Origin: Adhaeribacter aerolatus
GTDB lineage: Bacteria; Bacteroidota; Bacteroidia; Cytophagales; Hymenobacteraceae
Assembly (NCBI RefSeq): GCF_007991635.1
Contig: NZ_BJYS01000005.1
Coordinates: forward strand, 1 to 64,000
Direction: 5' to 3'
Length of the DNA: 64,000 nucleotides
Position 1 is the stretch's first letter, and each line of letters begins with the position of its first letter. This document shows, one piece after another, positions 1 to 64,000 of the stretch. The notes beneath the pieces were generated by a model that had not been told where the DNA came from, searched no databases, and was given only the letters and a program-made list of their open reading frames with translations. The position numbers and the translations under genes are program-made.

Positions 1-81
1 AATCCGATAAATAGCAATAAAATAAAAGATACACTTATGTAAATATTCCTCAATATTTTTTTATTCATCCCAAACGTTCCA

Positions 82-726
82 CTACTTCCTTCCTAAAAAA
101 GGCAGATTGGCTTTGCTTTCCTGGCCTTGCAACAGGCGGTTTATATTTTTTTTGTGGGTAAACACTACCATAATAGATAAAAGAACGCCAAATACCAGCA
201 AGAGCGGCTCATCGGGGTGAAAAGCGGGTAACAGCAGCAAGAGCGGAAAAGCAATGGCCGCAATCATGGAGCCCAGCGACACATATTTGGAGATAACCAG
301 TACCACAATAAAAATACCTAAGCAGATAAGAGCCGCCGGCAGGTGCACGGCCAGCACCATGCCCATGAGGGTAGCCACGCCCTTGCCGCCTTTAAAGCCC
401 ACGTACACCGGAAAAATATGACCTAGTACGGCCATTACGCCCATTATCAGTTTAAACAGTACCAGCTTATCATCCGGAATTAAATCTTGCATGACCAATA
501 TATTGGCAAGCGAAGTAGCGGCCCAGCCTTTAAAAATATCGAACAGCATTACAAAAGTACCGGGCTTTTTGCCCAGCACCCGGAACGTATTGGTAGCGCC
601 GGCATTACCGCTGCCGTGCTGCCGCACATCAATGCCGTAAAACTTTTTGCCTACCCAAACCGCCGTCGGGATGGCACCAATTAAATAAACAACTATTAGA
701 AAAAAGGCAATAATTAAAATATCCAT
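82..726 (-). CDS. plsY: Glycerol-3-phosphate acyltransferase PlsY
   Basis: Integral inner-membrane enzyme that moves the acyl group from acyl-phosphate to glycerol-3-phosphate, the first acylation of phospholipid synthesis (known for the family). The 214 residues carry several hydrophobic helices and the PlsY motifs in order: GSGNAGATN at 38-46, GHIFPVYVGFKGGKGVAT at 102-119 and THKKNINRLL at 190-199. Length is normal for PlsY. The ATG is kept because it lies directly before the first hydrophobic helix. The usual partner PlsX is not in the window. The gene reads toward the left edge, and the 420 bases upstream hold a palindromic repeat element rather than another gene, so it probably has its own promoter. 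Confidence 0.95.
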   Translation of the reverse strand: MDILIIAFFLIVVYLIGAIPTAVWVGKKFYGIDVRQHGSGNAGATNTFRVLGKKPGTFVMLFDIFKGWAATSLANILVMQDLIPDDKLVLFKLIMGVMAVLGHIFPVYVGFKGGKGVATLMGMVLAVHLPAALICLGIFIVVLVISKYVSLGSMIAAIAFPLLLLLPAFHPDEPLLLVFGVLLSIMVVFTHKKNINRLLQGQESKANLPFLGRK

Positions 727-808
727 AAATATTTTCGAAAGGACTTATAACTAATAAACGCAAATAAGCCGGACTGGTAAAAATTATTTTGCGAGAAAGT
801 CTATTTTA

Positions 809-971
809 AGAGCATGTTTAAAATTTATCCTTTGGGCTGCAAAGGATTGGTATTGGAACCTGACTTCGTCTTTTTTTCGGGACGTAGCGCTGCTATGTCC
901 CTCAAAATGAGTCTCGCCAGAACCCAATACCAATCCTTTTCGCGCTCAAATACAAAATTTAAACAAGCTCT
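809..971. repeat. Nested palindromic MITE-like element, about 163 bp
   Basis: The two ends form an imperfect inverted repeat (809-826 against 954-971, agagcatgtttaaa versus agctcttg-type complement). Inside is a perfect 16-bp arm pair, aaaggattggtattgg at 841-856 against its complement at 923-938. At the centre is a 23-bp near-perfect palindrome at 879-901 (gggacgtagc, gct, gctatgtccc; one mismatch per arm). The whole can fold as one long cruciform or hairpin and has no ORF. Only one copy occurs in the window. Nested inverted repeats without coding capacity fit a non-autonomous mobile element or a REP/BIME-type repeat; which of these is inference. Confidence 0.65.
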
Positions 972-1097
972 AAATACAGTTTAATACCGGACTGGTCCGC
1001 AAATTACAGATTCTGTTCTTACGTTTCAGGCAACAGCTATAAATTTTCACCCTACTATTGCAAGGCTTTTGGGCCATTAAACGCCAGGAGCAGGCAC

Positions 1098-1126
1098 AAA
1101 AAAGCCGCTCTGGTGAAGCGGCTTTC
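1098..1126 (-). terminator. Rho-independent terminator of the 1756-residue gene
   Basis: The 9-bp stem aaagccgct at 1101-1109 pairs with agcggcttt at 1117-1125 around a 7-base loop. On the minus strand it is followed by a run of T, and it lies just past the stop codon at 1148. Confidence 0.8.
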
Positions 1127-1147
1127 TGTTTTTCCCAAAAATAAATA

Positions 1148-4100
1148 TTAATTCATATCAGGTAGCAGACCTTCATCTTCTTTACCTTTTTTAGCCTTTT
1201 TCTTCTTCTTAGGTTCTTCGGTCATGCCGGGTAAGGCCATGTCATTGGTTTGTTTCGCGGGCTTGGCCGGCTGGGCAGCGGGCTCCTGCGACATATCCAC
1301 TGCATCGGATTTGGCCGCTTTATCTTTCTTCTTTTTCTTGCCGCCGCTGTCTTCCATAAAATCGAAGTTGCCGGTTTTTACCGGAGCACTTACTTTGCTG
1401 CCCGCTACACCTTTAAGCGGGTCATAAGCGCTATTCTGCAGGTAAGCCTTCTGGTAATCGGTTACGAATTGGTTTTTCTCGATTTCTTCGGCCGTTAGTA
1501 AGCCGCTGTTCCGTTTAGAAGTTACCAGGCGGTTAAACTCTTCATCCGTAGAAGCCACCATCATCACACTATTATCATAAGTAAAGTAGTACCACAAACC
1601 CGGATTCGGCTGCAGGTACAAGGTAACAATATCTGATTCTGGTCCGCGCTTAATTTCGAGATAACCCGGCACCTGGGCATTAATATCTTTCTTAAGCATG
1701 TTAGATAAGCTCAGCATATTTTTGCTGTACCAGGCTTTGGTAGAATCGGACCACCGCAGTTCTACGTTACTAAACACCAGACTCTTCTGGAACTTAGAAG
1801 AAAATACCGGCAGCGGGGTATATTTAGACTGACTGGCAAATGCCTGGGCTTCTTTTGCCGGTACAAACTGGGCTAATTTGTTTAAGAGTAAACTATTATC
1901 GGTGATGGCCTCGGGCGCATTACCGGCGTTGTTGGCCAAAGCAGCGGACATGGCATTCAGGGCCTGCTCCGGCATATTTATGTCGAACGCAAGCAAGGCA
2001 TTCAGCACGTATAAATTAGCTTTGGGCCTGGCGGTAGCGGCGCCGGCTGCGTCCAGTTTAAAGGTTTTACTCGGCTGAATCAGGTTAAATTTACCTTCGT
2101 AACTGGCAATGCCGGTAGAGTCGTTAAAGGTCATGAGGTTACCGGCTAACTCTTCGCCGGCAATGCGACTGGGTTTACCCAACTTAAACTCTTTCTGGTT
2201 TTTGTTGTATGCCAACTGACCTTCTACCTCGAATACATCTAAGTCGGTTTCGTCTTTTTTCTGCGACACAAAGGTGTTGTAGATTTTATTATTGGCCACA
2301 CTTACGTGCAAACCGGTTTTAAGCGGCGTGCCGTCAGCCGATTTTGGGGCTTCAATGTTAATTTTTACCTCGGCCGGGTTTACGGTTGCTTTGTACGGGA
2401 ACCAGTCCGAAGCGCCGTCTTCGCCGTTAACCGCCACTTTTACATAGCCGTCGAAATTCCAGAACTGCTGGTTAGAGCTCATGATAATATCGCCTTTATA
2501 CTGAACGCCCGGCGCAATCAGGAATTTATCTTTTTCGGTTACGGTAGCGGCGGCTTCGGTATGCGGCAGGGTTTCGTCCTGAACATCCGGCTTCCGCAGG
2601 AAACGCATCCGGTCTTTTTTGCCCGGATCGGCGGTATTCATGGCTAGCAAAGTAGAATCAGGCCGGGCTTCCTGGTCGGCTTTCGGAGCGTTCTTTTTCT
2701 TTTTGCGGGAGGCTACGGTTGGTTCGGCTGCCATATCAGATTCCGGGTTAAGGGGCGTATCTCCGGTCGGCGCATTTTCAGTAGTTACTTTCGCTTTTTT
2801 CCCTCTGGTTACTAAACTTGCTTTCCGGAATAAGCCACCCTTTTTCACCGGAACTTCGGCGACGGCAGCCGTATCATCCGGCATTATTTCGGTACTAACC
2901 AAACCGGCCTTGTCCCGGTTGTTCCATTCCATCAGGTCGTTTTCGGTAATTACCGGCTTCACCTTGTCCATGTTTTTCATGGCGAACTTACCAAACTTAA
3001 TGGCGAAGGTGTCGGCAGCGGCGTTTACATAATTGACTTTGGCATTACCCTGGTAATTCAGCCGCGACAGAATATTTATTTCGCCCTGGTATAGCTGGTG
3101 GTACTTATTCAGGGTATCGCTGACAACAACTGCTTTTTGCAGGGGCTTCAGGTTAGCACTTTCAATAAATACCCGGCCACTATCGGGTACCACGTGCGCA
3201 TCGGCCACAGCAATGTAGGGCACGCCCCCAATATTCAGGGTGTTTTTGCTGATATCGTAGCTGGCTGATTTGGCTTTAAACTTAAGGCCTTCGTGCGACG
3301 GCCTGCCCGAAACAAAGTAGGCATGACTGCCATCTTTGCCTTCGGTTTCGCGCATGGTTACTACTTTTTTGTTTACATCCCACATACCACCGCTGAGGGA
3401 AGTCCGGAACTGAGAATTCGGAAAATCGGTACTGGCAATGCCGGTACGTTCCGGCGAGAAAGTAGCCTTCCCTTTGGTTACATTAAAATCCAGCAATACA
3501 TCAGAAGCCCGCAGGGCTGGTTTGCCCGGCGTTTCCGATTTAATTTCGAGCGTGGCGTTACTGGCCTTGAAATGGTCTTTCGCAAAAGCCAGGCTAGGCG
3601 ATTTAATAAAACCATCGGTGCTTTCTACCACCCCATCGCCAAAAAACCCTTCGGGCGTTAGAATAGCAATACCCTGGTACGTGTATTTACCGCCGTACAG
3701 CTTAAATGGCTCACTCACGGTACTAATGTTCATGGTATCCTTTTTAGGCAACCATTCCATTACATACTTATGAAAAGTACCGCCCATGTAATACGCTTTG
3801 CCCACCGTCGCTTCCCGGATAGTCGCCTCGGTACCTAAAGTTTGGACTTTACTCAGGTAAAAGGTGAAGGCATTAGACTTGAGCCGGGTGGTCAGGTATT
3901 CTACCTCGCCGGTACCCTGCAAGCCTTTATTGCTCATGGATAGTTTGTTGTAAAAACTACCTTTGCCGCCGTAAGCCGGCAAACCGCCTTTGGGTGTCGT
4001 ATATTCAAAACCCAACGACTGATCGGGCATTACCGATAATTGGGTTTCGATGGGCGGGAAAATACCCCCGGAATAGAATTTACCTTTAAACCCAACAGCT

Positions 4101-6418
4101 CCCGGCATACTGGTGCCTAGGCTATCTATTTTAAAGCGCGGAATGGCAAAGTAAACCGTAGTATCATAAGCACCGCCCAATATTTCGGGTTTGTTAAAAA
4201 ACACGAAGGCGCCGCCGGTAGCATCAAACATTGGGAAATGCGCGTATTTTTTCCGGCCCGATTTATTATCGGCTTTGTTTAAGTAAAGCGTTCCGGCCGA
4301 TTTGGTAAGGCTGTTGCTGCTGAATTGTTCGTTGCCAGATTTTTTGTCTTTGGCGTTTTTCTTCTTTTTAGGAGCGGCAATGGCAATAGTATCAATTTTC
4401 GCCATATCAACCACAAACTCGTCGTACTTAAACGTAAATTTAGATCCGCGGAACCGCAAATCAGCGGCTACAACCGCACCGTTAAATTTTATTTCCCGGT
4501 TTTTCAGAATGCGTACCTGGTTGCTGTCGGGCTTGGCATAAACCGCTACCGAATCGCCGGTAAAATAAAATTTTTCAACGCCCCGCACCAGCATTTCGTT
4601 TTTGTTCAGGTCGAGCGTAATATTTTTACCCGAAGGCATTAAAGATTTAAGGGTAATAAAGTCGAAATCCTTTTTACCCCGGGCCGCTTTCATGTAATGA
4701 ACCGCTTTGGGCTTTACCGTAACCTGTCCGGTTGCCGGGTTAAAATCCAGAAAATTCTGCTTGGCCAGCATAGAGGCGGCCAGCTGCAGTTCTTCTTCTT
4801 TTATTTTGGTGCTTTGGGCCAGTTCGGACAGGTAAAACGTATTGGTGCGCCGCTTATCGGCGAAATTGGTAATAACAATAAGCGGGTGAAAATCGGCGGT
4901 ACCTTTTAAGTACTCGTAGCGCTCTTCGGTAAAATATTCTTTCGAAGCCAGGCGTGCCGGCACCTCATTTTTAGCGGTCAGAATTGAAAAATTAACCGTT
5001 TGCTCCGGTAAAACCCAGGTTAGCATTTCGGAGCTGATTTCCATCTGGTGATAGGAACTGTAAAAAGGACTGGCCATGGCCTGCTCACTGCGGGTAAGCA
5101 CCAGTTTCTGGTTCGGCTTGCTGTATTTCAGCCGGAGGCCGGGATGCGCAATGGTATCGGCTTTATTAAAAAGAAGAACAGCCGCGTTCTCCGACGTAAT
5201 AACACTATCCTGCAGCGAAAAATTAGCCGCCGTGGCTTTAAATTTTGGGGCGCCGCTGTGGCTCACCGTAATTTCGGAACCACTGCCATCCAAAGCTCCC
5301 GCACTAATTTTATTACCGGCCAGGGTAAGGCCGCCCTGGTATTTAATATTTTCGCCGATGCTTTTAAGGCGGGCATTATTCGTATAGGAAATAAATTTAG
5401 GGTAACCCGTATCGGCACCGGGTGTTTTACGGCGCACGTTCCGGAATTCAAAGACACCTTCTACCGGGGCTTCCAATATCGCCGGGTAAGTAAGCGTTAC
5501 CCCATCGGCTTTAAAAGCGGCCTTGCTGATGTCAAAGCTAAACTTTTTAAGGGTAACGGCGGCTTCCCCATCGGGCTGTGCCCAGGTAAACTGGCCTTTT
5601 TTACCCACAAAAATATTACGCGCCAATAACAAGGCGCCTTCCGTCTGTTTTAACAGCAACGAATCCGGGCCGGATACAAAAAATAAATCAATATTATTTA
5701 ATTGCAGCACCGGGCCTATTAATATCGGAATACCATCGCTGGTTGTTTTTACCGGGTCTTTGGCATTAGCTGCCGGCGTAGGCGGTGTGTCTTTAAAATC
5801 GTCGTTCCAGACTATTTCTCCTTCTTTGGGGGCTGCTTTCGTAGTTTTTTTAGGTGCTTCCTTAACTGGTTCCGGTTTTACGGGTTCCGGTTCTTCCTGG
5901 GGTTCAGTACCATCGCGGTATGCAAACGTAAAAGTACCGCCCAACACCCGCAAGGTATTAACCGGCGATTTATAAATAACTTTAGACGCCAGAAAAGAAT
6001 AAGAAGTTTGCAGAAACTTTTCGAACTCCGGCGTTTTTTCTTTGGCCAGTGCGGTTTCCGTAACGGTTAAAAACTGGTCTAGCGCAGCGTTATTTAGTTT
6101 ATGAATATTAACGGCACTTACCAGCGCCCCGTATAAGTTTTCGAGATGCGGCCGGGCTTTTAGTTTTTTAGCCTGCATTTGCTGCGAAAGCGCAATAATC
6201 CGGGCTTGCTGGCTGCTGGTTAAGGTATTGGTACCCCAGATTTCTTCGAGACGGGCAGCTACCTTTATGGCGTTTTCGTTTTTGGTACCGGCCATCAGGG
6301 CTTTCACATCCAGTATAAACTGGGCCGGCTCTTTCGAGAGTTTCTGGGTTGGTGTTTGCGCCTGCGCCCACCCAAGTACACTCAGTAAAAAAAATAAACT
6401 AAAGTAAAATTGTTTCAT
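1148..6418 (-). CDS. Very large secreted protein of unknown function (1756 aa)
   Basis: I do not recognise a named family. An N-terminal signal peptide (residues 1-20, ending AQAQ) predicts export. The body is long, beta-rich and repetitive in style: short strands with YGGKY, YYMGGTF and FKGKFYSGG-like turns alternate with Lys/Thr/Ser-rich linkers, suggesting an extended periplasmic or outer-membrane-associated beta structure (inference). A Pro/Glu/Lys linker lies near 170-200. Runs of four or five lysines occur near 682, 1236, 1691 and 1739, the last close to the C terminus, which ends in LLPDMN. It begins 32 bases after prmA on the same strand and is probably cotranscribed with it. No transmembrane anchor or catalytic motif is evident. 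The ORF is intact with no frameshift. Confidence 0.85.
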   Translation of the reverse strand: MKQFYFSLFFLLSVLGWAQAQTPTQKLSKEPAQFILDVKALMAGTKNENAIKVAARLEEIWGTNTLTSSQQARIIALSQQMQAKKLKARPHLENLYGALVSAVNIHKLNNAALDQFLTVTETALAKEKTPEFEKFLQTSYSFLASKVIYKSPVNTLRVLGGTFTFAYRDGTEPQEEPEPVKPEPVKEAPKKTTKAAPKEGEIVWNDDFKDTPPTPAANAKDPVKTTSDGIPILIGPVLQLNNIDLFFVSGPDSLLLKQTEGALLLARNIFVGKKGQFTWAQPDGEAAVTLKKFSFDISKAAFKADGVTLTYPAILEAPVEGVFEFRNVRRKTPGADTGYPKFISYTNNARLKSIGENIKYQGGLTLAGNKISAGALDGSGSEITVSHSGAPKFKATAANFSLQDSVITSENAAVLLFNKADTIAHPGLRLKYSKPNQKLVLTRSEQAMASPFYSSYHQMEISSEMLTWVLPEQTVNFSILTAKNEVPARLASKEYFTEERYEYLKGTADFHPLIVITNFADKRRTNTFYLSELAQSTKIKEEELQLAASMLAKQNFLDFNPATGQVTVKPKAVHYMKAARGKKDFDFITLKSLMPSGKNITLDLNKNEMLVRGVEKFYFTGDSVAVYAKPDSNQVRILKNREIKFNGAVVAADLRFRGSKFTFKYDEFVVDMAKIDTIAIAAPKKKKNAKDKKSGNEQFSSNSLTKSAGTLYLNKADNKSGRKKYAHFPMFDATGGAFVFFNKPEILGGAYDTTVYFAIPRFKIDSLGTSMPGAVGFKGKFYSGGIFPPIETQLSVMPDQSLGFEYTTPKGGLPAYGGKGSFYNKLSMSNKGLQGTGEVEYLTTRLKSNAFTFYLSKVQTLGTEATIREATVGKAYYMGGTFHKYVMEWLPKKDTMNISTVSEPFKLYGGKYTYQGIAILTPEGFFGDGVVESTDGFIKSPSLAFAKDHFKASNATLEIKSETPGKPALRASDVLLDFNVTKGKATFSPERTGIASTDFPNSQFRTSLSGGMWDVNKKVVTMRETEGKDGSHAYFVSGRPSHEGLKFKAKSASYDISKNTLNIGGVPYIAVADAHVVPDSGRVFIESANLKPLQKAVVVSDTLNKYHQLYQGEINILSRLNYQGNAKVNYVNAAADTFAIKFGKFAMKNMDKVKPVITENDLMEWNNRDKAGLVSTEIMPDDTAAVAEVPVKKGGLFRKASLVTRGKKAKVTTENAPTGDTPLNPESDMAAEPTVASRKKKKNAPKADQEARPDSTLLAMNTADPGKKDRMRFLRKPDVQDETLPHTEAAATVTEKDKFLIAPGVQYKGDIIMSSNQQFWNFDGYVKVAVNGEDGASDWFPYKATVNPAEVKINIEAPKSADGTPLKTGLHVSVANNKIYNTFVSQKKDETDLDVFEVEGQLAYNKNQKEFKLGKPSRIAGEELAGNLMTFNDSTGIASYEGKFNLIQPSKTFKLDAAGAATARPKANLYVLNALLAFDINMPEQALNAMSAALANNAGNAPEAITDNSLLLNKLAQFVPAKEAQAFASQSKYTPLPVFSSKFQKSLVFSNVELRWSDSTKAWYSKNMLSLSNMLKKDINAQVPGYLEIKRGPESDIVTLYLQPNPGLWYYFTYDNSVMMVASTDEEFNRLVTSKRNSGLLTAEEIEKNQFVTDYQKAYLQNSAYDPLKGVAGSKVSAPVKTGNFDFMEDSGGKKKKKDKAAKSDAVDMSQEPAAQPAKPAKQTNDMALPGMTEEPKKKKKAKKGKEDEGLLPDMN

Positions 6419-6450
6419 ATATTAAACCCACTAATAAACCTCCTGAACTA

Positions 6451-7281
6451 CTACTTCTGGAAAACAGCTGATACCCAATTGTTTTTTATACGATTATTTT
6501 TAAAATCCAATCCAACCGAAGCGGCTTTCTCTTTAATCTGGCCCAAATCTTCGGTATAAAACCCACTCAATATTAACGTACCGCCTGGGGTTAATATTTG
6601 CGCGTAAGCCGGTAAATCGGCCAGCAGCACATTACGGTTTATATTAGCCAGAATAACCTCAAAGGGCTGTTCCCCTGCCAGTACTGCGGCATCGCCTAAG
6701 CGCACGTCAATATCGGGGCAGCCATTCAGTTCGGCATTTTCACGGGCGTTTTCAACGGTCCAGTCTTCAATGTCAACGGCTAGTAATTCGGCCGCCCCGA
6801 GTTTGCAAGCCAGAATTGCCAGAATACCCGTGCCACAGCCCATATCCAGCACCCGCTTGCCGGCATGGTCTACCGTCAGTTGGTTCTCAATCATGAGGGT
6901 AGTGGTTTCGTGGTGGCCGGTGCCAAACGACATTTTCGGGTTGATGACAATATCGTAAGTCACGTCGGCGGGTTTGGGATGAAAAGAAGCCCGCACCGAA
7001 CAAATACCGGCAATCAGCAGCGGTTCAAAATTCTTTTCCCACTCTTCGTTCCAGTTTTTCTTCTCTATTTTCTCGATGGTATATTTTATCTCGCCGGCGG
7101 CTTCGCGGTATTTATTTAAGACTTCCTGCAGATCGGCTTCCGAAAAAACAGCTTCGGTAATGTAGGCGCACAAACCCTCGTCGGTTTCCATGAAGGTATC
7201 GTAGCCGTACTGGCTCAACTCGGCGGTTAAAATGTCGTTAAACTCGGCGGGGGCAAAAAGGGTAATTTGGATAAAATCCAT
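6451..7281 (-). CDS. prmA: Ribosomal protein L11 methyltransferase PrmA
   Basis: S-adenosylmethionine-dependent enzyme that trimethylates ribosomal protein L11 in the cytoplasm. With the start at 7281 it is 276 residues. NPKMSFGTGHHETT at 114-127 is the PrmA loop, DMGCGTG at 146-152 is SAM-binding motif I, and ILANINRN at 210-217 is motif IV. An in-frame ATG nine codons upstream (7308) exists, but it would overlap the preceding gene, and the MDFIQITL start matches where the substrate-recognition domain should begin. It follows the DUF6150-type gene by 7 bases and precedes the 1756-residue gene by 32, so the three are likely one transcript. tpiA lies just upstream on the same strand. Confidence 0.95.
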   Translation of the reverse strand: MDFIQITLFAPAEFNDILTAELSQYGYDTFMETDEGLCAYITEAVFSEADLQEVLNKYREAAGEIKYTIEKIEKKNWNEEWEKNFEPLLIAGICSVRASFHPKPADVTYDIVINPKMSFGTGHHETTTLMIENQLTVDHAGKRVLDMGCGTGILAILACKLGAAELLAVDIEDWTVENARENAELNGCPDIDVRLGDAAVLAGEQPFEVILANINRNVLLADLPAYAQILTPGGTLILSGFYTEDLGQIKEKAASVGLDFKNNRIKNNWVSAVFQK

Positions 7282-7288
7282 ATAAAGG

Positions 7289-7675
7289 TTATTTTCTACA
7301 ACCGGCAAATGTTCGCGCTTTGGTGTAATGAATGGTAAAATCGGCGAAAGCCCGGTTGGTGGTTATAAATAAAACGTGGTCGGCAAAGTTACGGCTCGTG
7401 GTAATGTACCAAAGGCCAGGGGCATCGGCAAAAAGCTTGTTATTTTCTCTAAATACTAGTAAATCGGCGTAGGTGTCTTCGGTATCGATGTAAACCGTAA
7501 AGCGGGCGTAATTCTTTTGTTTGGGGTCAGCAGTAAGATAAATGGAGCCGAACATGCGGCAAATTTCCGGTTCGCGGGGAGCCACAATCGGTATTGTTTC
7601 GGGCTTACCAACAGTCGAACCCGCCGGGCTGCCAAGGCCCAGTAAGAAGAAAAATAAAGGCAGAAAATAAAGCAT
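7289..7675 (-). CDS. Small secreted DUF6150-type protein
   Basis: 128 residues with a hydrophobic N-terminal signal sequence (about 1-19). The rest resembles the Bacteroidota DUF6150 family: an ICRMFGSIYLT segment followed by YARFTVYI, DTEDTYADLLVFREN, LWYITTSRNFADH and FADFTIHYT strands, with two cysteines (in ICRM and near the end in AGCRK) that could form a disulfide after export. Function is unknown. It sits between tpiA and prmA on the minus strand, 7 bases before prmA, so it is probably coexpressed with the translation-related gene without necessarily sharing its role. Confidence 0.8.
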   Translation of the reverse strand: MLYFLPLFFFLLGLGSPAGSTVGKPETIPIVAPREPEICRMFGSIYLTADPKQKNYARFTVYIDTEDTYADLLVFRENNKLFADAPGLWYITTSRNFADHVLFITTNRAFADFTIHYTKARTFAGCRK

Positions 7676-7704
7676 TCCGGAAAAACTAAGTCGCCACTAT
7701 ACCC

Positions 7705-7748
7705 GAGCGGATGCAAGTGAATTAGAATAATCCCAATTACATCCGCTC
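7705..7748 (-). terminator. Hairpin between tpiA and the DUF6150-type gene
   Basis: gagcggatg at 7705-7713 pairs perfectly with catccgctc at 7740-7748. The loop is long and no strong U-run follows on the minus strand, so this may be a weak terminator or processing hairpin after tpiA. Confidence 0.4.
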
Positions 7749-7794
7749 TAAGGTACGAAATAAGTAAATCCAGAACAAAAAATTCTTATTTTTA

Positions 7795-8556
7795 TCAGAA
7801 TGATTTTACAATATCGGTGAAATCGCGGGATTTTAACGAGGCACCGCCAATCAGGCCACCGTCGATGTCGGGCTGCGAGAATAATTCGCGGGCATTACCC
7901 GGGTTAGCGCTGCCTCCGTACAGAATAGTAGTGTTCGCAGCGGCGGCGGCATCGTAGTGGCGGGCAATCTGCTCCCGGATAAAGGCGTGCACTTCCTGGG
8001 CTTGCTGGCTCGTAGCGGTTTTGCCGGTACCAATCGCCCAGATAGGTTCGTAGGCAATTACCACCCGCGCAAATTCTTCGTTGGTTACATGGAAAAGTCC
8101 TTCTTTCAGCTGGGTTTCGATAACCTCAAATGTTAAATCCTGCTCGCGTTGTTCTAAAGATTCGCCGATACAGAAAATTGGAATTAATCCAGCTTGCAGG
8201 GCGGCTTTTACCTTCGCTTCTAATAACTGGTTGTCTTCGTTAAAATATTGCCGGCGTTCGCTGTGGCCCAGGATTACGTATTCCACCCCAACCGATTTCA
8301 GCATTGCGGCCGACACTTCGCCGGTATAAGCACCGCTTTCTTTCTGGTGGCAGTTCTGGGCACCCAAATGAATTTTACTGTTTCCGCCAAGGGCTTTGCC
8401 AACGCTGCTTAAAAACGGAAACGGCGGACACAATACTACCTCGGCTTGGTTGTTTACTTCGTCCTGCACCATATTTACCACTTCCGATACCAGCGCCTGC
8501 GCCTCGTCGAAGGTTTTATTCATTTTCCAGTTGCCGGCAACAATTTTCTTTCTCAT
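7795..8556 (-). CDS. tpiA: Triosephosphate isomerase
   Basis: Interconverts dihydroxyacetone phosphate and glyceraldehyde 3-phosphate in glycolysis and gluconeogenesis; a cytoplasmic dimer. All active-site elements are present in the 253 residues: GNWKMN with catalytic Lys11, GHSERR with His98, AYEPIWAIGTG with Glu170 and the flexible loop 6 after it, YGGSAN at 213-218 and GGAS at 237-240 for phosphate binding. Length is standard. It is the first gene of a minus-strand series ending with the 1756-residue gene. A hairpin at 7705-7748 may separate it from the downstream genes. Confidence 0.98.
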   Translation of the reverse strand: MRKKIVAGNWKMNKTFDEAQALVSEVVNMVQDEVNNQAEVVLCPPFPFLSSVGKALGGNSKIHLGAQNCHQKESGAYTGEVSAAMLKSVGVEYVILGHSERRQYFNEDNQLLEAKVKAALQAGLIPIFCIGESLEQREQDLTFEVIETQLKEGLFHVTNEEFARVVIAYEPIWAIGTGKTATSQQAQEVHAFIREQIARHYDAAAAANTTILYGGSANPGNARELFSQPDIDGGLIGGASLKSRDFTDIVKSF

Positions 8557-8692
8557 ATTTTTTACTTTCGGTTTTGAGTTGTGTATTAAATTTGAGTTAT
8601 ACGGCGTAAGATTAAGAATTTTGCCGGGGAATGCCTAAAAGTTAAGGTGTGATTTACATTCACTAGCGCCGAAACCTTCTTTTACCAGTAGA

Positions 8693-9388
8693 TTACTTTA
8701 TCATTACAAATCCGAGTTTTACATTAAAACCCAGATGCAGGCGCCTGAATTTGCCTTCCTGCCGGTCAACCGGTTCAAAATAAAAGTCTACCGGCTCTTT
8801 GTAATCACCGGGCTGTTCGCCAAAGGTCTGGTGGTCTACTTTTATCCAGCGTAAACCCGGACCAACAAAAGCATCCAGCAAAAAGCGCTGCCCCAAATAA
8901 TATTCCAGTCCAACTTTTAAACAAGTGCCCCACATCCGGCGGTTTACATCCGAATATTCGTAATGATAATCCCCATCCGGTTTTACTAACCAATTATCGG
9001 TTTTCCGATATTCTTCCGGACTAAAAAACACCGCAGTGCTAACATACGGCTTCACATTGGCTTTATCGTGCCCCCAGGCAGCAGGAAAAAAGTATATTAT
9101 TTCGCCCCGCAGTTTAAAATATTCATGATTGCGGTATTGGTACTCTTCATTCTTCACAAATTGCTTCGATAAGCCTTTGTAAGGCAAACCATAGTCGATT
9201 GAAAAACCAATTCTGCTCTTGAGGGTAGCCTGTGCACCAAACTGCAGAGTTGCCGCCCGCAGGTCGAGTACGTTTAAAGGAGAAAACCTAATTTGCAGGG
9301 TTGGCTTGTTCTGTGCCAGGGTTCCGGTCAAATTAGCAAGCAGGAACAATAAAAGGAGTAAAGCCCGCCCGATAAATATTTTTTTCAT
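8693..9388 (-). CDS. Outer-membrane beta-barrel-like protein, tandem paralog A
   Basis: 231 residues when started at the ATG at 9388 (MKKIFIG); an ATG six codons upstream is less likely because it precedes the natural signal peptide. The signal peptide ends near LTGTLAQ. The mature part has alternating hydrophobic strands and ends in Phe-Val-Met-Ile-Lys, resembling small outer-membrane barrels. Shared blocks with the neighbour at 9738-10424 (FSPL..LDLRAAT, DYGLPYKGL, SPEEYRK, YEYSDVNR, GLRWIKVDHQTFGE) show a tandem duplication. No enzyme motif is seen and function is unknown. Confidence 0.8.
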   Translation of the reverse strand: MKKIFIGRALLLLLFLLANLTGTLAQNKPTLQIRFSPLNVLDLRAATLQFGAQATLKSRIGFSIDYGLPYKGLSKQFVKNEEYQYRNHEYFKLRGEIIYFFPAAWGHDKANVKPYVSTAVFFSPEEYRKTDNWLVKPDGDYHYEYSDVNRRMWGTCLKVGLEYYLGQRFLLDAFVGPGLRWIKVDHQTFGEQPGDYKEPVDFYFEPVDRQEGKFRRLHLGFNVKLGFVMIK

Positions 9389-9737
9389 AGCCAAAAACAT
9401 CAGCATAAAAACCTGATTGCCAGCAAATTCAGAATAACCTGTTTATTAGCCAATATAATAGTAGAACTAGCCCTGTAGCAACCAATAATAACTATTTATT
9501 TACAGAAACAGACGAAATTTCATAAAAAAGCCCGGCTATTTGGCTCCAGAAACCAAACCAGCCGGGCTGTTATATTAAAATAAAACTTCTCGTGCGCTTA
9601 ATCTAATGCGAACACCAGGGGCCGGCAGGTGCTGATTTCGTTAGCCACTGGGCATTATATATACAGGCTAAAAATTATTTACTAAAGCTTGAGCATCCAG
9701 AAGATGAGAAAAGAAGATGCATAATTTTCAAGCTGAT
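9389..9737. other. Gene-free interval between the two paralogs
   Basis: Contains a terminator hairpin at 9524-9570 for the upstream minus-strand gene. The rest is AT-rich with no supported gene. A weak AAGCTTGA/TCAAGCT inverted repeat lies near 9684-9733. Confidence 0.6.
9524..9570 (-). terminator. Rho-independent terminator of paralog B
   Basis: agcccggct at 9530-9538 pairs with agccgggct at 9560-9568. On the minus strand the stem is followed directly by six T residues, so it ends transcripts of the 9738-10424 gene before paralog A. Confidence 0.8.
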
Positions 9738-10424
9738 TTATTTAACGAGTACAAACCCAATTTTAGCGCCAAGAGCCAAATGTGGCCGGGTAAAACTACC
9801 TTCCCGATTATCTACTGAGCCGAAAGAAAACCGTGTTGGTGGTTCTATGTTTTCTCCAAAAATCTGGTGATCTATTGTTATCCACCGCAATCCCAAACCC
9901 ACAAAATTATCTAATATTAATCTCCGGAAGACAATATATTCCTGGCCGACTTTTATACAACCGCCCCAGAGTTGACGATTCACATCCGAGTATTCGTAAT
10001 AGTAATTTTCGTCCTCTTTTAATAACCAGCTATCTATCTTTTGGTACTCTTCCGGACTATGGAATGCCTCGGCACTAAAATATAATTTGGATTTTTCATC
10101 GCCTTTAAGCCAATCTGGCTGCATAAAATATTTGAGTTCGGCCCGGAGTTTATAATAGTCGTGATAGCCATACCTGTTTTCCGGGTTCTGAAATATGGTT
10201 TTGGCCAATCCTTTGTAAGGTATGCCATAGTCTACGGATAGACCAATTTTATTCTGTATAGTTCCTTGTATACCTAATTGAATGGTTGCCGCCCGTGGAT
10301 CAAATAAACTTAAAGGCGAAAAGCGAAACTGCAGCGCACTTCTGTTTGGTTCCTGGGCTATGGACAAGCGGGTAAACAGGAGTAAAATCAGCAGAAGATT
10401 ACTTCTAAAAAATATATTTTTCAT
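9738..10424 (-). CDS. Outer-membrane beta-barrel-like protein, tandem paralog B
   Basis: 228 residues with a cleavable signal peptide (about 1-23, ending SIAQ). It aligns along its whole length with the 8693-9388 product: FSPLSLFDPRAAT, DYGIPYKGLAK, SPEEYQKIDSWL, YEYSDVNRQLWG, GLRWITIDHQIFGE and an FVLVK C terminus. Spacing of charged turns between amphipathic strands suggests a small outer-membrane barrel (inference). The paralogs are separated by a terminator, so they are probably expressed independently. Function is unknown. Confidence 0.8.
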   Translation of the reverse strand: MKNIFFRSNLLLILLLFTRLSIAQEPNRSALQFRFSPLSLFDPRAATIQLGIQGTIQNKIGLSVDYGIPYKGLAKTIFQNPENRYGYHDYYKLRAELKYFMQPDWLKGDEKSKLYFSAEAFHSPEEYQKIDSWLLKEDENYYYEYSDVNRQLWGGCIKVGQEYIVFRRLILDNFVGLGLRWITIDHQIFGENIEPPTRFSFGSVDNREGSFTRPHLALGAKIGFVLVK

Positions 10425-10790
10425 AGCTGAAGTTAGCTAAATCAAAAAGCAGGTAAGATTGCTGGTATATGAAAGATATATTTTATTCAGCCTATATAAT
10501 ATAATACGTGACCTCAGCCATAGAGGCCAATACTTTACTATTATTTCTGATACTAGCTTTTTCGGTTCTCTTGAAAAGGACTATTGTATAAAAGGCTTAC
10601 AGGCAATTACGAGTAACCCCAAAATTTTCTACTTTTCAATTCATGTAAAATATTCTTCCAAGATGACAACCTGGTAAAAGCTGTTAGGTATCAAAAATTT
10701 GTTCTGTACAAATATTTGATCCTGATTATAGAATAACTTTTTCCTCTCTATTTAGACTTAAATGTAAAAGGCTTGAATTTTAATTGCTGC
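10425..10790. other. Gene-free interval downstream of the esterase gene
   Basis: AT-rich. A 72-codon plus-strand frame beginning with TTG lies here but has no family resemblance or convincing start. The only structured feature is the hairpin at 10690-10720. Confidence 0.6.
10690..10720 (-). terminator. Hairpin downstream of the esterase gene
   Basis: atcaaaaatttgt at 10690-10702 pairs with acaaatatttgat at 10708-10720 (12 of 13) around a 5-base loop, about 70 bases past the esterase stop codon. No long U-run follows, so terminator function is tentative. Confidence 0.45.
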
Positions 10791-11582
10791 TCATTTAACA
10801 GATTTACCTTTCTGTAAGTTTTGCATAGCCTGGGCATATCTGCGGCCTAGTTCCCGGGCGGAGGTGGCATCAAAGTGGGTATTATCGCCTTTATGGGTTA
10901 AGCCCGCGGCGCTAACCACCGCCGTAAAAGGCACCTGGGCCGGCAATTGATTTAGTACCTGATTCATGCTTTTGAACGGCTCTTTAAAATACCCCAGTTC
11001 GCCGGCAACAAAGGGCAAATCAGGCGCGTCTAATTCGGTCCGGAAACGGTTAATCAAATCTTTTAACCTGACCAGGTGCAGTTGTTCCGCCGCCGGGTTG
11101 CTATCGGATTCGCCCTGGTGCCAGATAATGCCTTTTAAAACGCCGGTTTGCATGGCTGCTTTCGCACGGTCGATGGCTTCGTCGTACGGGTAGCCTTTGG
11201 TTTGATCGTGGTAGCCGCCTTTTACCCACGAAGTAATGGAAGAACCGCCATGCGCGGCAGGAATAAGGCCAATCCGGATTTTACCGGTAACAAGAGTTGC
11301 CATTTCGCGGCCAAACGAAAATCCCGGTCCGGTACCCGGATTTGGTTTATCCCAATGCAGCGGTTCTCTGGCCGGCTGCCACGTTTTGTCTTTGGCAAAG
11401 ACCAGCAAATTGGGTACGGTTACGGTATCAGGGCCAACCGGGGTAGCCCGCCCGGCCATATTCGATTGCCCTACGAGTAAATACAAATGCAAATCCGGAT
11501 CGGGCTGCTGGTTAGCTGTTTTAGTATGTACCTTACAACAAAACAAAAGCAGTAAAAGCAAAAAGCTGTAGCCGTATTTCAT
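10791..11582 (-). CDS. Sialate O-acetylesterase-type (SASA/CE6-like) esterase
   Basis: Exported SGNH-fold carbohydrate esterase expected to remove O-acetyl groups from sugars such as acetylated xylan or sialic acid (family knowledge; substrate unknown). The 263 residues begin with a hydrophobic leader containing LLFCC, so lipidation at Cys15 or Cys16 is possible. GQSNMAGR at 38-45 carries the nucleophile Ser40, HQGESD is at 155-160, and GDNTHFDA at 232-239 supplies the catalytic Asp/His pair. AAHGGSS near 109-115 gives the oxyanion-region glycines. It stands alone between the paralog pair and uvrA, with no glycosidase or SusCD partner adjacent. Confidence 0.88.
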   Translation of the reverse strand: MKYGYSFLLLLLLFCCKVHTKTANQQPDPDLHLYLLVGQSNMAGRATPVGPDTVTVPNLLVFAKDKTWQPAREPLHWDKPNPGTGPGFSFGREMATLVTGKIRIGLIPAAHGGSSITSWVKGGYHDQTKGYPYDEAIDRAKAAMQTGVLKGIIWHQGESDSNPAAEQLHLVRLKDLINRFRTELDAPDLPFVAGELGYFKEPFKSMNQVLNQLPAQVPFTAVVSAAGLTHKGDNTHFDATSARELGRRYAQAMQNLQKGKSVK

Positions 11583-11707
11583 ATTTTCTTTACCATTTCC
11601 GGCCCACGCAGCCGGTACCTGTAAATATATAAATCCTGCTTAAGAAAATAAGAGCTTTTTACTATAGCCCGAGCCAATATATAAGAGTGCCGAAATTCAA
11701 AATGGCT

Positions 11708-11734
11708 AAAAAAGAAGCTAACTTAGGCTAACTT
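11708..11734 (-). terminator. uvrA terminator overlapping its stop codon
   Basis: On the minus strand gaagttagc pairs with gttagcttc (two G-U wobbles) around a ctaa loop, followed by six T. The stem includes the last codons and stop of uvrA. Confidence 0.65.
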
Positions 11735-14533
11735 CTCTTTTAAATACCGGGCGGTATGGTTATCCTCCAGTTTCACCATATCTTCGGGGGTACCTTCAAA
11801 TAATAAATGGCCGCCGTTTAAGCCGCCTTCTGGCCCCATGTCAATAATCCAGTCGGCGCACTTAATAATATCCATGTTGTGCTCAATTATTAAAACCGAG
11901 TTGCCTTTATCAATCAGCGCATTAATCGCAGTGAGCAGTTTGCTGATATCGTGGAAGTGCAGACCGGTAGAAGGCTCGTCGAAGATAAACAGAATATTCT
12001 CGGAATGCGCGGTGGCGCCTTTGGTTAAGAACGAAGCTAATTTTACCCGCTGCGCTTCGCCGCCGCTGAGCGTATTCGACGACTGCCCCAAGCGGATATA
12101 ACCTAAGCCTACATCATCGAGCGGTCTTAGTTTTTCGGCTACTTTGGGTTGGTCTTTAAAGAAACCAATGCTGTCGGCAATGGTCATGTCCAGCACCTCG
12201 GCAATATTTTTATCCTGGTACTTTACGTCCAGAATATCCTGCTTAAACTTATGGCCGTTGCAGCTTTCGCACTTCAGGTAAATATCGGCCATAAACTGCA
12301 TTTCTATTTTTACCTGGCCTTCGCCCTGGCACACCTCGCAGCGGCCGCCTTCAATATTAAAAGAGAAATGCGAGGGCTTAAAGCCCCGGGCTTTGGCCAA
12401 TGGCTGGTCGGCAAAAAGTGTCCGGATGCTGTCGTAGGCTTTTACATAGGTAACCGGGTTAGACCGCGACGACTTGCCAATCGGGTTCTGATCCACGAAT
12501 TCCACGTGCGCTACTTTAGAATAATCGCCCTGAATTTTATCGAACTTGCCGGTAGCATCGGAGTGGCCGCCTAATATTTTGGTAAGCGCCGGGTGCAATA
12601 TTTTTTTAATCAGGGTTGATTTTCCGGAACCGCTCACGCCCGTTACTACTGTCATGACATCGAGCGGAAACTTAACGCTCACGTTTTTAAGGTTGTTTTC
12701 ACGTGCGCCTAATATTTCTACGGCATTGCGCCATTTGCGGCGTTGGGCCGGTACCGGTACGGCCATCTCGCCGCTTAAATATTTACCGGTGTAGGTCTGG
12801 GGCGTTTTTAAAATATCGTCGAAAGTTCCCTGGAACATGAGGTTGCCGCCACCCGAGCCAGCTTCCGGCCCGATATCAATAATCTGGTCGGCAATTTCCA
12901 TCATTTTTTCTTCGTGCTCTACCACAATTACGGTGTTGCCCATTTGCTGCAAAGAACGCAACACGCCAATGAGTTGCTCGGCATCGCGCGGGTGCAGGCC
13001 AATACTAGGTTCATCCAGAATATACATAGAACCTACCAAGGCACTGCCCAACGAAGTAGCCAGGTTTATGCGCTGCGACTCTCCGCCCGATAAGGTAGAA
13101 GAAAGCCGGTTGAGGGTTAAATAGCCCAAACCAACCCGCACCAGGTAACTCAAACGATTCGTGATTTCAATAGCCAGGCGATCGGCTACGGCGGTTTCGT
13201 GCGCGTCCAGTTCTAAGTGCTGGAAAAATTCGAGTACGCCGGTTACAGGTTTCAGCAATAAATCGGTTATGCTCTGGGCGTTTATTTTTACGTACGAGGC
13301 ATCTTTGCGCAGGCGGGTGCCGCGGCAATCCGGGCAAGTAGTGCGGCCCCGGTAGCGGCTTAGCATGACGCGGTATTGTATTTTGTGCGTTTGGGTCTGA
13401 ATGTGGTCGAAAAAAGCGTGCAAGCCATCGAAATATTCATTGCCGGTCCAGAGGAGTTGCTGTTGTTCTTCGGTTAGTTCGTTAAAGGGCCGATGAATTG
13501 GAAAATCGAACAGAATGCCGTTTTTAATTAACGGCTTCTGCCATTCACTTTGCTTTTCGGTCCGCCACGGCGCAATGGCGCCTTCGTAAACCGACAAACT
13601 TTTGTCTGGAATAACCAAATCCTCGTCGATGCCCAGCACGGTACCAAAACCTTCGCAGCGCTGGCAAGCACCGTAAGGGTTGTTAAAGCTGAAGAAATTT
13701 ACGTTGGGCTCTTCAAACACCATTCCGTCCAGCTCAAACCTATCCGAGAAGACGCGGGTTTCTTCGCCAAAAATTACGTGGCACTCGCCGTGGCCTTCGA
13801 AAAATGCCGTTTGCACCGAGTCGGAAACCCGGAACTGCAAATCTTCGTCGTCTTTGCGCACGACAGCCCGGTCAATCAAAATAAAAACTTGTTCGGTAAT
13901 ATCAGCAGCACCGCCGGCTAATAAATCTTCGATAAACAGCACCTGGCCGCTGGTATAAATTCGGGAGTAGCCTTTCTGCAAAAGTAAATCCAGTTCCCGG
14001 GCCATTTCGCGGCCATGCTGCAACTGCAAGGGAGCCAGAATCATTACCCGGGCGCCATCATCGAGGTTGAAAATAAAATCAACTACATCGCTTACCGAGT
14101 TTTTCTTTACCTGCTGCCCCGAAATTGGCGAAATGGTGCGACCAATACGGGCGTAAAGCAATTTTAAGTAATCGTAAATTTCGGTGCTGGTGCCTACCGT
14201 GGAGCGGTTATTTTTAATGCTTACCTTTTGCTCAATGGCAATGGCCGGACTAATGCCCCGGATATAATCGACATCGGGCTTATCCATACGGCCCAAGAAC
14301 TGGCGAGCATAGGAGCTTAAGCTTTCTACGTACATGCGCTGGCCTTCGGCATACAAGGTATCGAAAGCCAGCGACGATTTGCCGGAGCCCGAAAGGCCGG
14401 TAACCACAATAAATTTATTGCGCGGCAAAGCCACGCTCAGGTTTTTTAAATTATGAACCCGCGCGTTTTTTATTAAAATAAACTGCTTTGGGTCTAGGGT
14501 ATCTATAATATTATTATCGGTATGTGAAGTCAT
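11723..14533 (-). CDS. uvrA: Excinuclease ABC subunit UvrA
   Basis: Damage-recognition ATPase of nucleotide excision repair, working with UvrB and UvrC in the cytoplasm. With the ATG at 14533 it is 936 residues, close to the 940 of the E. coli protein. First Walker A GLSGSGKS is at 46-53. Zinc-type CxxC pairs are at about 290/293 and 400/403. The first ABC signature LSGGESQR is near 481, with LDEPSIGLH following. The second half has [10 protein letters not shown], a CEVC...CESC zinc module and [12 protein letters not shown]. The frame stays open upstream to 14734, but those 67 codons do not look like UvrA and overlap the likely promoter at 14603-14610, so the later start is chosen. UvrB and UvrC are not in the window. 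Confidence 0.97.
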
Positions 14534-14602
14534 GCTGTAAGGTTGGTCCAAAACCATTCTATCCGTAACAAAACTCCAGACGAAAAGATTGGTTTTCCGG
14601 CG

Positions 14603-14610
14603 CAAATTTA
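14603..14610 (-). promoter_or_regulatory. Candidate -7 element for uvrA
   Basis: The minus strand reads TAAATTTG followed by CGCCGG, matching the Bacteroidota TAnnTTTG -7 consensus about 70 bases before the uvrA ATG. A TTG lies 24 bases further upstream, slightly beyond the usual -33 spacing. Confidence 0.45.
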
Positions 14611-14776
14611 CGAATACATTACCGGAATAGGAAGCAATGCTTTTTACCTTTTGGTTTACCGGCCTGAAAAACAAATAAATACCTAAAACCTTGGTTCTCT
14701 GCCCATACTTTTGTAACGTAGTATCAGCTAACACGTAAATTTTAAGTCACTCACAATTTAAACAAACGCTAAAACT

Positions 14777-14920
14777 ATGGGTAAAGGAGATAAAAAATCC
14801 AGAAAAGGTAAATTAGTTAAAGGATCGTTCGGCAATAGCCGTCCGCATAAACCAACCAAGAAAACCGAAGAAAAAACAGCCACCCCTAAAAATGCTGCGG
14901 CTCCTGCCGCTACGAAGTAG
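14777..14920 (+). CDS. Small ribosomal subunit protein Thx
   Basis: A 47-residue, very basic protein missed by length-filtered ORF calls. It begins MGKGDKKSRKGKLVKG and continues with SFGNSRPHKP, the signature of the bacterial Thx/bTHX family that binds at the top of the 30S head. An Ala/Pro/Thr/Lys-rich tail follows. The ATG is unambiguous, and the gene is followed within 25 bases by a good rho-independent terminator, so it forms its own short transcript. It is divergent from uvrA with 243 bases between start codons. Confidence 0.9.
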   Translation: MGKGDKKSRKGKLVKGSFGNSRPHKPTKKTEEKTATPKNAAAPAATK

Positions 14921-15359
14921 TTCATTTTTCTTCCCGGAAAATAAGCCCTCTCTGTTTACCGGGAGGGCTTCTTGTTTTTTGCTATTGCCTTCTTCCGTGA
15001 ATGGTATAACCAACTACATTAGTTTCTGAAAATTGGTAGTAATTAAAATTAAAACCGTATCTAAACTATAACTAGCCTGCATCTGCGTTCCTAATTCCTG
15101 AAACTGGGTGCGTTGCCTCTATAGCTAAATTTTAATTATTCTAATTCCTACCGTTTCACCCTATAAATAAATTACGCCAACCTTACCCTAAAAAATGGGT
15201 AAAATATGCCTGTTTAGCTTGTCTGAAAAGCAAAATATGCCCAAGCTTAAAACATATTCATTCCGCAGTAAAAAATGGTGCTGAAAGAAGAAAATTTTAA
15301 TTAAATTTAATCGTTTCCATAAGAAACCCAATAATCCAACCGATTACAGAATAACGCAT
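14921..15359. other. Gene-free leader region before the SusC gene
   Basis: After the Thx terminator the interval is AT-rich. A short ttaccc/gggtaa hairpin lies at 15183-15202 and a direct repeat of aaaatatgcc at 15201-15210 and 15232-15241. No convincing TAnnTTTG promoter element was found. A 15-codon ATG frame at 15238 is not supported as a gene. Confidence 0.5.
14942..14980 (+). terminator. Thx terminator
   Basis: aagccctc at 14943-14950 pairs with gagggctt at 14963-14970, followed by cttgtttttt. Confidence 0.85.
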
Positions 15360-18300
15360 ATGAATAAAACCATTTACACAAAAGTAAAGGGTAAAGTATT
15401 TCTGCTGCTGCTGGCCACCATCTGCCCGATGGTAACCGCAAGTGCCTATGCTTTTAAAGAAAAATCTGCAAATTTAGTTTTAGCCGATATTGTAGTTAAA
15501 GGTACCGTCCGTATTCAGGGGAGCGGGGGCCAACCGGCCGAAGCCATGCCTGGCATTAACGTTATAGAAAAAGGCACCCAGAACGGCACAATCACCGATG
15601 CCCAGGGCAATTTTCAGCTTGCCGTGAAAGACAATGCCGTGCTGGTGTTTTCGATGGTTGGTTATCAGTCCCAGGAAGTACCGGTTAGCAACCGCACCAC
15701 CATTAACGTTACGCTGGCCGAAGGCGGCAAGAGTTTAGAGGAGGTAGTGGTTACGGGTTATCAAACCATCGACCGAAAAATGTTTACCGGCTCTGCGGCT
15801 TTGTTAAAGGCTGGTGACGCCAAACGAGAAGGTATTACGGATGTTAGCCGCATGCTGGAAGGCCGGGTAGCCGGCGTATCGGTGCAAAACGTATCGGGTA
15901 CTTTTGGTGCCGCGCCTAAAATACGCGTGCGGGGGGCTACATCCATTACCGGCGATAATAAACCGTTGTGGGTAGTAGATGGGGTAATTCTGGAAGATGT
16001 AATTAATATTTCGAATGAGCAGTTATCAACCGGCGACCCTTCTACCCTGATTGGTTCTTCGGTAGCCGGTTTAAACCCCGACGATATCGAAAGTTTCCAG
16101 ATTCTGAAAGATGCCTCCGCCACTGCGATGTACGGTGCCCGCGCGATGAACGGGGTAGTTGTTATTACCACCAAAAAGGGTAAAATTGGCAAACCCATTG
16201 TATCGTATACCGGTAATTACAGCAGCTACTTAAAACCCACCTATCGTTCTTTTGATATCATGAACTCCGCCGACCAGATGTCGGTGTATTTAGAACTGGA
16301 ACGGAAAGGCTGGTTAAACCATTCGGATGCCTCGCGCCGGCAGAATGGGGGTGTTTTTACGAAAATGTACGATCTCATAAACTCCTACGATGAGGGTACC
16401 GGCACATTTGGTTTACAGAATACCCCAGAAGCACGGGCTGCTTTTTTAAACCGCTACGCCCGCACCAATACGGATTGGTTTAATACGTTGTTCCGGAACT
16501 CTTTTATGCAGGAGCACTCGTTAAGCATCTCGTCCGGAACCGAAAAATCGCAGCTATATTTTTCTACGAGCTATTTACAGGATAACGGCTGGAGCCTAGC
16601 CGACCAGGTGAAGCGCTTTACCGGAAACGCCCGGGCCAACTTTAATATTTCAGATAAAATATCGATTGGCTTAATTTCGCAAGGTTCTATCCGGGATCAG
16701 CAGGCACCCGGCACGGTAGGCCGCATCAGCAACCCGGTTACCGGGCAGTACGACCGCGATTTCGATATAAATCCGTTTAGCTATGCCCTGAATACCAGCC
16801 GCACCTTAACGGCTTACGACGAGAATGGCAACCGCGAGTACTTCCGCCGAAACTTCGCCCCTTTTAATATCCTGGACGAGATTGAAAACAACACGCTGGA
16901 CCTGTCGTTGCTGGACCTGAAACTACAGGGCGATTTTTCTTATAAAATCCGGAATAATCTGAAATATTCGTTTCTGGGGGCCATCCGTTACGCCAAAACC
17001 AACCAGGAACACCGGGTGCGGGAAAATTCGAATATGGCCAATGCTTACCGGGCAGCCGGCGATGCTACCGTACAGGCCGCCAACAAATATTTATACCGCG
17101 ACCCCGACAACCCCGAAGCCCAGCCAGTAGTGGTGCTGCCTTACGGCGGTTTTTACAATACCACCGACGATAATATTGTAAGCTATAACTTCCGGAATAA
17201 TTTAGAATGGGATAAAACCCTGAACGAGGTTCATACTTTGCGCTTTTTTGCATCGCAGGAACTTAGGTATGCCGACCGCCAGAACAAAGTTTTTAATGGC
17301 TATGGTTACCAGTACGACAAAGGCGGCGTACCCTATATAGACTATCGTATTGTTAAGAAAAACGTGGAGGGTAATTTTAATTATTACGACATGAACATGC
17401 GGTACGACCGGTTTCTGGCGTATATGGCCAATGGCGCTTATTCGTACAGAGGCAAATACAACCTAAATGGTACCGTTCGTTACGATGGCTCTAACCTGCT
17501 GGGAGAGGCCCGCACGGCCCGCTGGCTACCCACCTGGAACATTAGCGGTTCCTGGAACCTGGATACCGAACCCTTTATGGAACGCTTTGCCGGTATTGCC
17601 AACCGCTTAACCTTACGTGCTACCTACGGCCTTACCGCCAGTATGGGCAATGCTACCAACTCCAGTTTGGTATTACAAAATGCCAGCACCCGCCGGCCTT
17701 ACTTATCAGAAGTTGAATCGCAGATTAGTATTCAATACCTCGAAAACTCAGAACTGACCTGGGAGAAGCAGTACGAAACCAACATTGGCCTGGATGCCGG
17801 TTTGTTTAACGAACGGATAAACTTAACCATAGATGCTTACCACCGGAACGGTTTCGACCTGATTGGGGAACTGCGCACCTCCGGTATTGGCGGAGAAGCC
17901 ATTAAAACGGCCAATTATGCCGATATGACTTCGCAAGGAGTGGAATTAACGCTGGGGGGTAATGTCATAAACCAAAAAGATTATGGTTTCCGCACCCAGC
18001 TTACGGCTGCTTACAACAGAGGCAAAATTACCAACTTAAAAAACGAGCCTAATATATGGGCATTGGTTACCTCCGATGGTGGACCAAAAGAAGGTTATCC
18101 GTACCGCGGTTTGTTTTCCATCCCTTTCGCAGGGCTCGATCCTACCACTGGTTCGCCCTTGTTTAAAAATAATGAAGGAGAAAGCACCGGCAATATTTAC
18201 CTACAGGGACAGGAAACCGACTTTTTAAAGTACGAAGGGCCCATCGACCCAATTTTCACCGGCGGCTGGTTTAATGCATTTCGGTACAAAAACTTTTCTT

Positions 18301-18761
18301 TGTCGGGCTTGGTAACCTACAGCGGGGGCAATAAACTGCGACTTAACCCAGCGTTTGCCACCAGCTACACCGACCTGGATGCCATGCCGAACGCCTTTAT
18401 AAAACGCTGGACCCTGCCCGGCGACGAAGAAACGACCAATGTACCTTCTATTCTGGACCGGATTGAGGCGTCGCAACTAGGGGGCACTTACCCGTACAAT
18501 AACTACAATTATTCCTCGGCCCGGGTAGTAGATGGTGATTTCGTGCGGCTAAAACAAGTATCGCTTACGTATACCTTACCGCCCACCCGCATCAGCAGCA
18601 TTGGCCTGAACAACCTTTCGTTAAGTTTAGTAGCCAATAACTTGTGGTTAATTTACGCCGATAAACGCTTGAATGGTCAGGATCCGGAGTTTTTCAGTTC
18701 CGGTGGCGTAGCCATGCCAATTCCGCGTCAGTTTACTTTGTCCTTAAAAATTGGTTTATAA
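15360..18761 (+). CDS. SusC/RagA-type TonB-dependent outer-membrane importer
   Basis: The 22-strand barrel component of a SusCD import complex, powered through TonB. 1133 residues. A long signal peptide (about 1-32) precedes a carboxypeptidase-regulatory-like domain (about 47-120, with ITDAQGNFQL and VFSMVGYQ). The TonB-box-like EEVVVTGY lies near 127-134. The plug carries LEGRVAGVSVQ, IRVRGATSI, WVVDGVI and DIESFQILKDASATAMYG, then GVVVITTKKGK. The barrel ends in FTLSLKIGL with a near-terminal aromatic/aliphatic pattern. It is the first gene of a four-gene plus-strand cassette with a SusD, a metallohydrolase lipoprotein and a DUF4302 protein. Substrate cannot be read from sequence. Confidence 0.95.
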   Translation: MNKTIYTKVKGKVFLLLLATICPMVTASAYAFKEKSANLVLADIVVKGTVRIQGSGGQPAEAMPGINVIEKGTQNGTITDAQGNFQLAVKDNAVLVFSMVGYQSQEVPVSNRTTINVTLAEGGKSLEEVVVTGYQTIDRKMFTGSAALLKAGDAKREGITDVSRMLEGRVAGVSVQNVSGTFGAAPKIRVRGATSITGDNKPLWVVDGVILEDVINISNEQLSTGDPSTLIGSSVAGLNPDDIESFQILKDASATAMYGARAMNGVVVITTKKGKIGKPIVSYTGNYSSYLKPTYRSFDIMNSADQMSVYLELERKGWLNHSDASRRQNGGVFTKMYDLINSYDEGTGTFGLQNTPEARAAFLNRYARTNTDWFNTLFRNSFMQEHSLSISSGTEKSQLYFSTSYLQDNGWSLADQVKRFTGNARANFNISDKISIGLISQGSIRDQQAPGTVGRISNPVTGQYDRDFDINPFSYALNTSRTLTAYDENGNREYFRRNFAPFNILDEIENNTLDLSLLDLKLQGDFSYKIRNNLKYSFLGAIRYAKTNQEHRVRENSNMANAYRAAGDATVQAANKYLYRDPDNPEAQPVVVLPYGGFYNTTDDNIVSYNFRNNLEWDKTLNEVHTLRFFASQELRYADRQNKVFNGYGYQYDKGGVPYIDYRIVKKNVEGNFNYYDMNMRYDRFLAYMANGAYSYRGKYNLNGTVRYDGSNLLGEARTARWLPTWNISGSWNLDTEPFMERFAGIANRLTLRATYGLTASMGNATNSSLVLQNASTRRPYLSEVESQISIQYLENSELTWEKQYETNIGLDAGLFNERINLTIDAYHRNGFDLIGELRTSGIGGEAIKTANYADMTSQGVELTLGGNVINQKDYGFRTQLTAAYNRGKITNLKNEPNIWALVTSDGGPKEGYPYRGLFSIPFAGLDPTTGSPLFKNNEGESTGNIYLQGQETDFLKYEGPIDPIFTGGWFNAFRYKNFSLSGLVTYSGGNKLRLNPAFATSYTDLDAMPNAFIKRWTLPGDEETTNVPSILDRIEASQLGGTYPYNNYNYSSARVVDGDFVRLKQVSLTYTLPPTRISSIGLNNLSLSLVANNLWLIYADKRLNGQDPEFFSSGGVAMPIPRQFTLSLKIGL

Positions 18762-18856
18762 ATAGTTTAAAGCCTGGTTTAGCTGTTTTGGCAGAAGCCA
18801 CAAATATTATCACTTTTAACCTTAACAGCTTAATCCCTCATCCCTGAAAATTTTAA

Positions 18857-20311
18857 ATGAAAAAAATAAGTTTATACCTTACGCTTAGCAGCCTCCTGGC
18901 TTTTACAGGTTGCGAAAAGTTTCTGGAACAACCCGTAGACCAGCGCACCCAGCTAGATACGGTAGAAAAGGTGAGCGAATTATTAGCAACCGCTTATCCA
19001 CAGGCCGACTATGCCACTTTCACCGAGTCCTTATCGGACCTGGCGCAGGACAAAGGAGTTGGCCAGGGCATCGTTGAACCAGAGAACCGGGATCCTTATT
19101 TCTTCCAGGATGTCCGTTACCGCGAAGAAGGCTCGCCGGATTTTTACTGGTATGCTGCCTATAAAGCCATTGCCGCCGCTAACCATGCCCTGGAAACTAT
19201 TAGCAAGGCTTCTAACCCGGAGGCGTATCAGGCACAGAAAGGCGAAGCATTACTGGCCCGGGCTTATTCGCATTTTATGTTAGTAACCCTTTTTTCTAAA
19301 GTATATAACCCCCAAACGGCCGGCACCGATCCGGGCATACCATACGTAACTACCCCGGAAAAAGTAGTATTGGGCCAGTATGAACGGGGTACGGTAGCCT
19401 CTGTGTATGAACAAATTGAAAAAGATATAACCGAAGGTTTGCCTTTATTAAGCAACCAGGCTTACCGTATTCCTAAATATCATTTTAATACAACCGCTGC
19501 CCACGCCTTTGCCACCCGGTTTTATTTATTTAAAAAAGACTACGCCAAAGTAATAGAACACGCCAACCAGGCTTTTCCGGGTAATACCATAGGTTCTAAT
19601 CTGCGGCCTTGGGTAAATGTTTACAGCACCCTAACGGCTAACGAAGGGCTGGCTATTTATACCCAGGCTTCGCAAAATGCCAACTTGTTGTTAGTAGAAG
19701 CCCGTTCGTTGTGGGCACGTAATCTGGCCCAATACCGGTATGGGTTAGCTACTCCGGTGGTAAACCGGTTGTTCCGGAGCCCTAACGTAACGGGTGCCCG
19801 CTGGATTTTTCCCTTGTATACCCAGGGCGAAGAAAATTGGCTCGTGTTAAAATTCCGGGAGCATTTTGTACGGGAAGACATTAACGCCGACATAGGCTTA
19901 CCTTATACTATTTTTCCGTTACTAACCGCCGAAGAAGTATTATTTAACCGCGCTGAAGCTTACCTGGAGTTAAATAATAATACAGCGGCCCGTACCGACT
20001 TAAACCTTTATGCCAGTATGCGCATCGAAGATTACAATGCTAATACCCATGCTATAACCGATGCCAAACTCCGGAATTATTACGGCACTTCCAATGTAAA
20101 ACAGGGCTTATTAGCCGCCTTACTCGACTTTAAAGCCGCGGAATTTGTGCAAGAAGGCATGCGGTGGTTTGATATATTACGCCACGGCCTTACGGTAATT
20201 CACCCTATTGCCGAAGGACAAACCCTCACCCTGCCACCCAATGATCCGCGCCGGGTACTTCAAATTCCGCAGGAAGTGGTTTTGTCCGGCATTGAACGCA
20301 ATCCCCGTTAA
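18857..20311 (+). CDS. SusD/RagB-type nutrient-binding lipoprotein
   Basis: Surface lipoprotein lid of the SusC barrel. The signal peptide ends in a lipobox with Cys19 (LAFTGCEKFLEQP), the usual SusD beginning. The 484 residues contain the helical TPR-like core (ALLARAYSHFMLVTLF near 130-145) and the C-terminal SusD region (FKAAEFVQEGMRWFDILRHG), ending with IERNPR. Starts 95 bases after SusC and is followed 20 bases later by the metallohydrolase gene, so cotranscription is clear. Confidence 0.95.
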   Translation: MKKISLYLTLSSLLAFTGCEKFLEQPVDQRTQLDTVEKVSELLATAYPQADYATFTESLSDLAQDKGVGQGIVEPENRDPYFFQDVRYREEGSPDFYWYAAYKAIAAANHALETISKASNPEAYQAQKGEALLARAYSHFMLVTLFSKVYNPQTAGTDPGIPYVTTPEKVVLGQYERGTVASVYEQIEKDITEGLPLLSNQAYRIPKYHFNTTAAHAFATRFYLFKKDYAKVIEHANQAFPGNTIGSNLRPWVNVYSTLTANEGLAIYTQASQNANLLLVEARSLWARNLAQYRYGLATPVVNRLFRSPNVTGARWIFPLYTQGEENWLVLKFREHFVREDINADIGLPYTIFPLLTAEEVLFNRAEAYLELNNNTAARTDLNLYASMRIEDYNANTHAITDAKLRNYYGTSNVKQGLLAALLDFKAAEFVQEGMRWFDILRHGLTVIHPIAEGQTLTLPPNDPRRVLQIPQEVVLSGIERNPR

Positions 20312-20331
20312 AAGAAAGAATTGAGAACACG

Positions 20332-21174
20332 ATGAAGAATTATTATAAAATACTGGCTGTATTTCTGGGGTTTAGCCTGCTAACGGCCTGCACGGAAAAA
20401 GAAAATCTGGACACAGATCTGGTTGGTTTAGGAGGGGAAACCTGGGTTAAAGGGCCTGTAGATAACTGGCTGGATCAGAATTATGTAAGCCCTTACAATA
20501 TAGAAGTAAAATACCGCTTCGACCGCTACGAACTGGCGCTGGGCCGGGTACTTTCGCCACCCCGCGAAGACAAGGTTATTCCGGTAATGGAAACTATTAA
20601 AAGCACCTGGATAGAACCTTATAACCTGGAAGCCGGACCTAATTTCATCAAAAAATTATCGCCGAAACAATTTGTACTGGTGGGCAGCGCTTCTTACAAC
20701 TCCAACGGTACCATTACCCTGGGTACCGCTGAGGGTGGCCGCAAGATTGTATTGTACGTGGTAAATGATTTCGATAAAAAGCAGAAAGATGAGGTTAAGC
20801 AAATGCTGCACACCATCCACCACGAGTTTGGCCACATCTTACACCAAACCATTATGTATCCGGAAGAATATAAAAGGGTTACTACCGATTATACCGCCAG
20901 TTGGAACGATTTTTCTTTGGCGGAGGCCCGTTCCCGCGGCTACATAACCGAATACGCCCGCAGTAACCCCGACGATGATTTTGTAGAAATGATTTCGATA
21001 ATGCTGATAGAAGGCCGCACTGGTTTTAATAACATTGTAAGCAGTGCTCCGGAAACAGCCCGCCCGCTCTTAAGAAGAAAAGAAGAACTGGTGGTGCGCT
21101 ACTTTAAAGAAGCCTGGAATATAGATTTTTACGCTTTGCAAACCAGAACCCAGACCGCTATTAACGCCTTGTAG
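20332..21174 (+). CDS. Substrate import-associated zinc metallohydrolase lipoprotein
   Basis: Belongs to the SusCD-linked family of putative zinc metallopeptidase lipoproteins. Cys20 in LLTAC is the lipobox. The gluzincin-type HExxH motif is seen as HHEFGH, with His164, Glu165 and His168; the acidic segment DDDFVEMIS further on may supply the third zinc ligand (inference). 280 residues, normal for the family. It sits 20 bases after SusD and 32 before the DUF4302 gene, an arrangement seen repeatedly in Bacteroidota. It may process a peptide or ester-containing ligand at the outer-membrane surface before SusC import; the actual substrate is unknown. Confidence 0.88.
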   Translation: MKNYYKILAVFLGFSLLTACTEKENLDTDLVGLGGETWVKGPVDNWLDQNYVSPYNIEVKYRFDRYELALGRVLSPPREDKVIPVMETIKSTWIEPYNLEAGPNFIKKLSPKQFVLVGSASYNSNGTITLGTAEGGRKIVLYVVNDFDKKQKDEVKQMLHTIHHEFGHILHQTIMYPEEYKRVTTDYTASWNDFSLAEARSRGYITEYARSNPDDDFVEMISIMLIEGRTGFNNIVSSAPETARPLLRRKEELVVRYFKEAWNIDFYALQTRTQTAINAL

Positions 21175-21206
21175 AAGCCACCGGAAAGTCTGAAAAAATA
21201 ATTAAC

Positions 21207-22505
21207 ATGAAAAGAATATTTCACTTGTGTCTGCTGGTAGTAATGCTGCTGTCGGCGTGTGATAAAAAAGAAGAGATTGCCCCAGGCGAAAAACCCGATG
21301 AGCGGCTGAATAAAACCTTGACCGATTACAAGAACCAGTTGGTTGGTGCCGAAAACGGTTGGAAAGCGGTTTTGTACCCGGATGGTGGCGCGGCCTACAG
21401 CTTTTATATTAAGTTTAACGCCAACGATCGCCTGTCGATGCTGAGCGATATGAATGCCAGTTCGGCTGCTACTGCTCTGGAAAGCACCTACCGCTTAAAA
21501 GCCATGCAGCGCCCGGCCTTGCTGTTCGACACCTACAACTACATGCATATTCTAGCCGACCCGGACCCCAGTAAGAGCAATGGAGAGGTAGGTGCCGGAA
21601 AATATTCGGATTTTGAATTTTCATTTGAATCTGTTACGCCCGAAGCCATTACTTTAACCGGAAATTTGCAGGGCAGCCGGCTGATTTTAACCAAGGCCAC
21701 CAAAGATGAGGCCGATAATTTTATTAAAAGAATAGCCGAAAAAGTTAAGACCTTTGAAAGTATAAACAACTTCGCTACCTATTTCAAAAAGTTAGTTATT
21801 GGCAACTCCTCTTACGATATTTCGGTAGATACAAACCTGCGGCAAATTACCTTTACCTATTTTGAAGGAACAACTGCCAAGACCTTTACCACCGATTATT
21901 ATTATACCGAAACCGGTATTACTTTTTTAACTCCTTTTGCTGTAGGCGGATTAAATATTACTGGTCTTAATGCCATCCAGTACAATGCTACCAACCGGAA
22001 CATTAGTTTTACGGTTAATAACGTAGCCGGCAATATTCAGGAGTCGGCCCGGCCTACCAGAATAGATGTAGAGGCCGCCCGCAGCTTTTTTAACGCTACC
22101 GGCGACGATTATTTAGTTGCCGAAAGCGGATTTACGGTAAACGGCGTACCTGATGCTTATAAGGTTTCTTCTATCACCAATTTTTATTTTGTTGCCTTCT
22201 GGCCTAAATACGGCACTTCTAACGGACAATCTTACGACATATTTGGAGTGGTTACCCAAAATCCTACTAGTGGTCAATTAACACTTTTCGGACCAGCCGC
22301 CGCATCAAGGTTAACTACCGATGGCCGTATTGTTTATACTTTATTGGGAACGGTGGGTACGCAGCCCGCCGGTGTCGAAGCCATCATGACCCCAACCATT
22401 GCCTTATGGACGAATACCCAAGGCTTTTATGTAGTTACAACGCAATATGGCGTTGACCTGGTAAGTGCCAGCGATGGTAAATCCTGGATTAATTTATACA
22501 GGTAA
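21207..22505 (+). CDS. DUF4302 lipoprotein of the SusCD cassette
   Basis: 432 residues with lipobox Cys18 (MLLSACDKKEE). The N-terminal GWKAVLYPDGGAAYSFYIKF and following beta-rich segments fit the DUF4302 family, which accompanies SusCD and the zinc metallohydrolase lipoprotein. The motif near 45-65 (ENGWKAVLYPDGG) is the clearest family mark. Last gene of the operon; a bidirectional terminator follows at 22533-22569. Function is unknown; an accessory surface ligand-binding role is inferred from the company it keeps. Confidence 0.85.
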   Translation: MKRIFHLCLLVVMLLSACDKKEEIAPGEKPDERLNKTLTDYKNQLVGAENGWKAVLYPDGGAAYSFYIKFNANDRLSMLSDMNASSAATALESTYRLKAMQRPALLFDTYNYMHILADPDPSKSNGEVGAGKYSDFEFSFESVTPEAITLTGNLQGSRLILTKATKDEADNFIKRIAEKVKTFESINNFATYFKKLVIGNSSYDISVDTNLRQITFTYFEGTTAKTFTTDYYYTETGITFLTPFAVGGLNITGLNAIQYNATNRNISFTVNNVAGNIQESARPTRIDVEAARSFFNATGDDYLVAESGFTVNGVPDAYKVSSITNFYFVAFWPKYGTSNGQSYDIFGVVTQNPTSGQLTLFGPAAASRLTTDGRIVYTLLGTVGTQPAGVEAIMTPTIALWTNTQGFYVVTTQYGVDLVSASDGKSWINLYR

Positions 22506-22532
22506 AAAATATTCCTCCCTATACTATTAAAA

Positions 22533-22569
22533 CAAAAAAGCTCCCGGTTTAACACCAGGAGCTTTTTTG
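22533..22569. terminator. Bidirectional terminator between the SusCD cassette and the OsmC gene
   Basis: agctcc at 22539-22544 pairs with ggagct at 22558-22563, extended by ggt/acc inside, with A-run before and T-run after, so it can serve both converging transcripts. Confidence 0.85.
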
Positions 22570-22593
22570 TTTTTTATTTTATCAAGAACAACC

Positions 22594-23007
22594 TTAGTTA
22601 ATCGAGAAAGAATGGGTAATCACGGCGGTTTTATTTAAAATAGCCGTTACCGAGCAATATTTTTCCATCGAAAGTTCAATGGCCCGCTTTACTTTATCTT
22701 CGTTCAGGTCGCCTTTAAAGTTATAGTGTACATGAATATTTTTAAAAACCGAAGGCGTTTCGTTGGGAACGCGCTCGCCTTCAATACTAATACTCATATC
22801 TTCTATTACCTGCCGCTGCTTCTGCAAAATCAGCACAATATCAATGGCGCTGCAACCGCCTAAGCCCATCAATATCATTTCCATAGGCCGGGCACCAGCA
22901 TTTTCGCCCCCAATGTCCGGCGAACCATCTATATGTACGGGTACGCCAGCGGTACCTACTGCTTCAAAATGAAAGGCTTCGTTTACGCGCCTCAATTCTA
23001 CTTTCAT
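22594..23007 (-). CDS. OsmC family peroxidase-like protein
   Basis: 137-residue OsmC/Ohr-superfamily protein; members reduce organic hydroperoxides through two cysteines. Both are present: Cys52 in GLGGCSAID at the start of the central helix and Cys118 in EKYCSVTAIL. ARPMEMILMGLGGC is the typical family segment. The cytoplasmic location follows from the lack of a signal peptide. It is the more general OsmC/YhfA-like type by length rather than classical Ohr. It converges with the SusCD operon. Confidence 0.92.
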   Translation of the reverse strand: MKVELRRVNEAFHFEAVGTAGVPVHIDGSPDIGGENAGARPMEMILMGLGGCSAIDIVLILQKQRQVIEDMSISIEGERVPNETPSVFKNIHVHYNFKGDLNEDKVKRAIELSMEKYCSVTAILNKTAVITHSFSIN

Positions 23008-23045
23008 ATTAATCCGTGTTAAGTATCAGGATATGATTATGCCGG

Positions 23046-23053
23046 CAAAATTA
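23046..23053 (-). promoter_or_regulatory. Candidate -7 element for the OsmC gene
   Basis: The minus strand reads TAATTTTG then CCGGC, matching TAnnTTTG 39 bases before the ATG. No good -33 TTTG is seen at the expected spacing. Confidence 0.35.
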
Positions 23054-23152
23054 ATATTTTCGGCTTAAATCATGCTTATAACAATGCCGCAGGCAATATA
23101 ATTTCAATTGTTAGGGTTTGAACCCAAGCACCAATACTGTATAAAGCTTTAG

Positions 23153-23683
23153 TTATTCTGCCTTAGGGGGTTGAGGCGGTTCCATTACCGTACCGCAGTT
23201 TTTGCAGGTTCGTTTTTCTTCCGAAGCATAAAATTTATTCATTACCTCGGGTAATTGCTTCACAATATCGGTTACCTCTAAATATTCTTCGTACAGCTTT
23301 TCACCGCAATTTTCGCAGAACCACAAGAATCCATCCTGCTCGCCGGGTTGCCGGTAGCGCTCAATTACCAGGCCGATGGTATTAGCGGGCCGTTGTGGTA
23401 AATGCGGTACTTTGGCCGGCAACAGAAATATTTCGCCTTCTTTAACCGGTACATCCACGGGCTTGCCGTCCTCTATAATCCGTACATTAATATCGCCTTG
23501 AATTTGGTAGAAAAATTCTTCGCCTTCGTCGTAATGAAAATCCTTGCGCGAATTGGGGCCGCCCACCACCATCACAATAAAATCCTGGTTGTCTTTAAAT
23601 ACCTGGGCATTGCCCACCGGGGGCTTTAAAATATGCCGGTGTTCGTCAATCCACTTCTGAAAATTAAAAGGTCTGGTTATCAT
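23153..23683 (-). CDS. nbaC: 3-hydroxyanthranilate 3,4-dioxygenase
   Basis: Non-heme Fe(II) cupin enzyme that opens the ring of 3-hydroxyanthranilate in tryptophan/kynurenine degradation or de novo NAD synthesis. With the ATG at 23683 it is 176 residues. Iron ligands fit the family spacing: His50, Glu56 and His94 (DFHYDEGEEFF, KVPHLPQRP). The bacterial rubredoxin-like iron site is complete: Cys123/Cys126 in FCENCGE and Cys160/Cys163 in CKNCGT. A 16-codon upstream extension is rejected because it translates a leader repeat that is also present before the divergent SDR gene. No other kynurenine-pathway gene is adjacent. Confidence 0.95.
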   Translation of the reverse strand: MITRPFNFQKWIDEHRHILKPPVGNAQVFKDNQDFIVMVVGGPNSRKDFHYDEGEEFFYQIQGDINVRIIEDGKPVDVPVKEGEIFLLPAKVPHLPQRPANTIGLVIERYRQPGEQDGFLWFCENCGEKLYEEYLEVTDIVKQLPEVMNKFYASEEKRTCKNCGTVMEPPQPPKAE

Positions 23684-23685
23684 AG

Positions 23686-23709
23686 CGTTGTTCGTTAATC
23701 GTGGTTCGT
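23686..23709 (-). repeat. Leader repeat copy 1, before the dioxygenase gene
   Basis: On the minus strand this reads acgaaccacgattaacgaac then aacg, ending two bases before the ATG. It matches the copy at 23876-23899 in 21 of 24 positions, in the same orientation relative to transcription. Confidence 0.6.
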
Positions 23710-23875
23710 AAACCGGGTTGGCACTTACCAAAGAGATACTGTTTTTATAGCAAGCTAATTTATACGGCTAAAAGTATAAAAAAGCATTTATCAATTACAC
23801 AAAACTTTACCCTAATAATCTGTTTTATTTGAGGAGATAAAAATAAGATTAGGCTTAACTACTTATTTGCGGATA

Positions 23876-23899
23876 ACGAACAACGATTAATGAATAACG
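23876..23899 (+). repeat. Leader repeat copy 2, before the SDR gene
   Basis: Reads acgaacaacgattaatgaat then aacg, 13 bases before the SDR ATG; 21 of 24 identical to copy 1 in front of the divergent dioxygenase gene. Confidence 0.6.
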
Positions 23900-23912
23900 A
23901 CTAAATTTAGGC

Positions 23913-24701
23913 ATGGATTTAAACTTAAGCCAGAAACAAGCCATCGTCTGCGGCAGTACCCAGGGCATTGGCAAAGCCACTGCTATAGAATTAGCCTTAC
24001 TGGGCGCTTCGGTAACCTTGATTGCCCGCAACGAAGAAAAGCTAAAAGCTACACTAACCGAACTAGACACCAGCCAGGGCCAGCAGCACGACTATATTTG
24101 TGCCGATTTTACCCAACCCGAAGTACTGGCCGAGAAGATACAACAGTATGTGCAGCAAAAAACGGCTGTGCACATTTTGGTAAACAACACGGGCGGGCCG
24201 GCGGGTGGGCCTATTCTGGAAGCTAAACCCGAAGATTTCAAGGCGGCTTTTGCCAGCCATTTGCTTTGCAACCACCTGCTGGTACAAGCGGTAGTGCCGC
24301 TGATGAAAAAAGCCAATTATGGCCGCGTTATTAATATTATTTCTACCTCAGTAAAGCAGCCGATTCCGGGCCTGGGGGTTTCAAATACCACGCGGGGAGC
24401 CGTGGCCAACTGGGCCAAAACATTATCCTTTGAATTAGCTGCCTTTGGGATAACCGTAAATAATGTGTTGCCGGGGGCCACAGTTACCGGTCGCCATACA
24501 TCTTTAATTCAGGCCCGGGCCGAAAAGACAGGTAAATCAGTAGCAGAAATTGAAGCCAATATGTTACAGAATATTCCGGCCGGCCGCTTTGGCGAGTCGA
24601 AAGAGGTAGCGGCGGCAGCGGCTTTTTTAGCGACTCCGGGGGCGGCTTACATTAATGGGGTAAGCATTCAGGTAGATGGCGGACGCGTGAGCAGTTTATA
24701 G
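23913..24701 (+). CDS. SDR-family oxidoreductase with atypical catalytic site
   Basis: 262-residue Rossmann-fold protein of the short-chain dehydrogenase/reductase superfamily. GSTQGIG at 14-20 binds the dinucleotide and NNTGG at 91-95 stands for the usual NNAG. Ser144 is at the catalytic serine position, but 13 residues later, where Tyr-x-x-x-Lys belongs, the sequence is Ser157-N-T-T-Arg161. So the classical proton-transfer pair is missing. The C-terminal NGVSIQVDGG is normal. The protein may use another mechanism, another substrate or have a binding role. It is divergent from 3-hydroxyanthranilate dioxygenase and shares a leader repeat with it, hinting at a linked role (inference). Confidence 0.88.
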   Translation: MDLNLSQKQAIVCGSTQGIGKATAIELALLGASVTLIARNEEKLKATLTELDTSQGQQHDYICADFTQPEVLAEKIQQYVQQKTAVHILVNNTGGPAGGPILEAKPEDFKAAFASHLLCNHLLVQAVVPLMKKANYGRVINIISTSVKQPIPGLGVSNTTRGAVANWAKTLSFELAAFGITVNNVLPGATVTGRHTSLIQARAEKTGKSVAEIEANMLQNIPAGRFGESKEVAAAAAFLATPGAAYINGVSIQVDGGRVSSL

Positions 24702-24948
24702 AGAGCTTAGCTTAAGTACAGAAATTTTAAGCGTTGGGTATCTGATAAACTAACTAATATTATGCCAGTCTGCAACCAACCCGCTGCCACTAGGCAGGTA
24801 CCATCATGCTTATTTACTTGTAACGGAGGCTAAATACGCTAACGGAAGATTTTATTAAGGGCAAGCTTTTTAGCTGCACATAAGCTAATTTTACATACTT
24901 TTCGTTTAGCCTTTAATAATTCAGCTTCCAGAAGTAATTAATTTATCA

Positions 24949-25821
24949 ATGCGCCTACAACCTGCTTTTTTTCTGTTATTGTTAACTTATGTTGGGCTGT
25001 TTCTGGCCGGCTGCGATGCCCCCGAACCGCGCACCCGGCTGCTATTTGCAACCGGTACTGGTTTAATTGCAGGTAACCAATCGGTAACCGGCGGCAATAT
25101 TGTATCTACCTCGGTTTATGCCGAAACCGGTTCGGGCAATGCCTTAAAAAACTTTAGAATTACCTGCACTTACGATAATGGCCCGGATTCGCTTATTTAC
25201 CTGGACTCGACGTTAAATGCGCCGGAATTTGGTATGTTTTTCACTTTTGCCACCCGTAATGTGCCCGGCAAAGAAACCTGGGCTTTTACCATTTCCGACG
25301 AAAAGAATGCCGTTTACCGCCGAAAATATACCCTTACTACTACCTCCAGTAATATTCCGCGGCAACCTTTTTACACCTATTCCAGCTATTTTTACCAAAA
25401 ATCGGCGGTCGAAAATCTGCGGTATTTTTCTTTACATGATGGTACAACTTACCCGGGTTATGCCGTCCAAAACAATCCGGTTATCAAAGCCAAAGTTGAC
25501 TTTTATTTTAAGCAGCAGACCGATGAAAGTATTTCGCTGCAGGCAATGCCGGGTTCTGGCATTCGGTTTAGAGCCACAGCGCTTTCTCCCGCCGACTTTA
25601 GTGATACCCGGACAGAAGAAGCCTTGGTCAATGCATTTGCCACCAGTAATGCGGCGCTGGTTGAGGAACTGCCTGATTTAAAGAAAAACCAGTTATTGGC
25701 TTTCAAAACCGGCTCAAAATCCGGTCTCATCCGGATTACCAGCTTCGATAAGGCTTTTGATGCCCAGCTAAAAGATTCGGTATTGGTGCGGATGCGCTAC
25801 GAAGTTAAAACGCAGAAGTAA
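24949..25821 (+). CDS. Lipoprotein of unknown function
   Basis: 290 residues with a clear lipoprotein signal: hydrophobic leader and lipobox with Cys22 (LFLAGCDAPEP). The mature part is beta-rich with repeated aromatic strands (TTSSNIPRQPFYTYSSYFYQ near 130-150, then GLIRITSFDKAFDAQLKDSV) and may hold immunoglobulin-like folds (inference). No catalytic motif is recognised. A single gene on the plus strand; a strong terminator shared with the convergent FadL-like gene lies at 25893-25940. Confidence 0.8.
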   Translation: MRLQPAFFLLLLTYVGLFLAGCDAPEPRTRLLFATGTGLIAGNQSVTGGNIVSTSVYAETGSGNALKNFRITCTYDNGPDSLIYLDSTLNAPEFGMFFTFATRNVPGKETWAFTISDEKNAVYRRKYTLTTTSSNIPRQPFYTYSSYFYQKSAVENLRYFSLHDGTTYPGYAVQNNPVIKAKVDFYFKQQTDESISLQAMPGSGIRFRATALSPADFSDTRTEEALVNAFATSNAALVEELPDLKKNQLLAFKTGSKSGLIRITSFDKAFDAQLKDSVLVRMRYEVKTQK

Positions 25822-25892
25822 AATTCAGGTTAAAGCTCAAGTACTGTATTTCTTTTATTTACCTAAAGAGAAAGCCGGAAGATTTTAACTCG

Positions 25893-25940
25893 AATTATAA
25901 AAAAGGGAACCGCTAAATAGCGGTTCCCTTTTTTATAATT
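25893..25940. terminator. Bidirectional terminator, 22-bp perfect stem
   Basis: 25893-25914 and 25919-25940 are perfect complements around an aaat loop. The stem includes A-tract and T-tract, so both converging genes are served. Confidence 0.92.
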
Positions 25941-25951
25941 ACCTGATATTC

Positions 25952-27403
25952 TTAAAAGTTTAAGCCTACCGTAAATAATAAATTATTAAAACGGTTCTTA
26001 GTATTTACTACCGGCTGTTCGGATACATTGTTAAGGGTGTATGGCGAGTAAACTGAATTGGCCGATGAATTAACCAGGGCCACATCTAAAAAATAACCAG
26101 ATTGCCGAATGCCCGCGCCGGCGGTAATAAAAGATTGCTTACGGTCAAAAGCGCTGTTTTCGTAAGGGTCGCCCATAAGCGCATAACCTGCCCGTAACCG
26201 GAAAATATCAAAGCGGCCTTCGGCTCCTACTTTAAAGTTTACGGCAGGTTTAAATAAAGTACTTATCTTATTATTTTCATCCCGGAATTCACCACTATCC
26301 GTTTCGTCGTTTAGCCGGGCTTTACTGTAATCTACGTATTCCAGGTCGCCGGAAATAAAGCCGTTTTTACCCAGAATAAAAGCCACGCCCCCGTTCAGGC
26401 GCATGGGCGTAGTTAAGTTATAACTGTATTCACCGGGGTCGGTACTAACGTTGTGCGATTCATGCTCCTGCACCTGCAAAGAAGTCTGGTAAGAATCGTT
26501 CATGGCATAATAGGTTGGAGTCTGAAAGCTGGCTCCTACCCGCAACAAATCGTTTGGTTTAAATATTATCCCTAAACGGCCATTAATTCCGTTACCGGTA
26601 GTCGTAAACTCATCCCGCAAGGTCAGGTTATGAAACACCGTAGTACTATTATTTTCCGATTCTTTAAAAGTGCTAACCTGGTTGTAACGCATGGTTGATA
26701 AACCAATAGAGGCTCCCAGGAACAATTTATCGCGGTAGCTGGCGCCATAGGCAAAATCCCATTGGTTCTGCGCACCCTGGCTCAACACATCTTCTGACTG
26801 CTGCACCACTCCTAAGCGATTAGTAGCATAATATTCTTTTGCATCCTCATCGTAATTAATCAGGTACGTTTCGTATGCCAAACCTTCACGGTTTTCGAAG
26901 TTAGTTTGCCCAATGCCAAACTTGTTAGCACTTTCGGCCAGCGATTCAACAATAGTAGCCCCACTGGCGGCGCGCTGGTAATTAAACTTATTGTGGAACG
27001 ACTGCTGGCGGGCAAAACCAATTCCAAAAGAACCACCGCGCCAGGCACCTTCGGTACCATCGCTCTTGCGGCGGCCAAATACTACCCCTAATTGCCCAAG
27101 GTTCAGGTTCTGGCGCTGATCTACCGAACTGGCACCATCTACGGTGCTTTTGGTATTGCCAAACTGAATACCGGGGCTAAACGTAAATTCAGATCGACGG
27201 TAAAGACCCAGACCTGCCGGGTTACCGGCTAAGTTACCGGCATCGGCGCCCAAAGCTGCTTGCGAACCGCCAATTCCCTGCACCCGGGCCGTACCACTAA
27301 TTCCTAATCGGGAATAGCGTAAAGCATCGTTTTCGTTTTGGGCCATTGCGGTACCGGATAGGCAAAGCAATGCCAGTCCGGTTAAAATATTAATCGATTT
27401 CAT
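25952..27403 (-). CDS. OmpP1/FadL-like outer-membrane transporter
   Basis: 483-residue outer-membrane protein with a signal peptide (about 1-21, ending TAMA). The N-terminal mature region has the FadL hallmark of a small-residue, Asn-Pro-Ala-Gly-rich hatch: ALGADAGNLAGNPAGLGLYR at about 45-64. Later strands (FSPGIQFG, GLSTMRYNQVSTF, YALMGDPYENSAF, FLDVALVNSS) alternate as in beta barrels, and it ends with a terminal Phe in FTVGLNF. The family moves hydrophobic molecules across the outer membrane; the substrate here is unknown. It lies 25 bases downstream of the Tyr/Arg-rich lipoprotein gene and is likely cotranscribed with it. Confidence 0.85.
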   Translation of the reverse strand: MKSINILTGLALLCLSGTAMAQNENDALRYSRLGISGTARVQGIGGSQAALGADAGNLAGNPAGLGLYRRSEFTFSPGIQFGNTKSTVDGASSVDQRQNLNLGQLGVVFGRRKSDGTEGAWRGGSFGIGFARQQSFHNKFNYQRAASGATIVESLAESANKFGIGQTNFENREGLAYETYLINYDEDAKEYYATNRLGVVQQSEDVLSQGAQNQWDFAYGASYRDKLFLGASIGLSTMRYNQVSTFKESENNSTTVFHNLTLRDEFTTTGNGINGRLGIIFKPNDLLRVGASFQTPTYYAMNDSYQTSLQVQEHESHNVSTDPGEYSYNLTTPMRLNGGVAFILGKNGFISGDLEYVDYSKARLNDETDSGEFRDENNKISTLFKPAVNFKVGAEGRFDIFRLRAGYALMGDPYENSAFDRKQSFITAGAGIRQSGYFLDVALVNSSANSVYSPYTLNNVSEQPVVNTKNRFNNLLFTVGLNF

Positions 27404-27428
27404 GTTAATTTAAGCTAAACGTAACTAA

Positions 27429-28862
27429 TTAGTTCCGGGGTCGGCCGCCACGGCCACCGCTGCTACTTCCACCATCGCTGCCGCTGCTGCTACCGCCCGA
27501 AGAAGGCCGGCTGCTGGGTTGGTCGTAAGTACGAGGGGCCTCGTAACGAGGTGCCTCATACGTTCTTTCCCGGCGGGGCGCCTCATAAGTCCGTTCTTGG
27601 CGAGGAGCCTGGTAAGGTTCCCGTACGCGTTCCTGGCGCTCCATACGCTGCGGCTCATACTCACGGCGTTGTTGTGGCTGGGTAGTTTCCGGGGTATACC
27701 CCTCGGTGCTGCGCTCTCTACGCTGCGGACGAACAGATGGGCGTTCTTCCACGCTACGGGTCGGCTGATCCGGGAAGTTATAATCGTTGGTTTCAACCCT
27801 CGACCGGCGTGCCGGACGCTCCCGCTCCAGGTTTGGCTGAACCGTACGGTCAGCTGGACTTTCAACGAGATTTTCGGCATTTTCAGCGCTCCGGCTCTGA
27901 CGACCTACCCGGGTAGCTCTTTCGGGAGAATCAGTTGGCCGGGCCATATCCGGAGAAGTATTCCGGCTGCCATTCACATCCGGCGCAGTATCTGCATTAC
28001 CAGCTGATCTGGCACGGGTAGAGCGAACATCGGCATTGGCCGGACGGCCGCCGCGGTTATCGCCGGGAGCTACCACACCGCCGCCACCACCTGGTGCTAC
28101 CCGGCCGGCATCACCCCGCGGACGGGCACCAGTATTGGTACCAGCATTACCATCAGGCACTACGCTTCGGTCGCGACGCGGACCATACTGTACTTTTGTA
28201 GCATTATTGGTATCGTTCCGGTACCAGCCGCTATTGGCATAATAACGGTTATAGCCACCACCACCGTACCAGCCCCGGTTAAAGCCGCCGTAACCCGCAT
28301 AATACGGATATCCGCCGTAGAAGCCACCATAATAAGGCCGGCCAATTACAACAGTTAAACCCGTGTAAATACGTGGATTTCTAAAGCCGTAATCGTAGTA
28401 AGGGCTGTAGAAAGGATCGTAATAAGAGTAGGAAGAATAAAACGGATCGTAGAACGGAGACCGACCGTACATATACGAATTGCGGTTATACCACGAATAA
28501 TCGGGGTAGGCTAAATCGTAATAAGATAAGCCCGACCGGTAAGGGGCATAACGCCGCGAAGAATACAGGTAATCATCAGAGTAATAATCTTCTGTATTGG
28601 CATAATCGCGGGAGCTGTAACCAGTACCGCTGTTCTTCTCCGAATATTCCGGATTTGGTACCGCATTCTCTTCTACTACCATTTGTTCATCAGCTACTTC
28701 CGTAGCAGCAGAAGCCACTACCTGGTCCTGAATTACGGTTTTATCGGTAGAGGCATAATAAACATCGTCGTATTCAGAAGACTGAAAAGCGACGGGGCTG
28801 CTGCAACCAATTGCCAGGGCCGCAAACGCGGGTATCAAAAGAAATTTGTTTATATTTTTCAT
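27429..28862 (-). CDS. Low-complexity Tyr/Arg-rich lipoprotein
   Basis: 477 residues from the ATG at 28862 (MKNINKFLLIP); a frame extension of 11 codons is rejected because the lipoprotein signal begins here. The lipobox has Cys in LAIGCSSP. The N-terminal half is extremely Tyr/Ser/Asp-rich (YYSDDYLYSSRRYAPYR, DPFYSSYSYYDPFYSPYYD). The middle is Gly/Tyr-rich, then comes an Arg/Pro/Glu/Thr-rich section with repeated QER, RRERTYEAP and PRYEAPRTYD units. The end is a Gly/Ser tail of GGSSSG repeats and GGRGGRPRN. No domain is recognised; it looks disordered and surface-exposed. The FadL-like gene follows 25 bases downstream. Confidence 0.82.
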   Translation of the reverse strand: MKNINKFLLIPAFAALAIGCSSPVAFQSSEYDDVYYASTDKTVIQDQVVASAATEVADEQMVVEENAVPNPEYSEKNSGTGYSSRDYANTEDYYSDDYLYSSRRYAPYRSGLSYYDLAYPDYSWYNRNSYMYGRSPFYDPFYSSYSYYDPFYSPYYDYGFRNPRIYTGLTVVIGRPYYGGFYGGYPYYAGYGGFNRGWYGGGGYNRYYANSGWYRNDTNNATKVQYGPRRDRSVVPDGNAGTNTGARPRGDAGRVAPGGGGGVVAPGDNRGGRPANADVRSTRARSAGNADTAPDVNGSRNTSPDMARPTDSPERATRVGRQSRSAENAENLVESPADRTVQPNLERERPARRSRVETNDYNFPDQPTRSVEERPSVRPQRRERSTEGYTPETTQPQQRREYEPQRMERQERVREPYQAPRQERTYEAPRRERTYEAPRYEAPRTYDQPSSRPSSGGSSSGSDGGSSSGGRGGRPRN

Positions 28863-28945
28863 GGCCTTGCTGATAATGTAATATACCTGGAACAAAATTT
28901 AAAGACAATCGCGCCTCCAGGTAACGGTTTATCTATTTATTAACG

Positions 28946-28953
28946 TAATTTTG
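28946..28953 (+). promoter_or_regulatory. Candidate -7 element for proS
   Basis: TAATTTTG followed by CCCCGG, 91 bases before the proS ATG; matches TAnnTTTG. No clear -33 box. Confidence 0.3.
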
Positions 28954-29044
28954 CCCCGGATTGGTGCAACTAATATTTGTTTTTATATAGCAAAACTTGT
29001 ACCAAACCTATAAGGTTTAATATACTACAAATATAAGAATAAAA

Positions 29045-30520
29045 ATGAGCAAAAGCTTGCCTAAAAGAAGCGAAGATTACTCTCTGTGGTACAACGAATT
29101 GGTGAAAAGAGCCGGCCTGGCCGAAAACTCGCCGGTGCGCGGCTGTATGGTAATAAAACCGTATGGTTATGCTATCTGGGAAAAGATGCAGCGGGTACTC
29201 GATGATATGTTTAAAAGAACGGGGCACACCAATGCTTACTTCCCGCTGTTTATTCCTAAATCTTTTTTTAGCAAAGAAGCCAGCCACGTAGAAGGCTTCG
29301 CCAAAGAATGTGCGGTAATTACTCATTATCGTTTAAAAAATGCCGAGGACGGCAGCGGTGTAATCGTAGATCCGGATGCTAAACTGGAAGAAGAACTGAT
29401 TGTGCGGCCTACTTCCGAAACCGTTATCTGGAACACGTACAAAGGCTGGATTCAGTCGTACCGCGATTTACCATTATTAATTAACCAGTGGGCTAACGTA
29501 GTACGCTGGGAAATGCGTACCCGTTTATTTTTGCGTACAGCCGAATTTTTGTGGCAGGAAGGCCACACCGCCCACGCTACTGCCGAGGAAGCCATTGCCG
29601 AAACCGAGCAGATGCTGGATGTATACGCCGACTTTGCCGAGAATTTTATGGCCGTGCCCGTAGTAAAAGGTATTAAAACCCCCAACGAGCGTTTTGCGGG
29701 CGCTTTGGAAACTTATTGCATCGAAAGTTTGATGCAGGATGGCAAAGCCTTACAAACCGGTACTTCACACTTTTTAGGGCAGAATTTTGCCAAAGCCTTT
29801 GATGTAAAGTTTGCCACCAAAGAAGGCGGTTTGGAGTACGTGTGGGGCACGTCCTGGGGCGTAAGTACCCGCTTAATGGGCGCGCTGATTATGGCGCACT
29901 CCGATGACGATGGTTTGGTATTGCCTCCTAAATTAGCGCCTATTCAGGTAGTAATTGTGCCGGTATTTTTTAACGATACGCAACTACAGCAAATCAGCGA
30001 AAAAGCGATACAAATTAAAAAAGCCCTGGAAGCCAAAGGCATTTCGGTAAAATTCGATAATCGTGACACCCAAAAGCCCGGCTGGAAATTTGCTGAATAC
30101 GAGTTGCAGGGTGTACCGGTACGTATTGCCATTGGTGCCCGCGACTTAGAAAACGGCACCGTAGAAGTAGCCCGCCGCGACACCAAAGAAAAAGCTGCTT
30201 ACTCCCTGGAAAATATCGAGAACAGAATAGAAGCATTATTAGAAGAAATTCAGACTAATATTTACCAGAAGGCTTTTAAATTCCGGGAAGAAAATACCAC
30301 CAAAGTAGATTCTTACGACGAGTTTAAACAAGTACTGGATACCAAAGGTGGCTTTGTATTGGCACACTGGGACGGTACCTCCGAAACCGAAGAGCGCATT
30401 AAAGAAGAAACCAAAGCAACCATCCGCTGCATTGCTTTAGATACCCAACCAGAAGAGGGCACCTGCATGGTTACCGGTAAACCATCGGCCCGCCGGGTCT
30501 ATTTCGCAAGGGCTTATTGA
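29045..30520 (+). CDS. proS: Prolyl-tRNA synthetase, archaeal/eukaryotic type
   Basis: Class II aminoacyl-tRNA synthetase that charges tRNA-Pro. At 491 residues it is the short form without the bacterial INS editing domain. Class II signatures are seen: the motif 1 region near [14 protein letters not shown] at 33-46, RPTSE at 121-125, motif 2 at 154-179 including [12 protein letters not shown], and a motif 3-type segment [20 protein letters not shown]. The anticodon-binding domain follows and the protein ends RRVYFARAY, typical of ProS type 3. It is monocistronic with a 50-bp palindromic terminator shared with the opposing OmpA gene. Confidence 0.97.
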
Positions 30521-30555
30521 TGAACTTTGGTACCAGGTAGCAGATAAAAAGTATT

Positions 30556-30605
30556 ACAACATAAAAAAGGCGCTGAAAATATTTTCAGCGCCTTTTTTAT
30601 GTTGT
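30556..30605. terminator. Perfect 50-bp palindrome, bidirectional terminator
   Basis: 30556-30580 is perfectly complementary to 30581-30605 with no spacer; the stem includes aaaaaaggcgctg and cagcgcctttttt. It can end both proS and the opposing OmpA/PD40 transcript. Confidence 0.9.
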
Positions 30606-30638
30606 ACCTAATAGACTGACTTCTTTAGTTGCTACTCC

Positions 30639-30662
30639 CCGGCCTGGGCCCTCACAGGCCGG
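30639..30662. other. GC-rich hairpin past the OmpA gene
   Basis: ccggcctg at 30639-30646 pairs with caggccgg at 30655-30662. It has no adjoining U-run; possible second stop or remnant repeat. Confidence 0.4.
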
Positions 30663-30745
30663 AACCCAAAGCTTGCAATTTCATTAACTGTCAGGCACCA
30701 GCCCATGGATAGCAAAATTATATCATACTAAAAATGCACGCGAAC

Positions 30746-32323
30746 TTACTTTTTCAGAATCACGAAATCCACGCGGCGGTTCAGCTTCCGGGTTTCTTCT
30801 TTCGCATTGCTGTAAATCGGTCTGGAACCACCGTAACCACGGGCCCGAATCCGCTTCTTGTCAATTCCTTTATCGATTAAATATTTCCGCACCTCATTAA
30901 CCCGGTTCTGCGATAATTGCAGGTTTAATTTGGCATCACCCTGGTTATCGGTATGACCCTGGATTTCTATTTCCATGGTCGGATTATCGTTCATGTGCTG
31001 CACCAGCAAATTCAACTCAGTAAAGGAGCTCTCCAGCAGATCGTATTTACCCCGGTCGAATACCAGGTTTTTCAGGTTAAGTTTTCCGCCCACTTCTTTC
31101 GCTACCAGTTCCAGGTCTTTCGATTCTTCTTTATAAGCCTTGGTATCGATGGCATCCACTTCTTCGTTCATGGCAATATAACCTTCGGCTTCGGCTCGGT
31201 AGCCGTATTTGGTACCTTTGGGCAATACAATGGTGTAACTACCGTCTTTAGGGTTCGTACGGGCCGTCCCGATTTCTTTACCGCTCGGGTATTCTACATA
31301 CACAATTTTGGCATCAATGGGCTTACCGGTTGCTTTATCTATTACTTTACCGGTTACCAATATTACCGCCTCCGGTTTAAACCGTTCTTTAGTAGCAATC
31401 CGGAAAATATCGCGCGAGCCTTGGGTGCCTTCTTTTGAGGATACCAGGTAAGCATCGGTACCAGCCGCCGATACGGTATAATAAGCCTCCCAGTCGGGGG
31501 TATTTACGTTTGGTCCTAAGTTTACGGGCGTGGACCAGTTCTGCCAGGTGTCGTCGAGACGCTTAGAATAGTATATATCGCTTTTCCCAAAACCTTTGTG
31601 GCCTTCCGAAGCAAAGTAAAGGGTTTTTTCGTCGGCTGCCAGGAAAGGTGCAAAATCGGCTTTACCGGAGTTTACTTGTTTACCTAAATTTAAGGGCTTG
31701 GTCCAAACGCCAAATTTTTGCTGAAAGCTCACAAATAAGTCCAATTCTCCTACACTTTCTTCGCGCTCTATGGCCATCAGCAAAATTTTACCGGAGTTCG
31801 ACAGAAAATAATCTACGTTTTCTTTATTGGTGTTATAATAATTCAAAATATTAACCTTGGCCGGCAGGCTCCACCCTTTTTTAGTACGGGTAGTAATCGA
31901 AGCGCCTTCCATCACCATAGAGCCATCCGGGTTGTAATTATTTATCAGCAGCAATGAGTTGCCATCGGGCGTTACCGCACAAACGCCGTTAGGATCAGCG
32001 GTATTAACCGGCGAACCGAGGCTGCGGGCTTCCGACCATTTTTGTTCTTTGGTGTTAGACCGGGTAGAATACCAGATATCCTGCTCGTCTTGCTGCCCCC
32101 CTTTGTTTTTGGGGAAGAATTGCCGGGCAAAGTACAAAGTTTTGCCATCCGGCGAAATAACCGGCCGTACTTCGGTAAAGCGGGTGTTAATGGCCGGCCC
32201 CAGGTTTTGCAACACCGAATCGTACCCAATTACCTCTTTAACACCTATTTCGGGGTCTTGCGCCTGGGCCCAAAAGGCCAAGCAGAATAGAAAAGCTACA
32301 AGTGTAAATTTTTTATACCACAT
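30746..32323 (-). CDS. OmpA-family protein with PD40 propeller repeats
   Basis: 525-residue exported protein (signal peptide ending AQAQ at about 22). Residues about 40-300 hold TolB-like PD40 repeats (ISPDGKTLYFARQF, VTPDGNSLLLI, LAADEKTLYFASEGHKGFGKSDIYYS). About 325-395 is a carboxypeptidase-regulatory-like beta sandwich (VTGKVIDKATGKPIDAKI). The last 120 residues are an OmpA C-terminal peptidoglycan-binding domain with IEIQGHTDNQGD, LSQNRVNEVRKYLI and RRVDFVILKK. It probably tethers the outer membrane to the cell wall. Closely related architectures occur around gliding and type IX secretion genes, but no such gene is nearby. It stands alone between two terminators. Confidence 0.93.
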   Translation of the reverse strand: MWYKKFTLVAFLFCLAFWAQAQDPEIGVKEVIGYDSVLQNLGPAINTRFTEVRPVISPDGKTLYFARQFFPKNKGGQQDEQDIWYSTRSNTKEQKWSEARSLGSPVNTADPNGVCAVTPDGNSLLLINNYNPDGSMVMEGASITTRTKKGWSLPAKVNILNYYNTNKENVDYFLSNSGKILLMAIEREESVGELDLFVSFQQKFGVWTKPLNLGKQVNSGKADFAPFLAADEKTLYFASEGHKGFGKSDIYYSKRLDDTWQNWSTPVNLGPNVNTPDWEAYYTVSAAGTDAYLVSSKEGTQGSRDIFRIATKERFKPEAVILVTGKVIDKATGKPIDAKIVYVEYPSGKEIGTARTNPKDGSYTIVLPKGTKYGYRAEAEGYIAMNEEVDAIDTKAYKEESKDLELVAKEVGGKLNLKNLVFDRGKYDLLESSFTELNLLVQHMNDNPTMEIEIQGHTDNQGDAKLNLQLSQNRVNEVRKYLIDKGIDKKRIRARGYGGSRPIYSNAKEETRKLNRRVDFVILKK

Positions 32324-32406
32324 AACTGAAATTAAAATAATACTAAAAGTATGAATTTATTTTCAGTTTAAACAAGAGGTTTTAAATATTAATTTAGTTA
32401 AAAAAT

Positions 32407-32461
32407 GAAAAAAGCCAGGCAAACCCAAATTTATAATTTAAATCCAAATTTACCTGACTTA
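32407..32461 (-). terminator. Terminator of the 289-residue lipoprotein gene
   Basis: An imperfect stem pairs agccaggcaaa near 32415 with tttacctgact near 32450. On the minus strand it is followed by T-rich sequence (cttttttcattttt). Confidence 0.6.
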
Positions 32462-32485
32462 AAGCCTTCAAAAACAAAGCAAATG

Positions 32486-33355
32486 TTAAGAAGCTTTTAA
32501 CGTGAATTTACGCTCTACGGTATTAAACGGACCGGGCACAACCTTGCCGTCTTTATCTATTAACTCCAGTTTAATTGTATTTTCACCCATTGGCAAACCT
32601 TCAATGGTATAAGGCAGCCACTGGTTCAAAATAAATTCAGTGCCGTTTATAGTGGCTCTTACCTTATCGCCATTATCCGACAAGTCGGTATTTACCAGGT
32701 AAAAATCCAACATGACTTTTTTGGTATCATTACCCGTATAATCACCTTTCGGCCGGCTATAGAACAGATGCTTTCCGTCATCATCAAAGTTAGCACCCGG
32801 CCCGGTAGTACTATTTCCTACATTAACTACCCGCAAGTCATAAGCATCTTTGTGCTTTAAGCTTTCGTGATAAGAGCGCGACAGGAAAGATAATATTACG
32901 TGACTGCCATCTTTTACGGGTTTGGTAAAAGTAGTAGTGTAATGCGCGGTATACGGCTCGTTATCTACAATATTATGGATGTGCTGCCCTTCTTTGGAGT
33001 TAGCATGATCCAGGTGCGCCGGCCCTTCGGTGGTTTGAGCAGTTAATTGGTAATTTTTTAGTTCGTAAACAAATTTAACTTCGCCGGACGGCACTTTGCT
33101 ATCATCATCTGGTTCTTCCAAATCCAGGTCAGCATCCGGAAACTTGGGTGAGGTATCAAAGGAATAAACTTTTAGTCCGTTCTTTTCCATTACCGCACCG
33201 GTACCACCGGTTGCCGAGGTATCAGTAGCTGTTCCTTCGCCAGCCGCTTGTTCGGTTTCAGTCGTTTCGGCTTCGGTTTGCCCTTTGTTGCCCGAATTAC
33301 AGGCTGTAAAATTGACCGCGGCCGTGATGGCGGCAAAAATCATTAGTTTCTTCAT
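32486..33355 (-). CDS. Lipoprotein of unknown function
   Basis: 289 residues; lipobox Cys19 in NFTACNSGN, then an acidic Thr/Glu-rich linker (about 20-60) before the globular part. The core has VYSFDTSPKFPDADLDLEEP, then FVYELKNYQLTAQT and SKEGQHIHNIVDNEPYTAHY, ending with a beta-sandwich segment (TINGTEFILNQWLPYTIEGL, NTIKLELIDKDGKV). The His/Asp-containing GQHIHNIVD stretch could bind metal or ligand (inference). The nearest style is DUF4399-like extracellular beta proteins, a weak resemblance. It is transcribed alone, with a terminator at 32407-32461. Confidence 0.78.
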   Translation of the reverse strand: MKKLMIFAAITAAVNFTACNSGNKGQTEAETTETEQAAGEGTATDTSATGGTGAVMEKNGLKVYSFDTSPKFPDADLDLEEPDDDSKVPSGEVKFVYELKNYQLTAQTTEGPAHLDHANSKEGQHIHNIVDNEPYTAHYTTTFTKPVKDGSHVILSFLSRSYHESLKHKDAYDLRVVNVGNSTTGPGANFDDDGKHLFYSRPKGDYTGNDTKKVMLDFYLVNTDLSDNGDKVRATINGTEFILNQWLPYTIEGLPMGENTIKLELIDKDGKVVPGPFNTVERKFTLKAS

Positions 33356-33461
33356 AGTTTGGTAACGTTAATAAAGGTTAAACAGTAAATCAAAATTATA
33401 AAATTTGGTAACTTGCAGGGTTTATTTCCCCCAATATTTTGGTTATAAATAAGTATACGAT

Positions 33462-34442
33462 ATGAACGACCAGTTAGTAGAAAAAATACCTTCGCTGGAC
33501 TTGCATGATTTTACATCGGGCGATGCGGAGAAGAAAAATAAATTTGTGCAGGACTTAGGCGAAGCTTTCCAGAGCATTGGCTTTGTGGCCATTCGCAACC
33601 ACGGCTTAAGCGATACACTTACCAAAGATTTATACGATGCGGTTAAAAAATTCTTTTCCTTACCCGACGAAATAAAACAAAAATACGAGCGGTTGGATTT
33701 AGCCGGTCAGCGCGGCTATATTGGTAAAGGAAAAGAGCACGCCAAGGGCCGCAACACCGGCGATTTAAAAGAATTTTACCATGTGGGCCAGGAATTGTCC
33801 GCCGCCGAACTAAAAGCCGAAAACTATCCGGCTAATATCTGGCCCGACGAGGTACCGGGGTTTAAAGAAACTACCCTTACGGCCTATAGAGCACTCGAGA
33901 AGGCCGGCCAGGATATGCTGCGGGCTATTGCCCTTTATTTAGACCTGCCCGAAAATTATTTCGATGATAAGGTGCATCACGGGAACAGCATTCTGCGCCA
34001 GATTCATTATTTCCCGATTGCAGATCCCGACAGTGTACCAGCCGATGCCGTGCGGGCAGCCGAACACGGCGATATAAACCTGATTACCTTATTAATGGGT
34101 GCCAGTGCCGATGGCCTACAGGTATTGCGCCGGGACGGCAAATGGATACCCATTACGGCCTTACCAGAACAAATTGTGGTAAACGTAGGCGATATGTTGT
34201 CGCGCCACACGAATAATAAGTTAAAATCAACCATCCACCGGGTGGTAAATCCGCCGCGTGAACTCATGCACACCTCGCGTTACTCCATACCGTTTTTTAT
34301 GCACCCACGCTCCGAAATGGATTTATCTTGCCTGGAAAGCTGCATAGACGCCGAAAACCCAAAGGCTTACACCGACATTACCGCCGGCGATTTCTTAACT
34401 GAAAGGTTGATTGAACTGGGTTTACTTAAAAATAAAAAGTAG
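33462..34442 (+). CDS. Isopenicillin-N-synthase-like 2-oxoglutarate/Fe(II) oxygenase
   Basis: 326-residue cytoplasmic dioxygenase of the isopenicillin N synthase-like superfamily. The DIOX_N-type N terminus (GFVAIRNHGL near 40-49, FFSLPDEIKQKYE) is followed by the double-stranded beta-helix core. The iron facial triad is seen: His202 and Asp204 in EHGDINLITLL, His259 in STIHRVVNP. Arg273 and Ser275 in TSRYSIPFF form the RxS motif that holds 2-oxoglutarate. Length and layout match plant/fungal-like oxygenases found in many bacteria. Substrate is unknown; no biosynthetic cluster surrounds it. A terminator follows at 34494-34551. Confidence 0.9.
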   Translation: MNDQLVEKIPSLDLHDFTSGDAEKKNKFVQDLGEAFQSIGFVAIRNHGLSDTLTKDLYDAVKKFFSLPDEIKQKYERLDLAGQRGYIGKGKEHAKGRNTGDLKEFYHVGQELSAAELKAENYPANIWPDEVPGFKETTLTAYRALEKAGQDMLRAIALYLDLPENYFDDKVHHGNSILRQIHYFPIADPDSVPADAVRAAEHGDINLITLLMGASADGLQVLRRDGKWIPITALPEQIVVNVGDMLSRHTNNKLKSTIHRVVNPPRELMHTSRYSIPFFMHPRSEMDLSCLESCIDAENPKAYTDITAGDFLTERLIELGLLKNKK

Positions 34443-34493
34443 TTTATCTTCTGCCGGAAGCTTAACAATCATTGAAGCTCGTTGATTATTAGT

Positions 34494-34551
34494 AAAATAA
34501 CCAGGTTTAAGAATTTTGCCAAACAGGTAACGTTTTAAACCTGGTTATTTT
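34494..34551 (+). terminator. Terminator of the oxygenase gene
   Basis: aaaataaccaggttta at 34494-34509 is perfectly complementary to 34536-34551, which ends in a T-rich tail. Confidence 0.8.
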
Positions 34552-34707
34552 ATTTAATACTACCTCAGCGGCTAACTAAAAGTAGTTTATGAATAAAAAT
34601 TTAAATTTTAGTTTTAATTAGCCGCAGAAATTACTTACTTCAATACCAAGTCTTTAACCAGGTCTGTTTAAAGCAAAATTATATCTTCAGGCATCAAGCA
34701 GGTAGCT

Positions 34708-35931
34708 ATGAAAATAACGACTCTCGAACAACGCGTATCTAATAACCACCCAGTTAGTTTGAGCCTCAGACATTATATTTTCCTGAAAGATGTTTTAAAA
34801 CTAGCCCTTACCGCCTTTGGCGGGCCGCAGGCGCACATTGCCATGATGCTTAAGTTAATGGTAGAAAAGCGCCGTTATCTTACCGAAAAAGAACTAATAG
34901 AATTAAATGCGCTGTGTCAGATATTACCCGGCCCAACCTCTACCCAAACTTTAACGGCTATTGGGTACCGGGTAGGCGGCGCCAATCTGGCCTATCTTAC
35001 CCTGCTCGTCTGGATTACCCCTACTGCCCTGTTCATGACCGCCGTAGGGTTAGCCATGACTTACCTAACCCGGCATAATATTTCGCTCCATTTTCTCCGG
35101 TTTATTCAGCCCATAGCTGTGGGGTTTGTGGCTTTTGCGGCCTACCGGATAAGCACCAAAGTAATTGCCACCAAAACCAGTATTTTGTTAATGGTGGTTT
35201 CGGCGGTTATATCTTATTTTTTCAATTCGCCGTGGGTTTTTCCGGCTTTGTTAATTGCCGGCGCTTTTACTACTTCCTTGCGGTTTAGAAAACACCCGAA
35301 AGAGCAAAACAAAAAGCTAAAAATAGACTGGAGCAATTTTATTTTATTCGGTGCAGTACTCATTTTTGCGGCCGCATTGGGGGGCGCTACCCGTTGGTTG
35401 CCCATTCGGTTGTTCGAGAACTTTTACCGGAACGGCAGCCTTATTTTTGGGGGTGGACAGGTACTGGTTCCGCTCATGTACACCGAATTTGTAGAATTTA
35501 AGCGTTATTTAACTTCCCAGGAATTTTTGTCGGGTTATGCTTTGGCGCAGGCGATTCCGGGACCTACCTTCATTTTTTGTACTTATATTGGTACCCTGGC
35601 TATGCGCAGTTACGGTTTCTGGGGGCAGCTACTAGGTTCATTTGTGGCCACTACCGGCATCTTTTTACCCGGTACTTTTTTAATTTTCTTTATAATCAGG
35701 TTTTGGGAGGAGCTTAAAAAATACCGCTTCATTAAAGCTTCGTTAGAAGGCATAAATGCCGTTAGTTCCGGCATGGTATGCGCGGCGGCATTACTACTTT
35801 TCCACCCAATTGAGTCTTCTTTCCTGAATATTGGCATCATCATCGTCACTTTTTCCCTCCTGCTCTGGAGCAAAATTCCGCCTTATGCTTTAATATTTAC
35901 AGGAATTCTGGCGGGTGTAATTATTCAATAA
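34708..35931 (+). CDS. chrA: Chromate transporter ChrA, two-domain form
   Basis: Inner-membrane chromate efflux protein of the CHR superfamily. At 407 residues it is the long form with two homologous halves: FGGPQAH at 37-43 with LPGPTSTQT at 73-81 in the first, and FGGGQVLVP at 247-255 with AIPGPTFIF at 282-290 in the second. About ten hydrophobic segments fill the rest. No chrB-type regulator is adjacent. The ATG is preceded by 265 bases containing the oxygenase terminator, so it has its own promoter. Confidence 0.93.
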   Translation: MKITTLEQRVSNNHPVSLSLRHYIFLKDVLKLALTAFGGPQAHIAMMLKLMVEKRRYLTEKELIELNALCQILPGPTSTQTLTAIGYRVGGANLAYLTLLVWITPTALFMTAVGLAMTYLTRHNISLHFLRFIQPIAVGFVAFAAYRISTKVIATKTSILLMVVSAVISYFFNSPWVFPALLIAGAFTTSLRFRKHPKEQNKKLKIDWSNFILFGAVLIFAAALGGATRWLPIRLFENFYRNGSLIFGGGQVLVPLMYTEFVEFKRYLTSQEFLSGYALAQAIPGPTFIFCTYIGTLAMRSYGFWGQLLGSFVATTGIFLPGTFLIFFIIRFWEELKKYRFIKASLEGINAVSSGMVCAAALLLFHPIESSFLNIGIIIVTFSLLLWSKIPPYALIFTGILAGVIIQ

Positions 35932-36005
35932 GGCTTTTTGGCAGCGCATTAAATCTCTCTTATTTATATTGGCTGTCCAGGAATGGATCTTTTCTACCTT
36001 GTAAA

Positions 36006-36040
36006 CTAAAAGAGCGACCTTCTTCAGCCGCTCTTTAATT
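36006..36040. terminator. Bidirectional terminator between chrA and the sugar-nucleotide cluster
   Basis: taaaagagcg at 36007-36016 pairs with cgctctttaa at 36029-36038, loop of 12, with flanking A and T tracts. Confidence 0.75.
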
Positions 36041-36062
36041 TTCAAACTTCATATAGTACAGC

Positions 36063-36950
36063 CTAAAATTCTGTCCGCTCTACTATTTTATCATCCGGCA
36101 ACCGGAGCAAATATTCGCCGTAGCCGCTTTTTACCAGCGGAACCGCTATTTTTCGTAACTGTTCGGCATCAATAAAGCCCATGCGGTAAGCAATTTCTTC
36201 AATACAACCAATTTTAAGGCCTTGCCGCTCTTCTATCACCTGTACAAAAGTACCCGCTTGCATCAACGAGTCGAAGGTACCGGTATCGAGCCAGGCGGTT
36301 CCACGCCCTAAAATACCCACCTTTAATTTACCCCGGCGCAAATATTCCTGGTTTACATCGGTTATTTCGTACTCACCCCGCGGGCTAGGCTGCAGTTCTT
36401 TGGCAATCTGCACAACTTCGTTATCGTAGAAATATAAGCCCGGCACCGCGTAGTTGGATTTAGGCTGTTTGGGTTTTTCTTCAATCGAAAGGGCTTGCTG
36501 GTTTTCGTCGAACGCTACTACCCCGTAACGTTCCGGGTCGTTTACATGATAAGCATACACCACGCCACCATCGGGGTTGTTGTTACTTTGCAGCAGTTTA
36601 GCTAAGCCTGCGCCATAAAAAATATTATCGCCCAACACCAAAGCCACCTTATCGGGTCCGATAAATTCTTCGCCGATTACAAAAGCCTGAGCCAAACCAT
36701 TTGGTTTCTCCTGAATAGCGTACTGGAAATTACATCCTAAACTGCTGCCGTCCCCCAGCAACTTTTTAAACGATTCATTGTCGTGCGGCGTGGTAATAAT
36801 TAATATTTCCCGGATGCCGGCCATCATCAGAATAGACAATGGATAATAAATCATGGGCTTGTCGTAAACCGGCATTAGTTGCTTGCTTACCGCCAGAGTT
36901 AAAGGGTGTAATCGGGTGCCGGAGCCACCAGCCAGAATAATACCTTTCAT
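36063..36950 (-). CDS. rfbA: Glucose-1-phosphate thymidylyltransferase
   Basis: Makes dTDP-glucose from glucose-1-phosphate and dTTP, the entry step for dTDP-6-deoxysugars. 295 residues. GGSGTRLHP at 8-16 is the nucleotide-binding signature; [26 protein letters not shown] and [20 protein letters not shown] are typical RmlA blocks. Last gene of the five-gene cluster, separated from the upstream epimerase gene by 144 bases that hold a long inverted repeat. rfbB is two genes upstream, but rfbC and rfbD are absent from the window. Confidence 0.97.
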
Positions 36951-36972
36951 GCTATTTAATTGTTGATGGTTA

Positions 36973-37096
36973 AATGGTTGAATTACTGAATTGTTGAATG
37001 GTTAAATTGCTGGAAGGTTGAAGAAGTGTACTAATTTCTCTTACCTGTTATCCCGTATTTCCAGGAACCATTTAACTATTCAGCAATTCAACCATT
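36973..37096. repeat. Inverted repeat of reiterated TGGTTGAAT words
   Basis: 36973-37001 matches the complement of 37068-37096 in 26 of 29 positions; the left arm itself contains repeated ATGGTTAAA/ATGGTTGAAT words. The right arm overlaps the last codons of the epimerase gene. It would form a long AT-rich stem in the intergenic RNA. Confidence 0.6.
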
Positions 37097-38102
37097 ATCT
37101 CTCGTTGTAAATAAAAGCCTGATTGTTCCGGAACCAATCCAAGGTTATCTGCAAACCCTCTTTAATCCGGATTTGCGGATCGTAACCCAGCAGCCGTTGG
37201 GCTTTTGAAATATCGGCCAAGCTATCGCGGATATCACCCGCCCGGTCTGGCCCGTATTCCGGCGAAATATCCGAACCGGCTTCTTCTTTTAAAATATTAA
37301 ACAAATCGTTTAGAGAAGTGCGGTCGCCTACGGCAATATTATAAACCTGGTTTATGGCTTCGGGGTTCTGCACCAACGCGGCCCGGATATTAGCCTCCAC
37401 ACAATTTTCTACAAAAGTAAAATCGCGGGTTTGGCCGCCATCACCGTTAATGCGCGGCGAATTGCCTTTCAGCACGGCATCGATAAACAGCGGAATTACC
37501 GCGGCGTAAGCACCGTTCGGATCCTGGCGCGGCCCAAAAATATTAAAATAGCGCAAACCAATAATTTCCATGCCGTAAGTTTTGCCAAACACATCGGCAT
37601 ACAACTCATTGGCATATTTGGTAACGGCATACGGCGATAAGGGCTTGCCAATATTTTCCTCTACCTTCGGCAAGGCTTTGCTGTCGCCGTAAGTAGACGA
37701 GGAAGCCGCGTAGACAAAGCGTTTTACGCCCTGGTCTTTGGCGGCCAGCAGCATATTTACAAAACCACCAATATTTACGTTGTTAGTGGTAACCGGGTCT
37801 TTTATACTGCGGGGTACCGAGCCCAAAGCTGCCTGGTGCAGCACTACATCTATTCCGGCACAAGCGTGGGTACAAACCTCTACATCGCGAATATCGCCTT
37901 CGATTACTTCAAAAGCCGGATTATCTAGAAAAGACTTAATATTTTTCCGAAAACCGTTCGATAAATTATCTAATATCCGGACTTTACCAGCCTCGTATTT
38001 CAGCAGGTATTCTACTAAATTAGAGCCAATAAATCCGGCTCCGCCAGTTATCAGAAATGATTTATTTTTTAAAGACGCTTGATGAAATGGCTTCTCGTAC
38101 AC
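37095..38102 (-). CDS. UDP-N-acetylglucosamine 4-epimerase (WbpP/TviC-like)
   Basis: SDR-superfamily nucleotide-sugar epimerase, 335 residues. The NAD site GGAGFIGS is at 20-27 and the catalytic Tyr158-x-x-x-Lys162 in SPYAVTKYA. AALGSVPRS at 92-100 and RYFNIFGPRQDPNGAYAAVIP point to the WbpP/TviC subgroup that interconverts UDP-GlcNAc/GlcNAcA and GalNAc/GalNAcA. Together with the UDP-sugar dehydrogenase at 40358-41650 it would supply UDP-N-acetylgalactosaminuronate for surface polysaccharide (inference from subgroup and neighbour). Confidence 0.88.
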   Translation of the reverse strand: MYEKPFHQASLKNKSFLITGGAGFIGSNLVEYLLKYEAGKVRILDNLSNGFRKNIKSFLDNPAFEVIEGDIRDVEVCTHACAGIDVVLHQAALGSVPRSIKDPVTTNNVNIGGFVNMLLAAKDQGVKRFVYAASSSTYGDSKALPKVEENIGKPLSPYAVTKYANELYADVFGKTYGMEIIGLRYFNIFGPRQDPNGAYAAVIPLFIDAVLKGNSPRINGDGGQTRDFTFVENCVEANIRAALVQNPEAINQVYNIAVGDRTSLNDLFNILKEEAGSDISPEYGPDRAGDIRDSLADISKAQRLLGYDPQIRIKEGLQITLDWFRNNQAFIYNER

Positions 38103-38111
38103 TATTACTTT

Positions 38112-38223
38112 AATTATGAATTAGAAATTAGAAATGATGAATTAGAAAATTTTACATGATGGATTATTAAAAGGCAGATTCAATTTTGCACATTTATAAT
38201 TCATCATTTCTAATTCATAATTT
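38112..38223. repeat. Inverted repeat of reiterated AATTAGAAAT words
   Basis: The left side (about 38112-38145, aattatgaattag, then aaattagaaatgatgaatt) is complementary to 38199-38223, apart from an extra 9-base word in the left arm. It fills the gap between rfbB and the epimerase gene. Confidence 0.55.
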
Positions 38224-38224
38224 A

Positions 38225-39271
38225 TTATCGGGTGTATTGCTGTTCGTAATAGGCTTGGTAACTACCGGAGGTTACGTTTTGCAGCCATTCTTTATTTTCT
38301 AAGTACCAATCCACGGTTTTAGAAAGGCCTTCTTCAAACGTTACGGACGGCTGCCAGCCCAGTTCCCGCATTATTCTGGAAGAGTCGATGGCATAGCGCA
38401 AATCGTGGCCGGCCCGATCGGTTACAAACGTGATTAGTTTTTGCGAAGTACCTTTTTCCTGGCCGGTTTTTTCATCCATTGTATCACATAGTAACCGGAT
38501 GAGGTCAATATTTTTCCATTCGTTTACACCGCCAATATTATAGGTATCGCCAACCTGGCCTTGGTGGAATACGGCATCAATGGCCGTGGCATGATCTTTT
38601 ACATACAACCAATCGCGCACATTCTCGCCTTTGCCGTAAACGGGCACCGGCCGGCCGTTCTGAATATTATTAATCGCCAGCGGTATTAATTTTTCCGGAA
38701 AATGATTAGGTCCGTAATTATTAGAGCAGTTAGATACTTTTACTGGCAAGCCATAAGTATGGTAGTAAGCCCGCACGAAATGGTCCGAACTGGCTTTAGA
38801 AGCAGAGTACGGCGAACGCGGGTCGTAAGAAGTTTCTTCGGTAAACATGCCTTCTTCGCCCAAAGAACCATAAACCTCGTCGGTAGACACGTGGTAGAAA
38901 ACATGCCCCGCAAAGTTATCTTTCCAGCTATTTTTGGCGGCATTAAGGAGGTTAACCGTACCGATTACGTTGGTAAAAACAAAGGCCAGCGGATCAGTTA
39001 TAGAACGATCCACGTGCGATTCGGCGGCTAAATGAATAACAGCATCAAACTGGTGTTCCTGAAACAAGCTGTTAATAAAATCAGCGTCTACGATATCGCC
39101 TTTTATAAAAGTATAGTTTGGCGCCGCTTCTATATCGCGCAGGTTTTCGAGGTTGCCGGCGTAGGTGAGTTTATCCAGGTTATAAATCTGATACGCGGGA
39201 TATTTAGTTACAAACAACCGCACCACGTGCGAACCAATAAAACCGGCACCACCGGTAATTACTATCTTCAT
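38225..39271 (-). CDS. rfbB: dTDP-glucose 4,6-dehydratase
   Basis: Converts dTDP-glucose to dTDP-4-keto-6-deoxyglucose, the branch point for rhamnose and other deoxysugars. 348 residues with GGAGFIGSH at 7-15, the dehydratase-specific Thr130-Asp131-Glu132 (HVSTDEVYGS) and Tyr155-x-x-x-Lys159 (YSASK). It starts 3 bases after galE ends and is clearly cotranscribed with it. The companion enzymes RmlC and RmlD are not encoded in the window, so the final sugar is uncertain. Confidence 0.97.
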   Translation of the reverse strand: MKIVITGGAGFIGSHVVRLFVTKYPAYQIYNLDKLTYAGNLENLRDIEAAPNYTFIKGDIVDADFINSLFQEHQFDAVIHLAAESHVDRSITDPLAFVFTNVIGTVNLLNAAKNSWKDNFAGHVFYHVSTDEVYGSLGEEGMFTEETSYDPRSPYSASKASSDHFVRAYYHTYGLPVKVSNCSNNYGPNHFPEKLIPLAINNIQNGRPVPVYGKGENVRDWLYVKDHATAIDAVFHQGQVGDTYNIGGVNEWKNIDLIRLLCDTMDEKTGQEKGTSQKLITFVTDRAGHDLRYAIDSSRIMRELGWQPSVTFEEGLSKTVDWYLENKEWLQNVTSGSYQAYYEQQYTR

Positions 39272-39274
39272 GTA

Positions 39275-40312
39275 TTATTTTTTATTCTTTTGCAGATAAA
39301 GCTCCCATTGCCAGGCGCTGGCTAAGCCTTCTTCCAGGCCCAATTCGGTTTTGAAACCTAGTTCCTGGGTGGCTTTGGTTACATCGGCGTAAATCTTAGG
39401 CACATCGCCGGCCCGGCGCGGCCCGATTTCGTAATTAAGCTTCTGGGCCGATACTTTTTCGAAGGTTTTCACTACTTCCAGCACCGAATTTCCCTGGCCG
39501 GTACCAATGTTAAACATTTCGATCTGTTGCGCTTTGCCTGCTAACAACCGGTCGATGGCTACTACGTGCGCTTTGGCCAAATCTACTACGTGAATATAAT
39601 CGCGGATATTGCTGCCGTCCGGGGTATCGTAATCGGTTCCGAAAACGGTTAATTTTTCGCGAATGCCAATGGCGGTTTGGGTAATAAATGGTACCAGGTT
39701 ATTAGGAACGCCCAGTGGCAACTCACCAATTTTAGCGGATGAATGCGCCCCAATTGGGTTAAAATACCGGAGGGCAATGGTATGGATTTTACTGCCGCCA
39801 CTATTAGCCAGATCGGTTAAAATATCTTCGCAAATTTGTTTGGTGTTGCCGTACGGTGAGTTTGCTTTTTTAACCGGCGTCTCTTCGGTTACCGGTAATT
39901 GGTCAGGCACGCCATATACCGTACAAGATGATGAAAACACCAGGTTGGCAACTCCAAATTCTGCCATTACCTGCAGCAAGGCTACTAAGGAACCAACGTT
40001 ATTATGGTAATATTTCAGCGGCTCCCGCACCGATTCGCCTACGGCTTTAAAAGCGGCAAAGTGGATGACTCCGTCAATATTGCCTTCTTTCCGGAACACT
40101 TCGCGCAAGGCGGCCACATCGGTACAGTCGATGCGATGGCAGGGCACCTCGATGTTCAGAATAGAAGCAATACCAGCTAACGCCGATTCCTGGGAGTTAA
40201 CGAAGTTATCGATAATTACCGGCTCGTAACCAGCCTGAAACAATTCTACGACGGCGTGTGAGCCGATATAACCGGCGCCACCGGTTACCAATATTTTACC
40301 TTTTGTTTCCAA
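39275..40312 (-). CDS. galE: UDP-glucose 4-epimerase
   Basis: Interconverts UDP-glucose and UDP-galactose. 345 residues, normal for GalE. GGAGYIGS is at 11-18, SSSCTVYG near 127-134 includes the active-site hydroxyl residue, Tyr154-x-x-x-Lys158 is in SPYGNTK, and FAAFKAVGES is the family-specific block. It is between the UDP-sugar dehydrogenase gene (45 bases upstream) and rfbB (3 bases downstream) in the nucleotide-sugar operon. Confidence 0.96.
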   Translation of the reverse strand: METKGKILVTGGAGYIGSHAVVELFQAGYEPVIIDNFVNSQESALAGIASILNIEVPCHRIDCTDVAALREVFRKEGNIDGVIHFAAFKAVGESVREPLKYYHNNVGSLVALLQVMAEFGVANLVFSSSCTVYGVPDQLPVTEETPVKKANSPYGNTKQICEDILTDLANSGGSKIHTIALRYFNPIGAHSSAKIGELPLGVPNNLVPFITQTAIGIREKLTVFGTDYDTPDGSNIRDYIHVVDLAKAHVVAIDRLLAGKAQQIEMFNIGTGQGNSVLEVVKTFEKVSAQKLNYEIGPRRAGDVPKIYADVTKATQELGFKTELGLEEGLASAWQWELYLQKNKK

Positions 40313-40357
40313 CGTTTATCTTTTTATCCGGAGTTTGTAAAAATCAGCACATTATTT

Positions 40358-41650
40358 CTACAAACTCCAGTAGGTTAGTTTACTGTTTATTTTATCGCGG
40401 TAAATACCTTTTACATCAATAAAGACGGCCTTGTCCTGGGTGATAGATTCAAAATAAGCCTGCTCCAGATTGGTGTACGGCCGGTGGTTCACGGCTACAA
40501 TCACGGCATCATAGTCGTTGGCCGGCTCTGCTACCAGGCCGAAGCCGTACTCGTGCTCCAGTTCGGCTGAGTCCGCAAACGGGTCTACTACCTCTACATT
40601 CACCGAAAAGCCTTTTAACTCATTGATTACATCGGCTACTTTGGAGTTGCGAATGTCTTCTACGTTTTCTTTAAACGTAGCCCCCATCACCAGCACTTTG
40701 GATTTAGAAATGTCTTTGCCTTGCTTCACCATCAACTGCACGGTTTTCTTGGCAATGTACGCGCCCATGTTGTCGTTGGTGGTGCGGCCGCTCAAAATAA
40801 CTTTGGCATCGTAGCCCAGCTCTTTGGCTTTGTAGGTCAGGTAATACGGGTCTACACCAATGCAATGACCACCCACCAGGCCGGGCGAAAACTTCAGAAA
40901 GTTCCACTTGGTACCGGCGGCTTCCAGCACTTCGTAGGTGTTTATTTTCATGCGGTCGAAGATGAGCGAGAGTTCGTTCATCAAGGCAATATTCACATCG
41001 CGTTGCGTATTCTCGATGATTTTAGCGGCTTCGGCTACTTTAATCGAAGAAGCGCGGTGAATACCGGCGGTTACTACCAGCTCGTAGGTTTTGGCAATAT
41101 TGTCCAGAGACTCCTCGTCGCAGCCCGACACAACCTTCACAATCTTAGCCAGCGTGTGCTCTTTATCGCCGGGGTTAATGCGCTCCGGCGAATAGCCTAC
41201 TTTAAAGTCCGGACCAAACCGCAGGCCTGAATGCTCTTCCAGAATGGGAATACAATCTTCTTCGGTGCAGCCGGGGTAAACCGTAGATTCGTATACCACA
41301 TAGTCGCCGGGCTTTAATACCTTACCTACCGTGGTGGAAGCGCCAATTAAGGGTTTTAAGTCCGGCATGGCGTGTTCATCAATGGGGGTAGGCACCGCTA
41401 CAATAAAAAACTGCGCTTCCCGCAACTCATCCAAGCTATGGGTAAAGGTTATATCGCAACCGGCAAAGGCCTCGGCTTCCAGTTCCCCGCTTGGGTCTAC
41501 GTTTTGCCGCATCAGTTCTACGCGGGCTTGGTTAATATCAAAACCAATTACCTTTATCTTGCGGGCAAATTCCAGCGCAATCGGCAGCCCGACGTATCCT
41601 AACCCTATCACCGCTAAGGTGGCTTCTTTCTTAATTAATTTATCGTACAC
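40358..41650 (-). CDS. UDP-N-acetyl-sugar 6-dehydrogenase (WbpA/TviB-like)
   Basis: NAD-dependent four-electron dehydrogenase that oxidises the C6 hydroxyl of a UDP-N-acetylhexosamine to the uronate. 430 residues. GLGYVGLP at 16-23 binds NAD, and the catalytic Cys263 lies in GGHCIGVDPYYL. VPTPIDEHAMPDL near 86-99 and YSPERINPGD are typical for the TviB/WbpA subgroup. First gene of the cluster; 258 bases upstream contain a -7-like element at 41871-41878. Pairing with the WbpP/TviC-like epimerase implies GalNAcA or GlcNAcA supply. Confidence 0.92.
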   Translation of the reverse strand: MYDKLIKKEATLAVIGLGYVGLPIALEFARKIKVIGFDINQARVELMRQNVDPSGELEAEAFAGCDITFTHSLDELREAQFFIVAVPTPIDEHAMPDLKPLIGASTTVGKVLKPGDYVVYESTVYPGCTEEDCIPILEEHSGLRFGPDFKVGYSPERINPGDKEHTLAKIVKVVSGCDEESLDNIAKTYELVVTAGIHRASSIKVAEAAKIIENTQRDVNIALMNELSLIFDRMKINTYEVLEAAGTKWNFLKFSPGLVGGHCIGVDPYYLTYKAKELGYDAKVILSGRTTNDNMGAYIAKKTVQLMVKQGKDISKSKVLVMGATFKENVEDIRNSKVADVINELKGFSVNVEVVDPFADSAELEHEYGFGLVAEPANDYDAVIVAVNHRPYTNLEQAYFESITQDKAVFIDVKGIYRDKINSKLTYWSL

Positions 41651-41858
41651 AGAAAAAATTTTTATTCAACTTGTTCACGCTTGCTTAATACCTCTTAAGT
41701 TATGCCTTGTCGGTTTATAAACAAGTGTTCTAAAAATAGACAACCATTGTATCCGGGCTAATATTTCTCTTAATCGGCGAACTGCTATTTTTTTATTTAT
41801 TAATCTTAACTAATTTAAATTTCCGGAAAAAGAATCGAAGTATAATAATCTGATTATC

Positions 41859-41878
41859 TGTTTCGGCACGCAAATTTA
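41859..41878 (-). promoter_or_regulatory. Promoter-like motif for the sugar-nucleotide operon
   Basis: The minus strand reads TAAATTTG (41871-41878, TAnnTTTG type) then CGTGCCGAAACAG. The 19 bases at 41859-41877 match 45323-45341 upstream of psd in 17 of 19 positions. It lies about 210 bases before the first start codon; a flanking perfect 10-bp inverted repeat (aatttccgga at 41818-41827, tccggaaatt at 41887-41896) brackets it. Confidence 0.45.
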
Positions 41879-41908
41879 TAGGTTTATCCGGAAATTAAAG
41901 CATCTGAA

Positions 41909-42772
41909 TTAAATACTATTAATAATTGCCCGCGTAAAACGGTCTTTACCAAACATGTCTTTTATCACCTTAACTTCTCCGTAGCCAAGTTCCTGCAATA
42001 AAAAGCTAAGCTCAGCCGCCTTGTTTTCGTTTATTTCGAAATATAAAACACCGGTTGGCTTCAGCAAGGATAATGCCTGCCCGGCAATTTGTTTATAAAA
42101 TTGCAGGGCATCCTCGTCGGGCACAAAGAGGGCCAGATGAGGCTCAAAACTAAGTACATTCTGGCGCATCAACCCTTTTTCCTGCTGCAACACATAAGGC
42201 GGGTTACTCACGATAATATCCAAACTTTGAGGCGGAAAATCCGACGTACCGCTTAAAATATCGTGGTGTAACCAGGTAATGGATTGCTGGTATTTTAGCG
42301 CATTTTGCCGGGCCACAGCCAAGGCAGGTTCCGAAATATCTAAACCGTACACCGCTTGGGTATTCAGGTGGGCCGTTAGGGCTATCGGTATGCAGCCGCT
42401 GCCTGTACAAATATCCAAAACCGTTAAGTTCTGATAAGCATTATTTTCTTTGATGATAATATCTACCAGCTCTTCGGTTTCGGGCCGTGGAATAAGAACA
42501 GCGGGCGATACTTCCAGTTCCAGGCCATAAAAATGAGCAGTGCCTAAAACATATTGCAGTGGTTCTTGCTGTTGTAAACGGAGAATAATCTTTTCAACAT
42601 CGGTCCAGGTTTGTTCGTTTACCGGACGTTGACGTTCGGTGCTTAACTGCAACCGCGAAAGCTGCAGCACGTGTTCGGCTACCTGCATCGCCATGGCATC
42701 GGCCTCTGGTTTTTCGTAAATATTACCGATAGCCGTACGAATATGGCTAATCAAATCCTGGATATTTTTCAC
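41909..42772 (-). CDS. prmC: Peptide chain release factor N5-glutamine methyltransferase
   Basis: Methylates the GGQ glutamine of release factors 1 and 2 using S-adenosylmethionine. 287 residues: a helical N-terminal domain, IPRPETEELV at 94-103, SAM motif DICTGSGCIPIAL at 120-132, and the catalytic NPPY at 190-193. It is divergent from ribD with 56 bases between start codons and an 18-bp palindrome in that gap. Confidence 0.96.
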   Translation of the reverse strand: MKNIQDLISHIRTAIGNIYEKPEADAMAMQVAEHVLQLSRLQLSTERQRPVNEQTWTDVEKIILRLQQQEPLQYVLGTAHFYGLELEVSPAVLIPRPETEELVDIIIKENNAYQNLTVLDICTGSGCIPIALTAHLNTQAVYGLDISEPALAVARQNALKYQQSITWLHHDILSGTSDFPPQSLDIIVSNPPYVLQQEKGLMRQNVLSFEPHLALFVPDEDALQFYKQIAGQALSLLKPTGVLYFEINENKAAELSFLLQELGYGEVKVIKDMFGKDRFTRAIINSI

Positions 42773-42781
42773 GCGGAATTT

Positions 42782-42799
42782 AAGGTATCCTGATACCTT
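42782..42799. promoter_or_regulatory. Palindrome between prmC and ribD
   Basis: aaggtatc at 42782-42789 and gatacctt at 42792-42799 are perfect complements around ct, directly beside a TATTTTTG (-7-like) element at 42803-42810. It could be an operator or a short RNA hairpin. Confidence 0.4.
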
Positions 42800-42802
42800 T
42801 TA

Positions 42803-42810
42803 TATTTTTG
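42803..42810 (+). promoter_or_regulatory. Candidate -7 element for ribD
   Basis: TATTTTTG matches TAnnTTTG, 18 bases before the GTG start of ribD. A -33 box is not evident because the palindrome occupies that region. Confidence 0.35.
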
Positions 42811-42828
42811 TAAAAATAAAGAAGCTAA

Positions 42829-43896
42829 GTGACATCCTCCGACGAAATATTTATGCGCCGCGCGCTGGAACTGGCATTGCTGGGCCAGGGCAAGGTTGCG
42901 CCCAACCCAATGGTAGGCTGCGTAATTGTGCACGAAAACAAAATTATTGGCGAAGGGTGGCACCAGCAATACGGCGGACCACATGCCGAGGTTAATGCGA
43001 TTAATGCCGTAGCGGATAAAAGCCTGCTGCCGGCCAGCCGGATTTACGTAACCCTGGAACCTTGCTCCCACTACGGCAAAACGCCGCCCTGTGCCGATTT
43101 ATTGATTCAACACGGGGTGAAAGATGTAATTATTTGCAATACCGATCCCAATCCGCTGGTAAAAGGAGCCGGTATTCGTAAATTATTAGATACCGGCTGC
43201 CAGGTACACGTGGGCTTGTTAGAGGAGGAAGGTTTGCATCTGAACCGCTGCTTTTTTACTTTTCATACCCAGAAAAGACCTTATATTATTCTGAAGTGGG
43301 CCGAAACTGCTGATGGTTTTATTGGCAAAACCGATGGCACGCAGCTTAATATTTCGAATAATTTATCTAAAAAGTTGGTGCACAAATGGCGAACCGAATT
43401 ACCGGCAATTATGGTAGGAACCCGCACTGCCCTGCTAGACAACCCGCAGCTAAATACCCGTGCCTGGAGCGGCAAGAACCCAACCCGAATAGTTCTGGAT
43501 AAATATTTGCAACTACCCGGGCATTTAAATTTGTTCAACCAAAGCCAGCCTACCCTGGTTTATAATTTTAATAAACAGGAAACTTTACCTAACCTGGAAA
43601 AGGTTAAACTAGACGAAAGAGAAGCATTGCTGCCCACCTTGCTGCAAGATTTATACAATCGCCAGCTAAATGGCGTTTTGGTAGAAGGCGGGGCGGTGTT
43701 GCTGAACAGTTTTATCCGGACCGGTTTGTGGGATGAAGCCTACGTATTTAAAAGCAACTTTCATTTGGCAGAAGCGGGCGTAGCGGCTCCTACGCTGCCG
43801 TTAGCATTTTTAAAACACTTAAGCCCCGTTGCCACCGACAAGTTATTCATTTACACAAATAGTCAGGTTAAATTGCCCATAGCCGGAGAAGAATAA
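42829..43896 (+). CDS. ribD: Bifunctional riboflavin deaminase/reductase RibD
   Basis: Catalyses the second and third steps of riboflavin synthesis. 355 residues. The N-terminal deaminase has HAEVNAI with zinc ligand His52 and catalytic Glu54, plus PCSHYGKTPPC with Cys79 and Cys88. The C-terminal reductase has WAETADGFIGK and VLVEGGAVLLNSFI. The start is GTG: it places DEIFMRRALELA where E. coli RibD has its equivalent DEYYMARAL segment, while the first ATG (codon 9) would remove it. Other riboflavin genes are not adjacent. Confidence 0.96.
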   Translation: MTSSDEIFMRRALELALLGQGKVAPNPMVGCVIVHENKIIGEGWHQQYGGPHAEVNAINAVADKSLLPASRIYVTLEPCSHYGKTPPCADLLIQHGVKDVIICNTDPNPLVKGAGIRKLLDTGCQVHVGLLEEEGLHLNRCFFTFHTQKRPYIILKWAETADGFIGKTDGTQLNISNNLSKKLVHKWRTELPAIMVGTRTALLDNPQLNTRAWSGKNPTRIVLDKYLQLPGHLNLFNQSQPTLVYNFNKQETLPNLEKVKLDEREALLPTLLQDLYNRQLNGVLVEGGAVLLNSFIRTGLWDEAYVFKSNFHLAEAGVAAPTLPLAFLKHLSPVATDKLFIYTNSQVKLPIAGEE

Positions 43897-43933
43897 AACC
43901 TGGTTAGATGTTTTATAATTTATTAATAATAAA

Positions 43934-44416
43934 ATGGCAGAATCAATAATAATAGATAATACTTTAACGAAAGAAGAAAAATATCAGGCCTTATTGCCCC
44001 AGATAGAAGCGCTGGTAACCGGCGAAACCGACCAGACGGCCAACCTGGCTAATGTAATGGCCGCTTTAAAATATAGTATGGGCTTTTTCTGGGTTGGCGC
44101 TTACCTGGCCAAAGAAGGCGAGTTGGTGTTGGGGCCTTTCCAGGGACCAGTAGCCTGTACCCGCATACCGTTTCACAAAGGCGTTTGCGGGGCCAGTTAT
44201 ACCCGCAAAAAGACCATTCTGGTACCCGATGTAGAAGCTTTTCCGGGCCATATTGCCTGCAGCAGCGATTCTAAATCTGAAATTGTAGTGCCCGTGCTAA
44301 AAGACGGTGAAGTTAAAATGGTGCTGGACGTAGACAGCGATAAACTGAATGATTTTGACGAAACCGATAAAGTATACCTGGAGCGGCTCGCCGATTTAAT
44401 GGTTAGTTGGTTTTAG
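43934..44416 (+). CDS. GAF-domain free methionine-(R)-sulfoxide reductase
   Basis: 160-residue single-GAF-domain protein of the fRMsr family, which repairs free methionine-(R)-sulfoxide. The three conserved cysteines occur at 75, 85 and 109 (GPVACTRIPF, GVCGASY, HIACSSDSKSE), with the 10- and 24-residue spacing of characterised enzymes; the SKSEIVVPV segment is diagnostic. It follows ribD by 37 bases on the plus strand and may be cotranscribed. No signal peptide; cytoplasmic. Confidence 0.92.
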   Translation: MAESIIIDNTLTKEEKYQALLPQIEALVTGETDQTANLANVMAALKYSMGFFWVGAYLAKEGELVLGPFQGPVACTRIPFHKGVCGASYTRKKTILVPDVEAFPGHIACSSDSKSEIVVPVLKDGEVKMVLDVDSDKLNDFDETDKVYLERLADLMVSWF

Positions 44417-44423
44417 ATTGGAT

Positions 44424-44577
44424 TTTCGATTGTTCGATATTAGATGTTCGCTTTGGAAACTTGCTATCTAAAGAAATTCTTCTGATAAAATTAGCGATTT
44501 AACCAATAAACCACTCAACTTCTAATCTTACATATTATACCGAATATTCAAATATCGAATATCGAACCATCGAATAC
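44424..44577. repeat. Inverted repeat of reiterated TTCGATATT words
   Basis: About 28 bases at 44424-44450 (ttttcgattgttcgatatta...) are largely complementary to 44549-44577 (aatatcgaatatcgaaccat...). It fills the gap between the convergent fRMsr and psd genes and could end both transcripts. Confidence 0.55.
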
Positions 44578-44578
44578 G

Positions 44579-45262
44579 CTACCCAAAGAAAGAGCCGGTT
44601 TCGGTTTTTATTTGGGCAATAACGGTTTGCCCGCCTTTGGTTTTCTGGCCAATGTTAACTTTAACTTCGGTATCAACGGGTACAAAAACATCTACCCGCG
44701 AGCCAAATTTTATAAACCCAAATTCTTCGCCTTGCGATACTTCGTCGCCTTCTTTCACGTACCACACAATGCGGCGGGCCATAGCCCCGGCAATTTGCCG
44801 GAATAAAATATCGGGGCCGGCGGTAGAGGAAACCACCACGGTAGTGCGTTCGTTTTTGGTGCTCGATTTAGGATGCCAGGCTACAAAATAATTACCCGGG
44901 TGATATTTAAAATATTTAACCACGCCGGCCACCGGGTTGCGCGTTATGTGCACATTTATCGGTGACATAAAAATCGATATCTGCTTGCGCACATCGTTGA
45001 AGAACTCCGGTTCGTGCACATCTTCAATTACAACTACTTTGCCGTCGGCAGGCGCAATAATTAAATCTTCGTGCAGGATTAAATTCCGGAAAGGGCTGCG
45101 GAAAAACTGCAGCAATAGCAGGAAAACAATAACCGAAATGGCCGAAAATATTTTATTAAAGGTAACGTGGATGGCATTAAACTGGTACAGTAACAGATTT
45201 ACGACTAAAAGCCCGAGCAAGGTAAATAGTAATATCCTGCGTCCTTCCTTGTGAATTTTCAT
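44579..45262 (-). CDS. psd: Phosphatidylserine decarboxylase family protein
   Basis: Pyruvoyl enzyme that makes phosphatidylethanolamine from phosphatidylserine. 227 residues, the short archaeal-type form common in Bacteroidota. Two N-terminal membrane helices (about 10-52) are followed by PADGKVV at 71-77, IFMSPINVHITRNP at 97-110, and the self-cleavage site FGSRVD with Gly187-Ser188, the serine giving the pyruvoyl group. It lies just downstream of cdsA on the same strand, so two phospholipid steps are grouped. A promoter-like motif is seen 61 bases upstream of the ATG. Confidence 0.95.
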   Translation of the reverse strand: MKIHKEGRRILLFTLLGLLVVNLLLYQFNAIHVTFNKIFSAISVIVFLLLLQFFRSPFRNLILHEDLIIAPADGKVVVIEDVHEPEFFNDVRKQISIFMSPINVHITRNPVAGVVKYFKYHPGNYFVAWHPKSSTKNERTTVVVSSTAGPDILFRQIAGAMARRIVWYVKEGDEVSQGEEFGFIKFGSRVDVFVPVDTEVKVNIGQKTKGGQTVIAQIKTETGSFFG

Positions 45263-45322
45263 GTAACTTTGGTTAACCCGCTCCTTATAAACGTGATATC
45301 CTACCTAAATAGTTAGAATATT

Positions 45323-45341
45323 CTGTACCGGCACGCAAATT
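45323..45341 (-). promoter_or_regulatory. Promoter-like motif upstream of psd
   Basis: 17 of 19 bases match 41859-41877. The minus strand reads TTAATTTGCGTGCCGG, a near match to TAnnTTTG lacking one base of the spacer, about 61 bases before the psd ATG. Confidence 0.4.
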
Positions 45342-45353
45342 AAAGGGTAAAAT

Positions 45354-45500
45354 ATGAATTTTAAAATAGACTTTGTGCCGCCGTTGTATTTAGCAGGCTT
45401 GGTTTACTTTGTCCGGCGCATAAAAGATGCAGACCAGCCGGGTCTGAAAGTGCGCGAAACAATTACGAAATATTTAGCTGTTTCAATGAAATACCTTTAA
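45354..45500 (+). CDS. Possible 48-residue hypothetical protein
   Basis: A short plus-strand frame with an ATG at 45354 and TAA at 45498-45500. The product starts MNFKIDFVPPLYLAGL, continues VYFVRRIKDAD, and ends AVSMKYL; mostly hydrophobic start and a basic middle. It occupies most of the gap between cdsA and psd, antisense to both, and overlaps the cdsA stop by 18 bases. No family recognised. It could also be chance. Confidence 0.35.
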   Translation: MNFKIDFVPPLYLAGLVYFVRRIKDADQPGLKVRETITKYLAVSMKYL

Positions 45501-46313
45501 AAATGCCACCACAAAAGGTGTTATCATGAGTAAACTATCGAACCGGTCCAGAATACCGCCGTGGCCCGGCAGCAAACTACCGGAGTCTTTAATCTGCATA
45601 CTGCGCTTCAGCATCGATTCTACTAAATCGCCGATTACGCCAAACACCGATACGATTAGGCCAATGCCTATCCAGGCAGCTAAGTCTAAATCCTGAAAAT
45701 ATAAAGAGAGCAAATAAGCTACCCCCAGGCAAAGCAGCGTACCGCCCAGCCAGCCTTCCCAGGTTTTGCCCGGCGAAATGCGCTCGAATAATTTAGTCCG
45801 GCCAAAAGTTCGGCCAAAAATATATCCGCCAGTATCGGCTGCCCATATTAAAAAAATAGTACCCAGAATAATGTGCCAACTGTAATAATCATCGGGAAAA
45901 CCTAATAAAATAAGCAGGGTAAAGGGCATGGCTACGTACATTACAGCCAGCAGGGTAAGGGCAATATTTATAAAAGGTTGCTGCTTTTTCCGGTAAAGCT
46001 CGGCTACCAAACACAGCAACATAACCGGTGGCAGCACAAATAATACCGAGGCGGCTATGAACTCTTTCTGAATAAGGAAAACCAGCACGTACAAACCAGC
46101 ACCCAGTATTAAGCCTATATTATGATTTGGTTCGAAACCCCGGGCGGCTATTATTTTATAAAACTCCAGCATTCCTAAAACCGTCAGGCCCAGAAATAAT
46201 GCGCCAAAAGTCCACTCGTTAAACCAGATACTACCGATAAAAACTGCGCCGCCCAAAATACCCGTTAATACACGTAACTGCAGGTTTGATAAATTAGCTG
46301 ATTTAAAACTCAT
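45483..46313 (-). CDS. cdsA: Phosphatidate cytidylyltransferase
   Basis: Integral membrane enzyme producing CDP-diacylglycerol from phosphatidate and CTP. With the ATG at 46313 (MSFKSANLSNLQLR) it has 276 residues and eight or so hydrophobic helices. The signature KDSGSLLPGHGGILDRFDS near the C terminus is complete. An upstream frame extension of 49 codons overlaps the CPBP gene, is Cys/Pro-rich and does not look like CdsA, so it is rejected. It precedes psd and follows the CPBP protease gene by 49 bases. Confidence 0.95.
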   Translation of the reverse strand: MSFKSANLSNLQLRVLTGILGGAVFIGSIWFNEWTFGALFLGLTVLGMLEFYKIIAARGFEPNHNIGLILGAGLYVLVFLIQKEFIAASVLFVLPPVMLLCLVAELYRKKQQPFINIALTLLAVMYVAMPFTLLILLGFPDDYYSWHIILGTIFLIWAADTGGYIFGRTFGRTKLFERISPGKTWEGWLGGTLLCLGVAYLLSLYFQDLDLAAWIGIGLIVSVFGVIGDLVESMLKRSMQIKDSGSLLPGHGGILDRFDSLLMITPFVVAFLKVFH

Positions 46314-46362
46314 GAATAACTGTTTAGGTATTTTTATAACCGGTTTTAGGCACGAAATAATT

Positions 46363-47322
46363 TTAAAAAATAGTATTTGTTTCGGTAGGGGCAGTTCCGG
46401 AGGCAGCCGGCACCGTTTTAAATTGCTGCCGCAAATAATACAGCAAGCCAATGGTGGCAATAACGGAAAAAATAATGGTTTGGATGGGCATGGCCTCTTC
46501 GGTGTCTATCTGGTAGGTAATAATTTTGCGCTGGAGCAAATACATAAGCAGCACGGTAAAGCCGTTGTTTATAAAATGCCCCACAATAGGCACCCAAATA
46601 TTGCCCGACCACCAGTACAAATATCCCAGCAGCGCGCCTAACAAAGTGCGGGGCAGCATCCCGTAAAACTGCATGTGAATAGCCCCAAAAATAATAGCTG
46701 TTACCCAAATACCTACGTGCGGCTGCTGAAACCACCGGATAAGCTGCTTCTGTACTACCCCCCGGAACACCAATTCTTCGCCGATAGCCGGAATTAAAGC
46801 AAATATTATCATACCCAGTATAAATTCACCTACCGAATCGAACTTGGTTAAATAATTGGTTAAGGCTTTTAAAGTCTCTTCTTTTTCTTTCGCCCACAGC
46901 TCAAAACCGTGCAAAAAATCGGGCAAATCCATCTTGCTGTTAACATCTATAAACCAGGAGTTAACCGGCATTATAACCACAATGAGTAAAGCCGAAAGCA
47001 AAAACAGCAAGGCCGGCACGTGCCACTTCGGCGATAAGTACCGCCGCAGGTTAAACCCCATCGCCAGTAATAGCATCACCGGAGCCAGGGTAAACGCGCA
47101 GAAATGTGAAATACCCTGAAATAAATTAACCGCTATTTTGCCGTTGGGGTAATCGGCCGGGTTCTGCACCACGTTGGCCAAATCCTGCAAACCGTAATTA
47201 AAAAAGCCATACAGCACTGCCAACGAAATAAAATTACCTACAAAAAAGCCTCCCAGCATAAACACCAGTAACAAAATAATATAATAAACAGGATGCATAT
47301 TTTGCGGAATGAAACCTTTCAT
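46363..47322 (-). CDS. CPBP-family intramembrane metalloprotease
   Basis: 319-residue multi-spanning protein of the CAAX-protease/bacteriocin-processing family. The motif-1 glutamates are in GEELVFRGVVQ (EExxxR), followed by motif 2 with conserved His in AIIFGAIHMQFYG and a late GHFINNG. About eight hydrophobic segments are visible. Substrate is unknown. It is the first gene of a minus-strand set with cdsA and psd and is divergent from dusB (58 bases between start codons). Confidence 0.92.
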   Translation of the reverse strand: MKGFIPQNMHPVYYIILLLVFMLGGFFVGNFISLAVLYGFFNYGLQDLANVVQNPADYPNGKIAVNLFQGISHFCAFTLAPVMLLLAMGFNLRRYLSPKWHVPALLFLLSALLIVVIMPVNSWFIDVNSKMDLPDFLHGFELWAKEKEETLKALTNYLTKFDSVGEFILGMIIFALIPAIGEELVFRGVVQKQLIRWFQQPHVGIWVTAIIFGAIHMQFYGMLPRTLLGALLGYLYWWSGNIWVPIVGHFINNGFTVLLMYLLQRKIITYQIDTEEAMPIQTIIFSVIATIGLLYYLRQQFKTVPAASGTAPTETNTIF

Positions 47323-47380
47323 GGGTATGTTTAAGTTAAAAATGACGTAAATTTACCTTAATTTTTAAATATCGCTACGC

Positions 47381-48367
47381 GTGGCACAAATTGGAAATAT
47401 TACTTTACCTGACTTTCCGTTGTTATTAGCCCCGATGGAAGACGTAAGCGACCCGCCATTCCGGGCCGTTTGCAAAGCCAACGGGGCCGATTTGATGTAT
47501 ACGGAATTTATTTCGTCGGAGGGTTTGATACGGGATGCGGCCAAAAGCCGGCAGAAACTGGATGTATTTGATTACGAGCGGCCCATTGGCATTCAACTGT
47601 TTGGTTCCGATGTGGAATCGATGCGCGAATCAGCCGAAATATCAACCCTGGCTGGTCCGGATTTAATAGATATAAATTACGGCTGCCCGGTAAAAAACGT
47701 GGCCTGCAAAGGGGCTGGCGCGGCTTTGTTGCGCGATATTCCCAAAATGGTGGAAATGACTTCGGCGGTGGTAAAAGCCACCCCCTTACCCGTTACGGTT
47801 AAAACCCGTTTGGGCTGGGACGATGCTACCAAAAATATTACCGAAGTAGCTGAGCGCTTACAAGATATTGGCATCCAAGCTTTAACTATTCACGGCCGCA
47901 CCCGGGTACAGATGTACAAAGGCGATGCCGACTGGACCTTAATTGCCAAAGTAAAAGAAAACCCGCGCATTAAAATACCCATCTTCGGCAACGGCGATAT
48001 CGAAACCCCACAAAAAGCCCTGGAATACCGCAACCGCTACGGCGTGGACGGCATTATGATTGGCCGGGCTTCAATTGGTTACCCCTGGATTTTCCGGGAG
48101 ATAAAGCATTATTTCGAAACCGGGGAAATATTGCCGCCGCCCACCCTGCAAGAGCGCATGGAAGTTTGCAAAATGCACTTTACCAAATCGCTGGAGTGGA
48201 AAGGCGAACGTTTGGGAATATTTGAGATGCGCCGGCATTACACCAATTATTTCCGCGGTCTGCCTAATTTTAAACCTTACCGCATGCGTCTGGTTCAAAC
48301 CGAATCGCCGGCAGAAGTTTATGATATTCTGGAAGAAGTGGCCGGTTCGCTGGTTTACGCCGATTAA
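47381..48367 (+). CDS. dusB: tRNA-dihydrouridine synthase DusB
   Basis: Flavoenzyme that reduces uridine in tRNA D-loops. 328 residues starting with GTG (MAQIGNITLPDFPLLLAPME); the start gives the usual short lead before the beta barrel. APMEDVSDPPFRAV at 18-31 contacts FMN, catalytic Cys102 is in NYGCPVKN, and VKTRLGWD, TIHGRTRVQMY, GNGDI and GVDGIMIGRASIG follow in order. An EamA transporter gene follows at 48404 and may be cotranscribed. Confidence 0.95.
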   Translation: MAQIGNITLPDFPLLLAPMEDVSDPPFRAVCKANGADLMYTEFISSEGLIRDAAKSRQKLDVFDYERPIGIQLFGSDVESMRESAEISTLAGPDLIDINYGCPVKNVACKGAGAALLRDIPKMVEMTSAVVKATPLPVTVKTRLGWDDATKNITEVAERLQDIGIQALTIHGRTRVQMYKGDADWTLIAKVKENPRIKIPIFGNGDIETPQKALEYRNRYGVDGIMIGRASIGYPWIFREIKHYFETGEILPPPTLQERMEVCKMHFTKSLEWKGERLGIFEMRRHYTNYFRGLPNFKPYRMRLVQTESPAEVYDILEEVAGSLVYAD

Positions 48368-48403
48368 CCCACCCTATTAAATTTATTCACCAGTTCTTTT
48401 GGT

Positions 48404-49327
48404 TTGAGCTTTTTAAACGTATTAACCCAATCCCGGCTGCTGCGTTATTTACGCCTGAACACGGCTTTGCTAACGTGGCTATTGGTGGGCATGCTTTCTG
48501 TAATGTGGGGCACTTCTTACATATTAATAAAGCGTAGCCTCACTGTTTTTACACCCTTTGAGTTAGCCGCCTTGCGTACTACTATTGCGTCCGTGGTTTT
48601 TCTGCCGGCCGCTTTGTCCAGTTTAAAACAGGTTAATCGCACCGAGTGGAAATACTTACTAGCAATGGGTTGCCTAGCTATATTATTCCCGGCCTTTCTT
48701 TTTCCATTAGCGCAAACCCATTTAGCCAGTACCCTTACGGGTATTATAAATTCTTTAACCGGTTTATTTACCTTGTTGGTAGGCGCTTTACTATTTCGGC
48801 AAAAAATCACTGCCCTGAAAATAGGCGGCATTTTGCTGGGCATGGCCGGCACCGCAATTCTCATTCTTTCGGGCCGCCAGGACCAGATTACCAGCAATGC
48901 ATTTTACGGCTTGTTTGTGGTGCTGGCTACTATTTGCAATGCCCTAAATGCCAATATTGTAAAGCGATATCTGCAGCATATTAATGCGCTCAAAATGTCG
49001 GCATTAGGTTTGTTCACGGTGGGCCCGGTGGCTTTTATTTATTTGTGTACCACGGCAGCGCCGGCTAAAATATTGTATACCACCGCTGGTCTGCACGGGC
49101 TAGGGTATGTAAGCATTCTGGCTTTGGTAAGCACAAGTTTGGGATTTATATTATATAATAAACTTATTCAAATCTCCAGCCCCTTGTTTGTAAGCGTCAT
49201 TACGTACCTGATACCAATAGTGGCTTTGTTGTGGGGTTTACAGGACGGAGAACAGATAACCACCTTTCACTACGTGGGCATGGCTACTATTCTGGCCGGG
49301 GTTTTTATTGTAAATAAGTCGGAGTAA
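48404..49327 (+). CDS. EamA-family transporter, tandem paralog 1
   Basis: 307 residues with about ten helices in two EamA repeats. SVMWGTSYILIKRSL near 33-47 is the first helix, FPAFLFPLAQTHLASTLTGI opens the third region, and ALLWGLQDGEQITTFHYVGM marks the end of the second repeat. Typical substrates are metabolites or amino acids, direction usually efflux; unknown here. The start used is TTG at 48404; the first ATG (48491) would cut the first helix. It is closely similar to the next gene. Confidence 0.85.
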   Translation: MSFLNVLTQSRLLRYLRLNTALLTWLLVGMLSVMWGTSYILIKRSLTVFTPFELAALRTTIASVVFLPAALSSLKQVNRTEWKYLLAMGCLAILFPAFLFPLAQTHLASTLTGIINSLTGLFTLLVGALLFRQKITALKIGGILLGMAGTAILILSGRQDQITSNAFYGLFVVLATICNALNANIVKRYLQHINALKMSALGLFTVGPVAFIYLCTTAAPAKILYTTAGLHGLGYVSILALVSTSLGFILYNKLIQISSPLFVSVITYLIPIVALLWGLQDGEQITTFHYVGMATILAGVFIVNKSE

Positions 49328-49498
49328 CCTTTACCGCCGAATTACGCTGATTCAGGGAACATTGATTCTTTTCTGATAAATCAGAAATAAGCCTTGAATA
49401 CGCAGGAACAATATGTATAAAGCACTTAAGTTCATTTAGTTATCAATACTACATCTGCTTCCAGGCGGGTTTCTGAACAAGCGCTGGCCTGGTTTATT

Positions 49499-50344
49499 TT
49501 GTTATTTCTTTCGCTGGTCTGGGGCACTTCTTTCATTTTAATTAAAAAAGGCCTGGTGGTATTTTCTTCGGATGAGCTGGGTAGCGAGCGTATTACGATT
49601 GCGTGCCTGAGTTTACTACCCTTTGCGCTGAAAAATATTAAACAAGTACCGCGGGAGAAATGGAATTACGTAATGGGCAGCGGCTTTTTTGGCAATTTAT
49701 TTCCGGCTTTTTTATTTGCTTACGCCGAAACCAAATTAGCCAGCGGCCTGGCCGGGGTGCTTAACTCGCTTACGGCTTTATTTACGCTGATTATTGGAGC
49801 AATATTTTTTCAGCAAAAGATTACGGGTTTGCGCCTGGCGGGTATTCTGATTGGCATTGCCGGTACCGCTATTCTAATATTTGGCGGGGGCTCCCGTACA
49901 TCTGGCGCTACCCACGCCGCCTTTGGTATTTATGTGGTAATCGCCACCATGATGTATGGCCTCAGCCTGAACCTGATTAAGCATCGGCTACAGGGAATTC
50001 CGGCGCTAACCATGGCCAGCATGGCTTTATTTACGGTAGGACCACTGGCCTTTGGTTATTTGTGTACTACTTCTTTCTTTTACAAGCTGGCGCACGTACC
50101 CGGCGCTTACGAAGCTTTGTTTTATATTGCTTTGCTGGCCGTTTTCAGTACAGCCATCGGTCTGGTATTATACAACCGGCTCATACATCTGACCAATACC
50201 TTATTTGCAAGTTCATCCACCTATTTAATGCCTATTGTGGCTCTGCTCTGGGGCGTGCTCGACGGCGAACAGATTTTATTTGTTCATTACCTGGGTATGC
50301 TGGTTATTCTGGCGGGCGTATTAATTGTAAACCGCAGTCGTTGA
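49499..50344 (+). CDS. EamA-family transporter, tandem paralog 2
   Basis: 281 residues as called from TTG at 49499, with two EamA repeats. LVWGTSFILIKKGLVVFSSD, FPAFLFAYAETKLASGLAGV, KITGLRLAGILIGIAGTAIL and ALLWGVLDGEQILFVHYLGM align with the preceding gene, so this is a tandem duplication. The frame is open back to a stop at 49427 without an ATG, GTG or CTG in a better position, so the exact start is uncertain; the true N terminus may be upstream and include the AWFIL segment. A strong terminator follows. Confidence 0.85.
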   Translation: MLFLSLVWGTSFILIKKGLVVFSSDELGSERITIACLSLLPFALKNIKQVPREKWNYVMGSGFFGNLFPAFLFAYAETKLASGLAGVLNSLTALFTLIIGAIFFQQKITGLRLAGILIGIAGTAILIFGGGSRTSGATHAAFGIYVVIATMMYGLSLNLIKHRLQGIPALTMASMALFTVGPLAFGYLCTTSFFYKLAHVPGAYEALFYIALLAVFSTAIGLVLYNRLIHLTNTLFASSSTYLMPIVALLWGVLDGEQILFVHYLGMLVILAGVLIVNRSR

Positions 50345-50365
50345 TGGCAAAGCCATGTAAAAAGG

Positions 50366-50409
50366 AGCCGGGCCGTTAAGAATAGTGTAATATTCTTAAC
50401 GGCCCGGCT
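50366..50409. terminator. Bidirectional terminator, 19-bp perfect stem
   Basis: 50366-50384 is perfectly complementary to 50391-50409 with a gtgtaa loop; it lies between the converging EamA and PafA genes. Confidence 0.88.
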
Positions 50410-50430
50410 GTTTAAACTAAAGTTCGGTAA

Positions 50431-52083
50431 TTATTTTATCACCTCCGGAATAGGCTGGCCAATACTGCCACTCGGGGCCTGAATACGTAGCAAGGCTGCT
50501 ACAGTAGGCGCAATATCCGACATGTGTGTAGGCCGCGTTAGCTTCCCTTGGTTAATACCCCAGCCCATCCAAACCAACGGAATGTGCGTATCTACCGGGC
50601 TCCAGGTGCCGTGCGAAGTACCGGTGGCATTAGCAGAGCCACTGTACCAACCTGGCTTCATAAACAGCTGAATAACGCCGCTGCGCTCCGGGTGGTTACC
50701 TCTTAACATACGGGTCCGGAGTTCATCCGGAATATTGGCCGTCTGCACCTCTTTTACATCTATGGCGTACGCTACACCCTCCTGCTTTTCCATAAACTGC
50801 ACACAATCTTTCCGGATGGCACTTTCATCCAATTTATTGCTGGCAATTAACGGATTGTTCAGGTTAACCTGGTAATTACTGAGGCTTAAAACAAGTTTAC
50901 CTACTTTATATTTAGCTTCCAGCATACTGTTCAGTTCCTTTAACTGGGCACTGGCGGGCCAGAATCCACCCGGAATTTTGTTATCAATTAAAAAATTAGG
51001 ATTGTGCGATGCACCGTGGTCGGCTGTCAGGAAAACGGTGTAATTGCCTTTACCCAGCGTTTTATCCAGCGTAGCAAAAAAATCGCCTAATTCTTTATCC
51101 AGGCGCAAATACATATCTTCTACCTCAATGGCATTGGGACCAAACCGGTGGCCAATATAATCCGGAGTAGATAAACTCACGGCCAGAAAATCGGTTACAT
51201 CCCGCTGTCCCAGTTGTTCGTTTTGAAGAGCTGCTTTTGCTAAGTCTAGCGTTAAGGTATTACCCGCCGGCATAGAGCGGATAACACTTACTCCCTTTGA
51301 TTTGAATAACTCCTCCGTCTTTACCGGAAACACGGGGCCGGCAGACGCTACAAAAGCGCCTTCGTAACGGGTATTATCGGCGGTGCTTTGCACGTAAGTA
51401 TTTATCGGATAAAGCGTGGTCCAGTCTTGTTGCAGGTATTTTTGGGGTAACTTTTGCGCATTAAACTGCTGCACCCAGGCCGGCAATTCTTTCATATACC
51501 AGGTGCTGGTAACCCAGTTGCCGCTGGCATCGTCGAACCAGTACGCCGCATTGGCACTATGGCCGGCCGGTAAAATAGAACCCCGGTCTTTCAGGGCAAT
51601 GCCAATTACTTTAGAACGGAAATTCGTAGCCAACCGCAACTCGTCGGTAACGGTGCTGGCTAGCAGGTTGCGCGGCGACATTTTGCCGGCCGCCGCTGTG
51701 GTACCCACGGGTTCCACCGCATTGTCTTCGGTGCAATACATCGATTTACCAGTAGCTTGTATAATAAAATCGTTGCCGGCAATACCGTGCAAAGCCGGCA
51801 CCGAACCGGTATAAACCGTACTATGACCAATAGCCGTTACAGTGGGCAAATAATCAATACTCGTGTTTTCGCAGGTAAAGCCTTCATTCAGCATTCGCTT
51901 AAAGCCGTTTTCGCCGTAGCGGTCGTAGTACCGGTACAGAAAATCCCACCGCATCTGGTCTACCATTAGCCCCACTACCAATTTTGGCCGGGGCAATGTA
52001 GCTGTATTCTTTTTTGGTTTCTTCTGAGCCGAAGCAGCAATAATCAGGGTGAAATAAAGGAGGAAAATCAGTCTTAATCTCAT
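50431..52083 (-). CDS. pafA: Alkaline phosphatase PafA
   Basis: Secreted phosphate-irrepressible-type alkaline phosphatase of the alkaline phosphatase superfamily; PafA enzymes hydrolyse phosphomonoesters outside the cytoplasm. 550 residues with a signal peptide ending SAQ at about 20. VDQMRWDF at 41-48 gives a metal-binding Asp, PTVTAIGHSTVYTG at 80-93 includes the threonine nucleophile, GIAGND follows, and ALKDRGSILPAGH at 163-175 contains the Lys and Arg diagnostic for PafA. Later ligands are in STPDYIGHRFGP and TADHGASHNP. It is the last gene of the phosphohydrolase/SusCD block. Confidence 0.94.
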   Translation of the reverse strand: MRLRLIFLLYFTLIIAASAQKKPKKNTATLPRPKLVVGLMVDQMRWDFLYRYYDRYGENGFKRMLNEGFTCENTSIDYLPTVTAIGHSTVYTGSVPALHGIAGNDFIIQATGKSMYCTEDNAVEPVGTTAAAGKMSPRNLLASTVTDELRLATNFRSKVIGIALKDRGSILPAGHSANAAYWFDDASGNWVTSTWYMKELPAWVQQFNAQKLPQKYLQQDWTTLYPINTYVQSTADNTRYEGAFVASAGPVFPVKTEELFKSKGVSVIRSMPAGNTLTLDLAKAALQNEQLGQRDVTDFLAVSLSTPDYIGHRFGPNAIEVEDMYLRLDKELGDFFATLDKTLGKGNYTVFLTADHGASHNPNFLIDNKIPGGFWPASAQLKELNSMLEAKYKVGKLVLSLSNYQVNLNNPLIASNKLDESAIRKDCVQFMEKQEGVAYAIDVKEVQTANIPDELRTRMLRGNHPERSGVIQLFMKPGWYSGSANATGTSHGTWSPVDTHIPLVWMGWGINQGKLTRPTHMSDIAPTVAALLRIQAPSGSIGQPIPEVIK

Positions 52084-52184
52084 AAGAGCATTTTTAAACT
52101 ATTGATAATATTCTGAATGATTAGTTCTAAAATTTAAAATAAAAATATACAATATATGCAAATCAAAAAAACCAGAGCTATACC

Positions 52185-52206
52185 ACAAACCGCAATAGCG
52201 GTTTGT
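52185..52206. other. Short perfect hairpin upstream of pafA
   Basis: acaaaccgc at 52185-52193 pairs with gcggtttgt at 52198-52206 around aata, about 100 bases before the pafA ATG. Possible 5' leader structure. Confidence 0.4.
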
Positions 52207-52231
52207 CTGCTATCCGCAACCTGGCAATAAT

Positions 52232-52277
52232 AAAGACTGTTTAAGCAGCAAAATCTAATGCTTTTTAAACAGTCTTT
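52232..52277 (-). terminator. Hairpin between the EEP-fold gene and pafA
   Basis: aaagactgttta at 52232-52243 is complementary to taaacagtcttt at 52266-52277, with agca/tgct inside. It follows the EEP-fold gene on the minus strand, giving a possible terminator before pafA. Confidence 0.6.
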
Positions 52278-52347
52278 TGTAAAAAATTTAATACCTCTGG
52301 GTTAATAAGACGCTATTATACCTAAAAGAAACTTCGGAGTTAAAAAG

Positions 52348-53202
52348 CTATTCTTTTCCGCCATAGGTCAGATCCACTAAAATCGGAAAATGGTCGGACG
52401 GGAATTTACCGTGGTACGTATCGGTCAAAATGCCCCATTTATTAACTTTAAAATGATTTGTAACGAAAATATGGTCGATAATCTGGTCGCCATCTAGCTT
52501 ATTTCCAAAAGCATTAAAGGAAGCATTATTGGCATAAGGATGAGACACTTGTTTGTACGTATCTTTTAAAACACCCGAGTTGGCAATAGTCAGGTACCAC
52601 TCACTTTGCTGATCGCCGTTAAAATCGCCGGATAAGATTACCGGCTCTTTACCCGCAATCTCTGCTATTTTGCGTAATAATAGTTTACTGCTCTCGCGGC
52701 GGGCTACCTTGCCCTGGTGGTCGAAATGCACGTTAAAAAAGTAGAACTTCTTTTTATTCTTGATGTCCTGCAAATAAACCCAGGAAGCAATGCGGTTACA
52801 GCAGGTAGCATCCCAGCCCAGCGAAGGCTTATCGGGTGTTTCGGATAACCAGAAATCACCTTTTTTCAGGAGTTTAAACTTATCTTTCTTGTAAAAAATA
52901 GCGGAGTGTTCGCCCTTCTCTTTACCATCATCGCGGCCCAGGCCATAGCGGGCATAAGCCGGCAAAGCATTACTAATATCGTCCAGCTGGTTTTTCAAAG
53001 CTTCCTGCGTACCAAAAATATCGAAGTCGTGGAAGCGTATTAAGTTGGCTACCACCGGCGCCCGGTCGGCCCACAGGTTACCCTCATCGTTGGCATTGGC
53101 ATACCGCACGTTATAAGAACCAACCGTAAGCCCTTGGGCAAAGGTTTGGCCTATTAGGCTAAAGACTAAAAGAAAAGTAAGTAATGTACTCTTAAATTTC
53201 AT
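52348..53202 (-). CDS. Secreted endonuclease/exonuclease/phosphatase-fold hydrolase
   Basis: 284 residues with a signal peptide ending FAQ at about 23, so it acts outside the cytoplasm. Family motifs in order: SYNVRYAN with Asn31, GTQEAL with metal ligand Glu67, NVHFDHQG, SGDFNGD, IDHIFVT and SDHFPI at the C terminus. Members include phosphodiesterases, DNase I-like nucleases, inositol-polyphosphate phosphatases and sphingomyelinases; this one cannot be placed by eye. It follows SusD by 120 bases and precedes pafA, suggesting release of phosphate from a larger imported or surface substrate. Confidence 0.9.
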   Translation of the reverse strand: MKFKSTLLTFLLVFSLIGQTFAQGLTVGSYNVRYANANDEGNLWADRAPVVANLIRFHDFDIFGTQEALKNQLDDISNALPAYARYGLGRDDGKEKGEHSAIFYKKDKFKLLKKGDFWLSETPDKPSLGWDATCCNRIASWVYLQDIKNKKKFYFFNVHFDHQGKVARRESSKLLLRKIAEIAGKEPVILSGDFNGDQQSEWYLTIANSGVLKDTYKQVSHPYANNASFNAFGNKLDGDQIIDHIFVTNHFKVNKWGILTDTYHGKFPSDHFPILVDLTYGGKE

Positions 53203-53243
53203 TGGGCAATTCTGTTAGGTTATTTTCAAAAGTAAATTAAGAT

Positions 53244-53308
53244 AATATTCCCCGAATGTATTTTTACTTGTGGTATTATCCAAAATATAAACACTTTCGG
53301 GGAATATT
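53244..53308 (-). terminator. Hairpin between SusD and the EEP-fold gene
   Basis: aatattccccgaa at 53244-53256 is perfectly complementary to ttcggggaatatt at 53296-53308. It may attenuate readthrough from SusCD into the hydrolase gene. Confidence 0.6.
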
Positions 53309-53322
53309 TTTAGGGTAAAAAG

Positions 53323-55146
53323 TTACCAGCCGGTATTCTGCCCAAGACTCGGATTGGTGAGTAAATGTGATTCCGGAATAGGATAGAAATATTTCCGATC
53401 TTCCCATTTCCGGGGAATATTGGGCAACCAAATAACCTGACCGCTGTTACCATTAGTTAATTTGTAAGACTCAGTAGCTACATTTACATAGGTAACGCCG
53501 CTAATCTGATTTGTTGGGGTCTGTGTGTAAAAGTACACATCAGGTGTACCGTCTTCATTTAAGTCCATTAGTTTATTTGCTTCGGGCACATAAATACCAA
53601 GCCAGGGCATTTCCATGAGTTCTCCCCTTTTCCAACGAACAATATCATAGAACCGGAATCCCTCCAGGGCCAGTTCAATGCCTCTTTCACGGCGCACTTC
53701 CAATATTACAGGGTTCGAAATATTCGGAAAGTAAGTAGACTGCAGGTAAGGATCAACTACTGTAGGCAAGGTAGTTAACCCGCCCGTAATACCCGCCCGG
53801 CTACGCAAAGCCCCAATTGTTTTGGACCAATCGTCGTTGGTAAGTGTACCCAGTTCGGCTTTTGCCTCGGCGTAGTTCAATAATATTTCGGCGTACCGGA
53901 AAATAGATACGGCATTGGTATTATTATTTCCGCCATCAATCGCCACATTATCCACACTCCACTTAATGGGCTGATAGCCGGTGTAAGTATAGGTAAAAGC
54001 AGGCGGTGCCGCTACCAGGTTTCCGCCGTTGGTTCGCTTGTAACTGCCGGTCCGAATAGTCTGGGCTAACCTTTTGTCCCTGCCTTTTACTTCGTCCATA
54101 AACGTTTGGGTCTGATAATCGGCTTCATTCGTATAAGGAGTACCATCAATATTTAAATAGGTATTAATAAAGGGCCGGATAAAGCTGAAACGGGTGCCGG
54201 TGGTAGCGCTGGTAAAATACCAGTTAGCCGCATGTCGCACGTTTAAAGCGGTACTGGATACCACCGCCAGCATAATTTCCGCAGAAACCGGTGCATCGCT
54301 GATAAATAATTGCCGATACGACAAATCAGTCCCGCCACCACGGTGTAAGCTAAACCGTCCATTGGTCATAACCGTTTGGGAGGCTTCAGCAGCCGCCGTT
54401 AACCAAGTGTTGGCGGTATTGACCAAGCCTTTGTCGGTGTGGTATTTCCGGAATGTACCCTCAAATAAGGCAATCCGTGATTTCAGCGCCAATGCCACAT
54501 CTTTGGTAATTAGAGTGCGCGAAGGGTCGTTAATTGTCTTAATATTCTGGATAGCGAAATTGATATCAGCGAGTACGCTGTCCATTACCAAAGTACGAGG
54601 ATCGCGGCTGGCATATAATTTGGGGTCGGCTACGTCCAGGGGTTTGTTTACCCAGGGCACATCGCCATATCTCTTAACCTTTTCAAAATAAAACCAAGCT
54701 CTGAAAAACCGGGCCAGCCCATTATAGTGTTGTCTTACATCGGCAGCAATTTTAGGATCTTTATTATTTTCCAGAAAGAAATTAATATTGCGCAAGGTAC
54801 CCCAGCCCCAGTTCCAATCAGCACCGATGGCGATGAGGTCGTAGCCGGAGGCCGACGTATTATCGCTCGTCCGGGAACTATACACATTGCCTGCCCGCAG
54901 AAAATCCGGAGCATTTCGCCGAGTCGAGTAATCCGATATGGCATCGGCCTGGTGAATATTATTGGCGCTGGGCAACCAGTCGTAAAACGAGTTGGCATAT
55001 AACTGTAATCCGCTTTCGCTGCCGAATACGGCATCTTTGTTGGCGGTATCAACCGGCACTTCCTCCAGGTCGCACCCTGCAACCATAAAGGCACAGCATA
55101 AAATGAGCCAGCAGTAACTAATCTTTTTACTAAATATATCTTTCAT
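53323..55146 (-). CDS. SusD/RagB-type lipoprotein, phosphohydrolase block
   Basis: 607-residue surface lipoprotein, on the long side for SusD. The lipobox is Cys25 (FMVAGCDLEEVP). ARFFRAWFYFEKVKRYGDVP near 135-155 is the classic SusD helix, and RYAEILLNYAEAKAELG and RRERGIELALEGFRFYDIVR are the C-terminal SusD blocks. It starts 25 bases after the SusC gene at 55172-58414 and clearly pairs with it. Confidence 0.95.
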   Translation of the reverse strand: MKDIFSKKISYCWLILCCAFMVAGCDLEEVPVDTANKDAVFGSESGLQLYANSFYDWLPSANNIHQADAISDYSTRRNAPDFLRAGNVYSSRTSDNTSASGYDLIAIGADWNWGWGTLRNINFFLENNKDPKIAADVRQHYNGLARFFRAWFYFEKVKRYGDVPWVNKPLDVADPKLYASRDPRTLVMDSVLADINFAIQNIKTINDPSRTLITKDVALALKSRIALFEGTFRKYHTDKGLVNTANTWLTAAAEASQTVMTNGRFSLHRGGGTDLSYRQLFISDAPVSAEIMLAVVSSTALNVRHAANWYFTSATTGTRFSFIRPFINTYLNIDGTPYTNEADYQTQTFMDEVKGRDKRLAQTIRTGSYKRTNGGNLVAAPPAFTYTYTGYQPIKWSVDNVAIDGGNNNTNAVSIFRYAEILLNYAEAKAELGTLTNDDWSKTIGALRSRAGITGGLTTLPTVVDPYLQSTYFPNISNPVILEVRRERGIELALEGFRFYDIVRWKRGELMEMPWLGIYVPEANKLMDLNEDGTPDVYFYTQTPTNQISGVTYVNVATESYKLTNGNSGQVIWLPNIPRKWEDRKYFYPIPESHLLTNPSLGQNTGW

Positions 55147-55171
55147 AATTAATTTATTAAGGACTAAGCAA

Positions 55172-58100
55172 TTAAAATGTGACGGATAAACCCAGATTTA
55201 GGCTTTTCAGCAGGGGGTAATTATAACCATCACCAGCATTGGAACTGGTAAACAACTGGTCCGAGGGAGCGGTTGCATTCTCCACATCCACATTATCCAG
55301 TATCCGGTAAAGCGGCGACCAGGTCCAGAGGTTTTCGCCGGACAGGAATACCCGGCCACCTTTTACTACTTTTAGGCGGGCTACCAAACTCGGCGACAAG
55401 TTGTAGCCTATCTGGATATTTTTCAGGCGTACATAGGCCGCATTCATTACATATTTGGTCTGCTGCTCCCGTAAGGTGCCACCACTCCGGTTAGCCAACC
55501 GCGATACGTATCTCGGGAAAAAGGAATCCGGATTCTCGGGCGACCAGATGATGCCTTCTTCTAAGTGCCATTTAGGAATATCGCCGTACGGCCGGTTATA
55601 CTGTCCCCAGAACACATTCGATTCAGCCAGCGGGTACCAATCCTGCTTGCCAACGCCCTGAAAAAATGCAGAGACAAAAAAGTTGCTCCAATCGGCACCC
55701 AGGTTTATGCCGTAGGTGTAACGCGGGGCATTATTACCAATAATTACCCGGTCGCCAGGATTAGCTACGGTGTTGTCGCCGGGGCTAATTTTACCGTCGC
55801 CATTTACATCTTTAAATTTAATATCGCCGGGTAAGTATTCGCCCCTGGAGGTAGAAAGAAATAAACTTTGGTTAGCATGGCTTTTAATTTCATCGGCCGA
55901 AGTAAAAAAGCCTTCGGTTACATATCCCCACATCTCGCCCACCTGCATGCCTTCGTAATAATCATTCAGGAATTTATTGGGGTTATTGTATTTTAATATT
56001 TTAGCCTTGTTATCGGCCAGATTAAAACCAACCCGGTAATTAAATGGCTTAGAACCAACCGAAAACTGATCGCGCCAGTTTAGGGTGAATTCCCAACCGG
56101 TGGTTCTTAAATCGGCATAATTGCCCTTGGGTGAAGTAGCACCGAAAATGGCAGGCAAAGTCATGCCAATGGTGTACATATCGGTTGTTTCCCGAACATA
56201 GGCATCGCCGGAGAACTGTAACTTACCCGAAACCATGGCCAGGTCGGCCCCAATATTCTTGGTAGTGGCAGTTTCCCAGGTAAGGCCGCTGGGCAGTACG
56301 GTTGGCCGGCTGGTTTTCTGGGGCAGGATGCCGTTCAGGATGCGGCCGGATTGCGAGATGTTAAAGGTTTCCTGAAAGGCATACGAGTTGATATTACCAT
56401 TACCCAGCGAACCATAAGAAGCCCGGAATTTTAAATCTGACACAATATTATCGGGCACCGGCCAGAATGGCTCCTGCGAAACGCGCCAGCCTACCGAAAC
56501 CGAAGGGAAAAAGGCATATCTCTCGTTAGCAGGAAATTTAGAAGAACCATCGTAGCGTCCGTTAAATTCTACCAGGTACCGGTCGCCAAAAATATAGTTT
56601 AGCCGCGAAAAACCACCAAAAATCTGCCATCTTTCGTAACCACCGCTGGTCAGAATAGATTGGCCTAATGCTAAATTTATATCGGTAGCATCTTCAAAAA
56701 TAAGCCCGTTCCGCTGCGTTAAGTTGCGCTGAAACGTAGACTGCTCGTAGTTGGTACCCACCATTGCTTTAAAATAATGCTTTTCCCGGAAGGTATTTTC
56801 GTACTCGGCATACAGGTTAGAAGCATTATAATTGGTCCGGTCGTTCACATTCCGGATGTCGTTGTACTGGGTACCCACGTACTCAACTACGCCGGGGGCC
56901 GTGCTGTAAGGCACCTGCACCCGTTTGGTAAATTCATCCTGGAATATTTTCTGGAATGTAAAATTACCAATTACCCGGATTTGGTTCTGGAATACTTTTG
57001 ATTCAAAACCAGTGGTATTCCGAAGAATGCTTCTGCGGGTGTCGATGCCGTTTTTACCGTAATAGAAATCGCCAACAGTATAGGCTGCCGAGTGGGTAAG
57101 CGTTCCATCGGGGTTAAGCATGGGGGCCAGCACATGGCCTTCATCGGCAATATTCCGCCAGATACCGGAGCCCTCACCTACGTTTAATGGGTTGTGATAA
57201 TCCCGGTTCGAATAATCAAAATTGTTGTTTACTTGCAACCAAGGGAACAGTTCGATAGCCCCTCTGGCCCGGAGATTATACGTTTTGAAATCATCTGAAT
57301 TATAACGGAATAAACCTTCCTGCCCCAGAAAACGCCCCGAGATGGCGAAATTAGCTTTATCGGTACTTCTGGATAATGAAATATTATGCTGATTGGTAAA
57401 AAGTTGGTCTTTGTACAAATGTTTATACCAATCGGTATTTTCATAATATACATATCTGCCATCGGGACCAACTTCGGTCTTGGGCAGACTGGGGTCCTTG
57501 GATCTTCTTTCCAGTTCCTTTAAATATTCCTGCGAAAAAGTTAAAGTTTTATTTACATTTTGCGGGTAGGTCCCCTCCCAATTATAAAAAGACTCGTTAA
57601 ATTTTGTAGCCCATAAAAAGCCATCGGTAACATAATTGGGTAGTACAGTAGGTTCTTTGGTACCAAAAGTGGCATCGTAAGTAACCGCAAAAGCATCTTT
57701 AGCGGGTGTTTTTGTAGTAATCAGCACCACGCCAAAAGCGCCCCGGGCACCGTAAATAGCCGCCGAAGCCGCGTCTTTCAGCACCGAAATAGAGGCAATA
57801 TCGTTGGGGTTAAGCATACTGGGATCACCTTCCACACCATCTATCAGAATTAGCGCATTGCCGCCCTGCCCAATAGAAGTAGTTCCCCGGATGTTGATAT
57901 TAGGCGAAGCATTGGGTTTTCCTTCAACCATGCGGATGTTTACGTTGGGCAATACGCCCTGCAAACCTTGGGTTGCGTTGGGGAGCGGCCGATTCTCAAA
58001 TGTTTCGCTGCCTATCTGGTCTACTGCACCCGTTAAGTTACCTTTTTTCTGGGTACCATAACCCACCACTACCACTTCTTCCAACGATTTGGCATCGGGC

Positions 58101-58414
58101 AGCAACTTAATATTTATGACAGTACGGTTATTAATAGGTACTTCCTGGGTTGTAAAACCTATAAAAGAAACTACTAGCATATTAGAACCGCTGGGCACTT
58201 GCAAGGCAAAATTACCTTCAGGATTGGTGGTAGTACCAGTATTAGTACCTTTTACTAATACTGTTACCCCCGGAAGCCCTTCTCCCATTTCGCCGGTAAC
58301 TTTACCAGTAACATTTTGTACTTGTTGAGAAATGGCAGCTATACTGTAACATAAAGCCCACATTAACAACAAACCGGGTTTCCATTTAAAAAAAGGTAGA
58401 GTAGTTTTTTTCAT
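55172..58414 (-). CDS. SusC/RagA-type TonB-dependent importer, phosphohydrolase block
   Basis: 1080 residues. Signal peptide to about 30, then a carboxypeptidase-regulatory-like domain (VTGKVTGEMGEGLPGVTVLV, SFIGFTTQEVPI), TonB box EEVVVVGYGTQ near 112-122 and a plug with LQGVLPNVNI, INIRGTTSI, LILIDGVEG, SVLKDAASAAIYGARG and GVVLITTK. The barrel ends in LKSLNLGLSVTF with terminal Phe. It directly precedes its SusD partner and follows the metallophosphoesterase gene by 180 bases. Confidence 0.95.
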   Translation of the reverse strand: MKKTTLPFFKWKPGLLLMWALCYSIAAISQQVQNVTGKVTGEMGEGLPGVTVLVKGTNTGTTTNPEGNFALQVPSGSNMLVVSFIGFTTQEVPINNRTVINIKLLPDAKSLEEVVVVGYGTQKKGNLTGAVDQIGSETFENRPLPNATQGLQGVLPNVNIRMVEGKPNASPNINIRGTTSIGQGGNALILIDGVEGDPSMLNPNDIASISVLKDAASAAIYGARGAFGVVLITTKTPAKDAFAVTYDATFGTKEPTVLPNYVTDGFLWATKFNESFYNWEGTYPQNVNKTLTFSQEYLKELERRSKDPSLPKTEVGPDGRYVYYENTDWYKHLYKDQLFTNQHNISLSRSTDKANFAISGRFLGQEGLFRYNSDDFKTYNLRARGAIELFPWLQVNNNFDYSNRDYHNPLNVGEGSGIWRNIADEGHVLAPMLNPDGTLTHSAAYTVGDFYYGKNGIDTRRSILRNTTGFESKVFQNQIRVIGNFTFQKIFQDEFTKRVQVPYSTAPGVVEYVGTQYNDIRNVNDRTNYNASNLYAEYENTFREKHYFKAMVGTNYEQSTFQRNLTQRNGLIFEDATDINLALGQSILTSGGYERWQIFGGFSRLNYIFGDRYLVEFNGRYDGSSKFPANERYAFFPSVSVGWRVSQEPFWPVPDNIVSDLKFRASYGSLGNGNINSYAFQETFNISQSGRILNGILPQKTSRPTVLPSGLTWETATTKNIGADLAMVSGKLQFSGDAYVRETTDMYTIGMTLPAIFGATSPKGNYADLRTTGWEFTLNWRDQFSVGSKPFNYRVGFNLADNKAKILKYNNPNKFLNDYYEGMQVGEMWGYVTEGFFTSADEIKSHANQSLFLSTSRGEYLPGDIKFKDVNGDGKISPGDNTVANPGDRVIIGNNAPRYTYGINLGADWSNFFVSAFFQGVGKQDWYPLAESNVFWGQYNRPYGDIPKWHLEEGIIWSPENPDSFFPRYVSRLANRSGGTLREQQTKYVMNAAYVRLKNIQIGYNLSPSLVARLKVVKGGRVFLSGENLWTWSPLYRILDNVDVENATAPSDQLFTSSNAGDGYNYPLLKSLNLGLSVTF

Positions 58415-58594
58415 AGAGCATAAATTTTTATTAATCTTAATTTCTTCCAGGTTTTAGCAGACACTCCTGCATGTTCAGATAAGGACACGTTTTTTATTTT
58501 AAAATAATCTTAAACAACTTATTATAATTTTTATATAATAGTATTTTTGAAGGCAACTTGTGCACAAAATAAGCCTTCTAAAGGCCTCTCGCTT

Positions 58595-59851
58595 CTATTT
58601 AAGCAATTCAAAATAATCAATTTTTTCATTATTTTCATTGTAAACTTCGTACATAATGCGTCTTCCTTGTATTTTCATTATAGCGAAATTGTACATTTTA
58701 GCCGAAGAAGTGAAAACCATAGATGGCATATTGCTCCCGCCTAAACCTTGCGGTGAGCCACCAGCAGTACCATTAGTAATATAAACAGTGCCATTCGGGT
58801 TTTTATAAACATGCTTATTGGTTAATGGTATAACCTGATTTGCCCGGATAGCTTTATGACGTTCGTATACATGCCGATGTCCGGCCAGGGCTAAATCAAC
58901 TTTATACTTATCTAATAAAGGTGTAATATGTTCCTGCCAGCCTTTCACATGACTCCAACCAAAAGAATAAAGCGGGTGATGCATATAAATGACAATCCAG
59001 GTAATATTTTTATCCTGCCGGGCTTTCGCCAGATCAGCTTCCAGCCACTGGTATTCCGCTGAACCTTTTGCATACCGCCAATTGGTCTGCTTAGCTTCTT
59101 CTACCCCTTTGGCATGACCCGAATTAATAGCGACAAAATGTGTATTGCCGTAGTTAAACGAGTAATCCGTGTCCTTACCAGGCAAATTAAATAAATCGTA
59201 AAAAATTGGGAAAGGCTCCTGGAAACCAGATTCGTCTAACTCATTATTTACATCGTGATTGCCCGGCACCGGCATAAAAGGAGCAATAACATTAATGGGT
59301 TGCGTGGTCTGGAACAGCCGTTGCCAGCTTGGTACCAGCGAGCCAGTATTTACAATATCACCCATGTGTATGGTAAACTGCACCGGGTATTTACGCATTT
59401 GCTGCACAATGGCATCTGTCTTCTCAAATTGGGTATTAAATTCATTATCCTGCGTGTCGCCCCACGCCCCTACTATAAATTCCTTCTGGCTGCCTAATGG
59501 CGGTGCAGTTTTAAAAGAGTAAACGTCACTCCAGCCATCCTGGTCAGAGCCACATTGGTAAAAATAAGTGGTATTGGCTTTCAGGTTATTTAAACTTGCG
59601 TGATAGATATACATTTTACCATCGGCCAGAAATTTATTTATAGCGGGTTGGGCCAGATTTAGCTTTTTATCGGTGCCATATTTTACCCGGCTTTGGGTCT
59701 GATTCTCACTTGCCCAGGTTACTACCATGGTGTTGGCAGCGGCATTTTTTTCCGAACTGTTCCAACTCAAATGGATCTGCTGTGGCTGGGCAAAAGAAGC
59801 AGTAACATTTCCCAGCACTACCAGAATAAACAGAATTAAATATTTTTGCAT
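58595..59851 (-). CDS. Purple-acid-phosphatase-like secreted metallophosphoesterase
   Basis: 418 residues with a signal peptide ending FAQ at about 22. A fibronectin-III-like N-terminal domain (about 25-118, IHLSWNSS, MVVTWAS, TTYFYQCGSD) precedes the metallophosphatase domain: GAWGDTQ with Asp132, MGDIVNTG with Asp165, PGNHDVN at 196-202, YMHHPLYSFG and GHRHVYER. The architecture is that of purple acid phosphatases, but the tyrosine of the GDxxY motif is replaced by Asn168, so the purple charge-transfer centre is not expected. It lies between two SusCD pairs on one strand. Confidence 0.9.
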   Translation of the reverse strand: MQKYLILFILVVLGNVTASFAQPQQIHLSWNSSEKNAAANTMVVTWASENQTQSRVKYGTDKKLNLAQPAINKFLADGKMYIYHASLNNLKANTTYFYQCGSDQDGWSDVYSFKTAPPLGSQKEFIVGAWGDTQDNEFNTQFEKTDAIVQQMRKYPVQFTIHMGDIVNTGSLVPSWQRLFQTTQPINVIAPFMPVPGNHDVNNELDESGFQEPFPIFYDLFNLPGKDTDYSFNYGNTHFVAINSGHAKGVEEAKQTNWRYAKGSAEYQWLEADLAKARQDKNITWIVIYMHHPLYSFGWSHVKGWQEHITPLLDKYKVDLALAGHRHVYERHKAIRANQVIPLTNKHVYKNPNGTVYITNGTAGGSPQGLGGSNMPSMVFTSSAKMYNFAIMKIQGRRIMYEVYNENNEKIDYFELLK

Positions 59852-59870
59852 GATTTATAAGTATTTTATC

Positions 59871-59936
59871 AAGGCAACCGCACAAACCTAAGCCAGCCAT
59901 GGATTGTCTGGTATTCATTTTTCGTACGGTTGCCTT
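59871..59936 (-). terminator. Hairpin between the second SusD and the metallophosphoesterase
   Basis: aaggcaaccg at 59871-59880 is perfectly complementary to cggttgcctt at 59927-59936. It separates the upstream SusCD transcript from the metallophosphoesterase gene. Confidence 0.55.
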
Positions 59937-60017
59937 ATAATTTTACAAGAAGGTAATTCAAATATATGGTATTCAGAAACCGGCAGGAACTGGCCAAATC
60001 CGCCCCTAGTTGCGAAA

Positions 60018-61523
60018 TTATTGCCAGCCTATATTTTGCGGTTTAAGATTAGGATTTGCATCCAATTCGCTCTGCGGTATCGGCCACAACATGTACTGCT
60101 CATTAAATATTACCCCGCTTTCATTCCGGTACACCAAAGCATCTTCAAAATGGCCTGTTTTTAAATTATAAACCTTCCGGGTGCGCTGAATATCAAAATA
60201 AGCTTTATTCTCGAATGCCAGCTCATGATAGCGTTCGCGCCAGATGGCCTCCCTGAATTCCTCTTTTGTTAAACCGGCGAGAGGTGGCAAATTTGCCCTT
60301 TTACGGATCAGGTTAACGGCATCGTAAGCGGCCTGGCTAGGGCCATTTACCTCATTAGAGGCTTCTGCAAAAGTTAAAAGAACTTCCGGGTAACGAAGAA
60401 TCGTAAAGTTTTGGTCTTCATTGGCATCTCCCCCGGAGCCGGCAGCCTCTACCAACCAATATTTATACAAAGCATATTCGCCAAACTGAATAATAGCGGA
60501 GCTGTTCTTTTTAGTGTATTGCGTAAAAAAGAATTGTTTCTCCTGGGCTCTTTTATCATTAGGCTCGTACGATTTTACAAATTCGCTTCTGGGCATAAGA
60601 GCCCCATATTCATCTAAAAGAGAAATGCCTATTTTTGATGGTGAGATAGCTTTTATTATATCATTGGTTCTTATTCCTGTTTGGTATTGAACCTGAAAAA
60701 TCAGTTCGCCCTGGTTTTTGTGAGCCCTGTCGTGTAAGAAATAATAATCTGTAAATAAGCTATACCATCCTGCGTCTATAACTTCTTTAGCCTTATCTGC
60801 GGCTAGGGTGTAGTAAGCTGCCCCTTTATTTAAGGGTTTCCCGGCCATTGTTAAATAAACACTGGCCAGTAATGATTTTACGGCGCCTAAAGATGCTTTA
60901 CCTTTTTTGTCGGTATTGGGCATTCCCGACTTCTCAGCGGCTTGCAAATCGCTTACTACTAGCTCATACACCTTTTCTTTCGGCGAACGCATGGGATAAA
61001 GATCAGGACTGGTAAAATTTATGGCATCTGTAATTAAAGGAATATCGCCGTAAAGCCTTACTAAATAATAATAGTACAACGCCCTCAGAAAATAAGCTTC
61101 TCCCAGTAAAGAATTCTTAGTCTGTTCGTTCATTGTTATGGCCGGAATGCGGTTGATAGCAACATTAGCATTGGCGATGCCATTGTAAAAACCAACCCAC
61201 ACGGTTTTAAACACCGGCTCTATAGCTGAATTGTTATGACGAATTAAACCATTATTATATAAACTCTGGCCAAGGGTAGTAGCATGACCTACCGGAAACT
61301 CAATGGAGGTCCAGGGCGACTCGCCATAGTTAGCATTGGCAGAGGTAAGCATGTGTAAGGTGGGATAAATGCCATTTACTGCTGCTTGCGCCTGGGCCTC
61401 GGTGGTAAAATAATTTTCGAGGGTAAGAGCCGATAAGTTTTGCTCATCCAGAAAATCCTTTTTGCAACCCGTTATAAAAGATATAAGCACTATTATTAAT
61501 GCTGTTTTATTTATGCTTCTCAT
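60018..61523 (-). CDS. SusD/RagB-type lipoprotein, right-hand pair
   Basis: 501 residues; lipobox Cys20 in SFITGCKKDFLDEQ. NSLLGEAYFLRALYYYYLVRLYGDIP near 136-161 is the SusD core helix pair, and RYPEVLLTFAEASNEV, WRERYHELAFENKAYFDIQR and the final NPNLKPQNIGWQ are standard SusD C-terminal blocks. It starts 34 bases after its SusC partner. Confidence 0.95.
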   Translation of the reverse strand: MRSINKTALIIVLISFITGCKKDFLDEQNLSALTLENYFTTEAQAQAAVNGIYPTLHMLTSANANYGESPWTSIEFPVGHATTLGQSLYNNGLIRHNNSAIEPVFKTVWVGFYNGIANANVAINRIPAITMNEQTKNSLLGEAYFLRALYYYYLVRLYGDIPLITDAINFTSPDLYPMRSPKEKVYELVVSDLQAAEKSGMPNTDKKGKASLGAVKSLLASVYLTMAGKPLNKGAAYYTLAADKAKEVIDAGWYSLFTDYYFLHDRAHKNQGELIFQVQYQTGIRTNDIIKAISPSKIGISLLDEYGALMPRSEFVKSYEPNDKRAQEKQFFFTQYTKKNSSAIIQFGEYALYKYWLVEAAGSGGDANEDQNFTILRYPEVLLTFAEASNEVNGPSQAAYDAVNLIRKRANLPPLAGLTKEEFREAIWRERYHELAFENKAYFDIQRTRKVYNLKTGHFEDALVYRNESGVIFNEQYMLWPIPQSELDANPNLKPQNIGWQ

Positions 61524-61557
61524 ATTAATTTCTCTAATAAATTATTTAGAATACAGG

Positions 61558-64000
61558 CTAGAAGTTAACATTCAGGCCAGCCATAAATGTCCGGGGTTTA
61601 GGATATTCATAATAAGTAAATCCTTGCGAGAAGGAAAACTCTTCATATGTGGTCACTTCGGGGTCATAGCCGAAATATTTCGTTTTCAGGAAGAAATTTT
61701 GACCGGAAGCATAAATCCTCAGATTGTTTAACCCAATTTTAGAAGTAATGGATTGGGGAAGGGTATAACCCAAAACCACGTTTTTTCCGCGAATAAAAGA
61801 CCCATCTGAAACTTTGCGGCTATCCATATAATAATTATAACCGGCTGCAGTAGGTCTTACCTGTTCAAGTTCTGCATCCTGGTTTTCGGGGGTCCAAGCA
61901 TCTAAAACGGTGGCAAAACTGTTGGCAAGCCCCTGCCGCGCTTCACCGGAATTTCTGGCCTGGTTAAAAACATCATTGCCTTGCGAGAACTGAATTTCTA
62001 AAATGAAATCGAAATTTTTATACCGGAGGCTATTAGCAAAAGTGCCATACAGGTCAGGAATACCTTTACCTAAAATTACCCGGTCCAGCCCGGTAATAAC
62101 ACCATCGTTGTTAATATCCTTTATTCTTAAATCGCCTGGTTTTTGGCCATAAGTTGCGGCTTTATCGGCTTCGGCAGTGCCCCAAATGCCATCGCGTAAA
62201 TAACCATAAAAAGAACCGGCCGACTCTCCTACTCTCAGAATCAGTCCTTCTTTGGTACCATACAGAATATCTTCGTTATTAACCCCTAACGCCGTAATCT
62301 TATTTTTTAAAGTCGATATATTGAAATTAGTCGACCAGGAAAAAACCGAATTCCTGACATTGACAGTATTTAAGGAAAATTCGAAGCCTCTGTTTTCCAT
62401 GCTGCCAATATTTCTGGTTACTATCGTATAGCCGCTGGTAGCCGGCACTGGTGCATCATACAACAGGTCGTGGGTCTTTTTAACAAAATAATCTGCTTCA
62501 ACAGAAATCCTGTTATCTAATAATCCTAGATCTATACCAACATCAAATTGCGCTGTTTTTTCCCATTGCAATTCTGGATTAGCCAACCGGCCAATAGCCG
62601 AGCCGGACGCTCTAATACCACCAAAAATATAAGAATTGGTACTTAAGTTAGCTTGCGATTTATAGGAACCAATTTCAGAATTACCAGTAAGGCCATAACT
62701 TCCGCGTAATTTCAGGTTAGATATGGCACTGCTTTTCATTAAGAAATCTTCATTGGATATTCGCCAGGCAGCCGCAGCAGAAGGGAAAAAAGCGAATTTA
62801 TTATTTGCCCCGAACCTGGAAGATCCATCTGAACGCCCGGTTACCGTAAACAAATATCTTTCCTTAAAATTATAATTTAATCTACCAAAGTAAGATTGCA
62901 TTTGAAAAGCATTTGTCGAAGAATTGGGCGCCAAAGGAGTTGCACCGGCACCAAGGTTATTATAAGAATAATAATCATCGGGCATTACACTGGTTATAGC
63001 TGCCCAGTTCAGGCTGTTGCTTTTCTGAAGCTCAGTACCCAAAAGCATACTAATGGCGTGGTCTTCATTAATTACTTTATTATAATTTATTCGGTTCGAC
63101 CATTGCCAGAACTTAGATTCGCTGCTGGTAATTCTAGAATAGTTCTTGCCTAACCCACCCTGCAAATCGGATTTGGTAGTTTTAAAATAGGGGTTAATGT
63201 TGTTACCAATATTTACTCCTAGCGTAGAAGTAAATTCTAAATCCTTAATAATTTTGAAGTTGGCATAAGTGTTGCCATTAAAAACATTTGAGTTGTATAA
63301 TAAATTGTTTTCGTAAATCTGCGCTAAAGGATTATCCCCCTTTTCCAGGCCGGCATAATCACCGCGGTAACCATAAGTTCCATCGGCATGTTTATATGGT
63401 ATAAACGTTACCATTTCAACCAGTTGGCGCAGCGAATTATTTGAGCCAACATTTTCATCAACCCTCCTTTCGCGGTTATTAGCATAACTTAGGTTCATAC
63501 CTACTTTCAGCCAATTCTTCATTTGCTGATCTACCACCGCCCGTACATTATACCGTTTCTGAAAACTTTCTTTTACAATACCTTGTTCATCGGCATAACC
63601 TAAAAACAATCCGTAATTGGTTTTATCATCACCGCCTGTAAAAGATAAATTATGGCTTTGGCTAATAGCTTTTCTGGTAGTTATATCCTGCCAATCAACA
63701 TCGTATATGGGTTGCGGCACACCGTTTTCGTCCAGGGTAAAAAGCTCCCGGTTTCCAAGCGTATTATCAACCAGATAATTCTTCCTTTTCGTTACCGGAT
63801 TCGGGTACTTTCCGGCCGCAAAACCAGCCGGATCAAATTTTGGTGCATTCCTATATTGCTCCTCTTCAATAAATAAGAATTCTTTCGAATTCATTACATC
63901 GTATTTTCTATCATTAGGCAGGTAACCCAGGCTTACATAATTATCATAACCAACTAATTTGGCACCTTTTTTACCTCTTTTAGTAGTAACAATTATTACC
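61558..64000 (-). CDS. SusC/RagA-type TonB-dependent importer, partial at the right edge
   Basis: The reading frame is open from the stop at 61558 to the window end, so the 5' part of the gene is missing. The first visible residues are VIIVTTKRGKKGAKLVGYDN, the end of a SusC plug where GVVIITTKRG normally sits, so roughly the signal peptide, regulatory domain and most of the plug lie beyond the edge. The internal ATG at 63894 is not the true start. Barrel features include NLSFTGGDDKTNYGLFLGY, TGRSDGSSRFGANNKFAFFP and DLRIKDINNDGVITGLDR. It ends RTFMAGLNVNF. Confidence 0.93.
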   Translation of the reverse strand, partial: VIIVTTKRGKKGAKLVGYDNYVSLGYLPNDRKYDVMNSKEFLFIEEEQYRNAPKFDPAGFAAGKYPNPVTKRKNYLVDNTLGNRELFTLDENGVPQPIYDVDWQDITTRKAISQSHNLSFTGGDDKTNYGLFLGYADEQGIVKESFQKRYNVRAVVDQQMKNWLKVGMNLSYANNRERRVDENVGSNNSLRQLVEMVTFIPYKHADGTYGYRGDYAGLEKGDNPLAQIYENNLLYNSNVFNGNTYANFKIIKDLEFTSTLGVNIGNNINPYFKTTKSDLQGGLGKNYSRITSSESKFWQWSNRINYNKVINEDHAISMLLGTELQKSNSLNWAAITSVMPDDYYSYNNLGAGATPLAPNSSTNAFQMQSYFGRLNYNFKERYLFTVTGRSDGSSRFGANNKFAFFPSAAAAWRISNEDFLMKSSAISNLKLRGSYGLTGNSEIGSYKSQANLSTNSYIFGGIRASGSAIGRLANPELQWEKTAQFDVGIDLGLLDNRISVEADYFVKKTHDLLYDAPVPATSGYTIVTRNIGSMENRGFEFSLNTVNVRNSVFSWSTNFNISTLKNKITALGVNNEDILYGTKEGLILRVGESAGSFYGYLRDGIWGTAEADKAATYGQKPGDLRIKDINNDGVITGLDRVILGKGIPDLYGTFANSLRYKNFDFILEIQFSQGNDVFNQARNSGEARQGLANSFATVLDAWTPENQDAELEQVRPTAAGYNYYMDSRKVSDGSFIRGKNVVLGYTLPQSITSKIGLNNLRIYASGQNFFLKTKYFGYDPEVTTYEEFSFSQGFTYYEYPKPRTFMAGLNVNF

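Follow-up and report, generated by a model that had tools for sequence, protein, structure and literature searches.

The SusC2-SusD2 importer family found in a gene run of Adhaeribacter aerolatus keeps company with phosphohydrolases across Bacteroidota, and the run itself is probably best read as a tandem pair of phosphate utilisation systems (PUS) with pafA behind it, the second system being a widespread variant with an EEP-fold hydrolase (EEP). The second importer, SusC2-SusD2, probably helps the cell to scavenge phosphorus-containing molecules. The window, meaning the whole analysed stretch of 64,000 nucleotides (contig NZ_BJYS01000005.1, positions 1 to 64,000), holds seven ORFs of the run, all on the minus strand at positions 50431-64000 as first described, and the ORFs and family matches bore out two SusCD pairs with a purple acid phosphatase (PAP)-like enzyme, an EEP and PafA. 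The run is longer than these seven genes; extension to the right, proposed in the original prediction as a way of finding a regulator, revealed a FecR and an ECF sigma factor gene on the same strand upstream of SusC1. The genes are as follows.

50431-52083, minus strand: PafA, a phosphomonoesterase insensitive to phosphate, neighbour of module B (NCBIfam equivalog alk_phos_PafA, NF042991; 766.6 bits, cut-off 650)
52348-53202, minus strand: EEP, third gene of module B (PF03372, 9e-12)
53323-55146, minus strand: SusD2, outer-membrane lipoprotein of module B (PF07980)
55172-58414, minus strand: SusC2, TonB-dependent transporter of module B (TIGR04056, 812.7 bits)
58595-59851, minus strand: exported PAP-like metallophosphoesterase, with which module A ends (PF16656 and PF00149)
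60018-61523, minus strand: SusD1, module A (PF07980)
61558-64000, minus strand: SusC1, module A, truncated at the window edge and continuing to contig position 64992 (TIGR04056, 574 bits on the part in the window)
contig 65126-66367, minus strand, outside the window: FecR, module A (PF04773 and PF16344)
contig 66489-67067, minus strand, outside the window: ECF sigma factor, module A (PF04542 and PF08281)

The locus is composite, with sigma-FecR-SusC1-SusD1-PAP as module A, SusC2-SusD2-EEP as module B, and PafA as a neighbour. Full-length SusC1 has 1144 aa and an N-terminal STN domain (PF07660, 1.9e-12), and SusC2 gave no STN match. Classical PULs under ECF sigma/FecR control share SusCD, the STN-bearing SusC1, FecR and ECF sigma with the window locus, which, unlike them, has no glycoside hydrolase or lyase. 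Among the seven window genes Pfam matched neither glycoside hydrolase nor polysaccharide lyase families, and it matched no CAZyme or comparable glycan-degrading enzyme when FecR and sigma were included, so the locus does not qualify as a PUL; it has the SusC/SusD pair of a PUS and, co-localised with it, phosphomonoesterase/phosphodiesterase genes instead of CAZymes. The claim that the block holds no glycoside hydrolase, lyase or sulfatase stood for the first two, and for the third is qualified by a weak match of PF00884 (Sulfatase; 26.1 bits, cut-off 25) to PafA, whose equivalog is PafA.

In gene content the locus is like PUSI-PUSIV of Flavobacterium johnsoniae, in which a SusCD pair, there called PusCD, lies beside phosphomonoesterases/phosphodiesterases and not CAZymes (PMC8115612). 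PUSI, described as an ECF sigma factor, SusCD, and PF00149 and PF16670 enzymes that are induced only by phosphate depletion, resembles module A in its sigma factor and PF00149 enzyme, and PUSII and PUSIII have FecR (PMC8115612). The systems differ in that no EEP is listed for the F. johnsoniae PUS in Table 1 of that paper, where the EEP Fjoh_0074 appears as an orphan, predicted at the outer membrane and not notably induced (PMC8115612); its loss is reported to have left phosphatase activity unchanged (PMC8812569). PusD is also called polyphyletic in the F. johnsoniae work (PMC8115612), whereas here a single SusCD family could be tracked through many partner enzymes.

Module B is old, and the gene arrangement is more than chance, because of 80 related loci, the best of at least 394 SusD2 relatives (53-87% identity), 64 carry an EEP gene behind SusD2 in the same orientation; this count is biased upward because the seeds of the set were found through EEP neighbours, and loci within a genus are not independent. 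The 64 comprise 62 found by ORF and HMM plus L084 and L134, found by tblastn or as an overlapping ORF. A SusC2 relative precedes SusD2 in all of these best 80 loci; besides SusC, FecR, sigma and EEP, no gene recurs in more than eight of them. Among the 16 without an EEP behind SusD2, three (L069, L072 and L133) have another phosphohydrolase nearby and none was seen in the rest; three Aquirufa loci in this group have a GH130-like gene instead. No paper on such a SusCD-EEP module was recognised in a literature search that reached mostly papers outside subscription. A fold search with SusD2 gave BF3747 (3qnk, 20% identity) as its best match, which told nothing about the ligand.

When Bacteroidota loci were drawn by the SusD2 profile alone (29 loci, of which L274, at a contig end, and L277 were left out for want of a downstream gene), a phosphohydrolase was among the next two co-directional genes in 19 of 27. 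The partners came from six families, namely EEP (7), calcineurin-like metallophosphoesterase (9 loci), GDPD, type I phosphodiesterase, alkaline phosphatase and PhoD; two of the loci, L265 and L267, are apparently L098 and L105 of the 80-locus set, and G046 was among the seeds. The control consisted of 40 places of other SusD genes, reduced to 35 by one without an anchor and four without a downstream gene, and showed a phosphohydrolase beside at least two (PhoX, and a metallophosphoesterase-like gene at L312), a lower bound, the Pfam listing for this set lacking 37 of its 62 families. The difference is significant (Fisher p = 7e-8; 1e-5 were the control count five). Taken with the 64 of the best 80 loci, this company supports harvest of a phosphorus-rich molecule in outline, the order of import excepted, as discussed below. 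There is about an even chance that a single SusCD family, monophyletic and identifiable from its SusD profile, serves Bacteroidota as a general importer of phosphate esters and has kept importer and PHO-box control while the enzyme was swapped among six or more phosphohydrolase families unrelated to each other (EEP, metallophosphoesterase, PhoA, PhoD, type I phosphodiesterase and GDPD); the window holds two importers in one run, each with a different phosphohydrolase, and one of the two belongs to that family.

In many relatives the module-B operon is probably part of the phosphate-starvation response, because it carries a PHO-box-like repeat there. The matrix was built from six different boxes, found upstream of 9 of 20 phytase operons, and used with a score threshold of 9 on two sets of upstream regions, 31 hand-picked for having no FecR label and an intergenic space and 43 others, some of them also without FecR; six of the 80 loci were left out for want of upstream DNA. 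Scores of at least 9 were found before 16 of the 31 and 16 of the 43 operons, compared with 20 of the 208 remaining promoters at these loci. The enrichment was seen at the phytase spacing only, and dinucleotide shuffles averaged 3.6 and 4.4 (in that test the second set counted 15, not 16, as the scan ended slightly earlier). The repeat was also present in 12 of the 27 phylum-sample loci, before the sigma gene of a module-A relative (L059, score 13.6), and in the window's own genome, where it lies 123 bp upstream of Porin_O_P-PstS-PstC-PstA-PstB-PhoU. A TTAA-N6-TTAA form occurred in 9 of the 31, half of these cases in Pedobacter.

The PhoB box that extension of the window might have revealed did not appear, the relatives having PHO-box-like repeats and the window locus no high-scoring box before any of its genes (best 6.7 for sigma and SusC2 and 7.8 for PafA, threshold 9). 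A bare TTAA-N7-TTAA lies 99 bp before SusC2 with a low matrix score, and the whole 17.4 kb held four matches of at least 9, all inside genes, where one shuffle gave eight. Because no PHO box was found before its genes, control in this strain would probably run through the ECF sigma factor, FecR and the STN-type SusC1, that is, through substrate sensing at the outer membrane. Genome-wide, the strict box showed no excess over a reversed control in the window's own genome (8 vs 16), G084 (9 vs 16) or G086 (16 vs 11), and most genes behind it were not phosphate genes. PstS-like genes of 26 relatives, taken as a positive control and most of them matches below the family cut-off, showed no box enrichment (0/30 and 1/30 for spacings 6 and 7), PhoX, a second control, had matches in 5 of 31 genomes, of which two were weak, and hexamer repeats at period 11 had no word in common.

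The one characterised relative found for the window EEP is the mannosyl-6-phosphatase BT3783 (PDB 4c1r; phmmer 8e-78), with 50% identity and a near-identical fold (Foldseek TM 0.87 for a model of pLDDT 92.5). By sequence and fold the EEP belongs to the BT3783-like mannosyl-6-phosphatase subfamily, and it may act on a substrate of the BT3783 type, mannose 6-phosphate. BT3783 acts on mannose 6-phosphate in the setting of a glycan and is reported to lie in a mannan locus (Cuskin et al. 2015). In our tree it nests among module-B EEPs beside a pair of genes from Chitinophaga (support 89/80 and 91/98, not starred); the window EEP, unlike BT3783, has no mannosidase beside it and sits in a neighbouring clade of 34 rows. 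EEPs without SusCD are present in several relatives. The PAP-like protein has the domains of a purple acid phosphatase, an N-terminal PF16656 and PF00149, and lacks the tyrosine of the GDxxY motif, presumably the ligand that gives these enzymes their colour, reading GDIVN (relatives GDIVN, GDIVN and GDIVD). PafA contains the strings PTVTAIGHST, AGNDF and KDRGS, which we take to include the T, N, K and R of the active site. As read from the sequences, EEP, PAP and PafA have a signal peptide without a lipobox, and SusD2 has a visible GC-lipobox. The three enzymes are thus more likely periplasmic, and probably soluble, than surface-bound, and because of these signal peptides import of a phosphorylated molecule followed by phosphate removal in the periplasm is more likely than the mechanism first proposed, in which the dephosphorylated remainder is imported.

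The main rival reading, because the only tested EEP relative found is BT3783, is glycan use: the modules would serve a phosphorylated polysaccharide, fungal phosphomannan for example, with EEP and PAP stripping phosphate caps for glycosidases encoded elsewhere and the gain being carbon and not phosphorus. We consider this unlikely. It fits the kinship with BT3783, and the EEP is followed by a GH92 gene in exactly the two Chitinophaga loci beside which BT3783 nests (L094 and L126). In the window's own genome a further SusCD locus (L147) combines two PAP-like genes with GH43 and GH125, and two GH92 genes lie elsewhere. ECF sigma/FecR/STN control suits substrate sensing, and behind a second type of EEP four loci have a sugar 2-epimerase and three of these an MFS gene as well. 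However, GH92 directly follows the EEP in just 2 of the best 80 of at least 394 loci, the window block has no glycosidase, the GDPD, PI-PLC, PLC, alkaline phosphatase and PhoD found in the company of module B are unfit for one phosphomannan, and PHO-box-like repeats precede the operons, also at the two Chitinophaga loci with GH92 (15.3 and 15.0). Far less probable still is a block devoted to extracellular nucleic acid or nucleotides as food. Nucleases and nucleotidases do occur among proteins with EEP, PAP and type I phosphodiesterase folds, and CNOT6L, TDP2 and Nocturnin are among the more distant fold neighbours of the EEP model, but at E values of 1e-16 to 1e-18 against 1e-38 to 1e-41 for BT3783 and 3mpr (Foldseek), and no nuclease or nucleoside gene was seen recurring beside module B in the best 80 of at least 394 loci. 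Extracellular DNA or RNA, named in the original prediction, was rejected as leading substrate, the EEP being much closer to the sugar-phosphate phosphatase BT3783 than to nucleases.

Module A is rare. Outside the window genome SusC1-SusD1 was found with PAP in G052 only, where the PAP gene after SusC1-SusD1 is 71% and the SusD1 relative 67% identical, and most SusC1-SusD1 relatives are without PAP. Synteny in which most relatives have the SusCD pairs without phosphatases, named beforehand as a refutation, was thus largely found for the first pair and not for the second. That the block is a chance meeting, with SusC2-SusD2-EEP as the sole unit and module A and PafA as unrelated insertions without shared function, is improbable. 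In its favour, Adhaeribacter rhizoryzae has SusC2-SusD2-EEP-PafA at the same site with sigma, FecR, SusC1, SusD1 and PAP absent, PAP orthologues are scarce (4 of 59 relatives, and 1 of 395 class genomes, the window genome itself), and PafA of F. johnsoniae is listed as orphan and constitutive (PMC8115612, Table 1). Against it, PAP recurs with module B, in the order SusC2-SusD2-PafA-PAP in Pontibacter sp. 172403-2 and at 44% identity in L072, PafA adjoins module B in five of the best 80 of at least 394 loci (L067, L068, L069, L101 and L107), and Hymenobacter sp. YC55 has SusC2-SusD2-EEP-PafA-SusC-SusD-PI-PLC. Selection is favoured because such genes meet repeatedly in different genomes. Rather than a single conserved locus, the run is a set of modules standing side by side, and what holds across relatives is the recurring link of SusC2-SusD2 to phosphohydrolases.

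In the preferred reading of tandem phosphate utilisation systems, the TonB-driven SusC channel and its SusD lid would take up a molecule bearing phosphate esters and too large for porins, and exported phosphohydrolases of known family, likely soluble in the periplasm, would free the phosphate, PAP for module A and EEP for module B, with PafA as a putative general phosphomonoesterase. Module B represents an old SusCD family that stays beside phosphohydrolases, its enzyme exchanged between unrelated families, as gene neighbourhoods show. The SusD2 profile and the PHO-box matrix provide a means of choosing strains and genes for testing. Glycan import is the usual reading of SusCD systems; should this widespread family serve phosphorus, many annotated PULs would call for reinterpretation as systems for phosphorus scavenging, and plant-associated Bacteroidetes, described as lacking the common organic-phosphate transporters (PMC8115612), would have a testable answer to that lack.

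Nine genes on the minus strand form one run, encoding an ECF sigma factor, FecR, SusC1, SusD1, a purple-acid-phosphatase-like metallophosphoesterase (PAP), SusC2, SusD2, an endonuclease/exonuclease/phosphatase-fold hydrolase (EEP) and PafA. The window edge falls inside this run, and the 7 of 9 genes lying within the window are the same seven same-strand genes described in the original prediction. By eye, the left-hand neighbors of the run are plus-strand genes, two for DMT-type permeases and one Dus-like, and an amino-acid permease-like gene lies on its right.

Gene orders in relatives indicate that the block is a composite in which two modules came together, module A (sigma-FecR-SusC1-SusD1-PAP) and module B (SusC2-SusD2-EEP, with PafA as its neighbor). 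In A. rhizoryzae, SusC2-SusD2-EEP-PafA comes immediately after the permease-like gene, and sigma, FecR, SusC1, SusD1 and PAP are all absent from the same site. The MAG RYN_302 (L068, G007) has the order PAP-SusC2-SusD2-EEP-PafA, with the contig end falling within PAP, while in G052, from another family of the same order, the five genes of module A lie together on a 12 kb contig (L059) that does not carry module B. PAP is rare, as matches of at least 65% identity were found in 4 of 59 relatives, and at an E value of 1e-60 the only match among 395 genomes of the class was the genome itself. No PAP was present near the closest other SusD1 relatives (46–51% identity) in the four stretches inspected (L061, L062, L063, L066).

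Module B is old and retains a phosphohydrolase. Six SusD2 sequences were searched against named genomes, and the best 80 of 394 relatives span many Bacteroidota genera, although one record carries the label of a gammaproteobacterial MAG. Every one of the 80 loci has SusC2 ahead of SusD2, and in 64 a co-directional EEP gene comes after SusD2 (62 cases from the ORF and HMM search within 1 kb, together with L084 and L134). The EEP is of the window's type in 59 of the 64 and of a second type in five (L107, L137, L143, L145, L146); a simple motif predicts lipoproteins for 5 of 6 second-type genes versus 3 of 58 of the first type. FecR clusters occur in 39 and sigma clusters in 37 of these best 80 loci, and other gene clusters beside module B in at most 8. 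Among the 16 EEP-less loci, L069 is flanked downstream by PafA and PAP and upstream by a type I phosphodiesterase, L072 has a PAP nearby, and L133 has a type I phosphodiesterase upstream; no phosphohydrolase was seen in the genes inspected at the remaining 13, of which L109 and L119 were seen in part and four had short flanks.

Since the seeds for this set came from an EEP search, which biases it towards EEP, a second sample was drawn with the SusD2 profile alone. Among 395 genomes from the phylum, 23 matched the profile at 1e-100, and the 29 places retrieved, all outside the window, included 27 with a co-directional downstream gene. A phosphohydrolase was among the next two downstream genes at 19 of these 27 loci, with the partner enzyme exchanged between loci as listed.

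Phosphohydrolase partners among the next two genes, phylum sample
EEP: L265, L267, L269, L270, L271, L273, L280
Metallophosphoesterase: L279, L281, L282, L285, L287, L288, L289, L290, L291
Type I phosphodiesterase and alkaline phosphatase: L272
GDPD: L278
PhoD: L286
None found among the next two genes in these searches: L266, L268, L275, L276, L283, L284, L292, L293

The control comprised 40 sites with other SusD genes; a downstream gene was present at 35, of which at least 2 had a phosphohydrolase (PhoX, and a MetallophosC-type-like gene at L312); the leading domains behind these genes were PKD, GH16 and glucoamylase-like. The difference from the phylum sample was significant (Fisher p = 7e-8, or 1e-5 if the control count were 5).

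Several module-B relatives have distinctive neighborhoods. In Hymenobacter sp. YC55 (L101), SusC2-SusD2-EEP-PafA-SusC-SusD-PI-PLC form a single run, a further case of two importers combined with several phosphohydrolases. At L107, L143, L145, L146 and L271, SusC2-SusD2 is followed by a second-type EEP, a GlcNAc-2-epimerase-like gene and mostly an MFS gene, a DUF5689-like gene precedes SusC, and the substrate seems to include a sugar. EEP-less relatives at L082, L092, L266 (Runella) and L110 lie beside xylose-isomerase-like TIM-barrel genes, with an additional Gfo/Idh/MocA-like gene and MFS-like gene at L082 and L092 (some by eye). In G006, a SusC2 remnant (L047:13596-13963; fragments 51–75% identical) immediately precedes an intact EEP gene, so that the importer seems to have been lost and the enzyme retained; EEP without adjoining SusC2-SusD2 also occurs at L043, L044, L045 and L048.

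The EEP structure model (pLDDT 92.5) matched 3mpr and 4c1r, both from B. thetaiotaomicron, with TM 0.87–0.88 and 48–50% identity, followed by 3g6s (40%), 3l1w (31%) and eukaryotic nucleases (18–20%). Residues N31, E67, H159, D161, D193, N195, D270 and H271 are invariant across 33 EEPs, the conservation expected if the enzyme is active, given the roles of these residues. In the EEP tree, BT3783, the mannosyl-6-phosphatase of 4c1r, is nested in the module-B EEPs, adjacent to two Pedobacter genes and, next, to two from Chitinophaga; the two Chitinophaga loci carry a GH92 gene behind EEP, and the window EEP belongs to a neighboring clade of 34 rows (support 100/98). PAP reads GDIVN at the position of the tyrosine that purple acid phosphatases have in this motif, and PafA is an NCBIfam equivalog. 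By eye, EEP, PAP and PafA have N-terminal signal peptides without a cysteine and no obvious C-terminal sorting domain, and are thus probably periplasmic.

The same genome holds a second SusCD locus (L147, G000:C8:136001-156000) in which two tandem PAP-like metallophosphoesterases adjoin glycosidases, with GH43, a GH125 alpha-mannosidase and a glutaminase-A-like gene. Elsewhere in it, a BREX-like defense island and its surroundings were noted by eye:

L010 (G000:C5:83001-103000), 2-12110, minus strand: BREX-like island with PglX-, PglZ-, BrxC- and BrxL-like genes and two small ones
L010, 12427-15883, plus strand: McrBC-like pair adjoining the island
L009, 17207-18253, plus strand: retron-like reverse transcriptase gene near the island, followed by genes of unknown function

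A phytase is present in 20 of 31 module-B-bearing genomes, mostly in an operon of receptor, ~420 aa gene and phytase, and in F. johnsoniae phosphate depletion induces phytase and its receptor (PMC8115612, Table 1). The repeat TTAA-N7-TTAA, in a form like CTTAACAATTTGTTAATG, lies upstream of 9 of the 20 phytase operons, where every other half-site spacing occurs at most twice. A matrix built from six distinct phytase-operon boxes (threshold 9, within 250 bp of the operon) scored at least 9 before 16 of 31 and 16 of 43 module-B operons versus 20 of 208 other promoters from the same loci, an enrichment that fell to 1–8 and 0–7 matches with shifted half-sites and to means of 3.6 and 4.4 in shuffled sequences (for the second set, a single shuffle reached 10). 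Scores of at least 9 were also obtained at 12 of 27 loci of the phylum sample, and a strong box with overlapping half-sites (13.6) precedes sigma in L059, a relative of module A. The strict box, scanned in three genomes against a reversed control, showed no overall excess, and the genes behind it were mostly unrelated to phosphate. One of 7 strict-box places in the window's genome lies 123 bp upstream of Porin_O_P-PstS-PstC-PstA-PstB-PhoU (score 13.7), and one in Pedobacter sp. B4-66 precedes a DUF47/PhoU_div gene and a PitA-like gene (the latter below the model cut-off). With moderate confidence, TTAA-N7-TTAA is a putative PHO box. For Bacteroides fragilis, a Pho box upstream of pst is mentioned together with PhoB (PMC3547664), in passages that do not give its sequence. 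The rightward extension proposed in the original prediction did reveal regulators (ECF sigma and FecR) but no PHO box scoring at least 9 before any gene of the window locus. In Pedobacter (L118, L123, L124, L136, L141), the region upstream of SusC2 contains TTAA-N6-TTAA, a repeat of period 10 that has one base less than the PHO-box-like form, just 5′ of a TAnnTTTG promoter-like site.

The phosphate utilisation system (PUS) was named in 2020, with SusCD-like uptake of organic phosphorus proposed there (PMC8115612), so the idea itself is already known; the literature searched yielded neither the SusC-SusD-EEP module nor a description of how broad the module-B SusCD family is. SusD and SusC would import a phosphorylated molecule, from which EEP, PAP or PafA would release phosphate in the periplasm, and the freed phosphate would be taken in via Pst or another transporter. 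In the window strain, the substrate may be sensed through the ECF sigma-FecR-SusC1 chain. Because of BT3783, sugar phosphates or phosphorylated oligosaccharides would be the leading candidate substrates of EEP, while in relatives the partner enzymes extend to phospholipases, GDPD and phosphodiesterases, a diversity suggesting that various esters are handled across the SusCD family as a whole.
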